NCBI RefSeq assembly: GCF_963675395.1
Contig: NZ_OY776223.1
Span: 62,001-126,000, forward strand
Reading direction: 5' to 3'
DNA: 64,000 bases
Source of the DNA: an uncultured Vibrio sp.
GTDB taxonomy: Bacteria; Pseudomonadota; Gammaproteobacteria; Enterobacterales; Vibrionaceae
In this document: piece after piece, positions 1-64,000 of the stretch
Layout of the letters: every line of letters begins with the position of its first letter
Position numbering within the stretch: the first letter of the stretch is position 1
Notes under the pieces: model-generated
Database searches by the model: none
Told to the model about the DNA's origin: nothing
What the model saw: only the letters and a program-made list of their open reading frames with translations
Translations under genes and position numbers: made by a program

Positions 1-768
1 GGTAGCCATTACCTCTGCTAACTCATTGGGAGGGACAGCAGGCATATGCGTTACTTTTGGTTTAACAAACTCATGTTTGATATAGGCTAAGCAGTTACTC
101 TTGATGTAGTTTCTATTAAGAGCAAAATACATGACTTGATTAACAAAAGTACAAGCGCGTTTTACGTTTTCTAGTTGTCCTTTTGCTTGAAGTGGTTTGA
201 TGACTTCAATTACGGCGGTTGTGGTAATAAAGCTCAGCGGTATGTGGCCTAGCTTTGGGTATAAATGACGCTTCAAGAACAAGCGCTTTCGATGACTTGT
301 TCTCACCTTATTCATAATGCGTTTGATTTCTTCTTCACCAAAATCTGTACCATTCATTTCTGCTTCCTTTTGAGCTTCTTCAAGTAACTTTTTACGAGTA
401 GTCGTCTCTTTTCCTTCGTCTCGTTCAAGCATAAGCTCGGCAACCGACTCAAAGGTAAGCTCACTGACAATGGCACCGTCAAGTTTTTGCTTATCACGAT
501 AGATTTTCGGGTCAATGTTATTTGCCATCTGTTCACGAAGCTCTTCTGCTATTTTTCGGACTTCGGCGAGTGCTAGGCTAGGGTATGAACCAAGCCCGAT
601 TTTCTTGCGTTTTTTGGTGTTAGATTCTGTATAGATAAATAACCAGTTCTTTGAGCCATTATTACGTACTCTTAAGTAGAGGTTTCCTCCATCCGATAGT
701 GTGTATTCTTTATCATTTGGTTCTGCTTTTTTAATTTGTGTGTCTGATAATTTATAGATAGCAGCCAT
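1..768 (-). CDS. P4-type tyrosine recombinase (integrase), C-terminus beyond window
   Basis: The minus strand is open from ATG at 766-768 to the left edge (256 codons, no stop), preceded by a strong ribosome site AAGGAGG. The start MAAIYKLSDTQIKKAEP, followed by a LSDGGNLYLRV segment and KKIGLGSYPSLALAEVRK, is the N-terminal arm-binding (DUF4102-type) domain of P4-like integrases of genomic islands. A core-binding SAM-like segment follows from about residue 160. The catalytic R-H-R-Y domain lies outside the window. It is not an integron IntI. It reads away from the cassette array, so the element it belongs to probably extends to the left, with its attachment site between it and the first attC. 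Confidence 0.85.
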   Translation of the reverse strand, partial: MAAIYKLSDTQIKKAEPNDKEYTLSDGGNLYLRVRNNGSKNWLFIYTESNTKKRKKIGLGSYPSLALAEVRKIAEELREQMANNIDPKIYRDKQKLDGAIVSELTFESVAELMLERDEGKETTTRKKLLEEAQKEAEMNGTDFGEEEIKRIMNKVRTSHRKRLFLKRHLYPKLGHIPLSFITTTAVIEVIKPLQAKGQLENVKRACTFVNQVMYFALNRNYIKSNCLAYIKHEFVKPKVTHMPAVPPNELAEVMAT

Positions 769-950
769 GCTGTTACCCTCCTTTTCTTGTGTATGTCCCC
801 TGAACTTATCAATCGATTTAGGGGTACGCAAGGGGGTACTAGAGCTGTGAGATGTAGTGAGAAATAATGATTATGAAAGAGTGTTATTCTATTTTAAATC
901 AAGTGGTTAGGTGGTTGTGTGAGAGTTGCTGAGACCTAGTGAGTCGTGTC
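769..950. other. Intergenic junction between integrase gene and array; candidate att region
   Basis: No gene is seen. An imperfect direct repeat, GGGGTAC-GCAA-GGGGGTAC, lies at about 817-839 just upstream of the integrase start. The array begins abruptly at about 951-959 inside an attC that lacks its usual TAACAA start. An island attachment site here is an inference. Confidence 0.35.
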
Positions 951-1068
951 TGTGAATTCTCAAGAGGGATTCAGCACGCGTGGCATTTTGGGTATGCGTT
1001 AGGTTTAGTGATTAAGGCGTGATGCGGTAACGTCGGTGTTGCGTGCTTCACCCCTTAACTGGGCGTTA
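951..1068 (+). repeat. attC1, 5' end truncated
   Basis: From CAAGAGGGATTC to GGCGTTA it matches the VCR-like attC consensus. The left core (TAACAA plus 6-7 nt, expected to pair with CTTAACTGGGC on the right) is replaced by unrelated sequence, so the left arm has been lost at the integrase side. Confidence 0.75.
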
Positions 1069-1128
1069 TGTTCATGCAGAAAATCAATTGACGCGTGATA
1101 AAGTGTTAAGGAATAACGGGTACAGGAT

Positions 1129-1368
1129 ATGGTTAAGTTTTACTTGGATACAAAGTTGGCAATTATTATGAAGTTGTTTTTCTTTTCGATCGCTTCATAT
1201 TTCTGTTACTCAATATTTGAAGTGTATGAACAAGGCTATGTTGTTGTTGGACCACATACTTCTTATTCTGGCGAATCTTTATTTAACGCAAGAGTTTTCA
1301 AATACGGGGTAATTGCGGCTTGTGCTACCTGGCTAGCTATTGGTGGGGTCAGAGCTAAAAGCAAATGA
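1129..1368 (+). CDS. Small membrane protein, unknown function
   Basis: 79-residue cassette gene starting ATG. Two hydrophobic segments (about residues 10-27 and 56-73) suggest a two-pass inner-membrane protein. An internal Met at residue 11 is an alternative start. It lies in the same direction as the array and ends 54 nt before attC2. No family is recognised. Confidence 0.6.
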   Translation: MVKFYLDTKLAIIMKLFFFSIASYFCYSIFEVYEQGYVVVGPHTSYSGESLFNARVFKYGVIAACATWLAIGGVRAKSK

Positions 1369-1421
1369 ATTGCTTAGAACTACCTGAGCAATCCTTATTA
1401 TTCGCTTAGCAATCATAAACA

Positions 1422-1543
1422 TAACAAAGCGTTTAAGGGGGATTCTCAACGCTTGGCATTTTTGGTTTGAATCGGCTTTAGTGTTTACGGCACAATGGGT
1501 TAGGTTGGGTGGTTGGCGTTGTTCACCCCTTAACGCGGCGTTA
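1422..1543 (+). repeat. attC2
   Basis: Complete VCR-like attC. Left core TAACAAAGCGTTTAAG pairs with right core CTTAACGCGGCGTTA. Confidence 0.93.
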
Positions 1544-1563
1544 TATTACTAAAGGAGGTATAC

Positions 1564-1938
1564 GTGGAAATTGGTGAATTTATTACTACTTGGTTTATTC
1601 CAGTAGGCGCAACACTTCTTTCGTGTTGGTTTGCTGTTCAAGCAAAGAGAGACTCTGACAAATCAGCTTTACTATTAAACCAAGTTAACGATGCTATTCA
1701 AGGCTGGCAAAGCCAAATTATGAAATCAACAGCATCGATATTGGATTCAACTCCTCAAGTAATAGAAGCGAAAGTGCGACTAGAAAAAGTTAATGCTGCA
1801 TCAGCAATAATCGAAACTATGCAAGCTTCAATTGAACATGCTTCTAAAAACCCTCAAGGCGGTGCTTCTGGTCATACTCAGGTTGAGCAATTAAAAGAAA
1901 TGGGTAGTCAGTTAACAAAAATACTGGAAACGATGTAG
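1564..1938 (+). CDS. Membrane-anchored coiled-coil-like protein, unknown function
   Basis: 124-residue cassette gene starting GTG behind a strong AAAGGAGG site. One N-terminal hydrophobic segment (residues 7-25) is followed by a charged helical region that could form a coiled coil (QVIEAKVRLEKVNAASAI) and a Gly-rich linker. The topology suggests a membrane anchor with a cytoplasmic helical tail. An IS30-family element starts 7 nt after its stop codon. No family is recognised. Confidence 0.6.
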   Translation: MEIGEFITTWFIPVGATLLSCWFAVQAKRDSDKSALLLNQVNDAIQGWQSQIMKSTASILDSTPQVIEAKVRLEKVNAASAIIETMQASIEHASKNPQGGASGHTQVEQLKEMGSQLTKILETM

Positions 1939-1944
1939 CCTTAA

Positions 1945-3035
1945 CTTAGTATCAAGTTTGAAGTGCGACACTTTCTACAGATGCGCATGAATATACTCCG
2001 TTGGTGTCCTATACCCAAGTCTTTTGCGTGGGCGCGTGTTTAGTTTGTCCGCAATTTCATTGCAGAGCTTCTGTGTCACGTGTGACATGGAAGTTCGTTT
2101 TGGTAAGTATTGTCGTATCAAGCCATTGGTGTTTTCATTAGTGCCTCGTTCCCATGAATGGTATGGATTTGCAAAGTAAAACAAACAGTTATGATGTTTT
2201 TCTAGTTGTGCATAACCATGAAATTCAGTGCCGTTATCCGCAGTTATCGTCTTAAAAGGTAAGTCAGAGCGGGTCATGATTTTGCTCATTCTTACGTTGA
2301 GCGACCCGCTTGTTCTATCGTCCATTTGCCCAATAAAAGTGTAGCCAGTCATTCTGTCGACTAAAGTCACGATACAGTGCTTGGTTCCGCGGCCAACGAC
2401 GGTATCAATTTCCCAATGACCAGGCTCTTTTCTGTGCTCAGCTTTTGCAGGTCTTTCGGTGATATGACGCTTTGCCGCCAGCCGTCCTCGGCTGTCTTTT
2501 GAGTTATACCTTTTACGCCTTTTCTTAGTGGACTGGCGTAGGTGTTTCCACAGTGTTCCACCGAGAGTTTTGTCGTTCCAGATGTGCTGATAAATGAGCT
2601 CATGACTCATTGTCGGATAGCCTCTCATCCTTAAGTATCCGACGATTTGGTCAGGGCTCCAATCCAGTCGTAGCAAGGCTTCAGGCAACTTGAAGTCGAT
2701 TTTGCTGTAGCGCTTATTTCGCCGTGAGCGGCTCAGCCGGTTGCGCGCCATTTGCTGTGCCCGTTCTGGTTGATAAGAGTACCTATCGAAGAACTTGTTG
2801 TAACGGCAATTACGTTCAACTTCTCGATAGATAGTGGCTTTGTGACGCCCCAGTTGTTTAGCTATTTTAACGGTACTAATTCCTTGCTTTCTGAGAGCAG
2901 AAATCATATACCTTTCGTTCTCAGTGAGGTGCGTGTATTTCATGTTTTTTACTTCTTGGCGGGAGCAAAGTTCATGATTATCGCACCTTACTGTTTTTAT
3001 GTTCAGAGGTGTCGCACTTCGTACTTGAATCCAAG
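1945..3035 (-). mobile_element. IS30-family element, copy 1
   Basis: 1091 bp. The ends are imperfect inverted repeats: left CTTAGTATCAAGTTTGAAG, right (complement) CTTGGATTCAAGTACGAAG, both followed by TGCGACAC. The right end lies exactly 5 nt before TAACAA of attC3. The flanking triplets (TAA left, GGG right) do not match, so the two flanks probably come from different insertions joined by recombination. Confidence 0.9.
1975..2943 (-). CDS. IS30-family transposase, copy 1
   Basis: 322 residues, ATG at 2943. An N-terminal helix-turn-helix (HLTENERYMISALRKQGIS, then VKIAKQLGRHKATIYREV) binds the IS ends. The DDE catalytic domain shows HWEIDTVVG (first Asp), TADNGTEF (second Asp) and WERGTNENTNGLIRQYLPK (Glu), in the order and length normal for IS30. 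The reading frame stays open upstream of ATG 2943, but homology starts there. All copies in the window encode the same protein except the one at 29376. Confidence 0.93.
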   Translation of the reverse strand: MKYTHLTENERYMISALRKQGISTVKIAKQLGRHKATIYREVERNCRYNKFFDRYSYQPERAQQMARNRLSRSRRNKRYSKIDFKLPEALLRLDWSPDQIVGYLRMRGYPTMSHELIYQHIWNDKTLGGTLWKHLRQSTKKRRKRYNSKDSRGRLAAKRHITERPAKAEHRKEPGHWEIDTVVGRGTKHCIVTLVDRMTGYTFIGQMDDRTSGSLNVRMSKIMTRSDLPFKTITADNGTEFHGYAQLEKHHNCLFYFANPYHSWERGTNENTNGLIRQYLPKRTSMSHVTQKLCNEIADKLNTRPRKRLGYRTPTEYIHAHL

Positions 3036-3040
3036 GGGTA

Positions 3041-3161
3041 TAACAAAGCATTTAAGAGCGATTCCCAACGCTTGGCATTTTTGTCTCTGCGTTGGGTTTC
3101 GCGTTTATGGTGCAATGTTTAGGTAGGGCGGTTGCGTTGCTCACGCCTTAATGCGGCGTTA
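3041..3161 (+). repeat. attC3
   Basis: Complete attC. Left core GCATTTAAG pairs with right CTTAATGC. The preceding GGGTA expects a cassette beginning GTTATACCC, but the cassette to its left begins GTTATATTA, so this attC was recombined in through the IS30 copy. Confidence 0.93.
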
Positions 3162-3177
3162 GGGGGAAAAGGAGGCA

Positions 3178-3972
3178 ATGGTGAGTAGTGCATTATTAAA
3201 GATTAAGCGTGCAGAGAAACATTACAGTGAGCTAGCGAGCTTGTTAGCTACACGTAAAGCCTATAGGTATTTTGTAGAAACGAACTTTAAGACTGGGATG
3301 CGAGCTACATTTTCAAAGAAAGACCAAGACGTCGTTGATGAAGCAGCGGTAATCATTGGAGATGTAGTTCATAACTTGAGAGCCGCAATAGATCATATCT
3401 ATTGGGATTGTACATCTGAATTTGCTAAGTCTGATGGTGAAAGGCGTAACATACAATTTCCCATAACATCAAATAAAGAAGCATTTAATAAGTCTATTCG
3501 TCCAGGGTTGCCAGTTCGAGTCTCCGAGTTATTCGCAGATGCTTTAGGTGAACTGAAACCATATCGAGAAAATGGGAATGACCTGTTGTGTGCAATTCAT
3601 GATCTTGATGTAATGGATAAGCACAAGCTACTTATCCCAACTGGAAATTTCACAAAAATAACAAGTGCAGTACTCCAGCAAAAAATACCTGATTTTCCTT
3701 CTGGCTTAGTTAATTGTGGTGTAGGAAATGGCAACCGTGATGTTGCTTGGAATGTAAAGCCAATGACTTGGACGCAACGAAGAAAGGCGAAAATACCTCC
3801 TTCAAATATTATTGAGCAAGAAGTAGATGTACCAGTTGATTTGGTTTTGAATGGTTTGAATCATTTCGTACCAGTTTTGGACTCTTTGAGCCAGCTAATC
3901 AATGTAGCTAAAGAGGTTGTTGATAAATTGAAAGTCGCTGCTAAAGAACAAACTGCGACAACATCCCCCTAA
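3178..3972 (+). CDS. Hypothetical protein with HEPN-like R-x4-H motif
   Basis: 264 residues, ATG behind AAAAGGAGG. Mostly helical. The segment GDVVHNLRAAIDHIYW (about residues 61-76) contains R-x4-H, and DLDVMDKHKLLIPT follows near residue 145. R-x4-6-H is the catalytic signature of HEPN ribonucleases, but the motif alone is weak evidence, so the nuclease idea is an inference. The stop codon TAA is the first triplet of attC4, showing a tightly fitted cassette gene. Confidence 0.6.
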   Translation: MVSSALLKIKRAEKHYSELASLLATRKAYRYFVETNFKTGMRATFSKKDQDVVDEAAVIIGDVVHNLRAAIDHIYWDCTSEFAKSDGERRNIQFPITSNKEAFNKSIRPGLPVRVSELFADALGELKPYRENGNDLLCAIHDLDVMDKHKLLIPTGNFTKITSAVLQQKIPDFPSGLVNCGVGNGNRDVAWNVKPMTWTQRRKAKIPPSNIIEQEVDVPVDLVLNGLNHFVPVLDSLSQLINVAKEVVDKLKVAAKEQTATTSP

Positions 3973-4090
3973 CAAAGCGTTTAAGACAGATTCCCAACGC
4001 TTGGCATTTTCAGTTCAAGTCGAGTTTTGTGTTTACGGTGCAATGGTTTAGGCTGGATGGCAGCGTTGCTCACTACTTAACGCGGCGTTA
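3970..4090 (+). repeat. attC4
   Basis: Complete attC. GCGTTTAAG pairs with CTTAACGC. It begins in the stop codon of the preceding gene. Confidence 0.93.
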
Positions 4091-4132
4091 TAAAACACGT
4101 AAAAATTGGCTTCATTAGAAAAAGGGACAATA

Positions 4133-4762
4133 ATGGCTAGAGGATATCCAACAGATTGGAAGAAATTCTGTGATATTGAAAAAACGTATGGTGGTTTTTC
4201 TAATTACACATTAAAAGCTGGAACTGCAATTGGTGATATTAATCGATTCGCCGCTAGATATGCGCTAGCAGAAGACTTTAATGGCATTTCAATTAGTAAC
4301 TCAACAGAAAGTACGATGTTAGGTTATGAAGCTTTAATGAGAACGCTTTTTATTTGGAGTACATCAGAAACTTATCATAAGCTATTACCAGTAGGCTCTG
4401 GAGGTAAATATACGTATTTAAGTTATTCTTCTACAGAGAAAACGAATTTGCGGAGTACCCTTACAGCCATTGGGAATGATATGAATGTTTTTTATGATTT
4501 TATTGCTAATAGCCCAAACTTAGATCAGTCCCATAGAGATGCTGTTAACGCCTTTTTGGCAGGGCATGACTATAACCCAACGAGGTTGTTATCAAGTATC
4601 CGTCATGTATTTGGGCATGGTGAACTAAGTGCAAATGTAAAACGGGTTAGTCCAAAATCAATTAATAGAATTACCACTGTCTTAAAGGACGTGATACTAG
4701 GGAAAATTGATTCCCATTTCAGCGGATTAGTACAGAGTCACCCTCAATACTCAAACGTGTAA
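4133..4762 (+). CDS. Hypothetical protein with HEPN-like R-x4-H motif
   Basis: 209 residues from ATG 4133, chosen over the upstream in-frame TTG at 4106 because AAAGGGA lies just before it. A helical protein with SSIRHVFGHGELSAN near residue 155. The pattern R-x4-H followed by Gly resembles the RN-x-x-x-HG core of HEPN/Apea-type domains. Such domains act as RNases in toxin-antitoxin and abortive-infection systems, but no partner gene is present and the assignment is tentative. Confidence 0.6.
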   Translation: MARGYPTDWKKFCDIEKTYGGFSNYTLKAGTAIGDINRFAARYALAEDFNGISISNSTESTMLGYEALMRTLFIWSTSETYHKLLPVGSGGKYTYLSYSSTEKTNLRSTLTAIGNDMNVFYDFIANSPNLDQSHRDAVNAFLAGHDYNPTRLLSSIRHVFGHGELSANVKRVSPKSINRITTVLKDVILGKIDSHFSGLVQSHPQYSNV

Positions 4763-4872
4763 GTTTTATAACAATCTGTTTAAGAGTGATTCGCAACGCG
4801 TGGCATTTTTACTATGCGTTGCGTTTGGTGTTTAAGGTGGTATGCGGCGACTTTTGTATTGCGTTGCTCACA

Positions 4873-5107
4873 TATATGGTCTCCCCCAGTTTTGCAAGTC
4901 AGTAGCATGATTAAAAGCGCAGGTTAACTACCATATATACGGCCTGTTTTAACGGCTATTGCCTTGGCCAAGATGAGGCAGTCGAACACGAAGTCCTAAT
5001 CACCTTATCGACTTTAAAAGCCAGTGTGAGCACAAGGTTTTCAACGTGTAGGATTTATCCTGTTATTCATCTCACTACGTACTTTGCAAAGGGTGGTGTG
5101 TGTTGTT
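4873..5107 (-). ncRNA. Predicted bridge RNA/seekRNA region of IS1111-A
   Basis: The 235 nt downstream of the transposase stop are non-coding and identical in position in all nine copies. GTGTGAGCA at 5024-5032 is the complement of the left target half TGCTCAC[A]C, and CACCTTA at 5001-5007 equals the right target half. A minus-strand transcript would therefore present one guide for each target strand, 16 nt apart. IS1111-group elements are known to carry a guide RNA 3' of the transposase. RNA ends and folding are inferred. Confidence 0.55.
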
Positions 5108-6124
5108 TTATGCTGGTTGATACTCTTCATTTTTTGTTGTGACGGCCCAAGCGATCCGCATGAGTTTGTTCGCTAATGCTACTGCTGCTCGGTTTGGCCC
5201 TCGTCGCTCTTGGAGATCTAACATCCATTTACTCAGTTTGTCGGATTTAAATTTGGCTCGTCGTAAGGCGGCTCTAGCCCCATGAACAAGTAAGGACCGA
5301 ATATAAGTATTGCCTTGTTTCGTTATGCCTAGAAGCATCACGTTGCCGCCTGTTGTGTCTTGCCTTGGAACAAGCCCCATCGCAGCAGAGGCATCTCGCC
5401 CAGTTTTGAACTGTTGGCCTGAACCTAGCCATACGGCAACTGCTTGGCTAGTGAGTGGCCCAAAGCCAGGAATTGACATCAGTCGCTTGGCATTATCGAA
5501 TTGTTTGATGGTTTGGTTTAGCTTGTCTTCAAACCATTTGATTTGCTCATCGATATATAAATAGCGCTCATATTGACGTGATACAAGTTCACGTAATATT
5601 GGTGATAGTTGGTTGTTGGCGTCTTCCAGTGTTTCGGGAATGGCTTGTCGAAAAGAGGCTTTTCCTTTGGGGAGAATGATACCGTATTCAGCAATGAGTC
5701 CTCGAACTTGATTAATCAAACGGGTTCTTTCAGTGACGCATAATCTACGCATTCGAATCAGTGATTGAATATCTTGCTGTTCGATAGAGTTGTGTGGAAC
5801 GGGGTAATGTCGTTGGTAAAGGGCCAGCTCAGCAATGGCTTCAGCATCGTTATAGTCATTCTTTTGTTTGCGGCGCTGATTTTTAACATGCTGGGGTGGA
5901 TATAAAAGTACTTTGTGTCCAAGGTTTTCGAATTCACGAGCCCAGTAATGCGCCCCAGAACAGGCTTCCATCGCGATGATAGATGGAGTTTGATTTGCGA
6001 CGTAGTTAAGCAGTTTACTTCGTTGAAGTTTTTTACGGCCGAGGTTCTTTCCTTTATGATTGATTTCAAAAATAAAGAAGATATTTTTTGCTAAGTCGAT
6101 GCCGATGATTTTATGCTGAGTCAT
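5108..6124 (-). CDS. IS110-family (IS1111 group) transposase A, copy 1
   Basis: 338 residues from ATG 6124, preceded by AAAAGGAGAAG; an upstream in-frame start at 6178 is not needed. The N-terminal RuvC-like DEDD domain shows IGIDLAKN (Asp), MEACSGAHYWA (Glu) and KNDYNDAEAIAE (Asp pair). The C-terminal Tnp_20 domain shows SIPGFGPLTSQAV and TKQGNTYIRSLLVHGARAA, with the catalytic Ser region. All nine copies encode an identical protein, which indicates very recent spread. Confidence 0.93.
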   Translation of the reverse strand: MTQHKIIGIDLAKNIFFIFEINHKGKNLGRKKLQRSKLLNYVANQTPSIIAMEACSGAHYWAREFENLGHKVLLYPPQHVKNQRRKQKNDYNDAEAIAELALYQRHYPVPHNSIEQQDIQSLIRMRRLCVTERTRLINQVRGLIAEYGIILPKGKASFRQAIPETLEDANNQLSPILRELVSRQYERYLYIDEQIKWFEDKLNQTIKQFDNAKRLMSIPGFGPLTSQAVAVWLGSGQQFKTGRDASAAMGLVPRQDTTGGNVMLLGITKQGNTYIRSLLVHGARAALRRAKFKSDKLSKWMLDLQERRGPNRAAVALANKLMRIAWAVTTKNEEYQPA

Positions 6125-6224
6125 TGTCTTCTCCTTTTGCTTCGGGACCTGAACACTCCAAGCATGGCCGATGGACATGCGAAGAGGTAGGGGGAGACCA
6201 TCTCATCACCTTAACAGGGCGTTA

Positions 6225-6715
6225 GTTTGCAAGAGGAAAAACGCAGCTATATCGAAAGTTCTAGCGGTAAAAGCTCAAAGTTGAAATTGTCGTATCGGCG
6301 TTCAATTTCAGTGTTAATTAGCGTGGTAAAAATCTAAAATTGGCATCGTTTCAACGGTTGATTTGTTCTTTTGTGCGGCGACTTTTGGGTTAACTGAGTC
6401 GAATTTTTTTGCTGAAACTTTGCTCTGTGAGTTTATTGGTACAAAAGCCGATTTACTTGCTGAAAAGGCGTTTTCTCTGGTGTGGTCAGTTCCACGTGGT
6501 TTCAGTGACTTTGTTGAAAGTCCGCATTGTGAGATTGCCTTTCCAAAAGCGGCTTCTGGCGTTGTGAGTTCGCTTTCTGCGGCGTTGTTTTTTCCAAGTG
6601 ATTTTATTGACTAGCCGCTTTGGTACTACGCCTGACTTAAATGCATCAAAGCACATAAGGTTTATTGCTTGCAAAGCTTAAAATGACGTAAAATCAACCC
6701 TTTGGGTCTGAAAAC
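6225..6715 (+). other. Cassette without convincing gene (family A)
   Basis: 491 bp between attC5 and attC6. Short ORFs occur on both strands (for example an 83-residue plus-strand frame at 6363), but none has a ribosome site or recognisable family. Almost the same sequence recurs at 18692-18767 plus 20746-21164, and related but diverged sequence at 16475-16837 and 48591-48902. The antisense frame is open with LTTP-containing peptide in one copy but interrupted in another, arguing against coding. Confidence 0.6.
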
Positions 6716-6835
6716 TAACAAACTGTTTAAGAGGGATTCGCAACGCGTGGCATTTTCACTATGCGTTGGTTTAAGTGATTTAGGTGGTGTGCGGAAGATT
6801 CAGTATTGCGTTGCTCACCCCTTAACAGGGCGTTA
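6716..6835 (+). repeat. attC6
   Basis: Complete attC. CTGTTTAAG pairs with CTTAACAG. Confidence 0.93.
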
Positions 6836-6941
6836 TGGCGCAGTCAGGCTTTGAAGTCAGTCGCAGCAGTTCAATCAGCATTCTCGATAAATTGTGCTAA
6901 AGCCTTAGAATTCAAATTGGCGTACGTATAGTGAGGTGAAG

Positions 6942-7298
6942 ATGGAAAAGGCAGAATTTATTCAAAAGCACTTGATTGAGAAGGGTGTCCCAGCAGATTT
7001 AACTAAGCCAACTGCATTTATTTGGTCTAAATACAAAGACCCATCTAAAAAACCTTTAGTTTTTCAATCGCCTGCAAAAATACTCATAACACATGGTTTC
7101 TTTATGGGGCTACTATGGGGGGCGTTGATGTGGGTGTTTTTTTGGCATTCAGAGCCAGAAAATTGGGTAACTTATCTTGTCTCATCATCTCTATTTGGCA
7201 TTTGTATGGGAATTATCAACGTATTTCGCACTATTAAGGCTCGAAAGCTTTTGGGTGAAACAAACTGGGAAAAATGGTGTCATCAACACTACGAGTAA
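6942..7298 (+). CDS. DUF6404-like membrane protein
   Basis: 118 residues from ATG 6942 behind GAGGTGA; a GTG six bases upstream is less likely. The N-terminal helical part (FIQKHLIEKGVPADL...PTAFIWSKY) is followed by two membrane segments, THGFFMGLLWGALMWVFFW (about 47-65) and VTYLVSSSLFGICMGIINVF (about 74-93), then a short basic tail. This resembles the DUF6404 family common in Vibrio cassettes; the name is from memory and function is unknown. The gene lies just before IS30 copy 2. Confidence 0.6.
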   Translation: MEKAEFIQKHLIEKGVPADLTKPTAFIWSKYKDPSKKPLVFQSPAKILITHGFFMGLLWGALMWVFFWHSEPENWVTYLVSSSLFGICMGIINVFRTIKARKLLGETNWEKWCHQHYE

Positions 7299-7303
7299 AG
7301 CGC

Positions 7304-8394
7304 CTTAGTATCAAGTTTGAAGTGCGACACTTTCTACAGATGCGCATGAATATACTCCGTTGGTGTCCTATACCCAAGTCTTTTGCGTGGGCGCGTGTTT
7401 AGTTTGTCCGCAATTTCATTGCAGAGCTTCTGTGTCACGTGTGACATGGAAGTTCGTTTTGGTAAGTATTGTCGTATCAAGCCATTGGTGTTTTCATTAG
7501 TGCCTCGTTCCCATGAATGGTATGGATTTGCAAAGTAAAACAAACAGTTATGATGTTTTTCTAGTTGTGCATAACCATGAAATTCAGTGCCGTTATCCGC
7601 AGTTATCGTCTTAAAAGGTAAGTCAGAGCGGGTCATGATTTTGCTCATTCTTACGTTGAGCGACCCGCTTGTTCTATCGTCCATTTGCCCAATAAAAGTG
7701 TAGCCAGTCATTCTGTCGACTAAAGTCACGATACAGTGCTTGGTTCCGCGGCCAACGACGGTATCAATTTCCCAATGACCAGGCTCTTTTCTGTGCTCAG
7801 CTTTTGCAGGTCTTTCGGTGATATGACGCTTTGCCGCCAGCCGTCCTCGGCTGTCTTTTGAGTTATACCTTTTACGCCTTTTCTTAGTGGACTGGCGTAG
7901 GTGTTTCCACAGTGTTCCACCGAGAGTTTTGTCGTTCCAGATGTGCTGATAAATGAGCTCATGACTCATTGTCGGATAGCCTCTCATCCTTAAGTATCCG
8001 ACGATTTGGTCAGGGCTCCAATCCAGTCGTAGCAAGGCTTCAGGCAACTTGAAGTCGATTTTGCTGTAGCGCTTATTTCGCCGTGAGCGGCTCAGCCGGT
8101 TGCGCGCCATTTGCTGTGCCCGTTCTGGTTGATAAGAGTACCTATCGAAGAACTTGTTGTAACGGCAATTACGTTCAACTTCTCGATAGATAGTGGCTTT
8201 GTGACGCCCCAGTTGTTTAGCTATTTTAACGGTACTAATTCCTTGCTTTCTGAGAGCAGAAATCATATACCTTTCGTTCTCAGTGAGGTGCGTGTATTTC
8301 ATGTTTTTTACTTCTTGGCGGGAGCAAAGTTCATGATTATCGCACCTTACTGTTTTTATGTTCAGAGGTGTCGCACTTCGTACTTGAATCCAAG
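7304..8394 (-). mobile_element. IS30-family element, copy 2
   Basis: 1091 bp, same ends as copy 1. The right end is 5 nt before TAACAA of attC7. The left flank CGC fits the expected 3' end of its cassette (which starts GTTATGGCGC), while the right flank GCAAC does not, so the flanks are recombinant. Confidence 0.9.
7334..8302 (-). CDS. IS30-family transposase, copy 2
   Basis: 322-residue protein identical to the copy at 1975-2943, with intact helix-turn-helix and DDE motifs. Confidence 0.93.
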   Translation of the reverse strand: MKYTHLTENERYMISALRKQGISTVKIAKQLGRHKATIYREVERNCRYNKFFDRYSYQPERAQQMARNRLSRSRRNKRYSKIDFKLPEALLRLDWSPDQIVGYLRMRGYPTMSHELIYQHIWNDKTLGGTLWKHLRQSTKKRRKRYNSKDSRGRLAAKRHITERPAKAEHRKEPGHWEIDTVVGRGTKHCIVTLVDRMTGYTFIGQMDDRTSGSLNVRMSKIMTRSDLPFKTITADNGTEFHGYAQLEKHHNCLFYFANPYHSWERGTNENTNGLIRQYLPKRTSMSHVTQKLCNEIADKLNTRPRKRLGYRTPTEYIHAHL

Positions 8395-8399
8395 GCAAC

Positions 8400-8520
8400 T
8401 AACAAAGCATTCAAGAGGGATTCACAACGCTTGGCAGTTTTGGTTTGAATTAACTTTAGTGTTTATGGCACAATGCTTTAGGTTGGGTGGTAGCGTTGTT
8501 CACCCCTTAATTGGGCGTTA
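8400..8520 (+). repeat. attC7, atypical outer pairing
   Basis: Complete by length. The left core is AAGCATTCAAG while the right core is CTTAATTGGGC, so the outer stem is less well matched than in neighbouring sites. Confidence 0.88.
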
Positions 8521-8521
8521 T

Positions 8522-8877
8522 GTGAAAAGAGGATTTATAGAACTTAGAGCGTTTATAAAAGAGTCAATCAAAGACATTATGGGGGGGTTCATGATGCGCA
8601 GTTGGAAATTGAATATGGAGAAGTCGTTCCTAAATCTAGTACTAAACTTTCTGTAATTGAAACTGGCTTAACTAGCATACAAGCTATCGATTTTGAAGTA
8701 TCAGTCAATGTTGTTGAAAATGCAGGGAGTGAAGCCAAGCTAAACGTCGTGGCCGCAGTGGTGAACAGTGGAGTTAAAGGTAATAGTTCAAATTCATCGG
8801 GTCATACAGCAACTTTGAGCTTTAAGATTCCAGTTAAAATGCCAGTTCACAATCAGAGTAAATCAGACACAGAGTAA
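8522..8877 (+). pseudogene. trypco2-like gene, frameshifted at a G7 run
   Basis: Frame 1 from GTG 8522 reads FIELRAFIKESIKDIMGG, the usual start of trypco2 domains. After the G run at 8580-8586 a second frame continues VHDAQLEIEYGEVVPKSST and then a beta-rich segment with SIQAIDFEVSVNVVENAG and HTATLSFKIPV to the stop at 8877. Adding one G restores a single protein of about 118 residues. Trypco2 domains accompany trypsin-like peptidases in predicted bacterial conflict systems. The start is also weak: GTG lacks a ribosome site. It could be decayed or switched by slippage in the G run. Confidence 0.6.
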
Positions 8878-9010
8878 CGTTATCACTCGTGTTGTGAAAT
8901 TTCACATAACAAACTGTTTAAGAGTGATTCGTAACGCGTGGCATTTTTACTATGCGTTGATTTTAGTGTTTAAGGTGGTATGCGGTGGCATCGGTATTGC
9001 GTTGCTCACA

Positions 9011-10346
9011 TATATGGTCTCCCCCAGTTTTGCAAGTCAGTAGCATGATTAAAAGCGCAGGTTAACTACCATATATACGGCCTGTTTTAACGGCTATTGC
9101 CTTGGCCAAGATGAGGCAGTCGAACACGAAGTCCTAATCACCTTATCGACTTTAAAAGCCAGTGTGAGCACAAGGTTTTCAACGTGTAGGATTTATCCTG
9201 TTATTCATCTCACTACGTACTTTGCAAAGGGTGGTGTGTGTTGTTTTATGCTGGTTGATACTCTTCATTTTTTGTTGTGACGGCCCAAGCGATCCGCATG
9301 AGTTTGTTCGCTAATGCTACTGCTGCTCGGTTTGGCCCTCGTCGCTCTTGGAGATCTAACATCCATTTACTCAGTTTGTCGGATTTAAATTTGGCTCGTC
9401 GTAAGGCGGCTCTAGCCCCATGAACAAGTAAGGACCGAATATAAGTATTGCCTTGTTTCGTTATGCCTAGAAGCATCACGTTGCCGCCTGTTGTGTCTTG
9501 CCTTGGAACAAGCCCCATCGCAGCAGAGGCATCTCGCCCAGTTTTGAACTGTTGGCCTGAACCTAGCCATACGGCAACTGCTTGGCTAGTGAGTGGCCCA
9601 AAGCCAGGAATTGACATCAGTCGCTTGGCATTATCGAATTGTTTGATGGTTTGGTTTAGCTTGTCTTCAAACCATTTGATTTGCTCATCGATATATAAAT
9701 AGCGCTCATATTGACGTGATACAAGTTCACGTAATATTGGTGATAGTTGGTTGTTGGCGTCTTCCAGTGTTTCGGGAATGGCTTGTCGAAAAGAGGCTTT
9801 TCCTTTGGGGAGAATGATACCGTATTCAGCAATGAGTCCTCGAACTTGATTAATCAAACGGGTTCTTTCAGTGACGCATAATCTACGCATTCGAATCAGT
9901 GATTGAATATCTTGCTGTTCGATAGAGTTGTGTGGAACGGGGTAATGTCGTTGGTAAAGGGCCAGCTCAGCAATGGCTTCAGCATCGTTATAGTCATTCT
10001 TTTGTTTGCGGCGCTGATTTTTAACATGCTGGGGTGGATATAAAAGTACTTTGTGTCCAAGGTTTTCGAATTCACGAGCCCAGTAATGCGCCCCAGAACA
10101 GGCTTCCATCGCGATGATAGATGGAGTTTGATTTGCGACGTAGTTAAGCAGTTTACTTCGTTGAAGTTTTTTACGGCCGAGGTTCTTTCCTTTATGATTG
10201 ATTTCAAAAATAAAGAAGATATTTTTTGCTAAGTCGATGCCGATGATTTTATGCTGAGTCATTGTCTTCTCCTTTTGCTTCGGGACCTGAACACTCCAAG
10301 CATGGCCGATGGACATGCGAAGAGGTAGGGGGAGACCATCTCATCA
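9011..10346 (-). mobile_element. IS1111-A element, copy 2
   Basis: 1336 bp, same ends, orientation and attC position as copy 1. The predicted guide RNA region is 9011-9245. Confidence 0.92.
9246..10262 (-). CDS. IS1111-group transposase A, copy 2
   Basis: Identical 338-residue DEDD transposase to the copy at 5108-6124. Confidence 0.93.
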   Translation of the reverse strand: MTQHKIIGIDLAKNIFFIFEINHKGKNLGRKKLQRSKLLNYVANQTPSIIAMEACSGAHYWAREFENLGHKVLLYPPQHVKNQRRKQKNDYNDAEAIAELALYQRHYPVPHNSIEQQDIQSLIRMRRLCVTERTRLINQVRGLIAEYGIILPKGKASFRQAIPETLEDANNQLSPILRELVSRQYERYLYIDEQIKWFEDKLNQTIKQFDNAKRLMSIPGFGPLTSQAVAVWLGSGQQFKTGRDASAAMGLVPRQDTTGGNVMLLGITKQGNTYIRSLLVHGARAALRRAKFKSDKLSKWMLDLQERRGPNRAAVALANKLMRIAWAVTTKNEEYQPA

Positions 10347-10457
10347 CCTTAACAGGGCGTTATATGCTTCTATCACATTACAGTAAACTTTGAATGCAGT
10401 TGGTATGGCATCTTATATAATGAATTTCAAATTCAACATTACAAGAAAGTGACCTCT

Positions 10458-10832
10458 ATGAAATATTCTGTGATTCTCGCAACATTATTTATCTCGTTTG
10501 GTGCTCAAGCTTTATCCAAGCAAACTACGCAAGAATTCTATGAGCAAATGTCTAATCACTCTCTATGTGCAGCTGCTGCAACTTATACTAATGATGATGC
10601 TGCTAGCAATCAAATTACAAACTATATGTATGAAAAATTAGACTTTTACGCAAATGGTGAGTATTTGAGTAATACTAAGCGCGGTTTCATGGTTGGTTAC
10701 TCAGTTGGTATGTCTCAAGCTGTATTTGGGCAGTTGTATAAACAACAGGGTGAGCCTAAAGGATTTACTATAAAAGACTTTGCAGAAATGGTTTGGGGAA
10801 AAATGTGTAAAAACCTAGAACTAAAGTCCTAA
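10458..10832 (+). CDS. Secreted protein, unknown function
   Basis: 124 residues from ATG 10458 (a GTG nine bases upstream is the alternative). A signal peptide MKYSVILATLFISFGAQA ends at an AQA-L cleavage site, so the mature protein is exported to the periplasm. Two Cys (SLCAAAATY and KMCKNLEL) could form a disulfide. The mature part is about 105 residues and matches no family I know. Confidence 0.65.
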   Translation: MKYSVILATLFISFGAQALSKQTTQEFYEQMSNHSLCAAAATYTNDDAASNQITNYMYEKLDFYANGEYLSNTKRGFMVGYSVGMSQAVFGQLYKQQGEPKGFTIKDFAEMVWGKMCKNLELKS

Positions 10833-10867
10833 ATCCGTCTATCGAGAATAGGCTCTGCACTGGCATA

Positions 10868-10987
10868 TAACAAATTGTTCAAGAGTGATTCGGCACGCGT
10901 GGCATTTTTACTATGCGTTGGTTTTAGTGGTTAGGGTGTTATGCGGAGGCTGCGGTATTGCGTGCCTCACACCTTAACAAGGCGTTA
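10868..10987 (+). repeat. attC9
   Basis: Complete attC. ATTGTTCAAG pairs with CTTAACAA. Confidence 0.93.
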
Positions 10988-11341
10988 TGCTTAATCACCT
11001 AAAATCAGTGGGTTATGGTTTTTTGTTCCCTCGGCTTTTCAGTTTGGTGTTTGTCGGCAAGTTGGCTTTTTTGAGTGCTGTCTTTCGGACACTTATTCTT
11101 TGGCGCTGAAAATTCAGAGCGTTGCCTCAATCAATTTTCAGGTAAGCGCGAGGTTAGGGCGGTTGGCTCAATCAGAAATCCAATTCTAGGTTTTCAAACT
11201 TCAAACTAGATTTGCCAAAATTCCGAACCTGAATATCAAAACTATGATTCATTTCGGTTTTCTACGTTTTGGTTTTTGTTTGTAAATCAAAGTCGAGTTA
11301 ATCTTGTTTTTAGTAAAACGTAAGCCATTGAAGCTTAAGCA
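10988..11341 (+). other. Cassette with no gene seen
   Basis: 354 bp, AT-rich, no ORF with a ribosome site. The ends GTTATGCTTAA and TTAAGCATAAC are exact complements, so the cassette is intact. It may carry a promoter or RNA, but no evidence is visible. Confidence 0.5.
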
Positions 11342-11458
11342 TAACAAGGCGTTTAAGCGGGATTCATGCCGCGTGGCGTTTTTGGTATGCGGTTGGTTTT
11401 GGTGGTGACAGTGGTCTGCGTAAAGTTGGTTTAGGCGGCACTCACCCCTTAACGCGGC

Positions 11459-11729
11459 TACATGGATTCCCCCGGTTGTCAAACATCCGCTAAACTTCAA
11501 GTGATGGGTTTTGGACTGCCGCTCTACATTCGGTCTTTATATCAACGATTCGCATACGTTGTGACCCTGATGACGTTGCGCGACTGCGGTGCCTTATTCG
11601 TTAGATGACATTTGGTATGTCCGCCGCATTAACAGGCTCTCCGCAAGTGGTCTTAACCTATCTCCATCCATTGCGTCTGCAGTGACCCGGTGGGTGTGTT
11701 CTCGTTACGCTGCTTGAGTTAGTGTTAAC
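11459..11729 (-). ncRNA. Predicted bridge RNA/seekRNA region of IS1111-B
   Basis: 271 non-coding nt lie 3' of the transposase. GCCGCATTAA at 11623-11632 is the complement of the left target half TTAATGCGGC, and CGTTAG at 11599-11604 equals the right half. The order and spacing (18 nt) parallel those in IS1111-A. Transcript ends are not determinable here. Confidence 0.55.
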
Positions 11730-12755
11730 TTAAGCAGCGTAATTCTCGTATTCTGTTTGGTTGTGCAGTAGTGACCAGATGATTCGGGCATTCTTTGCAG
11801 CCAGAGCCACGATGGCTCGGTTCATGCCCCGACGTTCAAGAATACTGCGACACCACTGACTCAACCTATCTTGTTTATCTCCCAAGTTTGCCATAACCGT
11901 TCGGGCACCATGAACGAGCAAAGTTCGTAGATATTTATCACCATGCTTGGTGATTCTGCCTAACCTTGGTTTACCGCCAGTTGAATATTGTTTTGGGACT
12001 AACCCTAGCCAGGCAGAGAAATCTCGGCTCTTGTCGAACTGAGAGCCACTCCCTATCGACGCTAGTATCGCCGTAGCGGTTTGAGGGCCAATGCCTCTCA
12101 CCTTCATAATCCGCTGAACATTGTCACTGACTTTAGCAAAAGCATCGAAGACCTGTTCTGTGTCAGCAATACGTTGGTTTAACGCTTCAAGATGATGGTA
12201 AGCGTCAGCAATCGCCGTTCTGGCTAAATGAGGCAGTTCGTTTTCGGCGTCTTCGAGCATGAGGGGAACTTGCTTCATCAGCGATGAGCGTCCAACAGGT
12301 ATGATTAGTCCGAATTCGGAAAGTAGCGCTCGGATACGGTTCATTAAAGCAGTTCGCTCACGAACCCAATGTTCTCTCATACGGTGCACCGACAAAATGG
12401 CTTGTTGCTCAGGGGATTTTACGGGTACGAAGCGGGTAGATGAGTGTTGTACAGCTTGGCAAATAGAAGCCGCATCATTGAGGTCATTTTTACCTTTTGT
12501 ACGGTGTGGGACGACATACTTAACCGCCATGATGCGAGCATCATGGCCAAGTCCATGGAGTGTCCTTGCCCAGTAATGCGCTCCACCGCACGCTTCTAAG
12601 CCTATACGCATAGGTGGCATATTTGCTAATGTAGGCAGTAGCTTAGAGCGGGTAACGGATTTATGCAGGATGACTTTACCTTGTGAGTCAACGACATGAA
12701 TACTGAAGTGATTTTTAGCTAAGTCGATACCGCCAAAATAAGAATAATCAGACAT
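11730..12755 (-). CDS. IS110-family (IS1111 group) transposase B, copy 1
   Basis: 341 residues from ATG 12755 behind CTGGAGGCACC. DEDD motifs GGIDLAKNHF, LEACGGAHYWA and KGKNDLNDAASI are followed by the Tnp_20 segment VRGIGPQTATAILASIG and TKHGDKYLRTLLVHGARTV. It is related to but clearly distinct from transposase A. All three copies encode the same protein. Confidence 0.93.
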   Translation of the reverse strand: MSDYSYFGGIDLAKNHFSIHVVDSQGKVILHKSVTRSKLLPTLANMPPMRIGLEACGGAHYWARTLHGLGHDARIMAVKYVVPHRTKGKNDLNDAASICQAVQHSSTRFVPVKSPEQQAILSVHRMREHWVRERTALMNRIRALLSEFGLIIPVGRSSLMKQVPLMLEDAENELPHLARTAIADAYHHLEALNQRIADTEQVFDAFAKVSDNVQRIMKVRGIGPQTATAILASIGSGSQFDKSRDFSAWLGLVPKQYSTGGKPRLGRITKHGDKYLRTLLVHGARTVMANLGDKQDRLSQWCRSILERRGMNRAIVALAAKNARIIWSLLHNQTEYENYAA

Positions 12756-12851
12756 GGTGCCTCCAGTGCAAATAAGTACCACCTAAGTGTGGTCGATCCT
12801 CGGGAGGGGGAATCCATGTCATTCGTTATAACTCAAGAAGGAAAATAGAGA

Positions 12852-13613
12852 TTGAATGTTGTTGATACTTATAAAAAAAGTGTTTCGACGTTAAATAATG
12901 AACAAGCTGCGTACATACTTGGGATATTCTTCTTACTTGTCCTTGGGCTTCTTAACTCAATTATTCCGTTCCCGTCTTATTGGGTGGGGTTCGGTTTTTT
13001 CGTATATGGGCTTGCCGTTTGGATTCATCAAACCGCCAACACTTTAAGTTCTGTTTTGTATGCGCGAGCTTTGGGAGCTCTTTTGCTATTAGGTGTAACG
13101 ACGTTTAACTTGGCATTCGCGTCATCGAGTGTGCATAGTATTCTAGAAGTACCAACAAGCGCTTTTCGCTATACAACAACGTTAGTCTCAGTAATGTTAA
13201 TGCCTTTGTCTATCTCTCTTATGCTCGCATTCATTGCAATCCCCTTGATACCGATAGCAATGTTAAATTCGATACTTTCGCTGCAAAATGTTTCAGCTAA
13301 AAACCTTTTGAGCTTAAAGATGTTTAGCTCAACAAAAGAGTTATCGATAACTTTAATGTTCGGGAGAGTATTTGCTTGTATTACCATATTTTATATCGCT
13401 AGCTCTTTTTTAAGCGATAATACGTGGTATAGCGATAGGATTGAGGGTATTACCAAAAGTTTTGCCTATAGTTTCGAAATGGAGCAGCACAGTTACTGCA
13501 AGTTAAAACAAAATCAGAAAGTTGCTTACCTTAATAATGAGTTAGTGATTATCGGTACTGAGAATGATGGCTCTTATTTGTTTTCAATCTCTCGCTGCGA
13601 AGTAGAGTTATAA
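12852..13613 (+). CDS. Multi-pass membrane protein, unknown function
   Basis: 253 residues starting TTG 12852 (AAGGAAAA lies upstream; no ATG fits). About five to six hydrophobic helices occupy residues 20-190, followed by a soluble tail with two Cys (SYCKLKQN and SRCEVEL). The stop TAA at 13611-13613 is also the first triplet of attC11. Start choice is uncertain. No family is recognised. Confidence 0.6.
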   Translation: MNVVDTYKKSVSTLNNEQAAYILGIFFLLVLGLLNSIIPFPSYWVGFGFFVYGLAVWIHQTANTLSSVLYARALGALLLLGVTTFNLAFASSSVHSILEVPTSAFRYTTTLVSVMLMPLSISLMLAFIAIPLIPIAMLNSILSLQNVSAKNLLSLKMFSSTKELSITLMFGRVFACITIFYIASSFLSDNTWYSDRIEGITKSFAYSFEMEQHSYCKLKQNQKVAYLNNELVIIGTENDGSYLFSISRCEVEL

Positions 13614-13716
13614 CAAAGCGTTTAAGAGTGATTCTCAACGCTTGGCATTTTCAGTTTGAATCAACTTCAGTGTTTACGGCACAATGAGTTAGGTTGGGGT
13701 GGTCGCGTTGTTCACA

Positions 13717-15052
13717 TATATGGTCTCCCCCAGTTTTGCAAGTCAGTAGCATGATTAAAAGCGCAGGTTAACTACCATATATACGGCCTGTTTTAACGGC
13801 TATTGCCTTGGCCAAGATGAGGCAGTCGAACACGAAGTCCTAATCACCTTATCGACTTTAAAAGCCAGTGTGAGCACAAGGTTTTCAACGTGTAGGATTT
13901 ATCCTGTTATTCATCTCACTACGTACTTTGCAAAGGGTGGTGTGTGTTGTTTTATGCTGGTTGATACTCTTCATTTTTTGTTGTGACGGCCCAAGCGATC
14001 CGCATGAGTTTGTTCGCTAATGCTACTGCTGCTCGGTTTGGCCCTCGTCGCTCTTGGAGATCTAACATCCATTTACTCAGTTTGTCGGATTTAAATTTGG
14101 CTCGTCGTAAGGCGGCTCTAGCCCCATGAACAAGTAAGGACCGAATATAAGTATTGCCTTGTTTCGTTATGCCTAGAAGCATCACGTTGCCGCCTGTTGT
14201 GTCTTGCCTTGGAACAAGCCCCATCGCAGCAGAGGCATCTCGCCCAGTTTTGAACTGTTGGCCTGAACCTAGCCATACGGCAACTGCTTGGCTAGTGAGT
14301 GGCCCAAAGCCAGGAATTGACATCAGTCGCTTGGCATTATCGAATTGTTTGATGGTTTGGTTTAGCTTGTCTTCAAACCATTTGATTTGCTCATCGATAT
14401 ATAAATAGCGCTCATATTGACGTGATACAAGTTCACGTAATATTGGTGATAGTTGGTTGTTGGCGTCTTCCAGTGTTTCGGGAATGGCTTGTCGAAAAGA
14501 GGCTTTTCCTTTGGGGAGAATGATACCGTATTCAGCAATGAGTCCTCGAACTTGATTAATCAAACGGGTTCTTTCAGTGACGCATAATCTACGCATTCGA
14601 ATCAGTGATTGAATATCTTGCTGTTCGATAGAGTTGTGTGGAACGGGGTAATGTCGTTGGTAAAGGGCCAGCTCAGCAATGGCTTCAGCATCGTTATAGT
14701 CATTCTTTTGTTTGCGGCGCTGATTTTTAACATGCTGGGGTGGATATAAAAGTACTTTGTGTCCAAGGTTTTCGAATTCACGAGCCCAGTAATGCGCCCC
14801 AGAACAGGCTTCCATCGCGATGATAGATGGAGTTTGATTTGCGACGTAGTTAAGCAGTTTACTTCGTTGAAGTTTTTTACGGCCGAGGTTCTTTCCTTTA
14901 TGATTGATTTCAAAAATAAAGAAGATATTTTTTGCTAAGTCGATGCCGATGATTTTATGCTGAGTCATTGTCTTCTCCTTTTGCTTCGGGACCTGAACAC
15001 TCCAAGCATGGCCGATGGACATGCGAAGAGGTAGGGGGAGACCATCTCATCA
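13717..15052 (-). mobile_element. IS1111-A element, copy 3
   Basis: 1336 bp, same ends, orientation and attC position as copy 1. The predicted guide RNA region is 13717-13951. Confidence 0.92.
13952..14968 (-). CDS. IS1111-group transposase A, copy 3
   Basis: Identical 338-residue DEDD transposase to the copy at 5108-6124. Confidence 0.93.
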   Translation of the reverse strand: MTQHKIIGIDLAKNIFFIFEINHKGKNLGRKKLQRSKLLNYVANQTPSIIAMEACSGAHYWAREFENLGHKVLLYPPQHVKNQRRKQKNDYNDAEAIAELALYQRHYPVPHNSIEQQDIQSLIRMRRLCVTERTRLINQVRGLIAEYGIILPKGKASFRQAIPETLEDANNQLSPILRELVSRQYERYLYIDEQIKWFEDKLNQTIKQFDNAKRLMSIPGFGPLTSQAVAVWLGSGQQFKTGRDASAAMGLVPRQDTTGGNVMLLGITKQGNTYIRSLLVHGARAALRRAKFKSDKLSKWMLDLQERRGPNRAAVALANKLMRIAWAVTTKNEEYQPA

Positions 15053-15095
15053 CCTTAACGCGGCGTTATATGCTCTAGAGGAAATGGATAATTCG

Positions 15096-15596
15096 ATGAT
15101 CGAGACTGAAAAACTAATACTTAGCCCTGTAACCCCAGAAGATTCTGATATTTATACAAAACTTCTGACTTGCGCTGAAACTACAAGATATTTACCGGGT
15201 GGAAAGCCTTTTAGCTTGGAGTATATTCAGAATTACGTACCAAGCAAAGTGGCTCACTGGTCGAAAGGCTATGGTACTTTCATTGTTGCGTTAAAGAGTA
15301 AGCCATCTCAAAAAATCGGTTATGCTGGCGTTGAGTTAGTTCCTGACTCGAGTTTTTCGGATATCAGGTATGCATTACTACCTCAATATCAAGGTAAAGG
15401 GTACGCTTTTGAAGCTTCAAAGGCAGTCTTAAATTTTACCTTGGAATCGGGTTTGGTGTCTGAAGTTTATGGTGTAGCGGTGATAGAAAATCTGGCATCA
15501 GGAAAACTACTCCGCAAGCTTGGTATGCAAGAATCCACGGAACGTTTGTACGACAGTGATGACTTGGTTACTCTTTCTACTCAAACACGCATATAA
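15096..15596 (+). CDS. GNAT N-acetyltransferase (RimJ/RimL-like)
   Basis: 166 residues from ATG 15096; an ATG at 15084 would add four residues but sits too close to AGAGGA. MIETEKLILSPVTPED is the usual GNAT beginning. The acetyl-CoA motif A is YALLPQYQGKGYAFEASKAVLNF, and motif B contains ASGKLLRKLGM. The family transfers acetyl groups to amines of small molecules or protein N-termini; the substrate is unknown. The stop TAA is shared with attC12. Confidence 0.85.
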   Translation: MIETEKLILSPVTPEDSDIYTKLLTCAETTRYLPGGKPFSLEYIQNYVPSKVAHWSKGYGTFIVALKSKPSQKIGYAGVELVPDSSFSDIRYALLPQYQGKGYAFEASKAVLNFTLESGLVSEVYGVAVIENLASGKLLRKLGMQESTERLYDSDDLVTLSTQTRI

Positions 15597-15714
15597 CAAA
15601 GCGTTCAAGACGGATTCACAACGCTTGGTGATTCCAGTTCAAGTTAGCTTAAGTGTTTAAGGTACAATGGTTTAAGTTTGGTGGTGGCGTTGTTCACCAC
15701 TTAACGCGGCGTTA
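15594..15714 (+). repeat. attC12
   Basis: Complete attC. GCGTTCAAG pairs with CTTAACGC. Confidence 0.93.
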
Positions 15715-15733
15715 GTTTGCCCACTGACGACAA

Positions 15734-16012
15734 TCAGTCGGTAGGGAATTTCTGCTTTTGGTGTAAAACGCGCATTACGCGAATAATTGCACCATCAACC
15801 CAATAGGAAACGATCATTGAGATTTCGGGGATAATCAGCAATCGTCCTCGGATACCGTCACGTTGAACACCCATCAATGGTTGCTCGAGTAAATTTTCTA
15901 CTTTGGCTTCAATGATTTCGTCAGTTTTTTCGGCTGCGTCAGGGTTAAAGTCATAAAGAAACTCAAAGATCTTCTCACGATCATTCAGCGATTCTTCTTC
16001 CCATAAAATCAT
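15734..16012 (-). CDS. relE: RelE/ParE-family toxin
   Basis: 92 residues, transcribed against the array. EEESLNDREKIFEFLYDFNPDAAEKT, RGRLLIIPEISMIVSYWV and IIRVMRVLHQKQKFP follow the RelE/ParE fold (helix-helix-beta sheet) with the conserved C-terminal RVLH. The start overlaps the antitoxin stop by 4 nt, giving translational coupling. It closely resembles RelE proteins carried by the V. cholerae superintegron. It is expected to cleave mRNA on ribosomes. Confidence 0.88.
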   Translation of the reverse strand: MILWEEESLNDREKIFEFLYDFNPDAAEKTDEIIEAKVENLLEQPLMGVQRDGIRGRLLIIPEISMIVSYWVDGAIIRVMRVLHQKQKFPTD

Positions 16013-16293
16013 TGTTGACCTCGGCTACGAATCTTAGCTTTTCGTTCAGCCATTCGTGCTTTTGCTGAGTCATGGTCAACAAATGAAGCTTTTCCTGAGT
16101 CAAACTTCTCAAATGCTAGGTTTACTTGTTCAGTTAACCAAGCGTCGTGAGATAATACTTTTCGTTGTTGCTCAGCCATTTGCTCGGTTAGCTCACGGCA
16201 AGCATCGCTAAGTGTGCGCCCTTGGCTCTCAGCCATTTGCTGAGCTAAGCGTTTAATTTCGTCATCAACACGAAATTGAATTCTAGTGTCCAT
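16009..16293 (-). CDS. relB: RelB/DinJ-family antitoxin
   Basis: 94 residues from ATG 16293 behind AGGAG. The N-terminal ribbon-helix-helix TRIQFRVDDEIKRLAQQMAE binds DNA, and the C-terminal part (VNLAFEKFDSGKASF) binds the toxin. It precedes relE in a minus-strand operon with its own promoter, typical of TA cassettes that stabilise large arrays. Confidence 0.88.
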   Translation of the reverse strand: MDTRIQFRVDDEIKRLAQQMAESQGRTLSDACRELTEQMAEQQRKVLSHDAWLTEQVNLAFEKFDSGKASFVDHDSAKARMAERKAKIRSRGQQ

Positions 16294-16352
16294 GAGTTGC
16301 TCCTAAATTTGCGTGTGTACAAATGTTAGCACTTGCGTTAGGTAAGGGCAAC

Positions 16353-16474
16353 TAACAAGCAATTTAAGAGGGATTCTCAACGCTTGGCACTTTTGCTTCT
16401 ACTTCAAATTTAGTGTCTACGGTACAATGTGTTAGGTTGGGTGGTGGCGTTGTTCACCCCTTAATTGGGCGTTA
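16353..16474 (+). repeat. attC13
   Basis: Complete attC. CAATTTAAG pairs with CTTAATTG. Confidence 0.93.
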
Positions 16475-16837
16475 GTTGCCAATGAGAAAAACGCGGCTAA
16501 AGCAGAATATTTAGGGCTAATGTCTGCGTGTTTTTGGCTTGGTATCGTATTTCAACTATTATTTATTTGGGTTTGCGAAAATCGAGCGTTGGTTTCTTGT
16601 ATGGTTTGGTTTTTCTGTTTCAGAAACCGGTTTATGTGTTGAAAGTCAGCTCTGTAACACTGTCTGTCTAAAAGAGCTTTTGGTGTTGTTAGTCCGTTTT
16701 CTACGGCGTTTTGTGTTCCAAGTGGTTTCAGTGACAGGCGCTTTGAAACCACGCCTGATTTAAGTTTTCCAAAACACGTAAAGCTAGTGCTGGCAAAGCG
16801 GCAATCAACTTCAAGTCAAAGCTTTAGGTTTGGCAAC
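16475..16837 (+). other. Cassette without convincing gene (family A relative)
   Basis: 363 bp whose ends GTTAGTTGCC and GGCAACTAAC are complementary. Overlapping ORFs of 74 (plus) and 66 (minus) residues lack ribosome sites. The minus-strand frame contains KPLG...NAVEN.LTTPKA, which recurs in the family A cassettes at 6225 and 18692, so a common origin is likely. Confidence 0.5.
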
Positions 16838-16958
16838 TAACAAACTGTTCAAGAGGGATTCCCAACGCTTGGGACTTTTGTCTCCAAATTGGGTAATGTG
16901 TTTATGGCGTTATTTTTAAGTTAGGTGGTAGCGTTGCTCACCCCTTAACAGGGCGTTA
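16838..16958 (+). repeat. attC14
   Basis: Complete attC. CTGTTCAAG pairs with CTTAACAG. Confidence 0.93.
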
Positions 16959-17386
16959 GTACTGGATGGGCATCAAAGGTAAAATTTCCGGTGTTTATCG
17001 GTTTCTTTTCCTTGCTTTGCACCTGATCAAATGTGCCTTTCACGTTCTTTCCGGTGGCACTATATGTGTAGAGTTTGTTGTAATTTCACCGTTTACGGTT
17101 TCTAACTTTCGGGCTATTTCTTTGGTGTGGTTTCTTTGATGTTGGGAAATTTTCGTCAAAATCTGAGTTTTTCTGGCGCTGTCGTTTAGTTCTGAAGCTA
17201 GTATCCTTTGTTAATTTGAAAGCGGTGAAAATAGGGCGGTTAAGCAAGTTTTTCTTCTCGCTAACTTGCGTTTTGAGATTGAGTTCTAGTTTAGCCGTTG
17301 TCCCTTTATCTTCCTCGTTTTAAGCCAAAAGTTTCGTGCTATATTTCAATATCTTGGCTTGTGCCAAAGGTTAACGGGCAGCGTAC
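16959..17386 (+). other. Cassette with no gene seen
   Basis: 428 bp without an ORF of note on either strand. Its ends GTTAGTAC and GTACTAAC match. T-rich on the plus strand. Confidence 0.5.
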
Positions 17387-17506
17387 TAACAAACTGTTCA
17401 AGAGGGATTCACAACGCGTGGCATTTTTGGTATGCGTTTATTTTTGTGGTTAAGGCGGTATGCGGCGGCTTCGGCATTGCGTTGTTCACCCCTTAACAGG
17501 GCGTTA
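17387..17506 (+). repeat. attC15
   Basis: Complete attC. CTGTTCAAG pairs with CTTAACAG. Confidence 0.93.
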
Positions 17507-17528
17507 GCTGAATGGTGACATCATCAAT

Positions 17529-17992
17529 ATGATCATTGTAAGAGAGTACAGAGAATTAGATGCAAGTGAGTTGTGGAAAATTTTCTATAACACGGTGCAT
17601 AAGGTTAATATCCGTGACTACTCAGCAGCACAAGTTAATGCGTGGGCACCAGATGATTTTTCGTCTGACGTATGGCAGCAAAAAATGAACTCAATATCTC
17701 CGTTTGTTGCTGAAATTGACGGGCAAATTGTCGGTTATGCCGATCTTCAAAAAAGTGGATTAATTGATCATTTCTTTTGCCACAATGACCATCAAGGACA
17801 GGGCATTGGTCGATGCTTGATGAAACATGTTCTAATCGTTGGTCAATCACAGGAGTTTCAAGGTATTACTCAGAAGTAAGCACTACAGCTCGCCCATTTT
17901 ATGAGAGGTTTGGCTTTAATGTTGTGTGCGAGCAATCGGTTGAAATTCGTGGGCAAAAGCTTAGGAACTTTGTCATGGAAAAATTCAGCTAA
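17529..17992 (+). pseudogene. GNAT N-acetyltransferase, frameshifted
   Basis: The first frame (ATG 17529) gives MIIVREYRELDASELWKIF through IDGQIVGYADLQ and motif A FFCHNDHQGQGIGRCLMKHV, then drifts into a stop at 17879. Another frame continues RYYSEVSTTARPFYERFGF and ends FVMEKFS at 17992, which is the normal C-terminal half of this family. The shift lies near 17825-17870. The ends of the cassette (GTTAGCTGAAT / ATTCAGCTAAC) are intact. Without motif B the product would be inactive. Confidence 0.8.
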
Positions 17993-18109
17993 CAAAATGT
18001 TTAAGAGGGATTCACAACGTGTGGCATTTTTACTATGCGTTGGTTTAAGTGATTAAGGTGGTTTGCAGCAACATCGGTATTGCGTTGTTCACCCCTTAAC
18101 ATGGCGTTA
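17990..18109 (+). repeat. attC16
   Basis: Complete attC. ATGTTTAAG pairs with CTTAACAT. It overlaps the stop of the degraded GNAT gene. Confidence 0.93.
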
Positions 18110-18571
18110 TGTTTTCTTTGATTTTCAATAAATAAAATGATGTTAGGTTCTTGATTCTTTGGCCTCTTTGAGTGTTTGATCGAGTAGCCTCAGCAACTCA
18201 GCTTTGTCTGTTTAAATTCTTGAATTTCTCAACCGACTTTACGCGTCAAAATTCGTGGGTTGCTTCAATTCGAAGCCGTGCCTCCGTGTTGATAGTTGGT
18301 CTGGCGTAAAGTTGCTGCAAGTGTATTTGCCAATCAGCATGTCGGTTTGGCAGTTGTCTCGGCAATTTAAAGTTGTTCTGCGCTTTGGTTGGAAAGAGTG
18401 CGTGGTCGTTGAACATTTATCGGGTTGCCTCATTGGGCAGGGAAGTGGAATTACACGCTTTGAGTTTCATGCCTTTGGCGGTCAAGTGAGTTTGAGCGTG
18501 TGACAAAGTTCTTAGAAACCGGTTAACAATGCAGTTCTTTGCCAATCAAATCAATCGATTGTGGTAAAACA
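18110..18571 (+). other. Cassette without convincing gene (family B, copy 1)
   Basis: 462 bp. Overlapping open frames exist on both strands (plus 18255-18503, minus 18239-18433), neither with a ribosome site. Related cassettes lie at 21285, 24709, 28886 and 38579. The segment ending GGGCAGGGAAGTGGAATTAC is the best conserved. Confidence 0.55.
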
Positions 18572-18691
18572 TAACAAACGCTTTAAGACGGATTCGCAAC
18601 GCTTGGCGGTTTTGGTTTGGTTTGGCTTATGCGTTTACGGTGTAATAATTGAGTGTCGTGGTAGCGTTGCTCACCACTTAAGCGGGCGTTA
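18572..18691 (+). repeat. attC17
   Basis: Complete attC. CGCTTTAAG pairs with CTTAAGCG. Confidence 0.93.
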
Positions 18692-18863
18692 GTTTGCAAG
18701 AGGAAAAACGCAGCTATATCGAAAGTTCTAGCGGTAAAAGCTCAAAGTTGAAATTGTCGTATCGGCGTGTCAGCGCCGATGTCAAAATGACCCACTAACG
18801 CCGATTTAAAATTGACCCACCTGAGGCAAACTATCCGTTCGTAAATGGACAAAGCGGCGGATT

Positions 18864-20674
<1,811 letters not shown>

Positions 20675-21164
20675 TTACGTGGGTGGGTCAGTTTTACTTC
20701 GGCGATAACGCCGATAAGTGGGTCAATTTTAAACTGGCGTTGACAGGCGTTCAATTTCAGTGTTAATTAGCGTGGTAAAAATCCAAAATTGGCATCGTTT
20801 CAACGGTTGATTTGTTCTTTTGTGCGGCGACTTTTGGGTTAACTGAGTCGAATTTTTTTGCTGAAACTTTGCTCTGTGAGTTTATTGGTACAAAAGCCGA
20901 TTTACTTGCTGAAAAGGCGTGTTCTCTGGTGTGGTCAGTTCCACGTGGTTTCAGTGACTTTGTTGAAAGTCCGCATTGTGAGATTGCTTTTCCAAAAGCG
21001 GCTTCTGGCGTTGTGAGTTCGCTTTCTGCGGCGTTGTTTTTTCCAAGTGGTTTCATTGACTAGCCGCTTTGGTACTACGCCTGATTTAAGTGCGTCAAAG
21101 CACATAAAGTTTGTTGTTTGCAAAGTTTAAAATAACGTAAAATCAATCTTTTGGGTTTGCAAAC

Positions 21165-21284
21165 TAACAAACTGTTTAAGAGGGATTCACAACGCGTGGC
21201 ATTTTCACTGTGCGTTGGTTTAAGTGATTAAGGTGGTATGCGGCGGCTTCGGTGTTGCGTTGTTCACCCCTTAACAGGGCGTTA
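21165..21284 (+). repeat. attC18
   Basis: Complete attC. CTGTTTAAG pairs with CTTAACAG. Confidence 0.93.
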
Positions 21285-21743
21285 TGTTTACTTGAATTTC
21301 AGTGGCTTAAAGTTTCTTCGAACACTGTTCTTTGTCCCTCTGGCAATTCGTTCGAGTTACTTCAGCAAATCCGCATTGTCGATCCAAATTCTTGAATTTC
21401 TCAACCCGTCAAACAGGTAAATGTCCGTGGGTTGCTTCATTTTCAGGTCGTGGCGGTTGGTTTTAAGTTCCACTGGCCTTAAGGCGCTTGGAGCGTATTT
21501 GCCAAGTAGCATGTCGGCTTAGCAGTTGCCTCGGCAATTTGCCATTGTTCTGCGCTTTAGTTGGAAAGAGAGGGCGCTTGTTGAGGCTAAGTCGGGTTGC
21601 CTCATTGGACAGGGAAGTGGAATTGAATGTTTTAGGTTGGTCGCCTTTGGCGGTCAAGTCGGTTCTTGCCTGTGGCTTAGCTCATAAACCTAGTCAGAAA
21701 TAGCAGTTCTTTCTCAAGTAAATCATGCGGTTGTGGTAAAACA
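21285..21743 (+). other. Cassette without convincing gene (family B, copy 2)
   Basis: 459 bp. Its 5' half resembles the copies at 24709 and 38579. Its 3' half (ending near TCAGAAATAGCAG...TTGTGGTAAAAC) resembles only the copy at 38579. No supported ORF. Confidence 0.55.
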
Positions 21744-21849
21744 TAACAAACAATTTAAGAGGGATTCCCAACGCTTGGCATTTTTGGTTCTACTTCAAGT
21801 TAAGTGTTTATGGCACAATGCTTTAGGTTGGGTGGTAGCGTTGCTCACC

Positions 21850-23185
21850 TATATGGTCTCCCCCAGTTTTGCAAGTCAGTAGCATGATTAAAAGCGCAGG
21901 TTAACTACCATATATACGGCCTGTTTTAACGGCTATTGCCTTGGCCAAGATGAGGCAGTCGAACACGAAGTCCTAATCACCTTATCGACTTTAAAAGCCA
22001 GTGTGAGCACAAGGTTTTCAACGTGTAGGATTTATCCTGTTATTCATCTCACTACGTACTTTGCAAAGGGTGGTGTGTGTTGTTTTATGCTGGTTGATAC
22101 TCTTCATTTTTTGTTGTGACGGCCCAAGCGATCCGCATGAGTTTGTTCGCTAATGCTACTGCTGCTCGGTTTGGCCCTCGTCGCTCTTGGAGATCTAACA
22201 TCCATTTACTCAGTTTGTCGGATTTAAATTTGGCTCGTCGTAAGGCGGCTCTAGCCCCATGAACAAGTAAGGACCGAATATAAGTATTGCCTTGTTTCGT
22301 TATGCCTAGAAGCATCACGTTGCCGCCTGTTGTGTCTTGCCTTGGAACAAGCCCCATCGCAGCAGAGGCATCTCGCCCAGTTTTGAACTGTTGGCCTGAA
22401 CCTAGCCATACGGCAACTGCTTGGCTAGTGAGTGGCCCAAAGCCAGGAATTGACATCAGTCGCTTGGCATTATCGAATTGTTTGATGGTTTGGTTTAGCT
22501 TGTCTTCAAACCATTTGATTTGCTCATCGATATATAAATAGCGCTCATATTGACGTGATACAAGTTCACGTAATATTGGTGATAGTTGGTTGTTGGCGTC
22601 TTCCAGTGTTTCGGGAATGGCTTGTCGAAAAGAGGCTTTTCCTTTGGGGAGAATGATACCGTATTCAGCAATGAGTCCTCGAACTTGATTAATCAAACGG
22701 GTTCTTTCAGTGACGCATAATCTACGCATTCGAATCAGTGATTGAATATCTTGCTGTTCGATAGAGTTGTGTGGAACGGGGTAATGTCGTTGGTAAAGGG
22801 CCAGCTCAGCAATGGCTTCAGCATCGTTATAGTCATTCTTTTGTTTGCGGCGCTGATTTTTAACATGCTGGGGTGGATATAAAAGTACTTTGTGTCCAAG
22901 GTTTTCGAATTCACGAGCCCAGTAATGCGCCCCAGAACAGGCTTCCATCGCGATGATAGATGGAGTTTGATTTGCGACGTAGTTAAGCAGTTTACTTCGT
23001 TGAAGTTTTTTACGGCCGAGGTTCTTTCCTTTATGATTGATTTCAAAAATAAAGAAGATATTTTTTGCTAAGTCGATGCCGATGATTTTATGCTGAGTCA
23101 TTGTCTTCTCCTTTTGCTTCGGGACCTGAACACTCCAAGCATGGCCGATGGACATGCGAAGAGGTAGGGGGAGACCATCTCATCA
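21850..23185 (-). mobile_element. IS1111-A element, copy 4
   Basis: 1336 bp. The base before the IS is C here and A in most copies, which fixes the left boundary at TATATGG. The predicted guide RNA region is 21850-22084. Confidence 0.92.
22085..23101 (-). CDS. IS1111-group transposase A, copy 4
   Basis: Identical 338-residue DEDD transposase to the copy at 5108-6124. Confidence 0.93.
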   Translation of the reverse strand: MTQHKIIGIDLAKNIFFIFEINHKGKNLGRKKLQRSKLLNYVANQTPSIIAMEACSGAHYWAREFENLGHKVLLYPPQHVKNQRRKQKNDYNDAEAIAELALYQRHYPVPHNSIEQQDIQSLIRMRRLCVTERTRLINQVRGLIAEYGIILPKGKASFRQAIPETLEDANNQLSPILRELVSRQYERYLYIDEQIKWFEDKLNQTIKQFDNAKRLMSIPGFGPLTSQAVAVWLGSGQQFKTGRDASAAMGLVPRQDTTGGNVMLLGITKQGNTYIRSLLVHGARAALRRAKFKSDKLSKWMLDLQERRGPNRAAVALANKLMRIAWAVTTKNEEYQPA

Positions 23186-23302
23186 CCTTAATTGGGCGTT
23201 AGGGCTCTAGTGTAATCGTTGCAACAGCATTTCTTCTATACATTGTTGAGTTGGTTACTTCCTAGCTATATACTCACGATTTTATCATTCAAAGTTGCTT
23301 AA

Positions 23303-23899
23303 ATGTCTATTAATTTCAGAAAGATATATAAAATATTCCTCATCTTTATTGCTACTCCATCAGCATTCTTTTACTTATTTGTTCTACCTGCATTTGTAGC
23401 AAGTAAAGCAAATGAAATATCAGCAGTTGAAATTGGCTTTGCGGCATTTTTAACCTTACAGCTTTGGATGATTATCGCAGAGTTTGCATTCGAATCTGCG
23501 GCCACTCTATTCGGTTTTAAGCGTGGTCGGCTTTTCCCTTTCCTTGACATGCATGAGTTTAGGACTGGTAAGCCTCAGCCGAGGATTACTAGCGGGTTTG
23601 GAGTCTTGTTTCTCGCATTTATTTCGTATCTATTCATGGTTTATGGCTATGGCGTAATCTATGTGTTTATTTCAAATCTTGATAGCGATGCTTTTTCAGC
23701 GACAGATTTAAATGTGATCGATGGTGTATATTTTTCTTTAATCACATCTTCAACAGTTGGGTATGGTGACATCACGCCGAAAAGCTCTCTCTCTAAGCTT
23801 GTAGTTATGTCCCAAATTATTATCAGCATGTTTTATGTTCTGATGCTGTTTTCTTCTGCAGTAAGTTATATTCGAGAAAGCCAAACATCAGAGCCCTAA
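23303..23899 (+). CDS. Two-pore-helix-type potassium channel (Ion_trans_2)
   Basis: 198 residues. Hydrophobic segments lie at about 9-32, 43-70, 98-124 and 164-190. Between the last two is a pore loop, DGVYFSLITSSTVGYGDITPKS, containing the K+ selectivity filter TVGYGD at about 152-157. No RCK or cyclic-nucleotide domain follows, so this is a bare channel of the KcsA/Ion_trans_2 type in the inner membrane. The stop TAA is shared with attC20. Ion channels are unusual cassette cargo. Confidence 0.88.
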   Translation: MSINFRKIYKIFLIFIATPSAFFYLFVLPAFVASKANEISAVEIGFAAFLTLQLWMIIAEFAFESAATLFGFKRGRLFPFLDMHEFRTGKPQPRITSGFGVLFLAFISYLFMVYGYGVIYVFISNLDSDAFSATDLNVIDGVYFSLITSSTVGYGDITPKSSLSKLVVMSQIIISMFYVLMLFSSAVSYIRESQTSEP

Positions 23900-24018
23900 C
23901 AAGCAATTTAAGAGGGATTCTCAACGCTTGGCATTTCGGGTTCTACTTCAAATTTAGTGTTTACGGTACAATGCGTTAGGTTGGGTGGTGGCGTTGTTCA
24001 CCCCTTAATTGGGCGTTA
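23897..24018 (+). repeat. attC20
   Basis: Complete attC. CAATTTAAG pairs with CTTAATTG. Confidence 0.93.
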
Positions 24019-24059
24019 GCCGTTCTCACAAATATCAGTAGACTTGTTAGTTGCAAAGT

Positions 24060-24085
24060 GAGTAAAAAGGGTATAAGTTTTACTC
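24060..24085 (+). promoter_or_regulatory. brnTA operator, copy 1
   Basis: Perfect inverted repeat GAGTAAAA-N10-TTTTACTC directly upstream of brnT. The same palindrome precedes the second brnTA pair at 39200-39225, which supports its use in autoregulation by the BrnA antitoxin. Confidence 0.6.
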
Positions 24086-24352
24086 ATTATTAAGTTTGAG
24101 CTCGATGAAAACAAAAGCAGGTCAAATTTTGAGAAACATGGAATCGATTTCCATACGGCTCAAGGTTTGTGGAATGACTCTGATCTTATCGAGATCCCTG
24201 CAAATACAAATGATGAACCTAGGTATTTAGTCATCGGTATGTTAAATGGCAAGCATTGGTCTGGTGTCATAACATATAGAGGGTTAAATATTAGGATCAT
24301 TTCGGTCAGGCGTTCACGAAAAGCGGAGGTGAACTTATATGAAAGCGCATGA
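24086..24352 (+). CDS. brnT: BrnT-like toxin, copy 1, apparent ATT start
   Basis: 88 residues by alignment with the intact copy at 39226-39492. KFELDENKSRSNFEKHGIDF, AQGLWNDSDLIEIPAN, RYLVIGMLNGKHWSGVITYRG and IISVRRSRKAE are BrnT hallmarks (RelE-like RNase fold). The position of the ATG in copy 2 is ATT ATT here, so translation would need a non-canonical ATT start, or an internal start at 24167 yielding a truncated protein lacking the first 27 residues. Reduced toxin expression or inactivation is possible. Confidence 0.75.
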   Translation: MIKFELDENKSRSNFEKHGIDFHTAQGLWNDSDLIEIPANTNDEPRYLVIGMLNGKHWSGVITYRGLNIRIISVRRSRKAEVNLYESA

Positions 24353-24581
24353 GTTTGATGCCAAGTTTGAAAGTGACGATGACATTTTAGGTGATTTAGA
24401 TTTATCTAAAGTTAAGCGTCCAATGCAAAAGCAAAAACGAGTAAACGTGGACTTTCCAGCATGGATGTTAGAGTCCTTAGACCGTGAGGCAAGTAGAGTT
24501 GGTGTTACACGCCAGTCAATTATTAAGATCTGGCTTGCTGAAAGGCTTGAGAATGTAGCTCATCATCACTCTTCAAACTAA
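24339..24581 (+). CDS. brnA: BrnA-like antitoxin, copy 1
   Basis: 80 residues, overlapping brnT by 14 nt. VKRPMQKQKRVNVDFPAWMLESLDREASRVGVTRQSIIKIWLAERL is a ribbon-helix-helix DNA-binding domain; the acidic N-terminus probably contacts the toxin. Differs from the copy at 39479 only near the C-terminus (HHSSN versus HQASN). Confidence 0.87.
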   Translation: MKAHEFDAKFESDDDILGDLDLSKVKRPMQKQKRVNVDFPAWMLESLDREASRVGVTRQSIIKIWLAERLENVAHHHSSN

Positions 24582-24586
24582 ACGGC

Positions 24587-24708
24587 TAACAAAGCGTTTA
24601 AGACAGATTCCCAACGCATGGCATTTTTCATTCCATCGTTGGGTTTTGTGTTTATGGTGGTACGGTTAGGTTTCGTGGTGGCGTTGCTCACTACTTAACG
24701 CGGCGTTA
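24587..24708 (+). repeat. attC21
   Basis: Complete attC. GCGTTTAAG pairs with CTTAACGC. Confidence 0.93.
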
Positions 24709-25165
24709 TGTTTACTTGTATTTCACAGGCTTAAATGTCTTAGGCTCTAGTTCTTTGTCTCTCTGGCAATCCGTCCCTAGTTGACTCAGCAAATCCGCAT
24801 TGTCGGCCTAAATTCTTGAATCTCTCAACCCGTGAAACATGCCAATATCCGCGGGTTGCTTCATTTGCAGGTCGTAGCGGTTGGTTTCGAATCTCACTGG
24901 CTCTAAGCCGCTTTGAGCATATTTGCCAAGTAGCATGTCGGCTTAGCAGTTGCCTCGGCAATTTGCCATTGTCCTACGCTTTGGTTGGAAAGGGTGCGTG
25001 GTCGTTGAACGTTTATCGGGTTGCCTCATTGGACAGGGAAGTGGAATTACACGCTTTGAGTTTCATGCCTTTGGCGGTCAAGTGTGTTTGAGCGTGTGAC
25101 AAAGTTCTTAGAAAGCGGTTAACAATGCAGTTCTTTGCCAATCAAATCAATCGATTGTGGTAAAA
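24709..25165 (+). other. Cassette without convincing gene (family B, copy 3), 3' end cut by IS30
   Basis: 457 bp. The 5' half matches the copy at 21285 and the 3' half matches those at 18110 and 28886, so it is a mosaic. It stops at GTGGTAAAA where IS30 copy 3 begins; other members continue to ...AAAACATAAC. Confidence 0.55.
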
Positions 25166-26256
25166 CTTAGTATCAAGTTTGAAGTGCGACACTTTCTACA
25201 GATGCGCATGAATATACTCCGTTGGTGTCCTATACCCAAGTCTTTTGCGTGGGCGCGTGTTTAGTTTGTCCGCAATTTCATTGCAGAGCTTCTGTGTCAC
25301 GTGTGACATGGAAGTTCGTTTTGGTAAGTATTGTCGTATCAAGCCATTGGTGTTTTCATTAGTGCCTCGTTCCCATGAATGGTATGGATTTGCAAAGTAA
25401 AACAAACAGTTATGATGTTTTTCTAGTTGTGCATAACCATGAAATTCAGTGCCGTTATCCGCAGTTATCGTCTTAAAAGGTAAGTCAGAGCGGGTCATGA
25501 TTTTGCTCATTCTTACGTTGAGCGACCCGCTTGTTCTATCGTCCATTTGCCCAATAAAAGTGTAGCCAGTCATTCTGTCGACTAAAGTCACGATACAGTG
25601 CTTGGTTCCGCGGCCAACGACGGTATCAATTTCCCAATGACCAGGCTCTTTTCTGTGCTCAGCTTTTGCAGGTCTTTCGGTGATATGACGCTTTGCCGCC
25701 AGCCGTCCTCGGCTGTCTTTTGAGTTATACCTTTTACGCCTTTTCTTAGTGGACTGGCGTAGGTGTTTCCACAGTGTTCCACCGAGAGTTTTGTCGTTCC
25801 AGATGTGCTGATAAATGAGCTCATGACTCATTGTCGGATAGCCTCTCATCCTTAAGTATCCGACGATTTGGTCAGGGCTCCAATCCAGTCGTAGCAAGGC
25901 TTCAGGCAACTTGAAGTCGATTTTGCTGTAGCGCTTATTTCGCCGTGAGCGGCTCAGCCGGTTGCGCGCCATTTGCTGTGCCCGTTCTGGTTGATAAGAG
26001 TACCTATCGAAGAACTTGTTGTAACGGCAATTACGTTCAACTTCTCGATAGATAGTGGCTTTGTGACGCCCCAGTTGTTTAGCTATTTTAACGGTACTAA
26101 TTCCTTGCTTTCTGAGAGCAGAAATCATATACCTTTCGTTCTCAGTGAGGTGCGTGTATTTCATGTTTTTTACTTCTTGGCGGGAGCAAAGTTCATGATT
26201 ATCGCACCTTACTGTTTTTATGTTCAGAGGTGTCGCACTTCGTACTTGAATCCAAG
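25166..26256 (-). mobile_element. IS30-family element, copy 3
   Basis: 1091 bp. Left flank AAA is as expected for its cassette. The right flank CCTCA before TAACAA is not the expected AAACA, so the right side belongs to another cassette. Confidence 0.9.
25196..26164 (-). CDS. IS30-family transposase, copy 3
   Basis: 322-residue protein identical to the copy at 1975-2943. Confidence 0.93.
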   Translation of the reverse strand: MKYTHLTENERYMISALRKQGISTVKIAKQLGRHKATIYREVERNCRYNKFFDRYSYQPERAQQMARNRLSRSRRNKRYSKIDFKLPEALLRLDWSPDQIVGYLRMRGYPTMSHELIYQHIWNDKTLGGTLWKHLRQSTKKRRKRYNSKDSRGRLAAKRHITERPAKAEHRKEPGHWEIDTVVGRGTKHCIVTLVDRMTGYTFIGQMDDRTSGSLNVRMSKIMTRSDLPFKTITADNGTEFHGYAQLEKHHNCLFYFANPYHSWERGTNENTNGLIRQYLPKRTSMSHVTQKLCNEIADKLNTRPRKRLGYRTPTEYIHAHL

Positions 26257-26366
26257 CCTCATAACAAAGCGTTTAAGAGGGATTCCCAACGCTTGGCATT
26301 TTTCGTTTGATTCAGCTTTAGTGTTTACGGCACAATGACTTAGGTTCGGTGGTGGCGTTGCTCACA

Positions 26367-27702
26367 TATATGGTCTCCCCCAGTTTTGCAAGTCAGTAGC
26401 ATGATTAAAAGCGCAGGTTAACTACCATATATACGGCCTGTTTTAACGGCTATTGCCTTGGCCAAGATGAGGCAGTCGAACACGAAGTCCTAATCACCTT
26501 ATCGACTTTAAAAGCCAGTGTGAGCACAAGGTTTTCAACGTGTAGGATTTATCCTGTTATTCATCTCACTACGTACTTTGCAAAGGGTGGTGTGTGTTGT
26601 TTTATGCTGGTTGATACTCTTCATTTTTTGTTGTGACGGCCCAAGCGATCCGCATGAGTTTGTTCGCTAATGCTACTGCTGCTCGGTTTGGCCCTCGTCG
26701 CTCTTGGAGATCTAACATCCATTTACTCAGTTTGTCGGATTTAAATTTGGCTCGTCGTAAGGCGGCTCTAGCCCCATGAACAAGTAAGGACCGAATATAA
26801 GTATTGCCTTGTTTCGTTATGCCTAGAAGCATCACGTTGCCGCCTGTTGTGTCTTGCCTTGGAACAAGCCCCATCGCAGCAGAGGCATCTCGCCCAGTTT
26901 TGAACTGTTGGCCTGAACCTAGCCATACGGCAACTGCTTGGCTAGTGAGTGGCCCAAAGCCAGGAATTGACATCAGTCGCTTGGCATTATCGAATTGTTT
27001 GATGGTTTGGTTTAGCTTGTCTTCAAACCATTTGATTTGCTCATCGATATATAAATAGCGCTCATATTGACGTGATACAAGTTCACGTAATATTGGTGAT
27101 AGTTGGTTGTTGGCGTCTTCCAGTGTTTCGGGAATGGCTTGTCGAAAAGAGGCTTTTCCTTTGGGGAGAATGATACCGTATTCAGCAATGAGTCCTCGAA
27201 CTTGATTAATCAAACGGGTTCTTTCAGTGACGCATAATCTACGCATTCGAATCAGTGATTGAATATCTTGCTGTTCGATAGAGTTGTGTGGAACGGGGTA
27301 ATGTCGTTGGTAAAGGGCCAGCTCAGCAATGGCTTCAGCATCGTTATAGTCATTCTTTTGTTTGCGGCGCTGATTTTTAACATGCTGGGGTGGATATAAA
27401 AGTACTTTGTGTCCAAGGTTTTCGAATTCACGAGCCCAGTAATGCGCCCCAGAACAGGCTTCCATCGCGATGATAGATGGAGTTTGATTTGCGACGTAGT
27501 TAAGCAGTTTACTTCGTTGAAGTTTTTTACGGCCGAGGTTCTTTCCTTTATGATTGATTTCAAAAATAAAGAAGATATTTTTTGCTAAGTCGATGCCGAT
27601 GATTTTATGCTGAGTCATTGTCTTCTCCTTTTGCTTCGGGACCTGAACACTCCAAGCATGGCCGATGGACATGCGAAGAGGTAGGGGGAGACCATCTCAT
27701 CA
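26367..27702 (-). mobile_element. IS1111-A element, copy 5
   Basis: 1336 bp, same ends, orientation and attC position as copy 1. The predicted guide RNA region is 26367-26601. Confidence 0.92.
26602..27618 (-). CDS. IS1111-group transposase A, copy 5
   Basis: Identical 338-residue DEDD transposase to the copy at 5108-6124. Confidence 0.93.
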   Translation of the reverse strand: MTQHKIIGIDLAKNIFFIFEINHKGKNLGRKKLQRSKLLNYVANQTPSIIAMEACSGAHYWAREFENLGHKVLLYPPQHVKNQRRKQKNDYNDAEAIAELALYQRHYPVPHNSIEQQDIQSLIRMRRLCVTERTRLINQVRGLIAEYGIILPKGKASFRQAIPETLEDANNQLSPILRELVSRQYERYLYIDEQIKWFEDKLNQTIKQFDNAKRLMSIPGFGPLTSQAVAVWLGSGQQFKTGRDASAAMGLVPRQDTTGGNVMLLGITKQGNTYIRSLLVHGARAALRRAKFKSDKLSKWMLDLQERRGPNRAAVALANKLMRIAWAVTTKNEEYQPA

Positions 27703-27735
27703 CCTTAACGCGGCGTTAGGTGAACGGAGGTCAAA

Positions 27736-28758
27736 ATGGGCACTTGGATTACAACAGCAAACCAATTCACGTCTTTTCTCAGTGATAGAGTAGGTTATAA
27801 GTCGGGCTTAGCCTTATCTAGAGAAAATATGTTGGAGTTACTAGATTCAAGAGACCCCTTAGCAAGCATTGTCAGCAATACTTCTGACGAAGTAGTCCGT
27901 ATTCGAACTAATCATATTCTGGATTCATTTCAGATTTTATTACATCGTCTCGGGGTAATCGACAAACCGTTTGTAGGTCACGCACCGACATTGTTAGATC
28001 TCGAATATATGAATAAGCCGCAAGAGCAGGCGTTATTTCGTGATGTACTAAAGTACTTAGGTGAAGTTCACTTCGATAAAGGGAAGCAATCAATATTTGA
28101 TGGCTTTGATGAAGATGCCTACTTTATACAAGTTGAACAGAAGTACGGTGTCGATGCTCTTAGCATCAGTAAGAAATTAGTTTCCTTAACAAAATTAAGT
28201 GAAGAGGCGACTCCTTGGGATTGGTTCAGTGCGAGAGTTGTAGACTGGTCTTCACCAATAGAATTAAGGGCTTTATTTGAAAGTGAGTCATTAGACTCTA
28301 TGTATGGTACGTTTCTAGACCAACGTTACATAAATTATCTAGCCCAGAACGTAGATAAAATATCTACGATGCACTGGCGAAAATTTGAAGCACTCACCGC
28401 TGAATACTATGAAAAGCAAGGTTATACGGTTGAGCTTGGTGCAGGAAGAAATGATGGCGGTGTAGATGTAAGGGTTTGGGCGCCTAATGCATCTCATGAG
28501 GAGGCTCCCGTAACGATAGTTCAGTGTAAGAGAACCAAAGCTAAAATTGATAAAGTTTTAGTAAAATCGCTTTGGGCAGATGTTATTGACGAGCAAGCTA
28601 AAAGTGGCGTCATTGTTACTTCATCTTACTTTTCACCAGGTGCGCGTGAGGTTTGTAAAGCTCGTAAATACCCTATACGTGAAGCTAATCGAGATACAGT
28701 TATAAGCTGGCTCAATGACTTAAAGGCAACAGGTAAAGGTGTGTACATGGGTGAGTAA
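27736..28758 (+). CDS. Mrr-like restriction endonuclease
   Basis: 340 residues, ATG behind CGGAGG. The C-terminal third carries the Mrr_cat fold: WRKFEALTAEYYEKQGYTVEL, GRNDGGVDVRVWAP (catalytic Asp) and TIVQCKRTKAKI (Gln-x-Lys), then GVIVTSSYFSPGAREV. The N-terminal 200 residues are helical and unrecognised, probably for target recognition or regulation. Mrr-family enzymes are type IV-like nucleases cutting modified DNA. No methyltransferase accompanies it, in line with a stand-alone phage-defence role (inference). Confidence 0.85.
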   Translation: MGTWITTANQFTSFLSDRVGYKSGLALSRENMLELLDSRDPLASIVSNTSDEVVRIRTNHILDSFQILLHRLGVIDKPFVGHAPTLLDLEYMNKPQEQALFRDVLKYLGEVHFDKGKQSIFDGFDEDAYFIQVEQKYGVDALSISKKLVSLTKLSEEATPWDWFSARVVDWSSPIELRALFESESLDSMYGTFLDQRYINYLAQNVDKISTMHWRKFEALTAEYYEKQGYTVELGAGRNDGGVDVRVWAPNASHEEAPVTIVQCKRTKAKIDKVLVKSLWADVIDEQAKSGVIVTSSYFSPGAREVCKARKYPIREANRDTVISWLNDLKATGKGVYMGE

Positions 28759-28765
28759 ATTCACC

Positions 28766-28885
28766 TAACAAACAATTTAAGAGTGATTCAGCACGCTTGG
28801 CATTTTTGGTTTGGGTTGAGTTCAGTGTTTACGGTGGTCTAGTTAAGTATCGTGGTTGCGTGCTTCACACCTTAATTGGGCGTTA
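28766..28885 (+). repeat. attC23
   Basis: Complete attC. CAATTTAAG pairs with CTTAATTG. Confidence 0.93.
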
Positions 28886-29345
28886 TGTTTTCTTTGATTT
28901 TCAAGAAATAAAATGATTTTAGACTCTTGATTCTTTGGCCTCTTTGACAGTTCGATCGAGTAGCCTCAGCAACTCAGCTTTGTCTGTTTAAATTCTTGAA
29001 TTTCTCAACCGACTTTACGCATCAAAATTCGTGGGTTGCTTCAATTCGAAGCCGTGCCTCCATGTTGATAGTTGGTCTGGCGTAAAGTTGCTGCAAGTGT
29101 ATTTGCCAATCAGCATGTCGGTTTGGCAGTTGTCTCGGCAATTTAAAGTTGTTCTGCGCTTTGGTTGGAAAGAGTGCGTGGTCGTTGAACATTTATCGGG
29201 TTGCCTCATTGGGAAGGAAAGTGGAATTACATGCTTTGAGTTTCATGCCTTTGGCGGCCAAGTGAGTTTGAGCGTGTGACAAAGTTCTTAGAAAGCGGTT
29301 AACAATGCAGTTCTTTGCCAATCAAATCAATCGATTGTGGTAAAA
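28886..29345 (+). other. Cassette without convincing gene (family B, copy 4), 3' end cut by IS30
   Basis: 460 bp, closest to the copy at 18110. It ends at GTGGTAAAA, the same point as copy 3, where IS30 copy 4 begins. Confidence 0.55.
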
Positions 29346-30436
29346 CTTAGTATCAAGTTTGAAGTGCGACACTTTCTACAGATGCGCATGAATATACTCC
29401 GTTGGTGTCCTATACCCAAGTCTTTTGCGTGGGCGCGTGTTTAGTTTGTCCGCAATTTCATTGCAGAGCTTCTGTGTCACGTGTGACATGGAAGTTCGTT
29501 TTGGTAAGTATTGTCGTATCAAGCCATTGGTGTTTTCATTAGTGCCTTGTTCCCATGAATGGTATAGATTTGCAAAGTAAAACAAACAGTTATGATGTTT
29601 TTCTAGTTGTGCATAACCATGAAATTCAGTGCCGTTATCCGCAGTTATCGTCTTAAAAGGTAAGTCAGAGCGGGTCATGATTTTGCTCATTCTTACGTTG
29701 AGCGACCCGCTTGTTCTATCGTCCATTTGCCCAATAAAAGTGTAGCCAGTCATTCTGTCGACTAAAGTCACGATACAGTGCTTGGTTCCGCGGCCAACGA
29801 CGGTATCAATTTCCCAATGACCAGGCTCTTTTCTGTGCTCAGCTTTTGCAGGTCTTTCGGTGATATGACGCTTTGCCGCCAGCCGTCCTCGGCTGTCTTT
29901 TGAGTTATACCTTTTACGCCTTTTCTTAGTGGACTGGCGTAGGTGTTTCCACAGTGTTCCACCGAGAGTTTTGTCGTTCCAGATGTGCTGATAAATGAGC
30001 TCATGACTCATTGTCGGATAGCCTCTCATCCTTAAGTATCCGACGATTTGGTCAGGGCTCCAATCCAGTCGTAGCAAGGCTTCAGGCAACTTGAAGTCGA
30101 TTTTGCTGTAGCGCTTATTTCGCCGTGAGCGGCTCAGCCGGTTGCGCGCCATTTGCTGTGCCCGTTCTGGTTGATAAGAGTACCTATCGAAGAACTTGTT
30201 GTAACGGCAATTACGTTCAACTTCTCGATAGATAGTGGCTTTGTGACGCCCCAGTTGTTTAGCTATTTTAACGGTACTAATTCCTTGCTTTCTGAGAGCA
30301 GAAATCATATACCTTTCGTTCTCAGTGAGGTGCGTGTATTTCATGTTTTTTACTTCTTGGCGGGAGCAAAGTTCATGATTATCGCACCTTACTGTTTTTA
30401 TGTTCAGAGGTGTCGCACTTCGTACTTGAATCCAAG
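29346..30436 (-). mobile_element. IS30-family element, copy 4
   Basis: 1091 bp. Left flank AAA fits its cassette; right flank ACTGT does not. This is the only copy whose transposase sequence differs. Confidence 0.9.
29376..30344 (-). CDS. IS30-family transposase, copy 4, with substitutions near the catalytic Glu
   Basis: 322 residues. The segment reads FANLYHSWEQGTNENTNG where all other copies have FANPYHSWERGTNENTNG. The changed Arg lies in the WERG motif next to the DDE glutamate and is strongly conserved in IS30 transposases, so this copy may be inactive. Confidence 0.9.
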   Translation of the reverse strand: MKYTHLTENERYMISALRKQGISTVKIAKQLGRHKATIYREVERNCRYNKFFDRYSYQPERAQQMARNRLSRSRRNKRYSKIDFKLPEALLRLDWSPDQIVGYLRMRGYPTMSHELIYQHIWNDKTLGGTLWKHLRQSTKKRRKRYNSKDSRGRLAAKRHITERPAKAEHRKEPGHWEIDTVVGRGTKHCIVTLVDRMTGYTFIGQMDDRTSGSLNVRMSKIMTRSDLPFKTITADNGTEFHGYAQLEKHHNCLFYFANLYHSWEQGTNENTNGLIRQYLPKRTSMSHVTQKLCNEIADKLNTRPRKRLGYRTPTEYIHAHL

Positions 30437-30441
30437 ACTGT

Positions 30442-30532
30442 TAACAAACGCTTTAAGAGTGATTCGCAACGCTTGGCGGTTTCGCTTCGCTCAAGTATAG
30501 CCAAGCGTCGCTCACACCTTAATGCGGCGTTA
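30442..30532 (+). repeat. attC24, short type
   Basis: Only 91 bp. The usual VCR middle is replaced by a short central hairpin around TCGCTTCGCTCA. The left core CGCTTTAAG and right CTTAATGC pair less perfectly than in most sites. Confidence 0.85.
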
Positions 30533-30549
30533 TACCTATGGAGATATTT

Positions 30550-31293
30550 GTGGAAAAAAGTCGTTATTATCGGCACATAGTTAATAAAATATCGTCAGCT
30601 AAAAAAGCCGCTGATGATATGGTGCAAGATATTGAACATCCAGGACTCGAAGGTGAATTGAGAGAGCTGGCTTTGAAGGATTGTATTGAACCATTTCTGA
30701 CGCAAAGCTTTAAAGTTGGAACTGGTAAGGTTATCGATACATATCAAGTTTTATCAGATCAGATTGATGCGATTGTTTATCATTCTAAACTGGTTCCTCC
30801 GATCTTTTTTAGCAAAGATTTAGGTCTTTTCCCTGTGGAGAGTGCTCGTTATACATTTGAAGTAAAAGCCAAACTTAATGCGACTCAGATAAAAGATTCG
30901 ATAAAAAAATTCAAATCTACTCGCAATTTAAGATCTTTTCCCCAACAGCAATCTGATGGTTCGTTTGTATATGGCGGTACACCTACAAATGTACTTTTCG
31001 CTTTTGGCAGTGATATTTCAGGTTCGGAGATCAATAGATTCTTGAAGTACGATACCTATGAAAATCCAGCGTGCATGGTCTTAGTTGTATTGGGAAAGGG
31101 ATACTGGTTTTACAGCTCCGATGATAAAAAGTGGTGTGGTGTTGATACGTCTGAAAAAGCTGACTTTTCAGAGTTTGTTTACTTTATCACGGGTCTTATG
31201 AACACTTTGTCAGCTGAAGAAAGTACCATAAGAGGCTTTGTTCCTGGTGGTTATGTAAACTTGAACTCTATAGCTAAGTTTGTCGAAAAATAG
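30550..31293 (+). CDS. DUF6602 protein (PD-(D/E)XK nuclease-like)
   Basis: 247 residues from GTG 30550, preferred because GGAGA precedes it; ATG 30538 in frame would add four residues but has no ribosome site. EHPGLEGELRELALKDCIEPFL, then GTGKVIDTYQVLSDQIDAIVYH and SARYTFEVKAKLN give the E...D...E-x-K arrangement of restriction-like nucleases and match the DUF6602 pattern. Biological role is unknown; a defence nuclease is a guess. IS30 copy 5 starts 1 nt after its stop. Confidence 0.7.
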   Translation: MEKSRYYRHIVNKISSAKKAADDMVQDIEHPGLEGELRELALKDCIEPFLTQSFKVGTGKVIDTYQVLSDQIDAIVYHSKLVPPIFFSKDLGLFPVESARYTFEVKAKLNATQIKDSIKKFKSTRNLRSFPQQQSDGSFVYGGTPTNVLFAFGSDISGSEINRFLKYDTYENPACMVLVVLGKGYWFYSSDDKKWCGVDTSEKADFSEFVYFITGLMNTLSAEESTIRGFVPGGYVNLNSIAKFVEK

Positions 31294-31294
31294 G

Positions 31295-32385
31295 CTTAGT
31301 ATCAAGTTTGAAGTGCGACACTTTCTACAGATGCGCATGAATATACTCCGTTGGTGTCCTATACCCAAGTCTTTTGCGTGGGCGCGTGTTTAGTTTGTCC
31401 GCAATTTCATTGCAGAGCTTCTGTGTCACGTGTGACATGGAAGTTCGTTTTGGTAAGTATTGTCGTATCAAGCCATTGGTGTTTTCATTAGTGCCTCGTT
31501 CCCATGAATGGTATGGATTTGCAAAGTAAAACAAACAGTTATGATGTTTTTCTAGTTGTGCATAACCATGAAATTCAGTGCCGTTATCCGCAGTTATCGT
31601 CTTAAAAGGTAAGTCAGAGCGGGTCATGATTTTGCTCATTCTTACGTTGAGCGACCCGCTTGTTCTATCGTCCATTTGCCCAATAAAAGTGTAGCCAGTC
31701 ATTCTGTCGACTAAAGTCACGATACAGTGCTTGGTTCCGCGGCCAACGACGGTATCAATTTCCCAATGACCAGGCTCTTTTCTGTGCTCAGCTTTTGCAG
31801 GTCTTTCGGTGATATGACGCTTTGCCGCCAGCCGTCCTCGGCTGTCTTTTGAGTTATACCTTTTACGCCTTTTCTTAGTGGACTGGCGTAGGTGTTTCCA
31901 CAGTGTTCCACCGAGAGTTTTGTCGTTCCAGATGTGCTGATAAATGAGCTCATGACTCATTGTCGGATAGCCTCTCATCCTTAAGTATCCGACGATTTGG
32001 TCAGGGCTCCAATCCAGTCGTAGCAAGGCTTCAGGCAACTTGAAGTCGATTTTGCTGTAGCGCTTATTTCGCCGTGAGCGGCTCAGCCGGTTGCGCGCCA
32101 TTTGCTGTGCCCGTTCTGGTTGATAAGAGTACCTATCGAAGAACTTGTTGTAACGGCAATTACGTTCAACTTCTCGATAGATAGTGGCTTTGTGACGCCC
32201 CAGTTGTTTAGCTATTTTAACGGTACTAATTCCTTGCTTTCTGAGAGCAGAAATCATATACCTTTCGTTCTCAGTGAGGTGCGTGTATTTCATGTTTTTT
32301 ACTTCTTGGCGGGAGCAAAGTTCATGATTATCGCACCTTACTGTTTTTATGTTCAGAGGTGTCGCACTTCGTACTTGAATCCAAG
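31295..32385 (-). mobile_element. IS30-family element, copy 5, with intact 3-bp target duplication
   Basis: 1091 bp. AGG at 31292-31294 is repeated at 32386-32388, the only IS30 copy here with matching flanks. Removing the IS and one AGG restores ...AATAGGTATAACAAAC, which matches the cassette start GTTATACCTAT. This is the reference for a clean insertion. Confidence 0.93.
31325..32293 (-). CDS. IS30-family transposase, copy 5
   Basis: 322-residue protein identical to the copy at 1975-2943. Confidence 0.93.
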   Translation of the reverse strand: MKYTHLTENERYMISALRKQGISTVKIAKQLGRHKATIYREVERNCRYNKFFDRYSYQPERAQQMARNRLSRSRRNKRYSKIDFKLPEALLRLDWSPDQIVGYLRMRGYPTMSHELIYQHIWNDKTLGGTLWKHLRQSTKKRRKRYNSKDSRGRLAAKRHITERPAKAEHRKEPGHWEIDTVVGRGTKHCIVTLVDRMTGYTFIGQMDDRTSGSLNVRMSKIMTRSDLPFKTITADNGTEFHGYAQLEKHHNCLFYFANPYHSWERGTNENTNGLIRQYLPKRTSMSHVTQKLCNEIADKLNTRPRKRLGYRTPTEYIHAHL

Positions 32386-32496
32386 AGGTATAACAAACAA
32401 TTTAAGAGGGATTCCCAACGCTTGGCATTTTTGCTTCTGCTTCAATTTTAGTGGTTAAGGTACAATTCTTTAGGTTGGGTGGTAGCGTTGCTCACC

Positions 32497-33832
32497 TATA
32501 TGGTCTCCCCCAGTTTTGCAAGTCAGTAGCATGATTAAAAGCGCAGGTTAACTACCATATATACGGCCTGTTTTAACGGCTATTGCCTTGGCCAAGATGA
32601 GGCAGTCGAACACGAAGTCCTAATCACCTTATCGACTTTAAAAGCCAGTGTGAGCACAAGGTTTTCAACGTGTAGGATTTATCCTGTTATTCATCTCACT
32701 ACGTACTTTGCAAAGGGTGGTGTGTGTTGTTTTATGCTGGTTGATACTCTTCATTTTTTGTTGTGACGGCCCAAGCGATCCGCATGAGTTTGTTCGCTAA
32801 TGCTACTGCTGCTCGGTTTGGCCCTCGTCGCTCTTGGAGATCTAACATCCATTTACTCAGTTTGTCGGATTTAAATTTGGCTCGTCGTAAGGCGGCTCTA
32901 GCCCCATGAACAAGTAAGGACCGAATATAAGTATTGCCTTGTTTCGTTATGCCTAGAAGCATCACGTTGCCGCCTGTTGTGTCTTGCCTTGGAACAAGCC
33001 CCATCGCAGCAGAGGCATCTCGCCCAGTTTTGAACTGTTGGCCTGAACCTAGCCATACGGCAACTGCTTGGCTAGTGAGTGGCCCAAAGCCAGGAATTGA
33101 CATCAGTCGCTTGGCATTATCGAATTGTTTGATGGTTTGGTTTAGCTTGTCTTCAAACCATTTGATTTGCTCATCGATATATAAATAGCGCTCATATTGA
33201 CGTGATACAAGTTCACGTAATATTGGTGATAGTTGGTTGTTGGCGTCTTCCAGTGTTTCGGGAATGGCTTGTCGAAAAGAGGCTTTTCCTTTGGGGAGAA
33301 TGATACCGTATTCAGCAATGAGTCCTCGAACTTGATTAATCAAACGGGTTCTTTCAGTGACGCATAATCTACGCATTCGAATCAGTGATTGAATATCTTG
33401 CTGTTCGATAGAGTTGTGTGGAACGGGGTAATGTCGTTGGTAAAGGGCCAGCTCAGCAATGGCTTCAGCATCGTTATAGTCATTCTTTTGTTTGCGGCGC
33501 TGATTTTTAACATGCTGGGGTGGATATAAAAGTACTTTGTGTCCAAGGTTTTCGAATTCACGAGCCCAGTAATGCGCCCCAGAACAGGCTTCCATCGCGA
33601 TGATAGATGGAGTTTGATTTGCGACGTAGTTAAGCAGTTTACTTCGTTGAAGTTTTTTACGGCCGAGGTTCTTTCCTTTATGATTGATTTCAAAAATAAA
33701 GAAGATATTTTTTGCTAAGTCGATGCCGATGATTTTATGCTGAGTCATTGTCTTCTCCTTTTGCTTCGGGACCTGAACACTCCAAGCATGGCCGATGGAC
33801 ATGCGAAGAGGTAGGGGGAGACCATCTCATCA
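32497..33832 (-). mobile_element. IS1111-A element, copy 6
   Basis: 1336 bp, same ends, orientation and attC position as copy 1. The predicted guide RNA region is 32497-32731. Confidence 0.92.
32732..33748 (-). CDS. IS1111-group transposase A, copy 6
   Basis: Identical 338-residue DEDD transposase to the copy at 5108-6124. Confidence 0.93.
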   Translation of the reverse strand: MTQHKIIGIDLAKNIFFIFEINHKGKNLGRKKLQRSKLLNYVANQTPSIIAMEACSGAHYWAREFENLGHKVLLYPPQHVKNQRRKQKNDYNDAEAIAELALYQRHYPVPHNSIEQQDIQSLIRMRRLCVTERTRLINQVRGLIAEYGIILPKGKASFRQAIPETLEDANNQLSPILRELVSRQYERYLYIDEQIKWFEDKLNQTIKQFDNAKRLMSIPGFGPLTSQAVAVWLGSGQQFKTGRDASAAMGLVPRQDTTGGNVMLLGITKQGNTYIRSLLVHGARAALRRAKFKSDKLSKWMLDLQERRGPNRAAVALANKLMRIAWAVTTKNEEYQPA

Positions 33833-33941
33833 CCTTAATTGGGCGTTATGTTTTCCCCACTTAAATCATCTACTTATATCTAATTTCTTCTGGTGGTATA
33901 CTCAAAGCAGCCTAAACCAAATTTACCATCGAGAGAACGAC

Positions 33942-34304
33942 ATGGAAGCCAAGCCAGATAACAACTCACCAGTACAAACAGCTCTAAACTCCACAGTCTT
34001 AAAGATTGTAGTCATCGGCAAAACAGTGATTTCACTAGCACTTGTTATTGCTGCGATCTTTGCCATTTACTTTGGTGGCAACCTGCTCTTATCTGTTGCT
34101 TCAGGCTCAAACGAAATGCTAGTCCAGTTTGGTAATTTCAAAATGACGTCTTCCGGTTTAGGTGTGTCAATTATGGCATCAAGCCTATTTTTTGCTTTTT
34201 GCGCATATCTATGTCGTCCAAAACTAGTTCTAACTCCACCTAACAGGACTAAACATAACAAAACGTTTAAGAGTGATTCACAACGCTTGGCATTTTCACT
34301 TTAA
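33942..34304 (+). CDS. Two-pass membrane protein reading into attC
   Basis: 120 residues from ATG 33942 with GAGAG upstream; the open frame extends left into the IS but has no start signal there. Hydrophobic helices at about 23-45 and 68-88. The last 17 residues (KHNKTFKSDSQRLAFSL) are encoded by the left arm of attC26, because the frame has no stop before it. No family is recognised. Confidence 0.6.
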   Translation: MEAKPDNNSPVQTALNSTVLKIVVIGKTVISLALVIAAIFAIYFGGNLLLSVASGSNEMLVQFGNFKMTSSGLGVSIMASSLFFAFCAYLCRPKLVLTPPNRTKHNKTFKSDSQRLAFSL

Positions 34305-34360
34305 GTTGGTTTTAGTGTTTACGACGCAATGGTTTAGGCTCAGTTGTTGCGTTGTTCACA

Positions 34361-35696
34361 TATATGGTCTCCCCCAGTTTTGCAAGTCAGTAGCATGATT
34401 AAAAGCGCAGGTTAACTACCATATATACGGCCTGTTTTAACGGCTATTGCCTTGGCCAAGATGAGGCAGTCGAACACGAAGTCCTAATCACCTTATCGAC
34501 TTTAAAAGCCAGTGTGAGCACAAGGTTTTCAACGTGTAGGATTTATCCTGTTATTCATCTCACTACGTACTTTGCAAAGGGTGGTGTGTGTTGTTTTATG
34601 CTGGTTGATACTCTTCATTTTTTGTTGTGACGGCCCAAGCGATCCGCATGAGTTTGTTCGCTAATGCTACTGCTGCTCGGTTTGGCCCTCGTCGCTCTTG
34701 GAGATCTAACATCCATTTACTCAGTTTGTCGGATTTAAATTTGGCTCGTCGTAAGGCGGCTCTAGCCCCATGAACAAGTAAGGACCGAATATAAGTATTG
34801 CCTTGTTTCGTTATGCCTAGAAGCATCACGTTGCCGCCTGTTGTGTCTTGCCTTGGAACAAGCCCCATCGCAGCAGAGGCATCTCGCCCAGTTTTGAACT
34901 GTTGGCCTGAACCTAGCCATACGGCAACTGCTTGGCTAGTGAGTGGCCCAAAGCCAGGAATTGACATCAGTCGCTTGGCATTATCGAATTGTTTGATGGT
35001 TTGGTTTAGCTTGTCTTCAAACCATTTGATTTGCTCATCGATATATAAATAGCGCTCATATTGACGTGATACAAGTTCACGTAATATTGGTGATAGTTGG
35101 TTGTTGGCGTCTTCCAGTGTTTCGGGAATGGCTTGTCGAAAAGAGGCTTTTCCTTTGGGGAGAATGATACCGTATTCAGCAATGAGTCCTCGAACTTGAT
35201 TAATCAAACGGGTTCTTTCAGTGACGCATAATCTACGCATTCGAATCAGTGATTGAATATCTTGCTGTTCGATAGAGTTGTGTGGAACGGGGTAATGTCG
35301 TTGGTAAAGGGCCAGCTCAGCAATGGCTTCAGCATCGTTATAGTCATTCTTTTGTTTGCGGCGCTGATTTTTAACATGCTGGGGTGGATATAAAAGTACT
35401 TTGTGTCCAAGGTTTTCGAATTCACGAGCCCAGTAATGCGCCCCAGAACAGGCTTCCATCGCGATGATAGATGGAGTTTGATTTGCGACGTAGTTAAGCA
35501 GTTTACTTCGTTGAAGTTTTTTACGGCCGAGGTTCTTTCCTTTATGATTGATTTCAAAAATAAAGAAGATATTTTTTGCTAAGTCGATGCCGATGATTTT
35601 ATGCTGAGTCATTGTCTTCTCCTTTTGCTTCGGGACCTGAACACTCCAAGCATGGCCGATGGACATGCGAAGAGGTAGGGGGAGACCATCTCATCA
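34361..35696 (-). mobile_element. IS1111-A element, copy 7
   Basis: 1336 bp, only 529 bp from copy 6, same orientation. The predicted guide RNA region is 34361-34595. Confidence 0.92.
34596..35612 (-). CDS. IS1111-group transposase A, copy 7
   Basis: Identical 338-residue DEDD transposase to the copy at 5108-6124. Confidence 0.93.
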   Translation of the reverse strand: MTQHKIIGIDLAKNIFFIFEINHKGKNLGRKKLQRSKLLNYVANQTPSIIAMEACSGAHYWAREFENLGHKVLLYPPQHVKNQRRKQKNDYNDAEAIAELALYQRHYPVPHNSIEQQDIQSLIRMRRLCVTERTRLINQVRGLIAEYGIILPKGKASFRQAIPETLEDANNQLSPILRELVSRQYERYLYIDEQIKWFEDKLNQTIKQFDNAKRLMSIPGFGPLTSQAVAVWLGSGQQFKTGRDASAAMGLVPRQDTTGGNVMLLGITKQGNTYIRSLLVHGARAALRRAKFKSDKLSKWMLDLQERRGPNRAAVALANKLMRIAWAVTTKNEEYQPA

Positions 35697-35729
35697 CCTT
35701 AACGTGGCGTTATGTGAATTTGAGGGAAT

Positions 35730-36167
35730 ATGAAAGTACTTACAATTATTTTGGCTACATTGTTTTCATCATTGGCAATGGCGGCTTCTGTCTCAGAATT
35801 ACTAGTTGATAATCTTAAGCACGAAAGTAAGTCGTATACATGCAACGTCACTAATGTAGACACCTTGGACTATCAGGAATTGGTGGTTTGCGTTAAAGGT
35901 CGTGATATGCGTGCTATTGAGCTAATCAATCTCTGGGTGGCAAATTTTACAGCTAAAAATTCAACTGAAAAGGAGCACACGCAATTTGTAGTTCGTGCTA
36001 ACGAGCTAATTAAAGGTGCAACTTATGTACTATCTATTAAGAATATCAAGGGAGAGTATATGACAGCCTTCTGTACTGATTGTGAAAGCATAGAATCAGC
36101 ATCATTGCTCAACGATAAGAGTTCTTTTGTCTTTGATAGTCTTAGGCAATTGGCTAAACCGGATTAA
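35730..36167 (+). CDS. Secreted protein, unknown function
   Basis: 145 residues behind TGAGGGA. Signal peptide MKVLTIILATLFSSLAMAA with an AMA-A cleavage site. The mature protein has four Cys (SYTCNVT, VVCVKG and FCTDC), consistent with disulfides in the periplasm. No family is recognised. The cassette ends (GTTATGTGAATTT / AAATTCACATAAC) match over 13 nt. Confidence 0.65.
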   Translation: MKVLTIILATLFSSLAMAASVSELLVDNLKHESKSYTCNVTNVDTLDYQELVVCVKGRDMRAIELINLWVANFTAKNSTEKEHTQFVVRANELIKGATYVLSIKNIKGEYMTAFCTDCESIESASLLNDKSSFVFDSLRQLAKPD

Positions 36168-36174
36168 ATTCACA

Positions 36175-36294
36175 TAACAAATTGTTCAAGAGTGATTCAG
36201 CACGCGTGGCATTTTTACTATGCGTCAGTTTTAGTGGTTAAGGTGCTATGCGGAAGCTTCGGTATTGCGTGCCTCACACCTTAACAAGGCGTTA
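36175..36294 (+). repeat. attC27
   Basis: Complete attC. ATTGTTCAAG pairs with CTTAACAA. Confidence 0.93.
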
Positions 36295-36343
36295 TAACAC
36301 AAAATCAGACTATTGCTCAAAATGGCCAGTTGAACTATTATTT

Positions 36344-36359
36344 GTACATTAAATTGTAC
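36344..36359 (+). promoter_or_regulatory. Putative operator of the phd-relE pair
   Basis: Inverted repeat GTACA-N6-TGTAC 15 nt upstream of the antitoxin start, in an AT-rich promoter-like stretch. Antitoxins of this class usually repress their own operon from such palindromes. Confidence 0.45.
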
Positions 36360-36374
36360 TATTGGGAATTCGAT

Positions 36375-36656
36375 ATGAGCCGTATCCACTTTGACCAAGA
36401 TATTCAGCCTTTGTCTGAATTTCGTGCTGGCGTAACGTCATTTATTAAACAAATTAACGAAACTCGCAGACCACTAGTTATCACACAACGTGGGAAGGGT
36501 GTTGCGGTTGTCCTTGATGTTGCAGAATATGAAGCAATGCAAGAGAAAATCGAGTTACTGGAAGAAATGCGTACTGCTGAAGCACAATTAGCTTCAGGTT
36601 TAGGTGTTTCCAATGAAGACGCTCGTGCTTACGTATTGGGGCGCATTAAGAAATGA
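36375..36656 (+). CDS. Phd/YefM-family antitoxin
   Basis: 93 residues from ATG 36375; an in-frame TTG at 36330 lies in the presumed promoter. IQPLSEFRAGVTSFIKQINETRRPLVITQRGKGVAVVLDVAEYEAM is the Phd/YefM DNA-binding fold. The C-terminal helices (LLEEMRTAEAQLASG) bind the toxin. Stop and toxin start overlap as ATGA. Confidence 0.88.
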   Translation: MSRIHFDQDIQPLSEFRAGVTSFIKQINETRRPLVITQRGKGVAVVLDVAEYEAMQEKIELLEEMRTAEAQLASGLGVSNEDARAYVLGRIKK

Positions 36657-36940
36657 AAGTAGTCTGGTCACCACTAGCATTACAAAAGTTAGGTGATGCA
36701 GCCGAGTTTATTTCACTGGATAATCCAGTGGCGGCAGAAAACTGGGTTAATGAGGTTTTTGATAAAACTGATTTACTCTCAAGTATGCCTGAAATGGGTC
36801 GAATGGTTCCTGAATTGCCTCATACCCATTATCGTGAAATTTTGTTTGGTCACTATCGCATCATATATAGCCTTAGCCATGGAGTTCGCATCCTCACAGT
36901 ACGAAATTGTCGTCAGATGCTAACGGAAAGTGATGTGTAG
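36653..36940 (+). CDS. RelE/ParE-family toxin
   Basis: 95 residues. VVWSPLALQKLGDAAEFISLDNPVAAENWVNEV, PEMGRMVPEL, YREILFGHYRIIYSL and ILTVRNCRQML follow the RelE/ParE pattern exactly. Coupled to the preceding Phd-type antitoxin by a 4-nt overlap; part of one cassette. Confidence 0.88.
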   Translation: MKVVWSPLALQKLGDAAEFISLDNPVAAENWVNEVFDKTDLLSSMPEMGRMVPELPHTHYREILFGHYRIIYSLSHGVRILTVRNCRQMLTESDV

Positions 36941-36951
36941 CAATTGTGTTA

Positions 36952-37072
36952 TAACAAACAATTTAAGAGGGATTCCCCCACGCTTGGCATTTTGAGTTTG
37001 GGTTTAGTACAGTGATTACGGCGTCCAAATTGGGTGTCGTGGTCGCGTGGCTCACCCCTTAATTGGGCGTTA
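36952..37072 (+). repeat. attC28
   Basis: Complete attC. CAATTTAAG pairs with CTTAATTG. Confidence 0.93.
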
Positions 37073-37136
37073 TATGCCAGTGCCTCAAAAAACGTGATAT
37101 TATCTATCTCAATTAATGATTGATAGACATAAATGC

Positions 37137-37691
37137 ATGAATAACCAAGCCATTGCTAATAAATATCAACAACTTAGACTTGCTGTGTTGGCTCAAACTC
37201 AAAATGAGTTTGAGCAATTCGAGGCTGATTTTATTGGTCATATTGATTTAACTGAAATCACGGAAGATGCTATCCGTTCTCAAGACGAATGGGATATACC
37301 GGTAAATCGTCAGATAGGTTGGGATTGGCGACAGGTACGAGACCAATATCGTAGAGATCATATGGCTAGGGTGGAACTTGCTGTTTGGCACGCTGAAGAG
37401 CTCTGCGGTCTCATGATAGGAAAAGCCAGCGAAGGGAAATTGGTTGTTAAGATCAATTATATTCAGGGTGGTGAAGTTGAAAACCCTTTGAAAGGGTATA
37501 TCGTTCCTATTGCTTCACGCTGTGCCGAGCTGTTTGCTGTTGCTATTGAGGCTGATTGGATTGGTATCCAAGATCCAATTGATGACGATGACTTATTAAA
37601 CTACTATCGTGAGTTGGGTTTCGATGAAAGTGATCCATTTGACCCTAGGAATAATGCATTGTTTAAACGTGTTGTAGTAGATGAAGATTAA
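37137..37691 (+). CDS. GNAT-like protein, first gene of a two-gene cassette
   Basis: 184 residues from ATG 37137; ATG 37116 in frame is an alternative. RVELAVWHAEELCGLMIGKASEGKLVVKINYIQGGEVENPLKGYIVPIASRCAELFAVAIEADWIGIQDP and DLLNYYRELGFDESDPF resemble the strand-helix order of GNAT acetyltransferases, with an ELGF near the end, but the acetyl-CoA loop is not canonical. It is followed 56 nt later by a small basic protein and a terminator, so the two probably form an operon. Confidence 0.6.
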   Translation: MNNQAIANKYQQLRLAVLAQTQNEFEQFEADFIGHIDLTEITEDAIRSQDEWDIPVNRQIGWDWRQVRDQYRRDHMARVELAVWHAEELCGLMIGKASEGKLVVKINYIQGGEVENPLKGYIVPIASRCAELFAVAIEADWIGIQDPIDDDDLLNYYRELGFDESDPFDPRNNALFKRVVVDED

Positions 37692-37747
37692 GCCGCTTTC
37701 CAACTTGGTGATGATCGGTTATAGTTAAGGAAACTAAGGGGGCTATT

Positions 37748-37912
37748 ATGTTGACTGTAGCAGTAAACAAAACAAATGATGTGAACGTAGATAAAGCTAT
37801 CAAGCGTATGCAAGCTCATGCTTCTAAAAGTAAATCATCGTTTGGTAAAGCTTTGAAGGTAAAGGCTCCTAAATCTGCTTATGGACGTCTCGCCGGACCT
37901 GCCAAAGCATAG
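37748..37912 (+). CDS. Small basic protein, partner of the GNAT-like gene
   Basis: 54 residues, ATG 37748. It is rich in Lys, Ala and Ser (DKAIKRMQAHASKSKSSFG and KALKVKAPKSAYGRLAGPAKA), probably disordered or nucleic-acid binding. It follows the GNAT-like gene and precedes a strong terminator in the same cassette. It could be a substrate, partner or antitoxin of the acetyltransferase-like protein; this is inference. Confidence 0.55.
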   Translation: MLTVAVNKTNDVNVDKAIKRMQAHASKSKSSFGKALKVKAPKSAYGRLAGPAKA

Positions 37913-37928
37913 ATAAATTCAGATATTA

Positions 37929-37955
37929 AGCATCGCAATAGCGGTGCTTTTTTTA
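37929..37955 (+). terminator. Rho-independent terminator
   Basis: Stem AGCATCGC / GCGGTGCT (one G-T pair) followed by seven T. It closes the GNAT-like two-gene unit just before attC29, an uncommon case of a clear terminator inside a cassette. Confidence 0.85.
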
Positions 37956-37972
37956 TGCCTGAAAGTGGCATA

Positions 37973-38094
37973 TAACAAAGCGTTTAAGACGGATTCCCAA
38001 CGCTTGGCATTTTCGGTTTGATTCAGCTTTAGTGTTTACGGCACAATGGTTTATGTTTGGTGGTCTGCGTTGCTCACCACTTAACGCGGCGTTA
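37973..38094 (+). repeat. attC29
   Basis: Complete attC. GCGTTTAAG pairs with CTTAACGC. Confidence 0.93.
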
Positions 38095-38462
38095 GCTGGA
38101 AATGTTAAGAGCAGCTTTGTCCATGTTTTGTGGTTCGAGCTTTACACCTGAAAGCTCAGCTATTTCAACTATCTCGCCAGTGGCACTTTCAATTAAGTAG
38201 TTGAGTTTACCTATGCTAATTTACTTTTAACCGTGTGTTTGTTGAGTTCTTTGGCGTGGCTTCTCTGAAGTTGAAAGTGGTTCGTGACTAATAAAGTTCT
38301 TCGCTTGTTATGGTTGGCTTCATCGTAATTTTTCTGGGTTAGTTATGTTTCGTGGGCTAGGTTTCAGTTTTGTAGCTGTCCCTTTTACATTGTGGCTGTA
38401 TAGTCATAATGTATTTCAAATTATGCATTTGGGTGTAAACATCAAACTTCAACGCAACCAGC
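38095..38462 (+). other. Cassette with no gene seen
   Basis: 368 bp. Ends GTTAGCTGG / CCAGCTAAC match. No ORF with start signals on either strand. Confidence 0.5.
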
Positions 38463-38578
38463 TAACAAGGCGCTTAAGACGGACTGCAAACCTGTGGCGG
38501 TTTTGATTCAATTGGCTAGTGTGATTAAGGTGGTTAATTTGGGTTTGGTGGTGTTTGCAGCCACTTAGCTTAGCGTTA
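38463..38578 (+). repeat. attC30, divergent
   Basis: 116 bp. Left core GGCGCTTAAG and right CTTAGCTTAGC pair imperfectly; the spacer (CTGCAAACCTGTGGCGG) also departs from the other sites. Confidence 0.8.
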
Positions 38579-39036
38579 TGTTTATTTGTATTTCAATGGC
38601 TTAAAATTCTTCGATCTCTGTTCTTTGTCCCTTTGGCAATTCATTCGAGTTGCCTCAGCAAATCCGCATTGTCGGCCCAAATTCGTGAATCTCTCAGCCA
38701 GTAAAACATGTCAATATTCGTGGGTTGCTTCATTTTCAGGTCGTGTCGGATGGCTTTAAGTGTCACTGGTTCAAAGTCGCTTTGAGTGTATTTTCCACGT
38801 AGCATGTTGGCTTGGCAGTTGCCTCGGCAATTTGCCATTGTACTGCGCTTTAGTTGGAAAGAGAGGGCGCTTGTTGAGGCGAAGTCGGGTTGCCTCATTG
38901 GGCAGGGAAGTGGAATTACTTGTTTTAAGTTGGTCGCCTTTGGCGGCCAAGTCGGTTCTTGCCTGTGGTTTAGCTCATAAACCTAGTCAGAAATAGCAGT
39001 TCTTTCTCAAGTAAATCATGTGTTTGTGGTAAAACA
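38579..39036 (+). other. Cassette without convincing gene (family B, copy 5)
   Basis: 458 bp, closest to the copy at 21285. An 85-residue minus-strand frame (38641-38898) aligns with the 64-residue minus-strand frame at 18239 (both MRQPD, then SFQ-x-KR and NCR-x-NCQ), but the plus-strand frames align as well, so coding strand cannot be decided. Confidence 0.55.
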
Positions 39037-39158
39037 TAACAAGCAATTTAAGAGGGATTCCCAACGCTTGGCATTTTTGTATCTACTTCAATTTTAGTGG
39101 TTACGGTACGATGCTTTAGGTTGGGTGGTAGCGTTGCTCACCCCTTAATTGGGCGTTA
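39037..39158 (+). repeat. attC31
   Basis: Complete attC. CAATTTAAG pairs with CTTAATTG. Confidence 0.93.
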
Positions 39159-39199
39159 GCCGTCCCCACAACCATTAGCCAACGTTAAAGTTGCAAAAT

Positions 39200-39225
39200 G
39201 AGTAAAAAGGGTATAGGTTTTACTC
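39200..39225 (+). promoter_or_regulatory. brnTA operator, copy 2
   Basis: Inverted repeat GAGTAAAA-N10-TTTTACTC immediately before the brnT ATG, identical in arms to the one at 24060. Confidence 0.6.
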
Positions 39226-39492
39226 ATGTTGAAATTTGAATTTGATGAAAATAAAAGCAGGTCAAACTTTGAAAAACATGGAATTGATTTCTATACAGCT
39301 CAAGGTTTGTGGAACGATTCTGATCTTATCGAGATCCCTGCAAATACGAGTGATGAACCTAGGTATTTAGTCATCGGTATGTTAAATGGCAAGCACTGGT
39401 CTGGCGTTATTACATATCGTGGGTTAAATATTAGGATCATTTCGGTCAGGCGTTCACGAAAAGCGGAGGTGAACTTATATGAAAGCGCATGA
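39226..39492 (+). CDS. brnT: BrnT-like toxin, copy 2
   Basis: 88 residues with a normal ATG. KFEFDENKSRSNFEKHGIDF and GVITYRGLNIRIISVRRSRKAE are BrnT motifs. It is nearly identical to the protein at 24086 apart from its N-terminus (MLKFEF versus xIKFEL) and a few residues. A ribosome-independent RNase of RelE-like fold is expected. Confidence 0.88.
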   Translation: MLKFEFDENKSRSNFEKHGIDFYTAQGLWNDSDLIEIPANTSDEPRYLVIGMLNGKHWSGVITYRGLNIRIISVRRSRKAEVNLYESA

Positions 39493-39721
39493 GTTTGATG
39501 CCAAGTTTGAAAGTGACGATGACATTTTAGGTGATCTAGACTTATCTAAAGTTAAGCGTCCTATGCAAAAACAGAAGCGGGTAAACGTTGATTTTCCAGC
39601 ATGGATGTTAGAGTCACTAGACCGTGAAGCTAGCCGAGTAGGCGTTACACGACAGTCGATCATTAAGATTTGGCTAGCTGAAAGGCTTGAAAATGTAGCC
39701 CATCACCAAGCTTCAAACTAA
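39479..39721 (+). CDS. brnA: BrnA-like antitoxin, copy 2
   Basis: 80 residues, overlapping brnT by 14 nt, ribbon-helix-helix in the middle (VDFPAWMLESLDREASRVGVTRQSII). Cross-neutralisation between the two BrnTA pairs is likely because the antitoxins differ by only two residues. Confidence 0.88.
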   Translation: MKAHEFDAKFESDDDILGDLDLSKVKRPMQKQKRVNVDFPAWMLESLDREASRVGVTRQSIIKIWLAERLENVAHHQASN

Positions 39722-39832
39722 ACGGCTAACAAAGCATTTAAGAGTGATTCCCAACGCATGGCATTTTTCATTCCATCGTTGGGTTTCGTGTTTATGGCAC
39801 AATGATGTAGTACCGTGGTAGCGTTGCTCACA

Positions 39833-41168
39833 TATATGGTCTCCCCCAGTTTTGCAAGTCAGTAGCATGATTAAAAGCGCAGGTTAACTACCATATATAC
39901 GGCCTGTTTTAACGGCTATTGCCTTGGCCAAGATGAGGCAGTCGAACACGAAGTCCTAATCACCTTATCGACTTTAAAAGCCAGTGTGAGCACAAGGTTT
40001 TCAACGTGTAGGATTTATCCTGTTATTCATCTCACTACGTACTTTGCAAAGGGTGGTGTGTGTTGTTTTATGCTGGTTGATACTCTTCATTTTTTGTTGT
40101 GACGGCCCAAGCGATCCGCATGAGTTTGTTCGCTAATGCTACTGCTGCTCGGTTTGGCCCTCGTCGCTCTTGGAGATCTAACATCCATTTACTCAGTTTG
40201 TCGGATTTAAATTTGGCTCGTCGTAAGGCGGCTCTAGCCCCATGAACAAGTAAGGACCGAATATAAGTATTGCCTTGTTTCGTTATGCCTAGAAGCATCA
40301 CGTTGCCGCCTGTTGTGTCTTGCCTTGGAACAAGCCCCATCGCAGCAGAGGCATCTCGCCCAGTTTTGAACTGTTGGCCTGAACCTAGCCATACGGCAAC
40401 TGCTTGGCTAGTGAGTGGCCCAAAGCCAGGAATTGACATCAGTCGCTTGGCATTATCGAATTGTTTGATGGTTTGGTTTAGCTTGTCTTCAAACCATTTG
40501 ATTTGCTCATCGATATATAAATAGCGCTCATATTGACGTGATACAAGTTCACGTAATATTGGTGATAGTTGGTTGTTGGCGTCTTCCAGTGTTTCGGGAA
40601 TGGCTTGTCGAAAAGAGGCTTTTCCTTTGGGGAGAATGATACCGTATTCAGCAATGAGTCCTCGAACTTGATTAATCAAACGGGTTCTTTCAGTGACGCA
40701 TAATCTACGCATTCGAATCAGTGATTGAATATCTTGCTGTTCGATAGAGTTGTGTGGAACGGGGTAATGTCGTTGGTAAAGGGCCAGCTCAGCAATGGCT
40801 TCAGCATCGTTATAGTCATTCTTTTGTTTGCGGCGCTGATTTTTAACATGCTGGGGTGGATATAAAAGTACTTTGTGTCCAAGGTTTTCGAATTCACGAG
40901 CCCAGTAATGCGCCCCAGAACAGGCTTCCATCGCGATGATAGATGGAGTTTGATTTGCGACGTAGTTAAGCAGTTTACTTCGTTGAAGTTTTTTACGGCC
41001 GAGGTTCTTTCCTTTATGATTGATTTCAAAAATAAAGAAGATATTTTTTGCTAAGTCGATGCCGATGATTTTATGCTGAGTCATTGTCTTCTCCTTTTGC
41101 TTCGGGACCTGAACACTCCAAGCATGGCCGATGGACATGCGAAGAGGTAGGGGGAGACCATCTCATCA
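39833..41168 (-). mobile_element. IS1111-A element, copy 8
   Basis: 1336 bp, same ends, orientation and attC position as copy 1. The predicted guide RNA region is 39833-40067. Confidence 0.92.
40068..41084 (-). CDS. IS1111-group transposase A, copy 8
   Basis: Identical 338-residue DEDD transposase to the copy at 5108-6124. Confidence 0.93.
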   Translation of the reverse strand: MTQHKIIGIDLAKNIFFIFEINHKGKNLGRKKLQRSKLLNYVANQTPSIIAMEACSGAHYWAREFENLGHKVLLYPPQHVKNQRRKQKNDYNDAEAIAELALYQRHYPVPHNSIEQQDIQSLIRMRRLCVTERTRLINQVRGLIAEYGIILPKGKASFRQAIPETLEDANNQLSPILRELVSRQYERYLYIDEQIKWFEDKLNQTIKQFDNAKRLMSIPGFGPLTSQAVAVWLGSGQQFKTGRDASAAMGLVPRQDTTGGNVMLLGITKQGNTYIRSLLVHGARAALRRAKFKSDKLSKWMLDLQERRGPNRAAVALANKLMRIAWAVTTKNEEYQPA

Positions 41169-41339
41169 CCTTAATGCGGCGTTAGCCCTTTCAAAGGTTA
41201 TGAGGTTAACGGTGCTAAAATTCTCTGATTGACTTTTTACAGATATAGAGCTAAATTGTGTGCATAGGGTGATTACAGGGACTATCAGGTCGCACCCCGT
41301 TGCCAGAAATGGTTAGTCCATGACTAAGTAATAACGTCC

Positions 41340-41400
41340 TGCCCCGCTTTAGCGGCTGAGACCCCACGCTTCGACGTGGGGTCGCTACTTTCTGGTAGCT
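41340..41400 (-). other. Stacked hairpins downstream of a two-gene minus-strand unit
   Basis: Three hairpins in a row: CCGCTTTAGCGG (41345-41356), GACCCCACG-CTTCGA-CGTGGGGTC with a perfect 9-bp stem (41360-41383), and GCTAC-TTTCTG-GTAGC at the 3' end of the gene. There is no T run, so it is not a standard terminator. The pair of GC-rich hairpins resembles the right end of IS200/IS605-type elements, but no tnpA or tnpB is present. Confidence 0.45.
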
Positions 41401-41930
41401 TCTTTTGGAATCCCACTCTTCTTTTTCGCTTTCTTCGTATCCATAGCTAGTTTAAAGATACTAAAGTGTTTGTTAGTAATCGGTTTGTTTTCTCGGTCAA
41501 AAAACGCACTAGTTACATGTATTCTCAATAATCGATTTTCTTTAAAAATGCATAAGCATACTTTATAACTTTCTGGGTAACCACGAAAACTAGTTATCGA
41601 GTCAAACGTAAAGTATTTCTCTTGAGTTGTTTCATAAATTAACTTCTGCTTGTCTAGATTTTCTATACACATTCTTAGGTGTTTTGACGCCTCATAGCGC
41701 TCCAAGTTTATATTCCTAGTCTCGAAGCCGTCTGTGTAACTAAGATTAATGCTATGTTCTTGACCATCTTTCGCAAAACAATGTAATCCGTATGTTACGA
41801 CAAATTTGTATGTATCTTTGTTACCTTTAAAAGACACTTCATGCGCACTCAAGTGCTTGAGAGAGTGCTGTTCATCATTATAATGAAACACCTCCCATTG
41901 CTGTCGTGCTTGAATGTGATATTTCTTCAA
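41385..41930 (-). CDS. Hypothetical protein, second gene of a minus-strand pair
   Basis: 181 residues from TTG 41930 (GGAG seven bases upstream); TTG 41942 is an in-frame alternative. Beta-rich centre (EVSFKGNKDTYKFVVTYGLHCF, INLSYTDGFETRNINLERY) with a Cys, and a very basic C-terminus (AMDTKKAKKKSGIPK). No family is recognised. It is transcribed against the array with the gene at 41955, like a TA pair or small self-contained unit. Confidence 0.55.
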   Translation of the reverse strand: MKKYHIQARQQWEVFHYNDEQHSLKHLSAHEVSFKGNKDTYKFVVTYGLHCFAKDGQEHSINLSYTDGFETRNINLERYEASKHLRMCIENLDKQKLIYETTQEKYFTFDSITSFRGYPESYKVCLCIFKENRLLRIHVTSAFFDRENKPITNKHFSIFKLAMDTKKAKKKSGIPKEATRK

Positions 41931-41954
41931 AGTGTTCTCCAAGGTAATGAAGTA

Positions 41955-42392
41955 TTATTTATTCGTAATGTAACGGTATTTATGTGGTGTTTTACCTGAA
42001 CCTTCAAACGTTCGTTCGATTACACCATCCTCATAAAGCGTACGAACTAGCATTGATAGTCTATTCTTAAAGTTTTTGGCATCAGATGCTTTACCTAACT
42101 TTTTAAGAGCAGATTCAACGTGGCTCACTGTAAACTCTTGATCTCCAAAACGTTCTACTAAATCTCTTATATCGTCTTTTAGGGAGCGTTTCTTTGGCCC
42201 TTCACTACTTGGCTCCTCAAGATCTGTTATGTCTATAAGGCCTGTTTCATTTATAGGATTATCTATACTACTTTCTTCAATAGTAGGGGCGTTGTTTAAG
42301 CGTTTCATTACCCTTATGGCAGCTTCGAGCTCTTCCAACTCTTTCCTTTTCTCTTCTGCCATCTGTACTAAACTATCTAATGAAAAAGACAT
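41955..42392 (-). CDS. Coiled-coil/winged-helix-like protein, first gene of a minus-strand pair
   Basis: 145 residues from ATG 42392 behind GAGGTGG. The N-terminal coiled coil SLVQMAEEKRKELEELEAAIRVMKRL leads to an acidic linker (about residues 35-65). A C-terminal winged-helix-like segment follows, DDIRDLVERFGDQEFTVSHVESALKKLG to VIERTFEGSGKTPHKYRYI. A DNA-binding regulator is plausible. It precedes the gene at 41385-41930 by a few bases. Function unknown. Confidence 0.6.
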   Translation of the reverse strand: MSFSLDSLVQMAEEKRKELEELEAAIRVMKRLNNAPTIEESSIDNPINETGLIDITDLEEPSSEGPKKRSLKDDIRDLVERFGDQEFTVSHVESALKKLGKASDAKNFKNRLSMLVRTLYEDGVIERTFEGSGKTPHKYRYITNK

Positions 42393-42599
42393 AGCACCAC
42401 CTCGTTTGTTTTTCATGCAGTAATTAAACTCCTTTATCTCTATGCTGTCAATACTGAAAATTAAAAAAGACACATAAAGGGCTAACAAGGCATTTAAGAG
42501 GGATTCACAACGCTAGGCATTTTCGGTTTGAATCAGCTTTAGTGTTTAGGGCACAATAGTTTAGTCTGGGTGGTAGCGTTGTTCACCCCTTAATGCGGC

Positions 42600-43965
42600 T
42601 ACATGGATTCCCCCGGTTGTCAAACATCCGCTAAACTTCAAGTGATGGGTTTTGGACTGCCGCTCTACATTCGGTCTTTATATCAACGATTCGCATACGT
42701 TGTGACCCTGATGACGTTGCGCGACTGCGGTGCCTTATTCGTTAGATGACATTTGGTATGTCCGCCGCATTAACAGGCTCTCCGCAAGTGGTCTTAACCT
42801 ATCTCCATCCATTGCGTCTGCAGTGACCCGGTGGGTGTGTTCTCGTTACGCTGCTTGAGTTAGTGTTAACTTAAGCAGCGTAATTCTCGTATTCTGTTTG
42901 GTTGTGCAGTAGTGACCAGATGATTCGGGCATTCTTTGCAGCCAGAGCCACGATGGCTCGGTTCATGCCCCGACGTTCAAGAATACTGCGACACCACTGA
43001 CTCAACCTATCTTGTTTATCTCCCAAGTTTGCCATAACCGTTCGGGCACCATGAACGAGCAAAGTTCGTAGATATTTATCACCATGCTTGGTGATTCTGC
43101 CTAACCTTGGTTTACCGCCAGTTGAATATTGTTTTGGGACTAACCCTAGCCAGGCAGAGAAATCTCGGCTCTTGTCGAACTGAGAGCCACTCCCTATCGA
43201 CGCTAGTATCGCCGTAGCGGTTTGAGGGCCAATGCCTCTCACCTTCATAATCCGCTGAACATTGTCACTGACTTTAGCAAAAGCATCGAAGACCTGTTCT
43301 GTGTCAGCAATACGTTGGTTTAACGCTTCAAGATGATGGTAAGCGTCAGCAATCGCCGTTCTGGCTAAATGAGGCAGTTCGTTTTCGGCGTCTTCGAGCA
43401 TGAGGGGAACTTGCTTCATCAGCGATGAGCGTCCAACAGGTATGATTAGTCCGAATTCGGAAAGTAGCGCTCGGATACGGTTCATTAAAGCAGTTCGCTC
43501 ACGAACCCAATGTTCTCTCATACGGTGCACCGACAAAATGGCTTGTTGCTCAGGGGATTTTACGGGTACGAAGCGGGTAGATGAGTGTTGTACAGCTTGG
43601 CAAATAGAAGCCGCATCATTGAGGTCATTTTTACCTTTTGTACGGTGTGGGACGACATACTTAACCGCCATGATGCGAGCATCATGGCCAAGTCCATGGA
43701 GTGTCCTTGCCCAGTAATGCGCTCCACCGCACGCTTCTAAGCCTATACGCATAGGTGGCATATTTGCTAATGTAGGCAGTAGCTTAGAGCGGGTAACGGA
43801 TTTATGCAGGATGACTTTACCTTGTGAGTCAACGACATGAATACTGAAGTGATTTTTAGCTAAGTCGATACCGCCAAAATAAGAATAATCAGACATGGTG
43901 CCTCCAGTGCAAATAAGTACCACCTAAGTGTGGTCGATCCTCGGGAGGGGGAATCCATGTCATTC
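42600..43965 (-). mobile_element. IS1111-B element, copy 2
   Basis: 1366 bp, same ends, orientation and position (between GGC and GTTA) as copy 1. The predicted guide RNA region is 42600-42870. Confidence 0.92.
42871..43896 (-). CDS. IS1111-group transposase B, copy 2
   Basis: Identical 341-residue transposase to the copy at 11730-12755. Confidence 0.93.
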   Translation of the reverse strand: MSDYSYFGGIDLAKNHFSIHVVDSQGKVILHKSVTRSKLLPTLANMPPMRIGLEACGGAHYWARTLHGLGHDARIMAVKYVVPHRTKGKNDLNDAASICQAVQHSSTRFVPVKSPEQQAILSVHRMREHWVRERTALMNRIRALLSEFGLIIPVGRSSLMKQVPLMLEDAENELPHLARTAIADAYHHLEALNQRIADTEQVFDAFAKVSDNVQRIMKVRGIGPQTATAILASIGSGSQFDKSRDFSAWLGLVPKQYSTGGKPRLGRITKHGDKYLRTLLVHGARTVMANLGDKQDRLSQWCRSILERRGMNRAIVALAAKNARIIWSLLHNQTEYENYAA

Positions 43966-43986
43966 GTTAGGTATCAAGGAGGATTT

Positions 43987-44388
43987 ATGAGTCATTTTGT
44001 CGTTTATCACAAAAAAGAGAAGATGGGATACCCTGCAATAGATGTTGATGATCTGGGTATTTATACAAAAAAGCCCAAGGAGTTTGTTGAAGGGTCAATT
44101 AACGAGAAAGTTTGGCTAATCGCTGGTGAAGGGAAGCCTCGAAGGTACTTTCTAAGGGCGTGCTTTGACATTAATGCATACGCTGATTCAGACAGACCGG
44201 ATTTTGAATATAAAGTTACTGGAAAAAACGGTCAATTGTTGTCTCCAATGCCTGAAATTGGTGCTGAAAAATGGTTCGATGAGCTTATTAAATCTCAAGG
44301 TAATTTTGCATTCGGTTTTAATCGGATTAACCGAGAGAATGTAGTAAAAGGGTTAAAAGATGTCCTAGCTGGACATCTGGCGAAGTAA
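43987..44388 (+). CDS. Hypothetical protein, unknown family
   Basis: 133 residues from ATG 43987 behind AAGGAGG. FVVYHKKEKMGYPAIDVDDLGIYTKK, VWLIAGEGKPRRYFLRACFDI, GQLLSPMPEIG and NFAFGFNRI suggest a compact alpha/beta domain. The layout recalls N-terminal accessory domains found ahead of HNH nucleases, but no nuclease motif is present and I do not assign a function. Confidence 0.55.
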   Translation: MSHFVVYHKKEKMGYPAIDVDDLGIYTKKPKEFVEGSINEKVWLIAGEGKPRRYFLRACFDINAYADSDRPDFEYKVTGKNGQLLSPMPEIGAEKWFDELIKSQGNFAFGFNRINRENVVKGLKDVLAGHLAK

Positions 44389-44394
44389 AATACC

Positions 44395-44486
44395 TAACAA
44401 GTTGCTTAAGTCTGATTCGTAAACGTGTGCCGAACTCGCTTCGCTCAGACATGGCACACGTTCACTCACAGCTTAGCAAGGCGTTA
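44395..44486 (+). repeat. attC34, short type
   Basis: 92 bp. The middle is a hairpin GTGTGCC...GGCACAC closed by CTCGCTTCGCTCA, the same loop sequence as attC24. TTGCTTAAG and CTTAGCAA close the outer stem. Confidence 0.85.
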
Positions 44487-44510
44487 GCCGTCATGGAGCT
44501 TGCTATACTC

Positions 44511-44534
44511 AAAGTGATAGAATAGTATCACTTT
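44511..44534 (+). promoter_or_regulatory. Operator of the second phd-relE pair
   Basis: Perfect inverted repeat AAAGTGATA-N6-TATCACTTT, 22 nt before the antitoxin ATG. A -10-like TATACT lies directly upstream (about 44504-44509), so binding here would block transcription. Confidence 0.65.
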
Positions 44535-44556
44535 AGTATTCCTTTGGAGAGCTCTC

Positions 44557-44814
44557 ATGAAAGTAGAACTAGTTACATCACTTAAGCGTCAAGCAACTAA
44601 GATCCTCGCCGATCTCCACGACACTAAAGAACCAGTGTTAATTACCGAGCATGGTAAGCCATCCGCGTATCTAGTTGATGTTGATGATTACGAGTTTATG
44701 CAAAATCGTTTGGCTATTCTTGAGGGTATCGCAAGAGGTGAACGCGCGCTAGCTGACGGTAAAGTGGTAAGTCATGATGAAGCCAAGGACAGAATGTCAA
44801 AATGGCTGAAATAA
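44557..44814 (+). CDS. Phd/YefM-family antitoxin
   Basis: 85 residues. VTSLKRQATKILADLHDTKEPVLITEHGKPSAYLVDVDDYEFMQ is the Phd/YefM DNA-binding fold, with toxin-binding helix AILEGIARGERALADGK. It overlaps the toxin gene by 13 nt. Confidence 0.9.
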   Translation: MKVELVTSLKRQATKILADLHDTKEPVLITEHGKPSAYLVDVDDYEFMQNRLAILEGIARGERALADGKVVSHDEAKDRMSKWLK

Positions 44815-45104
44815 TCTGGACTGAGCCAGCGTTATCTGACCTCAATGATATCGTTGAATATATCGCACTTGAAAATATTGTTGCGGCAAAGCAGTTAGTA
44901 CAAACGATCTTCTCTAAAGTCGAACGCCTACAAACTTTCCCGGAGTCAGGTCGTATTCCACCCGAGCTAGAACATTTAAGTTATCGTGAAGTTGTCATCA
45001 ATCCATGTCGTGTTTTCTATAAGCAAGACGGCGACAAGGTGTTTATTCTGTTTGTTATGCGTGCTGAGAGAGATTTACGCAAGTTCTTGTTGAGTAAGCA
45101 ATAA
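44802..45104 (+). CDS. RelE/ParE-family toxin
   Basis: 100 residues. EIIWTEPALSDLNDIVEYIALENIVAAKQLVQTIF, TFPESGRIPPELEHLSYREVVINPCRVFYK and VFILFVMRAERDLRKFLL fit RelE/ParE toxins. Cotranscribed with the Phd-type antitoxin; together they form one cassette. Confidence 0.9.
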   Translation: MAEIIWTEPALSDLNDIVEYIALENIVAAKQLVQTIFSKVERLQTFPESGRIPPELEHLSYREVVINPCRVFYKQDGDKVFILFVMRAERDLRKFLLSKQ

Positions 45105-45226
45105 CCGTTGTGAATGAGCGGCTAACAAACTGTTTAAGAGTGATTCACAACGCGTGGCATTTTTACTATGCGTTGGTTTAAGTGATTAAGGTGGTTTGCG
45201 GCAGCATCGGCATTGCGTTGCTCACA

Positions 45227-46562
45227 TATATGGTCTCCCCCAGTTTTGCAAGTCAGTAGCATGATTAAAAGCGCAGGTTAACTACCATATATACGGCCTG
45301 TTTTAACGGCTATTGCCTTGGCCAAGATGAGGCAGTCGAACACGAAGTCCTAATCACCTTATCGACTTTAAAAGCCAGTGTGAGCACAAGGTTTTCAACG
45401 TGTAGGATTTATCCTGTTATTCATCTCACTACGTACTTTGCAAAGGGTGGTGTGTGTTGTTTTATGCTGGTTGATACTCTTCATTTTTTGTTGTGACGGC
45501 CCAAGCGATCCGCATGAGTTTGTTCGCTAATGCTACTGCTGCTCGGTTTGGCCCTCGTCGCTCTTGGAGATCTAACATCCATTTACTCAGTTTGTCGGAT
45601 TTAAATTTGGCTCGTCGTAAGGCGGCTCTAGCCCCATGAACAAGTAAGGACCGAATATAAGTATTGCCTTGTTTCGTTATGCCTAGAAGCATCACGTTGC
45701 CGCCTGTTGTGTCTTGCCTTGGAACAAGCCCCATCGCAGCAGAGGCATCTCGCCCAGTTTTGAACTGTTGGCCTGAACCTAGCCATACGGCAACTGCTTG
45801 GCTAGTGAGTGGCCCAAAGCCAGGAATTGACATCAGTCGCTTGGCATTATCGAATTGTTTGATGGTTTGGTTTAGCTTGTCTTCAAACCATTTGATTTGC
45901 TCATCGATATATAAATAGCGCTCATATTGACGTGATACAAGTTCACGTAATATTGGTGATAGTTGGTTGTTGGCGTCTTCCAGTGTTTCGGGAATGGCTT
46001 GTCGAAAAGAGGCTTTTCCTTTGGGGAGAATGATACCGTATTCAGCAATGAGTCCTCGAACTTGATTAATCAAACGGGTTCTTTCAGTGACGCATAATCT
46101 ACGCATTCGAATCAGTGATTGAATATCTTGCTGTTCGATAGAGTTGTGTGGAACGGGGTAATGTCGTTGGTAAAGGGCCAGCTCAGCAATGGCTTCAGCA
46201 TCGTTATAGTCATTCTTTTGTTTGCGGCGCTGATTTTTAACATGCTGGGGTGGATATAAAAGTACTTTGTGTCCAAGGTTTTCGAATTCACGAGCCCAGT
46301 AATGCGCCCCAGAACAGGCTTCCATCGCGATGATAGATGGAGTTTGATTTGCGACGTAGTTAAGCAGTTTACTTCGTTGAAGTTTTTTACGGCCGAGGTT
46401 CTTTCCTTTATGATTGATTTCAAAAATAAAGAAGATATTTTTTGCTAAGTCGATGCCGATGATTTTATGCTGAGTCATTGTCTTCTCCTTTTGCTTCGGG
46501 ACCTGAACACTCCAAGCATGGCCGATGGACATGCGAAGAGGTAGGGGGAGACCATCTCATCA
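45227..46562 (-). mobile_element. IS1111-A element, copy 9
   Basis: 1336 bp, same position as other copies. It is separated by only 12 bp of attC from the next IS. The predicted guide RNA region is 45227-45461. Confidence 0.92.
45462..46478 (-). CDS. IS1111-group transposase A, copy 9
   Basis: Identical 338-residue DEDD transposase to the copy at 5108-6124. Confidence 0.93.
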   Translation of the reverse strand: MTQHKIIGIDLAKNIFFIFEINHKGKNLGRKKLQRSKLLNYVANQTPSIIAMEACSGAHYWAREFENLGHKVLLYPPQHVKNQRRKQKNDYNDAEAIAELALYQRHYPVPHNSIEQQDIQSLIRMRRLCVTERTRLINQVRGLIAEYGIILPKGKASFRQAIPETLEDANNQLSPILRELVSRQYERYLYIDEQIKWFEDKLNQTIKQFDNAKRLMSIPGFGPLTSQAVAVWLGSGQQFKTGRDASAAMGLVPRQDTTGGNVMLLGITKQGNTYIRSLLVHGARAALRRAKFKSDKLSKWMLDLQERRGPNRAAVALANKLMRIAWAVTTKNEEYQPA

Positions 46563-46574
46563 CCTTAACAGGGC

Positions 46575-47940
46575 TACATGGATTCCCCCGGTTGTCAAAC
46601 ATCCGCTAAACTTCAAGTGATGGGTTTTGGACTGCCGCTCTACATTCGGTCTTTATATCAACGATTCGCATACGTTGTGACCCTGATGACGTTGCGCGAC
46701 TGCGGTGCCTTATTCGTTAGATGACATTTGGTATGTCCGCCGCATTAACAGGCTCTCCGCAAGTGGTCTTAACCTATCTCCATCCATTGCGTCTGCAGTG
46801 ACCCGGTGGGTGTGTTCTCGTTACGCTGCTTGAGTTAGTGTTAACTTAAGCAGCGTAATTCTCGTATTCTGTTTGGTTGTGCAGTAGTGACCAGATGATT
46901 CGGGCATTCTTTGCAGCCAGAGCCACGATGGCTCGGTTCATGCCCCGACGTTCAAGAATACTGCGACACCACTGACTCAACCTATCTTGTTTATCTCCCA
47001 AGTTTGCCATAACCGTTCGGGCACCATGAACGAGCAAAGTTCGTAGATATTTATCACCATGCTTGGTGATTCTGCCTAACCTTGGTTTACCGCCAGTTGA
47101 ATATTGTTTTGGGACTAACCCTAGCCAGGCAGAGAAATCTCGGCTCTTGTCGAACTGAGAGCCACTCCCTATCGACGCTAGTATCGCCGTAGCGGTTTGA
47201 GGGCCAATGCCTCTCACCTTCATAATCCGCTGAACATTGTCACTGACTTTAGCAAAAGCATCGAAGACCTGTTCTGTGTCAGCAATACGTTGGTTTAACG
47301 CTTCAAGATGATGGTAAGCGTCAGCAATCGCCGTTCTGGCTAAATGAGGCAGTTCGTTTTCGGCGTCTTCGAGCATGAGGGGAACTTGCTTCATCAGCGA
47401 TGAGCGTCCAACAGGTATGATTAGTCCGAATTCGGAAAGTAGCGCTCGGATACGGTTCATTAAAGCAGTTCGCTCACGAACCCAATGTTCTCTCATACGG
47501 TGCACCGACAAAATGGCTTGTTGCTCAGGGGATTTTACGGGTACGAAGCGGGTAGATGAGTGTTGTACAGCTTGGCAAATAGAAGCCGCATCATTGAGGT
47601 CATTTTTACCTTTTGTACGGTGTGGGACGACATACTTAACCGCCATGATGCGAGCATCATGGCCAAGTCCATGGAGTGTCCTTGCCCAGTAATGCGCTCC
47701 ACCGCACGCTTCTAAGCCTATACGCATAGGTGGCATATTTGCTAATGTAGGCAGTAGCTTAGAGCGGGTAACGGATTTATGCAGGATGACTTTACCTTGT
47801 GAGTCAACGACATGAATACTGAAGTGATTTTTAGCTAAGTCGATACCGCCAAAATAAGAATAATCAGACATGGTGCCTCCAGTGCAAATAAGTACCACCT
47901 AAGTGTGGTCGATCCTCGGGAGGGGGAATCCATGTCATTC
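46575..47940 (-). mobile_element. IS1111-B element, copy 3
   Basis: 1366 bp, inserted between GGC and GTTA of the attC already interrupted by IS1111-A. The predicted guide RNA region is 46575-46845. Confidence 0.92.
46846..47871 (-). CDS. IS1111-group transposase B, copy 3
   Basis: Identical 341-residue transposase to the copy at 11730-12755. Confidence 0.93.
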   Translation of the reverse strand: MSDYSYFGGIDLAKNHFSIHVVDSQGKVILHKSVTRSKLLPTLANMPPMRIGLEACGGAHYWARTLHGLGHDARIMAVKYVVPHRTKGKNDLNDAASICQAVQHSSTRFVPVKSPEQQAILSVHRMREHWVRERTALMNRIRALLSEFGLIIPVGRSSLMKQVPLMLEDAENELPHLARTAIADAYHHLEALNQRIADTEQVFDAFAKVSDNVQRIMKVRGIGPQTATAILASIGSGSQFDKSRDFSAWLGLVPKQYSTGGKPRLGRITKHGDKYLRTLLVHGARTVMANLGDKQDRLSQWCRSILERRGMNRAIVALAAKNARIIWSLLHNQTEYENYAA

Positions 47941-47982
47941 GTTATGTTGCGGATTGAGTTCATCGCATTGAAAGGAATAGAT

Positions 47983-48462
47983 ATGGTTGTACTTAGGGAA
48001 ATGAGGCAAGAAGAATATCCGGCTTATTGTCAGTATTTTATCGACGATTACAGTCAGGAAATAGCCAAGAATTATGGTCATTCCATAGAGCTGTCAACTG
48101 AGTTGGCTAAAAAGGAGCTGCATCGTTGCTTTCCTAATGGCTTAGAGGGAAATGAGCATTCATTGTTATGCATTGATGCTGAGGTTGATGGACAGTTAAA
48201 CCGAGTTGGTTATTTGTGGCATTCAATTAATATTACAGATCAGTCGACCTTTATATATGATTTCTTTGTGTCCGAAGAATACCGTGGTTTGGGTTATGGT
48301 ACTCAAGCTATCTCTGCTTTGGAAAAACAGCTGCAAGAAGTTGGTATTACTCAAATAAAGCTAAGAGTAGCTTATCAAAATGAGCGCGCGCTCAAGCTGT
48401 ACCAAGAAGTCGGCTTTGTGATTACTGGTTTCAATATGTCCAAGAAAATTGGGATGTCGTAG
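47983..48462 (+). CDS. GNAT N-acetyltransferase
   Basis: 159 residues from ATG 47983 behind AAAGGAA. VLREMRQEEYPAYCQYFIDDYSQEIAKNY is the N-terminal GNAT segment. Motif A is YDFFVSEEYRGLGYGTQAISALEKQL (acetyl-CoA loop RGLGYG). Motif B is KLRVAYQNERALKLYQEVGFVITGFNMSKKI. Length and motifs are complete, unlike the broken GNAT at 17529. Substrate unknown. Confidence 0.88.
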   Translation: MVVLREMRQEEYPAYCQYFIDDYSQEIAKNYGHSIELSTELAKKELHRCFPNGLEGNEHSLLCIDAEVDGQLNRVGYLWHSINITDQSTFIYDFFVSEEYRGLGYGTQAISALEKQLQEVGITQIKLRVAYQNERALKLYQEVGFVITGFNMSKKIGMS

Positions 48463-48470
48463 CGACAACA

Positions 48471-48590
48471 TAACAAACGCTTCAAGACGGATTCGCAACG
48501 CTCGGCGGTTTTGGTTTGATTTAGCTTTTGTGTTTACGGTGCAATAATTAAGTGTCGTGGTAGCGTTGCTCCCCCCTTAGCAGGGCGTTA
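48471..48590 (+). repeat. attC36
   Basis: Complete attC. The outer cores CGCTTCAAG and CCTTAGCAGGG pair imperfectly. Confidence 0.9.
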
Positions 48591-48902
48591 GTTGGCAAGA
48601 GGAAAATCAGCAATATCGCAACATACAGCGGTAATAGTTCAAAGTTAAAGTAGTGGTTTTGGACGTCAAATTCAGCGTCAACGATCTCGGTTCAAATCCA
48701 AAATTGGCATCGTTGAACGGGGTGATTAGTTCTTTGGTGCTGCGACTTTTGGGTTTCATTGAGTCGAACTTATTTGCTGAAACTCGGCTCGTTGGGTTTG
48801 TCGTTTCAAAAGCCGATTTATTTGCTGAAAGGACGCTTTCTCTGGTGTGGTAAGTTTCACGTGGTTTCAGTGACTTTGTTGAAAGTCCGCGTTGTGAGAT
48901 TG
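48591..48902 (+). other. Truncated last cassette (diverged family A)
   Basis: Starts GTTAGTTGGCAAGAGG and follows the family A sequence with many changes until about 48900, where the rest of the cassette is missing. No gene. Confidence 0.6.
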
Positions 48903-49880
48903 GTTTGATTCGGCTTTAGTGTTTACAGCAAAGAGTAGGGTGGAGTTGCTAGATTGATCGACCAATCCATTCGTAGTTAACACATCTCCATCTATCGATA
49001 CAGCAACTGCCTCGATACCTTCAATTGTATTTAAATAGCTAATCGATTGTGAAGCAGAAGGAAGAAAACCGGCAGTACTCCAGATCTCTCCATCAACAGA
49101 GTGTTTAGAGATAATCGTAAGACTCGCAATATCAGTCGAAATAGGCATACCGGTTTTCTCATCCAGCAAGTGGTGATAACGCTGACCATTAGATTCAAAA
49201 TAACGTTCATTGATACCAGAGGTTACCATTGACATACCTTGTAACGGTACAATACGTATTACATCACCTCGTTTGGACAATGGGTTCTGAATACCCACGT
49301 TCCACGCTTGATTAGGGTTGTTTGGTGAATGTCCTATCGTTAGTACATTACCTCCCAAGCTTATAAAACCGTTATCCACACCAGCTTCAATCAGCCTTTG
49401 CATTACTTGGTCAGCAAAATAACCTTTTGCTATCGCTCCTAAGTCTATTTCCATTCCTTTTTGACTAAGAAACACCGAATGCTGTTGCTCATTCAAAATG
49501 ATCTGAGTTGGGTCGACTAACGCTAGCTTTTTATTAATAACTTCTTGCGACGGTACCGTCGCTTCTTGAAACCCAATACGCCACGTTTTTACCAAAGGAC
49601 CAATAGCAATATTGAATGGAGAACTAACCTGTTCGCTATAATGTTTTCCTAATTTAATAAGCTCAAACAAATCGGGGGCAACAACGATAGGCGCAATACC
49701 AGCATTTCGATTGACGCGCATCAACTCAGAATCTGCTTGATTTACCGTAAATCGAGTCGCGTAATCCTTCAATTGAAGATACGCATCTTTAATGAGTTGC
49801 TCACCATTTTGATGATGAACCACCAAATCAATAAAGGTACCCATCATTTCGAATCTTGCACTATAGCTTTTCATAGTCAT
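48867..49880 (-). CDS. apbE: ApbE-family FMN transferase, C-terminus extended into the integron
   Basis: 337 residues from ATG 49880 (or MKSYSARF at 49874). FEMMGTFIDLVVHH, FNIAIGPLVKTWRIG, IDLGAIAKGYFADQVMQRL, GFISLGGNVLTIG and YHHLLDEKTGMPISTDIASLTII are ApbE signatures; the enzyme attaches FMN to Thr of FMN-bind domains using FAD. No signal peptide or lipobox is seen, so it acts in the cytoplasm, fitting the adjacent soluble reductase it probably flavinylates. The last 25 or so residues are encoded by attC and cassette DNA, replacing the native end. Confidence 0.9.
   Translation of the reverse strand: MTMKSYSARFEMMGTFIDLVVHHQNGEQLIKDAYLQLKDYATRFTVNQADSELMRVNRNAGIAPIVVAPDLFELIKLGKHYSEQVSSPFNIAIGPLVKTWRIGFQEATVPSQEVINKKLALVDPTQIILNEQQHSVFLSQKGMEIDLGAIAKGYFADQVMQRLIEAGVDNGFISLGGNVLTIGHSPNNPNQAWNVGIQNPLSKRGDVIRIVPLQGMSMVTSGINERYFESNGQRYHHLLDEKTGMPISTDIASLTIISKHSVDGEIWSTAGFLPSASQSISYLNTIEGIEAVAVSIDGDVLTTNGLVDQSSNSTLLFAVNTKAESNQSHNADFQQSH
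48903..48953 (+). repeat. attC remnant at the array terminus
   Basis: TTTGATTCGGCTTTAGTGTTTA matches the central part of VCR-type attC (compare 1467-1500), and GGGTGGAGTTGCT resembles the following arm. Both outer cores are gone. This is where the integron ends and where the apbE reading frame enters it. Confidence 0.65.
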
Positions 49881-49903
49881 ATCATCATTAAGTACAAAAT
49901 AAA

Positions 49904-49924
49904 GAGGGAAGCAAAGCTCCCCTC
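49904..49924 (-). terminator. Hairpin between reductase and apbE genes
   Basis: On the minus strand GAGGGGAGC-TTT-GCTTCCCTC followed by TTTATTTT, a 9-bp stem with one mismatch and a weak T run. It may partly terminate transcription so that apbE is made in smaller amounts than the reductase. Confidence 0.55.
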
Positions 49925-49951
49925 TATCCAACCTACTATACCTAGATACAC

Positions 49952-52900
49952 TTACACAAGATTGGCAGCATTTTCACCAGCAATACGACCATATGTGAAG
50001 ATATCAATCAGTGCGTTGCCGCCTAATCGGTTACCTGCATGAATACCACCTGCAACTTCACCTGCTGCGTATAAGCCTTGAATCACATGGCCATCTTTAC
50101 CAATCACACGCGCGTTCATATCAATTTTCAAACCACCCATAGTATGGTGGACTGAAGGTTTACGTGGTGTGGCATAAAACGGAGCCTTTTCTACCTTCAA
50201 GCCAAATGCACTCTTATTAAACTCAGGATCATGCCCTTGGTCTACGCAATGATTGTACTGGGTGATGGTATTCGACAATGCTTCAACTGGCACACCAATT
50301 TTCTCAGCTAACGCTTCAATGGTGTCCGCTTTAATAATGATTCCCTCTTTGATTTCTCGCTCGATGGTTTCATCGGAAGTGTTTGCTGCGGTTTGACGAA
50401 TATTATCATCTGCAATCATATACACTAGACCACCGTTATCGAAGAAAGCTTCAGATAACACATCTCGACTACCACACTCATCAACAAAACGCTTACCTTG
50501 TTGGTTAACAAACACAAAGTTTTCAGGTGGCACTATCAAGCCTGTCAATAAGGCGCCCGATTTTGGATCACCAATTGGCATCAACTGAACAAAGCCCATA
50601 CCGACTAGCTCTGCCCCTGCTTTTTCGCCAATCTCGATACCATCACCTACTAGCGCTGGTGAGTTAGTGGTTTTGATATCGTCAGCAATGTCTTTCCAGT
50701 ATTTATTGTACTTCTTGATCATTTTCGTATTTGCACCGAAGCCACCGGAAGCCATTACCACACCATTATTCACATGCAGAGTAAGCTTTGTACCATCTGC
50801 CTGTACGGCTTTTATACCCACGACCTTGCCATCTTCAACGATAAGATCAGTAGCACGAGTATCAGTGATAATTCGACCATTCTGCTCCTGAATACGTTTT
50901 GATAGCTTGTCAACAAACTCAACACCTTTCGGACGTTTTGGTTTATGAGCTCGACGCCATAACGCTCCGACTGGGATTTCAACAACACTGCGATCAAAAT
51001 CGATACCCTTCTCAGTCAGCCAATCAATCGATTCCATAGAACGAGAGGTTAACGTCTCTACGAGATCATATTGACCATAAATCGCTTCACCATTGAGGTC
51101 GGTACGTTTACCGCCCAAGTAAGTTTGAATACGGTGCAGTTCAACTGAATCGAATAAATACGGTTTACCTGTCTCTATAGCAGTGAAATAGTCATCTAAC
51201 TGAGACTTCAACGTTCTAAAGTCTGTTAAATATTCTCCAACAAACTCAGACTCAGGTGTATTTGCGAGCTGCATTAAGGTCTCTTTTTCACCTGGTAGTG
51301 CCGCAAAATCACCTTGCCACTTTGGTTCAGCGGCATTTACCCAACCACCAGTACGTACTGTGTTACCACCAATAGCAGGAAACTTCTCAAGTAAAATAAC
51401 CGATTTTCCTTTATCCAATGCAGTTAATGTTGCACTTAAACCCGCACCGCCGCCGCCAACAACAACAATATCAACGGTCTCTTCAACTGTCTTTGTTGAC
51501 CACTCAACCGCCTCTCTTGCCTTACAACGTAAAGCTTCAGAGTTACCACCAGCGAGATCAACTGCGTTAGCAACACCATCAAGCACAGCTTGGCTACTGA
51601 CTGTTGCACCTGAAATAACATCAATATTAAGAGTTTGACCGTCTAAAATTTGTTGAGGAATGCGTTCAAAAGCTGGGTTGGCAATACCATCAGATTCTTT
51701 TGATGAATCAACAAAGATATCGAGGATCTTGTCTTCAGAGAAGGTGACTTTCACCGGTAAGTCATCATTATGACCGCGGCCATATGCAGTGTATTCACCC
51801 GCATTAAACTTGATTGGCACACTCTGCAATTCTTTAATTCGCTGGTGCTTAATCGCTTCTGCTGCGCTATCAACAATCATATAGTCCATGATTTCCCATA
51901 ACGGGGTTGGGATTTTCAACTCTTGCTGTTGCGCGATATCTGCAAACTCGGCACACGACTCGTTGTTAAGCACTTTATCTGCCCAAGTTGGCTCAACCAA
52001 GAAGCCTTTACCCACCGCAACAATGTCATAGCCTTGTTCAAGGGCTTTGTCAGCGTCACTGCGTTGAGCAATTCCACCAACACCAATAACTGGCACTTTT
52101 GCTAAAATGTCAGATTGCAAATTACGGTACTTAGCAATTAATGGTTCGAGATCTTCTGGGGTCACAATCGAGTTACGTGACCAACTGCCCATAGAGAAAT
52201 GTAAATAATCCAAGCCATATGTTGCTAGCTTATCTAACAGGTACATTGTGTCATCAAAGCGGATACCTGGTTGTTCAATCTCTTCGGGAGAGAATCGGTA
52301 ACCGATAATAAAATCGGATTTATCGTGCGCGTGAACAACTTCTTTTGTCTTTGCGAGTACCGCTAACGGGAACGTCGTGCGTTTCTCAATGTTGCCACCC
52401 CATTTATCGGTTCTTCGGTTTGAGTGGGGAGAAAAGAACTGCTGAATTAGGTAAGTATTTGCACCGTGAATTTCTACACCATCAAAACCAGCAAGAATTG
52501 CTCGATTCACGGCATCCCCAAAACATTCAATCATCTCTTCGATTTGCTCTTGGGTCATTTGCAATGGCGTTTCCGCGTTATCACGCAAAGCTGCAACTGG
52601 ACTAGCAGAAATAGGTTGATGGCCTCCGTTGAACTCTGGGTTTGCCATACGTCCCGCATGGTATATCTGCAAAATAGCCTTTGAGCCTTTTGCTTTAATA
52701 GCTTCAGCGAGCTTGCGTAACCCCGTTATTTTGCTATCAGTATCGATACCAAGTGCACCAGGAAATGCTCGACCATAGTTTTCTACAAACGCACTTTCGA
52801 CGATTACAGCACCAGCATCTCCCGAGCGAGCAGCGTAGTAATTGATCATTTCTTCCGTTACACCACCATCGAAAAACGCGGATTGAATGGTCATGGGTGC

Positions 52901-52966
52901 CATTACGACTCGGTTATGAAGCTTGCCTCCTGACTGGAATACGATGCCATCGGTTAGCTTAGTCAT
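49952..52966 (-). CDS. Cytoplasmic NADH-dependent acrylate/fumarate reductase-type flavoprotein
   Basis: 1004 residues from ATG 52966, chosen because AGAGGAAC precedes it; the frame continues upstream without signals. Residues 1-340 form an old-yellow-enzyme domain (HNRVVMAPMT, GFDGVEIHGANTYLIQQFFSPHSNRR) that takes electrons from NADH. An FMN-bind domain follows (about 395-490) with the flavinylation motif DVISGATVSS. From about 515 is a FAD_binding_2/fumarate-reductase domain (VVVGGGGAGLSATLTALDKGK, VGDGIEIGEKAGAELVGMGFVQLMP, HHTMGGLKIDMNARVIG). This order fits the V. harveyi NADH:acrylate reductase; substrate is inferred. apbE follows directly. Confidence 0.85.
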   Translation of the reverse strand: MTKLTDGIVFQSGGKLHNRVVMAPMTIQSAFFDGGVTEEMINYYAARSGDAGAVIVESAFVENYGRAFPGALGIDTDSKITGLRKLAEAIKAKGSKAILQIYHAGRMANPEFNGGHQPISASPVAALRDNAETPLQMTQEQIEEMIECFGDAVNRAILAGFDGVEIHGANTYLIQQFFSPHSNRRTDKWGGNIEKRTTFPLAVLAKTKEVVHAHDKSDFIIGYRFSPEEIEQPGIRFDDTMYLLDKLATYGLDYLHFSMGSWSRNSIVTPEDLEPLIAKYRNLQSDILAKVPVIGVGGIAQRSDADKALEQGYDIVAVGKGFLVEPTWADKVLNNESCAEFADIAQQQELKIPTPLWEIMDYMIVDSAAEAIKHQRIKELQSVPIKFNAGEYTAYGRGHNDDLPVKVTFSEDKILDIFVDSSKESDGIANPAFERIPQQILDGQTLNIDVISGATVSSQAVLDGVANAVDLAGGNSEALRCKAREAVEWSTKTVEETVDIVVVGGGGAGLSATLTALDKGKSVILLEKFPAIGGNTVRTGGWVNAAEPKWQGDFAALPGEKETLMQLANTPESEFVGEYLTDFRTLKSQLDDYFTAIETGKPYLFDSVELHRIQTYLGGKRTDLNGEAIYGQYDLVETLTSRSMESIDWLTEKGIDFDRSVVEIPVGALWRRAHKPKRPKGVEFVDKLSKRIQEQNGRIITDTRATDLIVEDGKVVGIKAVQADGTKLTLHVNNGVVMASGGFGANTKMIKKYNKYWKDIADDIKTTNSPALVGDGIEIGEKAGAELVGMGFVQLMPIGDPKSGALLTGLIVPPENFVFVNQQGKRFVDECGSRDVLSEAFFDNGGLVYMIADDNIRQTAANTSDETIEREIKEGIIIKADTIEALAEKIGVPVEALSNTITQYNHCVDQGHDPEFNKSAFGLKVEKAPFYATPRKPSVHHTMGGLKIDMNARVIGKDGHVIQGLYAAGEVAGGIHAGNRLGGNALIDIFTYGRIAGENAANLV

Positions 52967-53083
52967 AGATTGTTCCTCTAATAGATTAATTCTCATATCA
53001 AACGCGCCAAGCACCCAAATTTTGTGCGCATAAGCCTGTTTAATATGAAAACTTTCAGGATTAAATAACCTCACTAATATCAT

Positions 53084-53371
53084 GGAAATGAATGTATGAG
53101 TAAAATGACTTATTTACATAAAAACTATTACCAATGCGCATAGATAACCTCATTTAACGGTATGCAATCTATGTATTTATTGTTTGACAACGATTCAACG
53201 TACTCATCAAAATGTGGGGAATAGAGTCATTGGTAAAAGTAAACACCTTCCAAAGATTAGGTGTGTATTTTAATAAATAACAATGAGTTAAAAATTACCT
53301 TGGCTATAGGTCATGAGGGCTTTGTTGCTTAAATCAGAGAGAAGGCATGCCTGCGCTATTGTGCTTGATTT
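53084..53371. other. Intergenic, AT-rich
   Basis: Upstream region of the reductase gene (minus strand). No ORF or clear terminator. It presumably holds the reductase promoter; I cannot assign boxes. Confidence 0.4.
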
Positions 53372-53690
53372 TTAAACAACATCCTGAGTTTCAGAGATCG
53401 AACGTTTGTGATAACCATACCGCTTAATCCATTTCTTGTTGGAGCCGTAAAGCTTTTGGCAGCCCACCGCTAGATTGCGAGGGTGTCCTTGTTCCCGGAA
53501 GGCAGACCCTTCTCTTGGTGGGATAAGCGGAACTGCTCGCTTGACCCGTATGGCATCATGGCAAACCCTTGTGTCGTAAGCACCATCACCAGATATCTCG
53601 ATGATTCCTCGGCGTGTTTGCTTGAGCAAATTAGGAAGAACTTCTGCATCGGTTACATTAGATAAACTCAGTTCTGCTGCGACTATTCAT
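53372..53690 (-). pseudogene. IS5-family transposase fragment
   Basis: The minus strand reads AELSLSNVTDAEVLPNLLKQ, GDGAYDTRVCHDAIRVKRAVPLIPPREGSAF, GHPRNLAVGCQKLYGSN and YGYHKRSISET, the central DDE region of IS903/IS5-type transposases. The N- and C-terminal parts and IS ends are missing. A relic between the reductase and the ATPase operon, possibly left from acquisition of the latter. Confidence 0.8.
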
Positions 53691-53843
53691 GGGTGCTGGC
53701 AGATGCTTGATTTAGTTCCATCGAATTACGCAAAGCATAACAATGCCTCAAATTACGCAGGTATACCCTATACTATAAACGGAAGTCGGAAATCATTCGT
53801 TAATAGAATTGCTTAAAGCAAATATGCCTAATCAGAGGTATAG

Positions 53844-55633
<1,790 letters not shown>

Positions 55634-55637
55634 TGCC

Positions 55638-55907
55638 ATGCATAAACTTGATGATTTGAAAAACAAAACGGAGCGTCAGGTTGACCGTATGAAGAAGGCT
55701 GAGCGCGAACGGCATACCCTTATCGGTCAAACTATTTATCTTGGAACCTTGGGGTTATTGCTTGCGTTACCCATTGTGGGAGGCGCTTACCTTGGGCATT
55801 GGATAGATAGCATGATCGAGGGATATTCGGTTCGCTGGACAATAAGTTTTATCCTGCTCGGCGTGATCGTTGGGATGGTCAATGTCTATCTTTTAATTCG
55901 GCAATAA
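55638..55907 (+). CDS. atpQ: N-type ATPase AtpQ (ATPase_gene1/AtpI-like)
   Basis: 89 residues with a basic N-terminus (RQVDRMKKAERERH) and two membrane helices, LGTLGLLLALPIVGGAYLGHWID and WTISFILLGVIVGMVNVYLLI. This is the ATPase_gene1 pattern, thought to help rotor assembly or Mg2+ handling. The usual next gene atpR is absent: only 52 nt separate it from atpB. Confidence 0.8.
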   Translation: MHKLDDLKNKTERQVDRMKKAERERHTLIGQTIYLGTLGLLLALPIVGGAYLGHWIDSMIEGYSVRWTISFILLGVIVGMVNVYLLIRQ

Positions 55908-55959
55908 TGCCATGGATGTTAACTGGGATTAAGTAAACCGACTCAGTGGGGCGATCATT

Positions 55960-56860
<901 letters not shown>

Positions 56861-56913
56861 CGTCTGCTAACCACTCTATGATGGTTTATGACCCACGCTG
56901 AGGAGCAATTACT

Positions 56914-57663
56914 GTGGAGTTTAGCTGGACTACTTTTGTGCTGGAAATCATCAATTTTTTGGTGTTGATCTGGATTCTCAAACGTTTTCTGTTTAAGCCT
57001 GTCAAGGCTGTTGTTAGTCAGCGTCAGGCTGATATTGATAAACAGTTACTTGAATCCCAACGACTGAATGATGAGTCGGCAGCACTGAAAGATGAGTATG
57101 AAAACCGCCTGGTTAATTGGGAGCGTCAGTGCAAGCAGGCAAGAGAGGTACTGAGCAGGGAAATTGATGCAGAGCGGGTATCCCAGTTAGATTTGTTGAA
57201 GCAGTCGATTGAGCAGGAAAAGAAAAAAGCGCAAGTTGTTGAATCTCGCCAGCGTATGGAAGCGATTCGTGATAGTGAACAAAAGGCGTTACTCCATAGC
57301 GCTCAATTTGCGACTTCTTTGCTTAGCAGGGCTTCTGGACCAGATCTGGAGGCGAGGTTGCTGGATATTCTGTTGGAGGATCTGTATTCCCTTTCTGATG
57401 AGCAATCTGCCAGCTTGAGACATCAGTGGGGAGTCATGCCCGAAATTATTGAGGTAAGCAGCGTTTATCCAATACCTGAACAAAAGCGGCAAGAATTGGA
57501 AAGCGCCCTGAAGACCGTAAGCCAATTATCAATCCCTGTTCAATATGATGAGAACCCTGAGTTGATCGCTGGATTGTTTATCACAATAGGCGCCTGGTGT
57601 TTGCGTACCAATATAAGGGATGATTTAAAAGGGTTTATGGAGTTTGCCTATGTTACCCGATGA
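56914..57663 (+). CDS. atpF: N-type ATPase subunit b with delta-like C-terminal domain
   Basis: 249 residues, GTG start behind GAGGAGC. One membrane helix ([20 protein letters not shown]), a long charged helix typical of b (about 40-135), then from about residue 150 a domain ending [22 protein letters not shown] and [27 protein letters not shown]. This matches the delta/OSCP C-terminal pattern (P-x-LI-x-G-x-x-I-x-IG). No separate atpH gene exists in the operon, so this fusion supplies delta. Confidence 0.87.
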
Positions 57664-59146
57664 AGACCCACTCAATAGCCCGTTGACCCAGCAGGCGAGG
57701 TGGCTCAAGGATTACAAACCAGGGTTACGCCTTGAAGAGCGGGGAGTCGTGCTATCCATCGGAGATGGCATTGCCAGGATATCTGGGCTTCCTTCGGCGG
57801 CGATGAACGATATCTTAACCATGGAGGATGGCAGTCAGGCAATGGTATTTGACCTGACGGAAGAGTTGGTCAGTGCGGTTCTGTTGCATGAAACCAGTTT
57901 ATTGACCGCCGGAACCTCTGTACATCACTCCAGCCATCCTTTAAGTGTCCCGGTGGGTGACAGTTTGCTTGGCCGGGTTATTGATCCCCTGGGCAGTCCA
58001 CATGATGGAGAAGCGGCCCCAGTTCCATCTGCATGGATGCGTCTAGATACGTTGTCGCCCCCGATAATCAGCCGTGATTTTGTTAATGCGCCTTTGTATA
58101 CGGGGATCAAGATCATAGATACCTTAGTTCCTATAGGTAAAGGGCAGAGGCAGTTGCTTATTGGTGACGAAGGCCTTGGGCGCAGTGCGCTTGCTCTTGA
58201 TACCGTAATTAACCAACGAGACAGAAATGTGCGTTGTGTTTATGTTCTCATTGGGCAAAGGCGTTCTACGGTCATTAAGACGATCGAGATACTGCGAGAG
58301 TTTGGTGCTCTTGAATACACCACTGTCGTCGTCGCTGAAGCGAGTAGCCTGCCGGGATTACAGCATATAGCGCCTTTCTCCGGTTGTGCTATTGCTGAGT
58401 ATTGGATGCAGCAGGGACACGATATTCTCGTTGTCTATGATGATCTTAGTACGCATGCAAAAATTTACCGAGAACTGTCATTGCTTCTGCGTCGCCCTCC
58501 CGGGCGGGAAGCCTATCCCGGGGATATTTTTTCAGTTCATGCTGGTTTATTGGAACGGACTACCTGTCTGAGCCCGTCTCATGGTGGTGGTAGCATGACT
58601 GCGTTACCAATCGTTGAAACCAACCAGGGAGAAATCGCCGATTATATTCCGACTAACTTAATATCCATTACTGACGGGCAAATCTATTTGGATAGAGGGT
58701 TGTTTTCAGCGGGTTTTCGTCCGGCTATTGATATTGCTCGATCGGTTTCTCGTATTGGCGGACAAGCGCAACACCCCAGAATCAAGGAAGAAGCTGGAAG
58801 TATGAAGTTACACTACCTGCAGTTTCTGGAGCTTGAGAGTTTCACCCGCTTTGGTGCCCGGCTTGAAGCTTCTATGGAGCAAGCGATTCAACGTGGTCTG
58901 GTATTGAGGGAAATTCTCAAGCAAGAGCAATTTTCCCCGCTTCACGAGACTTTTCAACTGGCATGGCTTGTGGCTTTTAATGATGGACATTTTAAGAATT
59001 GCGAACGAAAAGAAGTGGCGTCGCGTCTGGATATTCTTCAACAGGAGGTGAAGTCTTCCGGCCTAACCCTTGATAGCCCCAAAGAAGAGTGGCGTGTAGC
59101 GGTCACTAAATGGTTATCGCCTAACAACATACAGGACAGTAAGTGA
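57650..59146 (+). CDS. atpA: N-type ATPase subunit alpha
   Basis: 498 residues from ATG 57650 (TTG 57644 also possible), overlapping atpF by 14 nt. [46 protein letters not shown] and [48 protein letters not shown] are alpha signatures. The P-loop reads [10 protein letters not shown], with Arg in place of Lys in the non-catalytic nucleotide site. Stop overlaps atpG start (TGATG). Confidence 0.92.
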
Positions 59147-59997
59147 TGAGCCGACGCCTGGACCTGGACAATCACCATCATAGTCTGAACGAAATTATAA
59201 AAATCTTGGATGCGATGAAAATGTTAGCTTATATGGAAACGCACAAGTTGGGTGCATTCCTTGACACTCAACATCGTGCGTTGGATGCCATCAGTTCAGC
59301 GGCTAACGACTTTCTTAGTTTTTATCCTGGAGCCCAATTAAAAGAGTCAGAAGTCTTCCCGGTTTATCTTTTAATTGGATCCGAACGCGGGTTCTGTGGT
59401 GACTTCAATCAGGAACTGGTGGATTATATTGAGCAGCTCTTAATGATTCCTTCCAATGTAAAGCCGACTTTAATTATTGTTGGCCGCAAGCTCGAAAACT
59501 TAATGCAAGACGAAGTGGATGTATATGCGCAGATAGAGGGGCCTAATGTTGTCGAAGACGTGCCCACCGTTCTCGAACAAACGGTTCAAGTACTGACAAA
59601 GATCCAGCAGCAACAGCCGTTGATGAGCTTATACAGTGTCTACCACAGTGGTGAACAAGGGATTACCACAAAAAAATTATTGCCGCCATTTCAGCATAAC
59701 GATCAACAGCCAGCGAATTTTCAGACTCCTCCGCAGCTCAACTTACCCCCGGCAGACTTTTTACTCAAAGTTGCCGAACAGTTTCTTTTTACTGCTCTGC
59801 ATGAAACCGTTTATACCTCCATGTTAGAGGAAAATCACAATCGAATCATGCATCTTGAAGGTGCGGTTAAACACCTTGAGACTAAAGCAGATGAATTGAC
59901 CCAGCAATGTCATATTTTACGCCGAGAAGAGATCACCGAAGAAATAGAAGTCATGTTACTTAACGCGACGAGTTTTGACGACTTACCCACTGATTGA
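59146..59997 (+). CDS. atpG: N-type ATPase subunit gamma
   Basis: 283 residues from ATG 59146 (GTG 59143 adjacent). N- and C-terminal long helices (SLNEIIKILDAMKMLAYMETHKLG; TSMLEENHNRIMHLEGAVKHLETKADELTQQCHILRREEITEEIEVM) form the rotor shaft, with a central domain containing YLLIGSERGFCGDFNQELVDYI. Last gene of the operon; no strong plus-strand terminator follows directly. Confidence 0.9.
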   Translation: MSRRLDLDNHHHSLNEIIKILDAMKMLAYMETHKLGAFLDTQHRALDAISSAANDFLSFYPGAQLKESEVFPVYLLIGSERGFCGDFNQELVDYIEQLLMIPSNVKPTLIIVGRKLENLMQDEVDVYAQIEGPNVVEDVPTVLEQTVQVLTKIQQQQPLMSLYSVYHSGEQGITTKKLLPPFQHNDQQPANFQTPPQLNLPPADFLLKVAEQFLFTALHETVYTSMLEENHNRIMHLEGAVKHLETKADELTQQCHILRREEITEEIEVMLLNATSFDDLPTD

Positions 59998-60180
59998 ATA
60001 CTCATGTGGCATTGAGGGGACACGCCTTAGCAACTGTGCGGTTACGATGGTTAAGTCTTGAGTCGGCGAAGTCTACCAGGTTTATTCTGTTTGCTTTGCT
60101 ACCATTGGTAGAGATGAAAAAGCCGATGGCGAACCATCGGCTTGAGATGACACTGAACTGCTTTGAGTGCAACTTTCAGA
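59998..60180. other. Intergenic between convergent atpG and tcyP
   Basis: 183 bp; contains the terminator described at 60117-60143 and no gene. Confidence 0.5.
60117..60143 (-). terminator. Rho-independent terminator of tcyP
   Basis: On the minus strand AAGCCGATGG-TTCG-CCATCGGCTT is followed by a T run (TTTTT counting the stem end). The stem is a perfect 10 bp. It ends the tcyP transcript and may also slow transcripts arriving from atpG. Confidence 0.88.
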
Positions 60181-61554
60181 TCACGCTTTTGCCTCTTCTG
60201 GCTTTGCGTCAGCTTGAGTTGATTTCAATAGTCTACTAGTGATAGTTCCTGCCGTCATAGAACCTGAAACGTTAAGCGCAGTACGCGCCATATCGATTAG
60301 TGGCTCGATAGAGATAAGCAGCGCTGCGATAGTCACTGGCAAGCCCATAGCCGGAAGCACGATCAGAGCAGCAAAAGTTGCGCCGCCGCCAACACCCGCG
60401 ATACCGAACGAGCTGATGGTGATAATAGCAATCAGTGACAGGATAAAGTTGAACTCTAATGGGTTAATACCCATTGTTGGCGCAACCATTACAGCAAGCA
60501 TCGCTGGGTAAATACCTGCACAACCATTTTGACCAATCGTTGCACCAAATGATGCTGAAAGGTTAGCAATCGCTGGTGGCACGTTTAACTTGGTGATTTG
60601 AGCTTCTACGTTTAGAGGAATCGTTGCTGCTGAGCTACGTGACGTAAAGGCGAACGTCAGTACAGGCCAAATTTTCTTGAAGTATTCTGCTGGGCTAACG
60701 CCAACAAAAGAAACCAGAATTCCGTGCACAACAAACATCAATGCAATCGCGACGTAAGACGCAACGATAAAGCCGAGCAGATTCAGAATATCCGCTGCAC
60801 TTGATGTCGCGACAACTTTGGTCATCAATGCCGCGATGCCGTATGGTGTTAGCGCCATGATCATCTTAACTAAGCGCATGACAATAGACTGAGCCGCTTC
60901 AACGAAAGTGCGGATTGGGGCTTCCAATTCTGCTTTTTCCATCATTACTTTGCGTGCTGCAATACCCGTTAAAACACCAAAGATAACAACCGCAATAATA
61001 GACGTTGATCGTGCGCCAGTGAGATCGGCAAATGGGTTAGTCGGAATAAAGCTAACCAGCATTTGTGGAATGGTCAGGTCGCTTACCGTTCCTGCGCGGT
61101 TTTCCAATACTGCAATACGGGCCGTTTCACGAGCACCTTCAGTCAGGCCTTCTGCCGACAGGCCAAATGCAGACGTGACGAAAATACCAATTAATGCTGA
61201 GATCGCCGTTGTGATAAGCAGGACTGAAATTGCTAGGCCGGAAATCTTGCCTAGCGAGCCGCCTTTTTCCAGCTTCACAACCGCTGAGATCATCGATACC
61301 AAAACAAGTGGCATGATCACCATTTTCAGCAGGCCAACATAGCCACTACCAACAATAGCAACCCATGAAAGTGTTTCAGAAATAACGCTGCTGCTTTCAC
61401 CGTGGATCAGTTGAAGCGCAAGACCAAAAAGTGAGCCAGTGACAAGGCCAATTAAAACGAGTCGAGAAAGGGTGTTTTGTTTCTGTTGCTGGTTAAAAAG
61501 AAAGAATAATATGCCAACAAAGACTGCAAGTGAGGCAATTACTGCAAAATTCAT
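60181..61554 (-). CDS. tcyP: L-cystine symporter TcyP (DAACS family)
   Basis: 457 residues, eight or more membrane helices and re-entrant loops. [60 protein letters not shown] and [20 protein letters not shown] are the signature of TcyP/YdjN, which imports cystine with H+ or Na+. Length equals the E. coli protein (463). ATG 61554 is preceded by TAAGGTAAG. Single-gene unit with its own terminator. Confidence 0.92.
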
Positions 61555-61739
61555 ACTCTTACCTTAGTGCTCAGTTAATATGCTGAGGGTTGTATACGCG
61601 ATGATAAAGGGGCAGTAAGATAGCTTTCAATATATAACTTTTAAAATGATTAACGAGTATTAGATATATCAAAATAGAATATGTTTGGCGTAAGTTCCGC
61701 TTTAAACATGTGCTCGGTACGTATTTTCCGCCGTTGTGG
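61555..61739. other. Intergenic, promoter region of tcyP
   Basis: 185 bp, AT-rich. An inverted repeat CTCAG-N8-CTGAG lies near 61570-61590 close to the tcyP start. No gene is seen. Confidence 0.35.
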
Positions 61740-62429
61740 CTAGTCGTAGTGGCGCAATAAATCGAGCATTTCTCTGCGTTGCAAATAAATGATGGAGTCT
61801 TCTTGATAGCTGAAAATCTGATAAATCATAGCCTTGGCGACGACTTCGGCATCAATCGGAATAAAGTTAGATAGTTTTCCAAACATTAATGGACGAATCA
61901 CGCTAAAAATCCTTTGAACGATTTTCTCATCCTTTCTTGGCTGTTCGCGTTGGCCAACAAGTGGCCCCGGACGGACGAACACCACTTCGTCAAATCCCAT
62001 TTTTTCTATGTTTGCTTCCATCTGCCCTTTACAAGCCAAGTAATGCGAGGGCGATTTACTGTTGGCGCCAAGACTGGAAACCACAGCGATTCGCTTCACA
62101 CCGATCATTTTCATTTGCCTGGCAACGGTTGTCACCAGGTCTACATCAACCTTGCGCAAACTCTCTTTACTGCCGGCTTGTTTGAGTGTGGTACCTAAAC
62201 AGATAAAACCGATTTCTGGCGTCAGGTGTTGCTCATCCCAATTTAAAATAGAAAGATCAGCGTCGATCATTGGAACGATTTTTTGCTCAGGATCCGAGAT
62301 GCCGGTAAGAGGGCGTCTGGAAAGTGAATATAAGGTGTGTATACCCGGTTGGGAAACTAATTGTGTAATCACTTTGCTGCCAACTAAGCCAGAGGCTCCA
62401 GCAATAATCACACAGGTGTTGTTACTCAT
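61740..62429 (-). CDS. NAD(P)-binding SDR-like oxidoreductase (NmrA/TIP30-like)
   Basis: 229 residues from ATG 62429 (GAGAGAAG upstream). Rossmann motif CVIIAGASGLVGSKVITQL at the N-terminus, IGFICLGTTLKQAGSKESLRKVDVD, VVSSLGANSKSPSHYLACKGQMEANIE with the YxxxK pair, and FVRPGPLVGQREQPR. Atypical short-chain dehydrogenase of the epimerase/TIP30 group; substrate unknown. Confidence 0.85.
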   Translation of the reverse strand: MSNNTCVIIAGASGLVGSKVITQLVSQPGIHTLYSLSRRPLTGISDPEQKIVPMIDADLSILNWDEQHLTPEIGFICLGTTLKQAGSKESLRKVDVDLVTTVARQMKMIGVKRIAVVSSLGANSKSPSHYLACKGQMEANIEKMGFDEVVFVRPGPLVGQREQPRKDEKIVQRIFSVIRPLMFGKLSNFIPIDAEVVAKAMIYQIFSYQEDSIIYLQRREMLDLLRHYD

Positions 62430-62619
62430 GCTTCTTCTCTCAAATGGCAGAAATCGTGTATTGATTGTAGCCGATTTCAATCACTTATACTCAGCTTTTA
62501 CCTGGCATGAGAGCGACTACACAAATAGTAGTCGATGCTGCGTCTAAACAGTACGATGTAGCTTTACTGCACAAATCGACACTATTTGGTGAAAAGTTTT
62601 CGTAATAAGGAGAAAGTAG

Positions 62620-62712
62620 GTGAATTACCTTCCGAGAAAGGTACACTATTTTTCTTTATTGTTTGAATTTGCGATATTATTTCGGTTCACGTGTATCAAG
62701 GAAGAGAAATGA
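62620..62712 (+). CDS. Possible 30-residue leader ORF
   Basis: GTG 62620 lies seven bases after AAGGAG and encodes MNYLPRKVHYFSLLFEFAIL plus ten more residues. Its TGA overlaps the ATG of the next small ORF (ATGA at 62709-62712), which suggests translational coupling. Too short for confidence; no homology is known to me. Confidence 0.3.
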   Translation: MNYLPRKVHYFSLLFEFAILFRFTCIKEEK

Positions 62713-62873
62713 ACGTAGACATAAGCACTCTTGCCCCGACGCAGGTATACCATCTAATAACTCAGGGCGACAGATTGAAAGTGGACGCATTAGCCGTTGA
62801 TCCGCTCTCCCGTTTAGGCGGGAGTGAGTACGCCACTTTAGATAAAACTTTCTCAATTGCTCGTCCCCAATAA
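62709..62873 (+). CDS. Small protein upstream of cobT
   Basis: 54 residues from ATG 62709 behind AAGGAAGAG. MNVDISTLAPTQVYHLITQG, then DRLKVDALAVDPLSRLGGSEYATL. Soluble, no membrane segment, no known family. The stop is 18 nt before cobT, so both are probably cotranscribed. Confidence 0.55.
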   Translation: MNVDISTLAPTQVYHLITQGDRLKVDALAVDPLSRLGGSEYATLDKTFSIARPQ

Positions 62874-62891
62874 ATAAAAGGAACCGAACAC

Positions 62892-63935
62892 ATGGACCGC
62901 ACTTTCGCCGCTGATATTCAAGCGCGTATTGATAACAAGACCAAACCAGTTGGATCATTAGGGCTGCTTGAAAAAGTCGCTCTGGAACTGGCACTGATAC
63001 AAAGCCAAGATCAAAGCGCAGCGGTAGAACAAATTACAATTCGTCAGCCAACCATGCTGGTATTTGCTGGTGACCATGGTGTAGCCGAAGAGGGCGTCAG
63101 CATTGCGCCTAGCGCTGTCACGCAACAAATGGTCGCTAACTTTCTCGCTGGCGGCGCGGCAATCAACTGTTTTTGCGAGCTTAACCAAATCCAATTCAAA
63201 GTGATCGATTGTGGCATGTTATCACCGATAGAGACGCTGGTACCGGACTTTAAATCGCATCCGAACTTGATAGAGAAACGCCTTGGCAATGGCACTGCGA
63301 ACTTCTCTAAACAAACTGCTATGTCTCTAGAACAAGTGGCGCTTGGTTTGGAGTATGGCGCGAAGGTGGCAGAGCAAGCTATTTTGTCTGGCTCCAATCT
63401 TCTAATGTTTGGAGAGATGGGAATCGGCAACACAAGTTCTGCTTCTGCATTGTTAACCGCACTGAGCCCGCTTGAAGTGGATCACTGTGTCGGACTGGGC
63501 ACTGGCATCAGTCAAGACCAGTTAAATCGTAAGATTAAAGCCGTTGCCCACGGTGTGTCGCGTTGTCACGAACTGGATACGAAAGAAGTACTAGCCCAAG
63601 TGGGTGGGTTTGAAATAGTCCAAATGATTGGTGCATTTTTGGAAGCAAAACGTCTTAAGACGCCAGTGTTAGTTGATGGTTTCATTGTTTCAGTCGCGGC
63701 ATACATCGCCACACTGCTTGATGAAGAGGCGAGAGACTACATGTTGTTTGCACACTGCTCCGAAGAAGCGGGACATAAATTCGTACTGGAATATTTGCAA
63801 GCAGAGCCCCTATTGGATCTTGGCCTGCGCTTAGGTGAGGGAACGGGGGCGGCACTGGCTTTACCGTTAGTCAAAGCGGCAGCGCAGTTTTACAACAATA
63901 TGGCGAGTTTCGAGAGCGCGGGAGTAACCGTTTAG
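62892..63935 (+). CDS. cobT: Nicotinate-nucleotide--dimethylbenzimidazole phosphoribosyltransferase
   Basis: 347 residues, the usual CobT length. [80 protein letters not shown] and [19 protein letters not shown] (catalytic Glu region) are family signatures. It makes alpha-ribazole phosphate for the lower ligand of cobalamin. The next gene starts within its stop codon and looks like cobS, consistent with a nucleotide-loop assembly operon. No B12 riboswitch was recognised upstream. Confidence 0.94.
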
Positions 63936-64000
63936 TGTCAGAAACACCTCATCAAGCAAACACAGGTAGCTGGCATTATCAATGGGAGCTTTTCCTGTTA
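63935..64000 (+). CDS. cobS: Probable cobalamin synthase CobS, 5' end only
   Basis: GTG 63935 overlaps the cobT stop. MSETPHQANTGSWHYQWELF runs off the right edge. The WHYQWELFLL start and the position after cobT fit CobS (adenosylcobinamide-GDP ribazoletransferase), but only 22 residues are visible. Confidence 0.6.
   Translation, partial: MSETPHQANTGSWHYQWELFLL

Follow-up and report, generated by a model that had tools for sequence, protein, structure and literature searches.

The window, that is, the whole stretch of 64,000 nucleotides analyzed here, carries nine copies of an IS element, which we call IS1111-A (IS-A). One copy (1336 bp) occupies positions 4873..6208 on the minus strand, and the others, also of 1336 bp each, are located at 9011-10346, 13717-15052, 21850-23185, 26367-27702, 32497-33832, 34361-35696, 39833-41168, and 45227-46562. 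The ends were placed from the sTIR (ATGGTCTCCCCC on the left and GGGGGAGACCAT on the right), a perfect repeat of 12 bp, with extensions of 7 bp and 3 bp, respectively: the left end (6190..6208, minus strand) consists of the extension TGATGAG and the sTIR, and the right end (4873..4887, minus strand) of the sTIR and the extension ATA. A DEDD transposase is encoded at 5108..6178 on the minus strand (a 356-amino acid frame whose start is possibly over-extended), and the 3' non-coding region (NCR) at 4873..5107, on the same strand, is the candidate source of a seekRNA or bridge RNA. No sequence differences were found among the nine window copies, and another copy, present on another contig, was 100% identical over 1336 bp, giving ten IS-A copies found in the genome. 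IS-A is distributed over the cassette array in the window and occurs once on this other contig.

The transposase matched the profiles PF01548 and PF02371, both over cut-off, as well as NF033542 ("IS110 family RNA-guided transposase") with 313.5 bits (cut-off of 140). A search of PDB sequences yielded, at E below 1e-3, weak matches alone, to the transposases of ISCro4 and IS621. The characteristics of the IS1111 group were found in IS-A, including a DEDD transposase with a C-terminal Transposase_20 domain, an sTIR within the 11-13 bp range, flanked by an extension of 7 bp on the left and one of 3 bp on the right, and a long NCR (235 nt downstream of the transposase gene, with 30 nt upstream if the longest start is taken). 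The fixed attC position and single orientation of the nine window copies and the one further copy are those of the IS1111-attC group. Close relatives of the IS elements described here were found in Vibrio, and a Vibrio host is therefore likely.

All ten IS-A copies were inserted at TTAAGG/KGTGA (the slash indicates the insertion point) beside an attC-type end, with a uniform orientation relative to attC; the sites were assigned to attC on the basis of the repeated GGCGTTA end and the sequence around it, without a dedicated attC model. The empty site was reconstructed as TGCTCACA/CCTTAA on the plus strand, corresponding to TTAAGG/TGTGAGCA in the orientation of the IS, and the target sequence in this orientation is TTAAGG/TGTGAGCAACG. 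The flanks of the window copies read TTAAGG/TGTGAGCAACGC in five cases, TTAAGG/TGTGAACAACGC in two, and TTAAGG/GGTGAGCAACGC in two; on the other contig, the copy is flanked by TTAAGG/TGTGAGGCACCC. The TTAAGG/TGTGA flanks, together with the sequences TGCTCAC and TAAGGTG, were kept in eight full-length IS-A relatives among the matches listed, and the IS-A relative L048 was inserted at TTAAGG/GGTGA. In the copies at 32497-33832 and 21850-23185, the right-hand core is GG, not TG. The TG at the left end therefore comes from the IS, and the core bases flanking an inserted copy need not equal those of the original target.

The occupancy of attC sites was also determined. A regular expression recovered 31 sites in the window, eight of which were occupied by IS-A, one was not attC-like, and 22 were empty; the ninth IS-A copy fell outside this count, the end required by the expression having been lost to a second element, IS-B. 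The expression misses other forms of attC, with the window containing 51 GGCGTTR motifs, 31 of them with TTAA nearby. Seven occupied sites had the right flank TGTGARCAAC, for which there were no empty equivalents among the sites so recovered (Fisher p = 1.4e-5). If the first core base was ignored, nine occupied and 11 empty sites belonged to the same class, versus 0 and 11 for the remainder (p = 0.012). Given that the core bases beside a copy may be derived from the donor, we set occupancy aside as weak proof of specificity. A 1.3-kb insertion inside attC should stop excision of the corresponding cassette, which suggests how cassette arrays become locked.

The initial annotation had placed two guide segments in the NCR, GTGTGAGCA (plus-strand positions 5024-5032) and CACCTTA (5001-5007, same strand), and both positions were right. 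On the minus strand, the target top-strand guide TGCTCACAC (5024..5032) can pair with G/TGTGAGCA, being complementary to attC top-strand positions -1 to +8. The target bottom-strand guide TAAGGTG (5001..5007, minus strand) is identical to TAAGG/TG, positions -5 to +2, and so would pair with the bottom strand, in agreement with the suggested pairing with opposite strands; the predicted overlap of the guides at the insertion point amounts to 3 nt (GTG). CACCTTA had been described as identical to the right half of the site. This identity applies to the reconstructed empty site and is lost beside the inserted copy, where the "CA" belongs to the left end of the IS. The reading of both target strands, an overlap at the insertion point, and a top-strand match located 5' of the bottom-strand match are characteristic of a seekRNA or bridge RNA, and the strands, order, and overlap conform to the published IS1111 rule (Siddiquee et al. 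2024, PMC11187229), as had been supposed.

Among 20000 dinucleotide shuffles of the IS-A NCR, a top guide of at least 9 nt was obtained in 97 and a bottom guide of at least 7 nt in 1345, with both lengths being reached together in 8. Judged against these shuffles, the match in one IS-A element alone is suggestive, and the weight of the guide evidence is carried by the cross-element swap test described below. Both target guide segments are present in all nine window copies; these copies being identical, their number is no independent evidence. Rfam gave no family match, either for the whole window at the gathering score or for positions 4850-5130 at E up to 1. The frequencies with which shuffles attain both guide lengths, or that of the bottom guide by itself, are what can be said for attributing the matches to coincidence in a short region beside a repeated target; this reading is rendered barely credible by the swapped-target test, by guide swaps on one scaffold, and by the core dinucleotide shared by both loops.

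For the swap test, 247 genomes of the same family were searched, 127 of which contained a hit with an E value no higher than 1e-20, and 60 further stretches were added from the loci listed. The resulting pool contained 101 transposase matches; 93 of these had an anchored sTIR, the eight without one being dropped, and they represented 76 unique elements. Exclusion of L027 (internal deletion) and L042 (ambiguous repeat) left 74 elements, which were grouped by NCR similarity into 22 clusters, and one representative per cluster was tested. The mean match of the top target guide was 8.05 nt for the own target versus 5.10 nt for swapped targets, and that of the bottom target guide was 6.68 nt versus 4.74 nt (0/20000 permutations in each case), with the 22 clusters sharing descent and so not being fully independent. 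The own target was top-scoring or tied in 20 of the 22 rows, and was tied or beaten by other targets in six rows. The covariation of guides with targets that the initial annotation had proposed to look for among relatives is therefore present, both in this test and in the form of guide swaps on one scaffold.

The guides followed their targets also where the insertion sites of a cluster were quite unlike attC. This finding bears on the notion that attC is recognized by the transposase through protein contacts or as a folded single strand, with the guides being relics or captured attC sequence. Sites of the attC type do fold as single strands, and it is at such sites that the IS-A copies in the genome studied here are located. 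Given that guides track targets at sites that do not resemble attC, and that the guide block is exchanged among relatives whose scaffold is otherwise similar, we consider this notion very improbable.

Such swaps were apparent among relatives of IS-B, a second attC-targeting IS1111 element of 1366 bp (11459..12824, minus strand) with other copies at 42600-43965 and 46575-47940 in the window and one on the other contig. IS-B was inserted at TAAC/GCC, in the attC type shared with IS-A and 12 bp from the IS-A site. Its target guides (minus strand, copy 11459..12824) are TTAATGCGGC (11632-11623), which can pair with GCCGCATTAA, and CTAACG (11604-11599), which is identical to CTAAC/G, again in the IS1111 guide order; its donor guides are GTCATC (11574-11569) and ATGTAGA (11529-11523). 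At 45227..47940 (minus strand), IS-A and IS-B occupy one attC, 12 bp apart, and the same pair was observed in another genome of the genus (L024). Nine IS-B relatives, with a mean column identity of 91%, contained an 11-nt block in four versions. In L037, L040, L075, L078, and L085, the block and the site of the same copy agreed at 9-10 of 12 positions, besides at most two further G-U pairs, whereas in L046, L076, L081, and L082 they agreed at just 7 of 12; several IS-B-type copies are thus located at sites poorly matching their guide. No second copy of the L040 or L075 site was found in the respective genomes at up to one mismatch, and for the L037 site, an exact recurrence and one containing a single mismatch were located 369 bp apart. 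With its identical copies at attC, with IS-B reading the adjacent part of attC, and with relatives carrying changed guides, IS-A amounts to a clean natural experiment on insertion guided by RNA.

In a consensus fold, the target-binding domain predicted for IS-A (4986..5049, minus strand) would be closed by pairing of ACACG (5049-5045) with CGUGU (4990-4986), and an apical hairpin, GGCUUUUAAAGUC (5010..5022, minus strand), is predicted between the two target guides. The closing pairs are invariant in ten IS-A-type sequences and so provide no covariation support in IS-A, and covariation for the apical hairpin is confined to its IS-B equivalent. Single-sequence folding energies for IS-A were no better than those of shuffles (z of 0.60, -0.43, -0.53, and -1.07). 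The initial annotation had asked whether both guides fall in one internal loop or in stems, and the picture is mixed. In IS-A the guides flank one hairpin, and the bottom guide is paired with ACCUUG in the consensus fold; for IS-B, a three-helix model of the family places both target guides within one internal loop between covarying helices. This model was based on 25 of 26 aligned sequences (L098 was left out), 19 of them distinct. With the structure drawn from the window's own sequence, a choice that favors the model, 90.4% of cells were paired versus 84.0% in shuffles (0/500). Changes on both sides of a pair affected four pairs and 15 cells versus 1.9 and 4.7 in shuffles (4/500 and 0/500, respectively), further pair types were not raised (4 versus 5.0 in shuffles), and 29-43% of cells were paired when the partners were slid.

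Two additional segments of the NCR match the RE-LE junction of IS-A itself. The probable donor top-strand guide CTCATC (4972..4977, minus strand) can pair with GATGAG of the left end, and the probable donor bottom-strand guide ATATATG (4932..4938, minus strand) corresponds to ATATA of the right end plus the core TG. Both lie in a probable donor-binding domain (4926..4983, minus strand) that would be closed by GACUGCC (4983-4977) and GGUAGUU (4932-4926). The ten-sequence consensus fold places the donor guides opposite each other, unpaired save for one base each, and the stem of the domain shows a compensatory change, with one closing pair being GU in six sequences and UA in four. When the 22 clusters were compared, the match of the donor bottom guide averaged 6.68 nt with the own junction versus 5.54 nt with swapped junctions (0/20000 permutations), and that of the donor top guide, the weakest of the four guides by match length, 6.23 nt versus 5.38 nt (5/20000). 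RE-LE junctions are alike among clusters, so that in 14 of the 22 rows the donor guides scored better, ties not counted, with the junction of some other cluster. In 20 of the 22 clusters, the distance between the donor bottom guide and the 3' end was 57-74 nt. The donor top guide contains a variable dinucleotide, which was paired at 39 of 44 positions, 31 of them Watson-Crick, in the 22 of 30 elements with a CATC motif (0/100000; the first CATC was used where two were present). A held-out plasmid set of 12 elements, of which 11 were analyzed, yielded eight analyzable elements after removal of two without an anchored sTIR and one that was mis-anchored; a donor bottom match of 6-7 nt was present in all eight, with L120 being near the IS-B relatives and so not independent.

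The core dinucleotide was identical in the target and donor loops in 18 of 20 scorable clusters (0/100000 permutations), a count obtained with a placement that favored agreement at the first core base; with this preference removed, it was identical in 18 of 21 scorable cases among 30 elements (0/100000). In all 22 clusters, the donor-loop core had the same first base as the left end, and in 21 of them the same first base as the target. For the second base, the donor-loop core agreed with the left end in 11 clusters and with the target in 19. Donor guides to both strands of the RE-LE junction and a shared core are characteristic of a bridge RNA, and the presence in IS-A of two segments matching its own junction, together with the same core in both loops, points to a two-loop bridge RNA as the most likely product of the NCR.

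It is also conceivable that the RNA is a seekRNA that reads attC alone, that the transposase reads the ends via the sTIR, and that the donor-like segments are promoter sequence, scaffold sequence, or the like. An 82-nt form, for which the account by Siddiquee et al. (2024, PMC11187229) describes target matches and mentions no donor guides, is sufficient for movement of ISEc11, and the long sTIRs of IS1111 elements could be read by protein. The donor segments nevertheless follow their own junction over 22 clusters, are present in eight of eight analyzable held-out elements, and share their core dinucleotide with the target loop, all of which makes a target-only RNA distinctly unlikely. The activity of the 82-nt form does imply that the donor loop of a two-loop RNA may be dispensable.

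The RNA-guided mechanism and attC-targeting members of the group have already been published, and IS-A is a further, clear example. SeekRNAs were shown for the attC-targeting elements ISKpn4 and ISPst6 and inferred for ISPa25 (Siddiquee et al. 2024, PMC11187229). IS-A resembles these elements in its IS1111 membership, the NCR downstream of the transposase gene, insertion in attC (the exact attC position being outside this comparison), and two opposite-strand guides with the top match first, and it resembles ISEc11 in guide matches that overlap at the target. It differs from ISKpn4, ISPst6, and ISPa25 in its location in a chromosomal cassette array and, with regard to the descriptions in that paper, in having donor guides. 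Like the bridge RNA of IS621 and the IS110 group (Durrant et al. 2024, PMC11208160), the IS-A RNA would contain target and donor loops, read both strands, and share a core dinucleotide. In IS110 elements, however, the RNA is located upstream of the recombinase, whereas that of IS-A is downstream and accompanied by a long sTIR, and the guide order of IS110 is the reverse of that of IS1111 according to Siddiquee et al. (PMC11187229). Durrant et al. (PMC11208160) predicted target and donor guides by manual inspection for six IS110/IS1111 elements, including in their Extended Data Fig. 10 ISPa11, ISCARN28, and ISAzs32 (the last two being taken as IS1111 from the order of the list), and noted that many IS1111 RNAs have their donor nucleotides in a multiloop. 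Compared with these six predictions, our analysis covers 22 clusters with a swap control and eight further elements. We found no systematic donor-guide test for IS1111 in open-licence PMC papers, preprints not included, and do not claim its absence from print. The wider interest of IS-A lies in the covariation of the donor loop and core and in the natural guide swaps; donor-guide covariation bears on whether IS1111 RNAs read the target alone or target and donor, as in IS621.

Direct observations comprise where the guides lie and in what order, how far they are conserved and covary, and which sites the ten copies occupy; on this basis we consider it very probable that IS-A is an RNA-guided, attC-targeting IS1111-group element whose RNA has a target loop and a donor loop. 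From the sequence we infer the following course of events. A promoter formed by the joined ends in the circle would allow the transposase gene and the 3' NCR to be transcribed together, and the NCR transcript would be processed to the seekRNA or bridge RNA. In one loop, the two target guides would read opposite strands of attC at TTAAGG/TGTGA, meeting at the core TG; in the second loop, the two donor guides would read the RE-LE junction of the element, with the same core. The DEDD transposase would then join the circle to the target by recombination at the core, in a single orientation.

A -35-like sequence, TTGCAA (4892..4897, minus strand), is positioned in the circle 17 bp before a -10-like sequence, TATGAT, that spans the RE-LE junction, and in 21 of the 22 clusters the best -10-like hexamer had its start 2 bp ahead of the junction, a count made without a shuffled control. 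The probable donor guide would therefore read promoter-like bases. It is possible, although we think it rather unlikely, that the donor guide of IS1111 elements reads the -10 box of the very circle-junction promoter that makes the RNA, so that donor recognition and RNA supply are locked together. If so, pairing of the RNA and transposase at the junction would compete with RNA polymerase, constituting a feedback, and drift of the donor loop would be constrained, whereas the target loop would be freely swappable. Such coupling would account for changes of the target guide block among relatives in which the scaffold and donor loop stay alike.

The cassette array in the window (about 1062-48600, C2:63-111 kb) has no integron integrase adjoining it. 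In the whole genome, a single integrase match exceeded the family cut-off, at C2:3149020-3149967; a regular expression detected about ten attC sites belonging to this locus, and none of the PF02371 matches of the genome lies inside this integrase-side array. IS30-family transposase genes are also present in the array in the window, at 1975-3051 and 25196-26164 as well as at 7334-8398, the last appearing near-identical to that at 1975-3051. Two further IS1111 clusters (L012, L013, and L014, from the genome studied here, and L079, L080, and L088) were inserted where sequence meets a T run, with a G/C-rich stretch upstream in part of the copies, and these insertion sites look like intrinsic terminators in sequence. 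The guides of L012 that match its own site are ACAAAAAA and GGGCTTTT.
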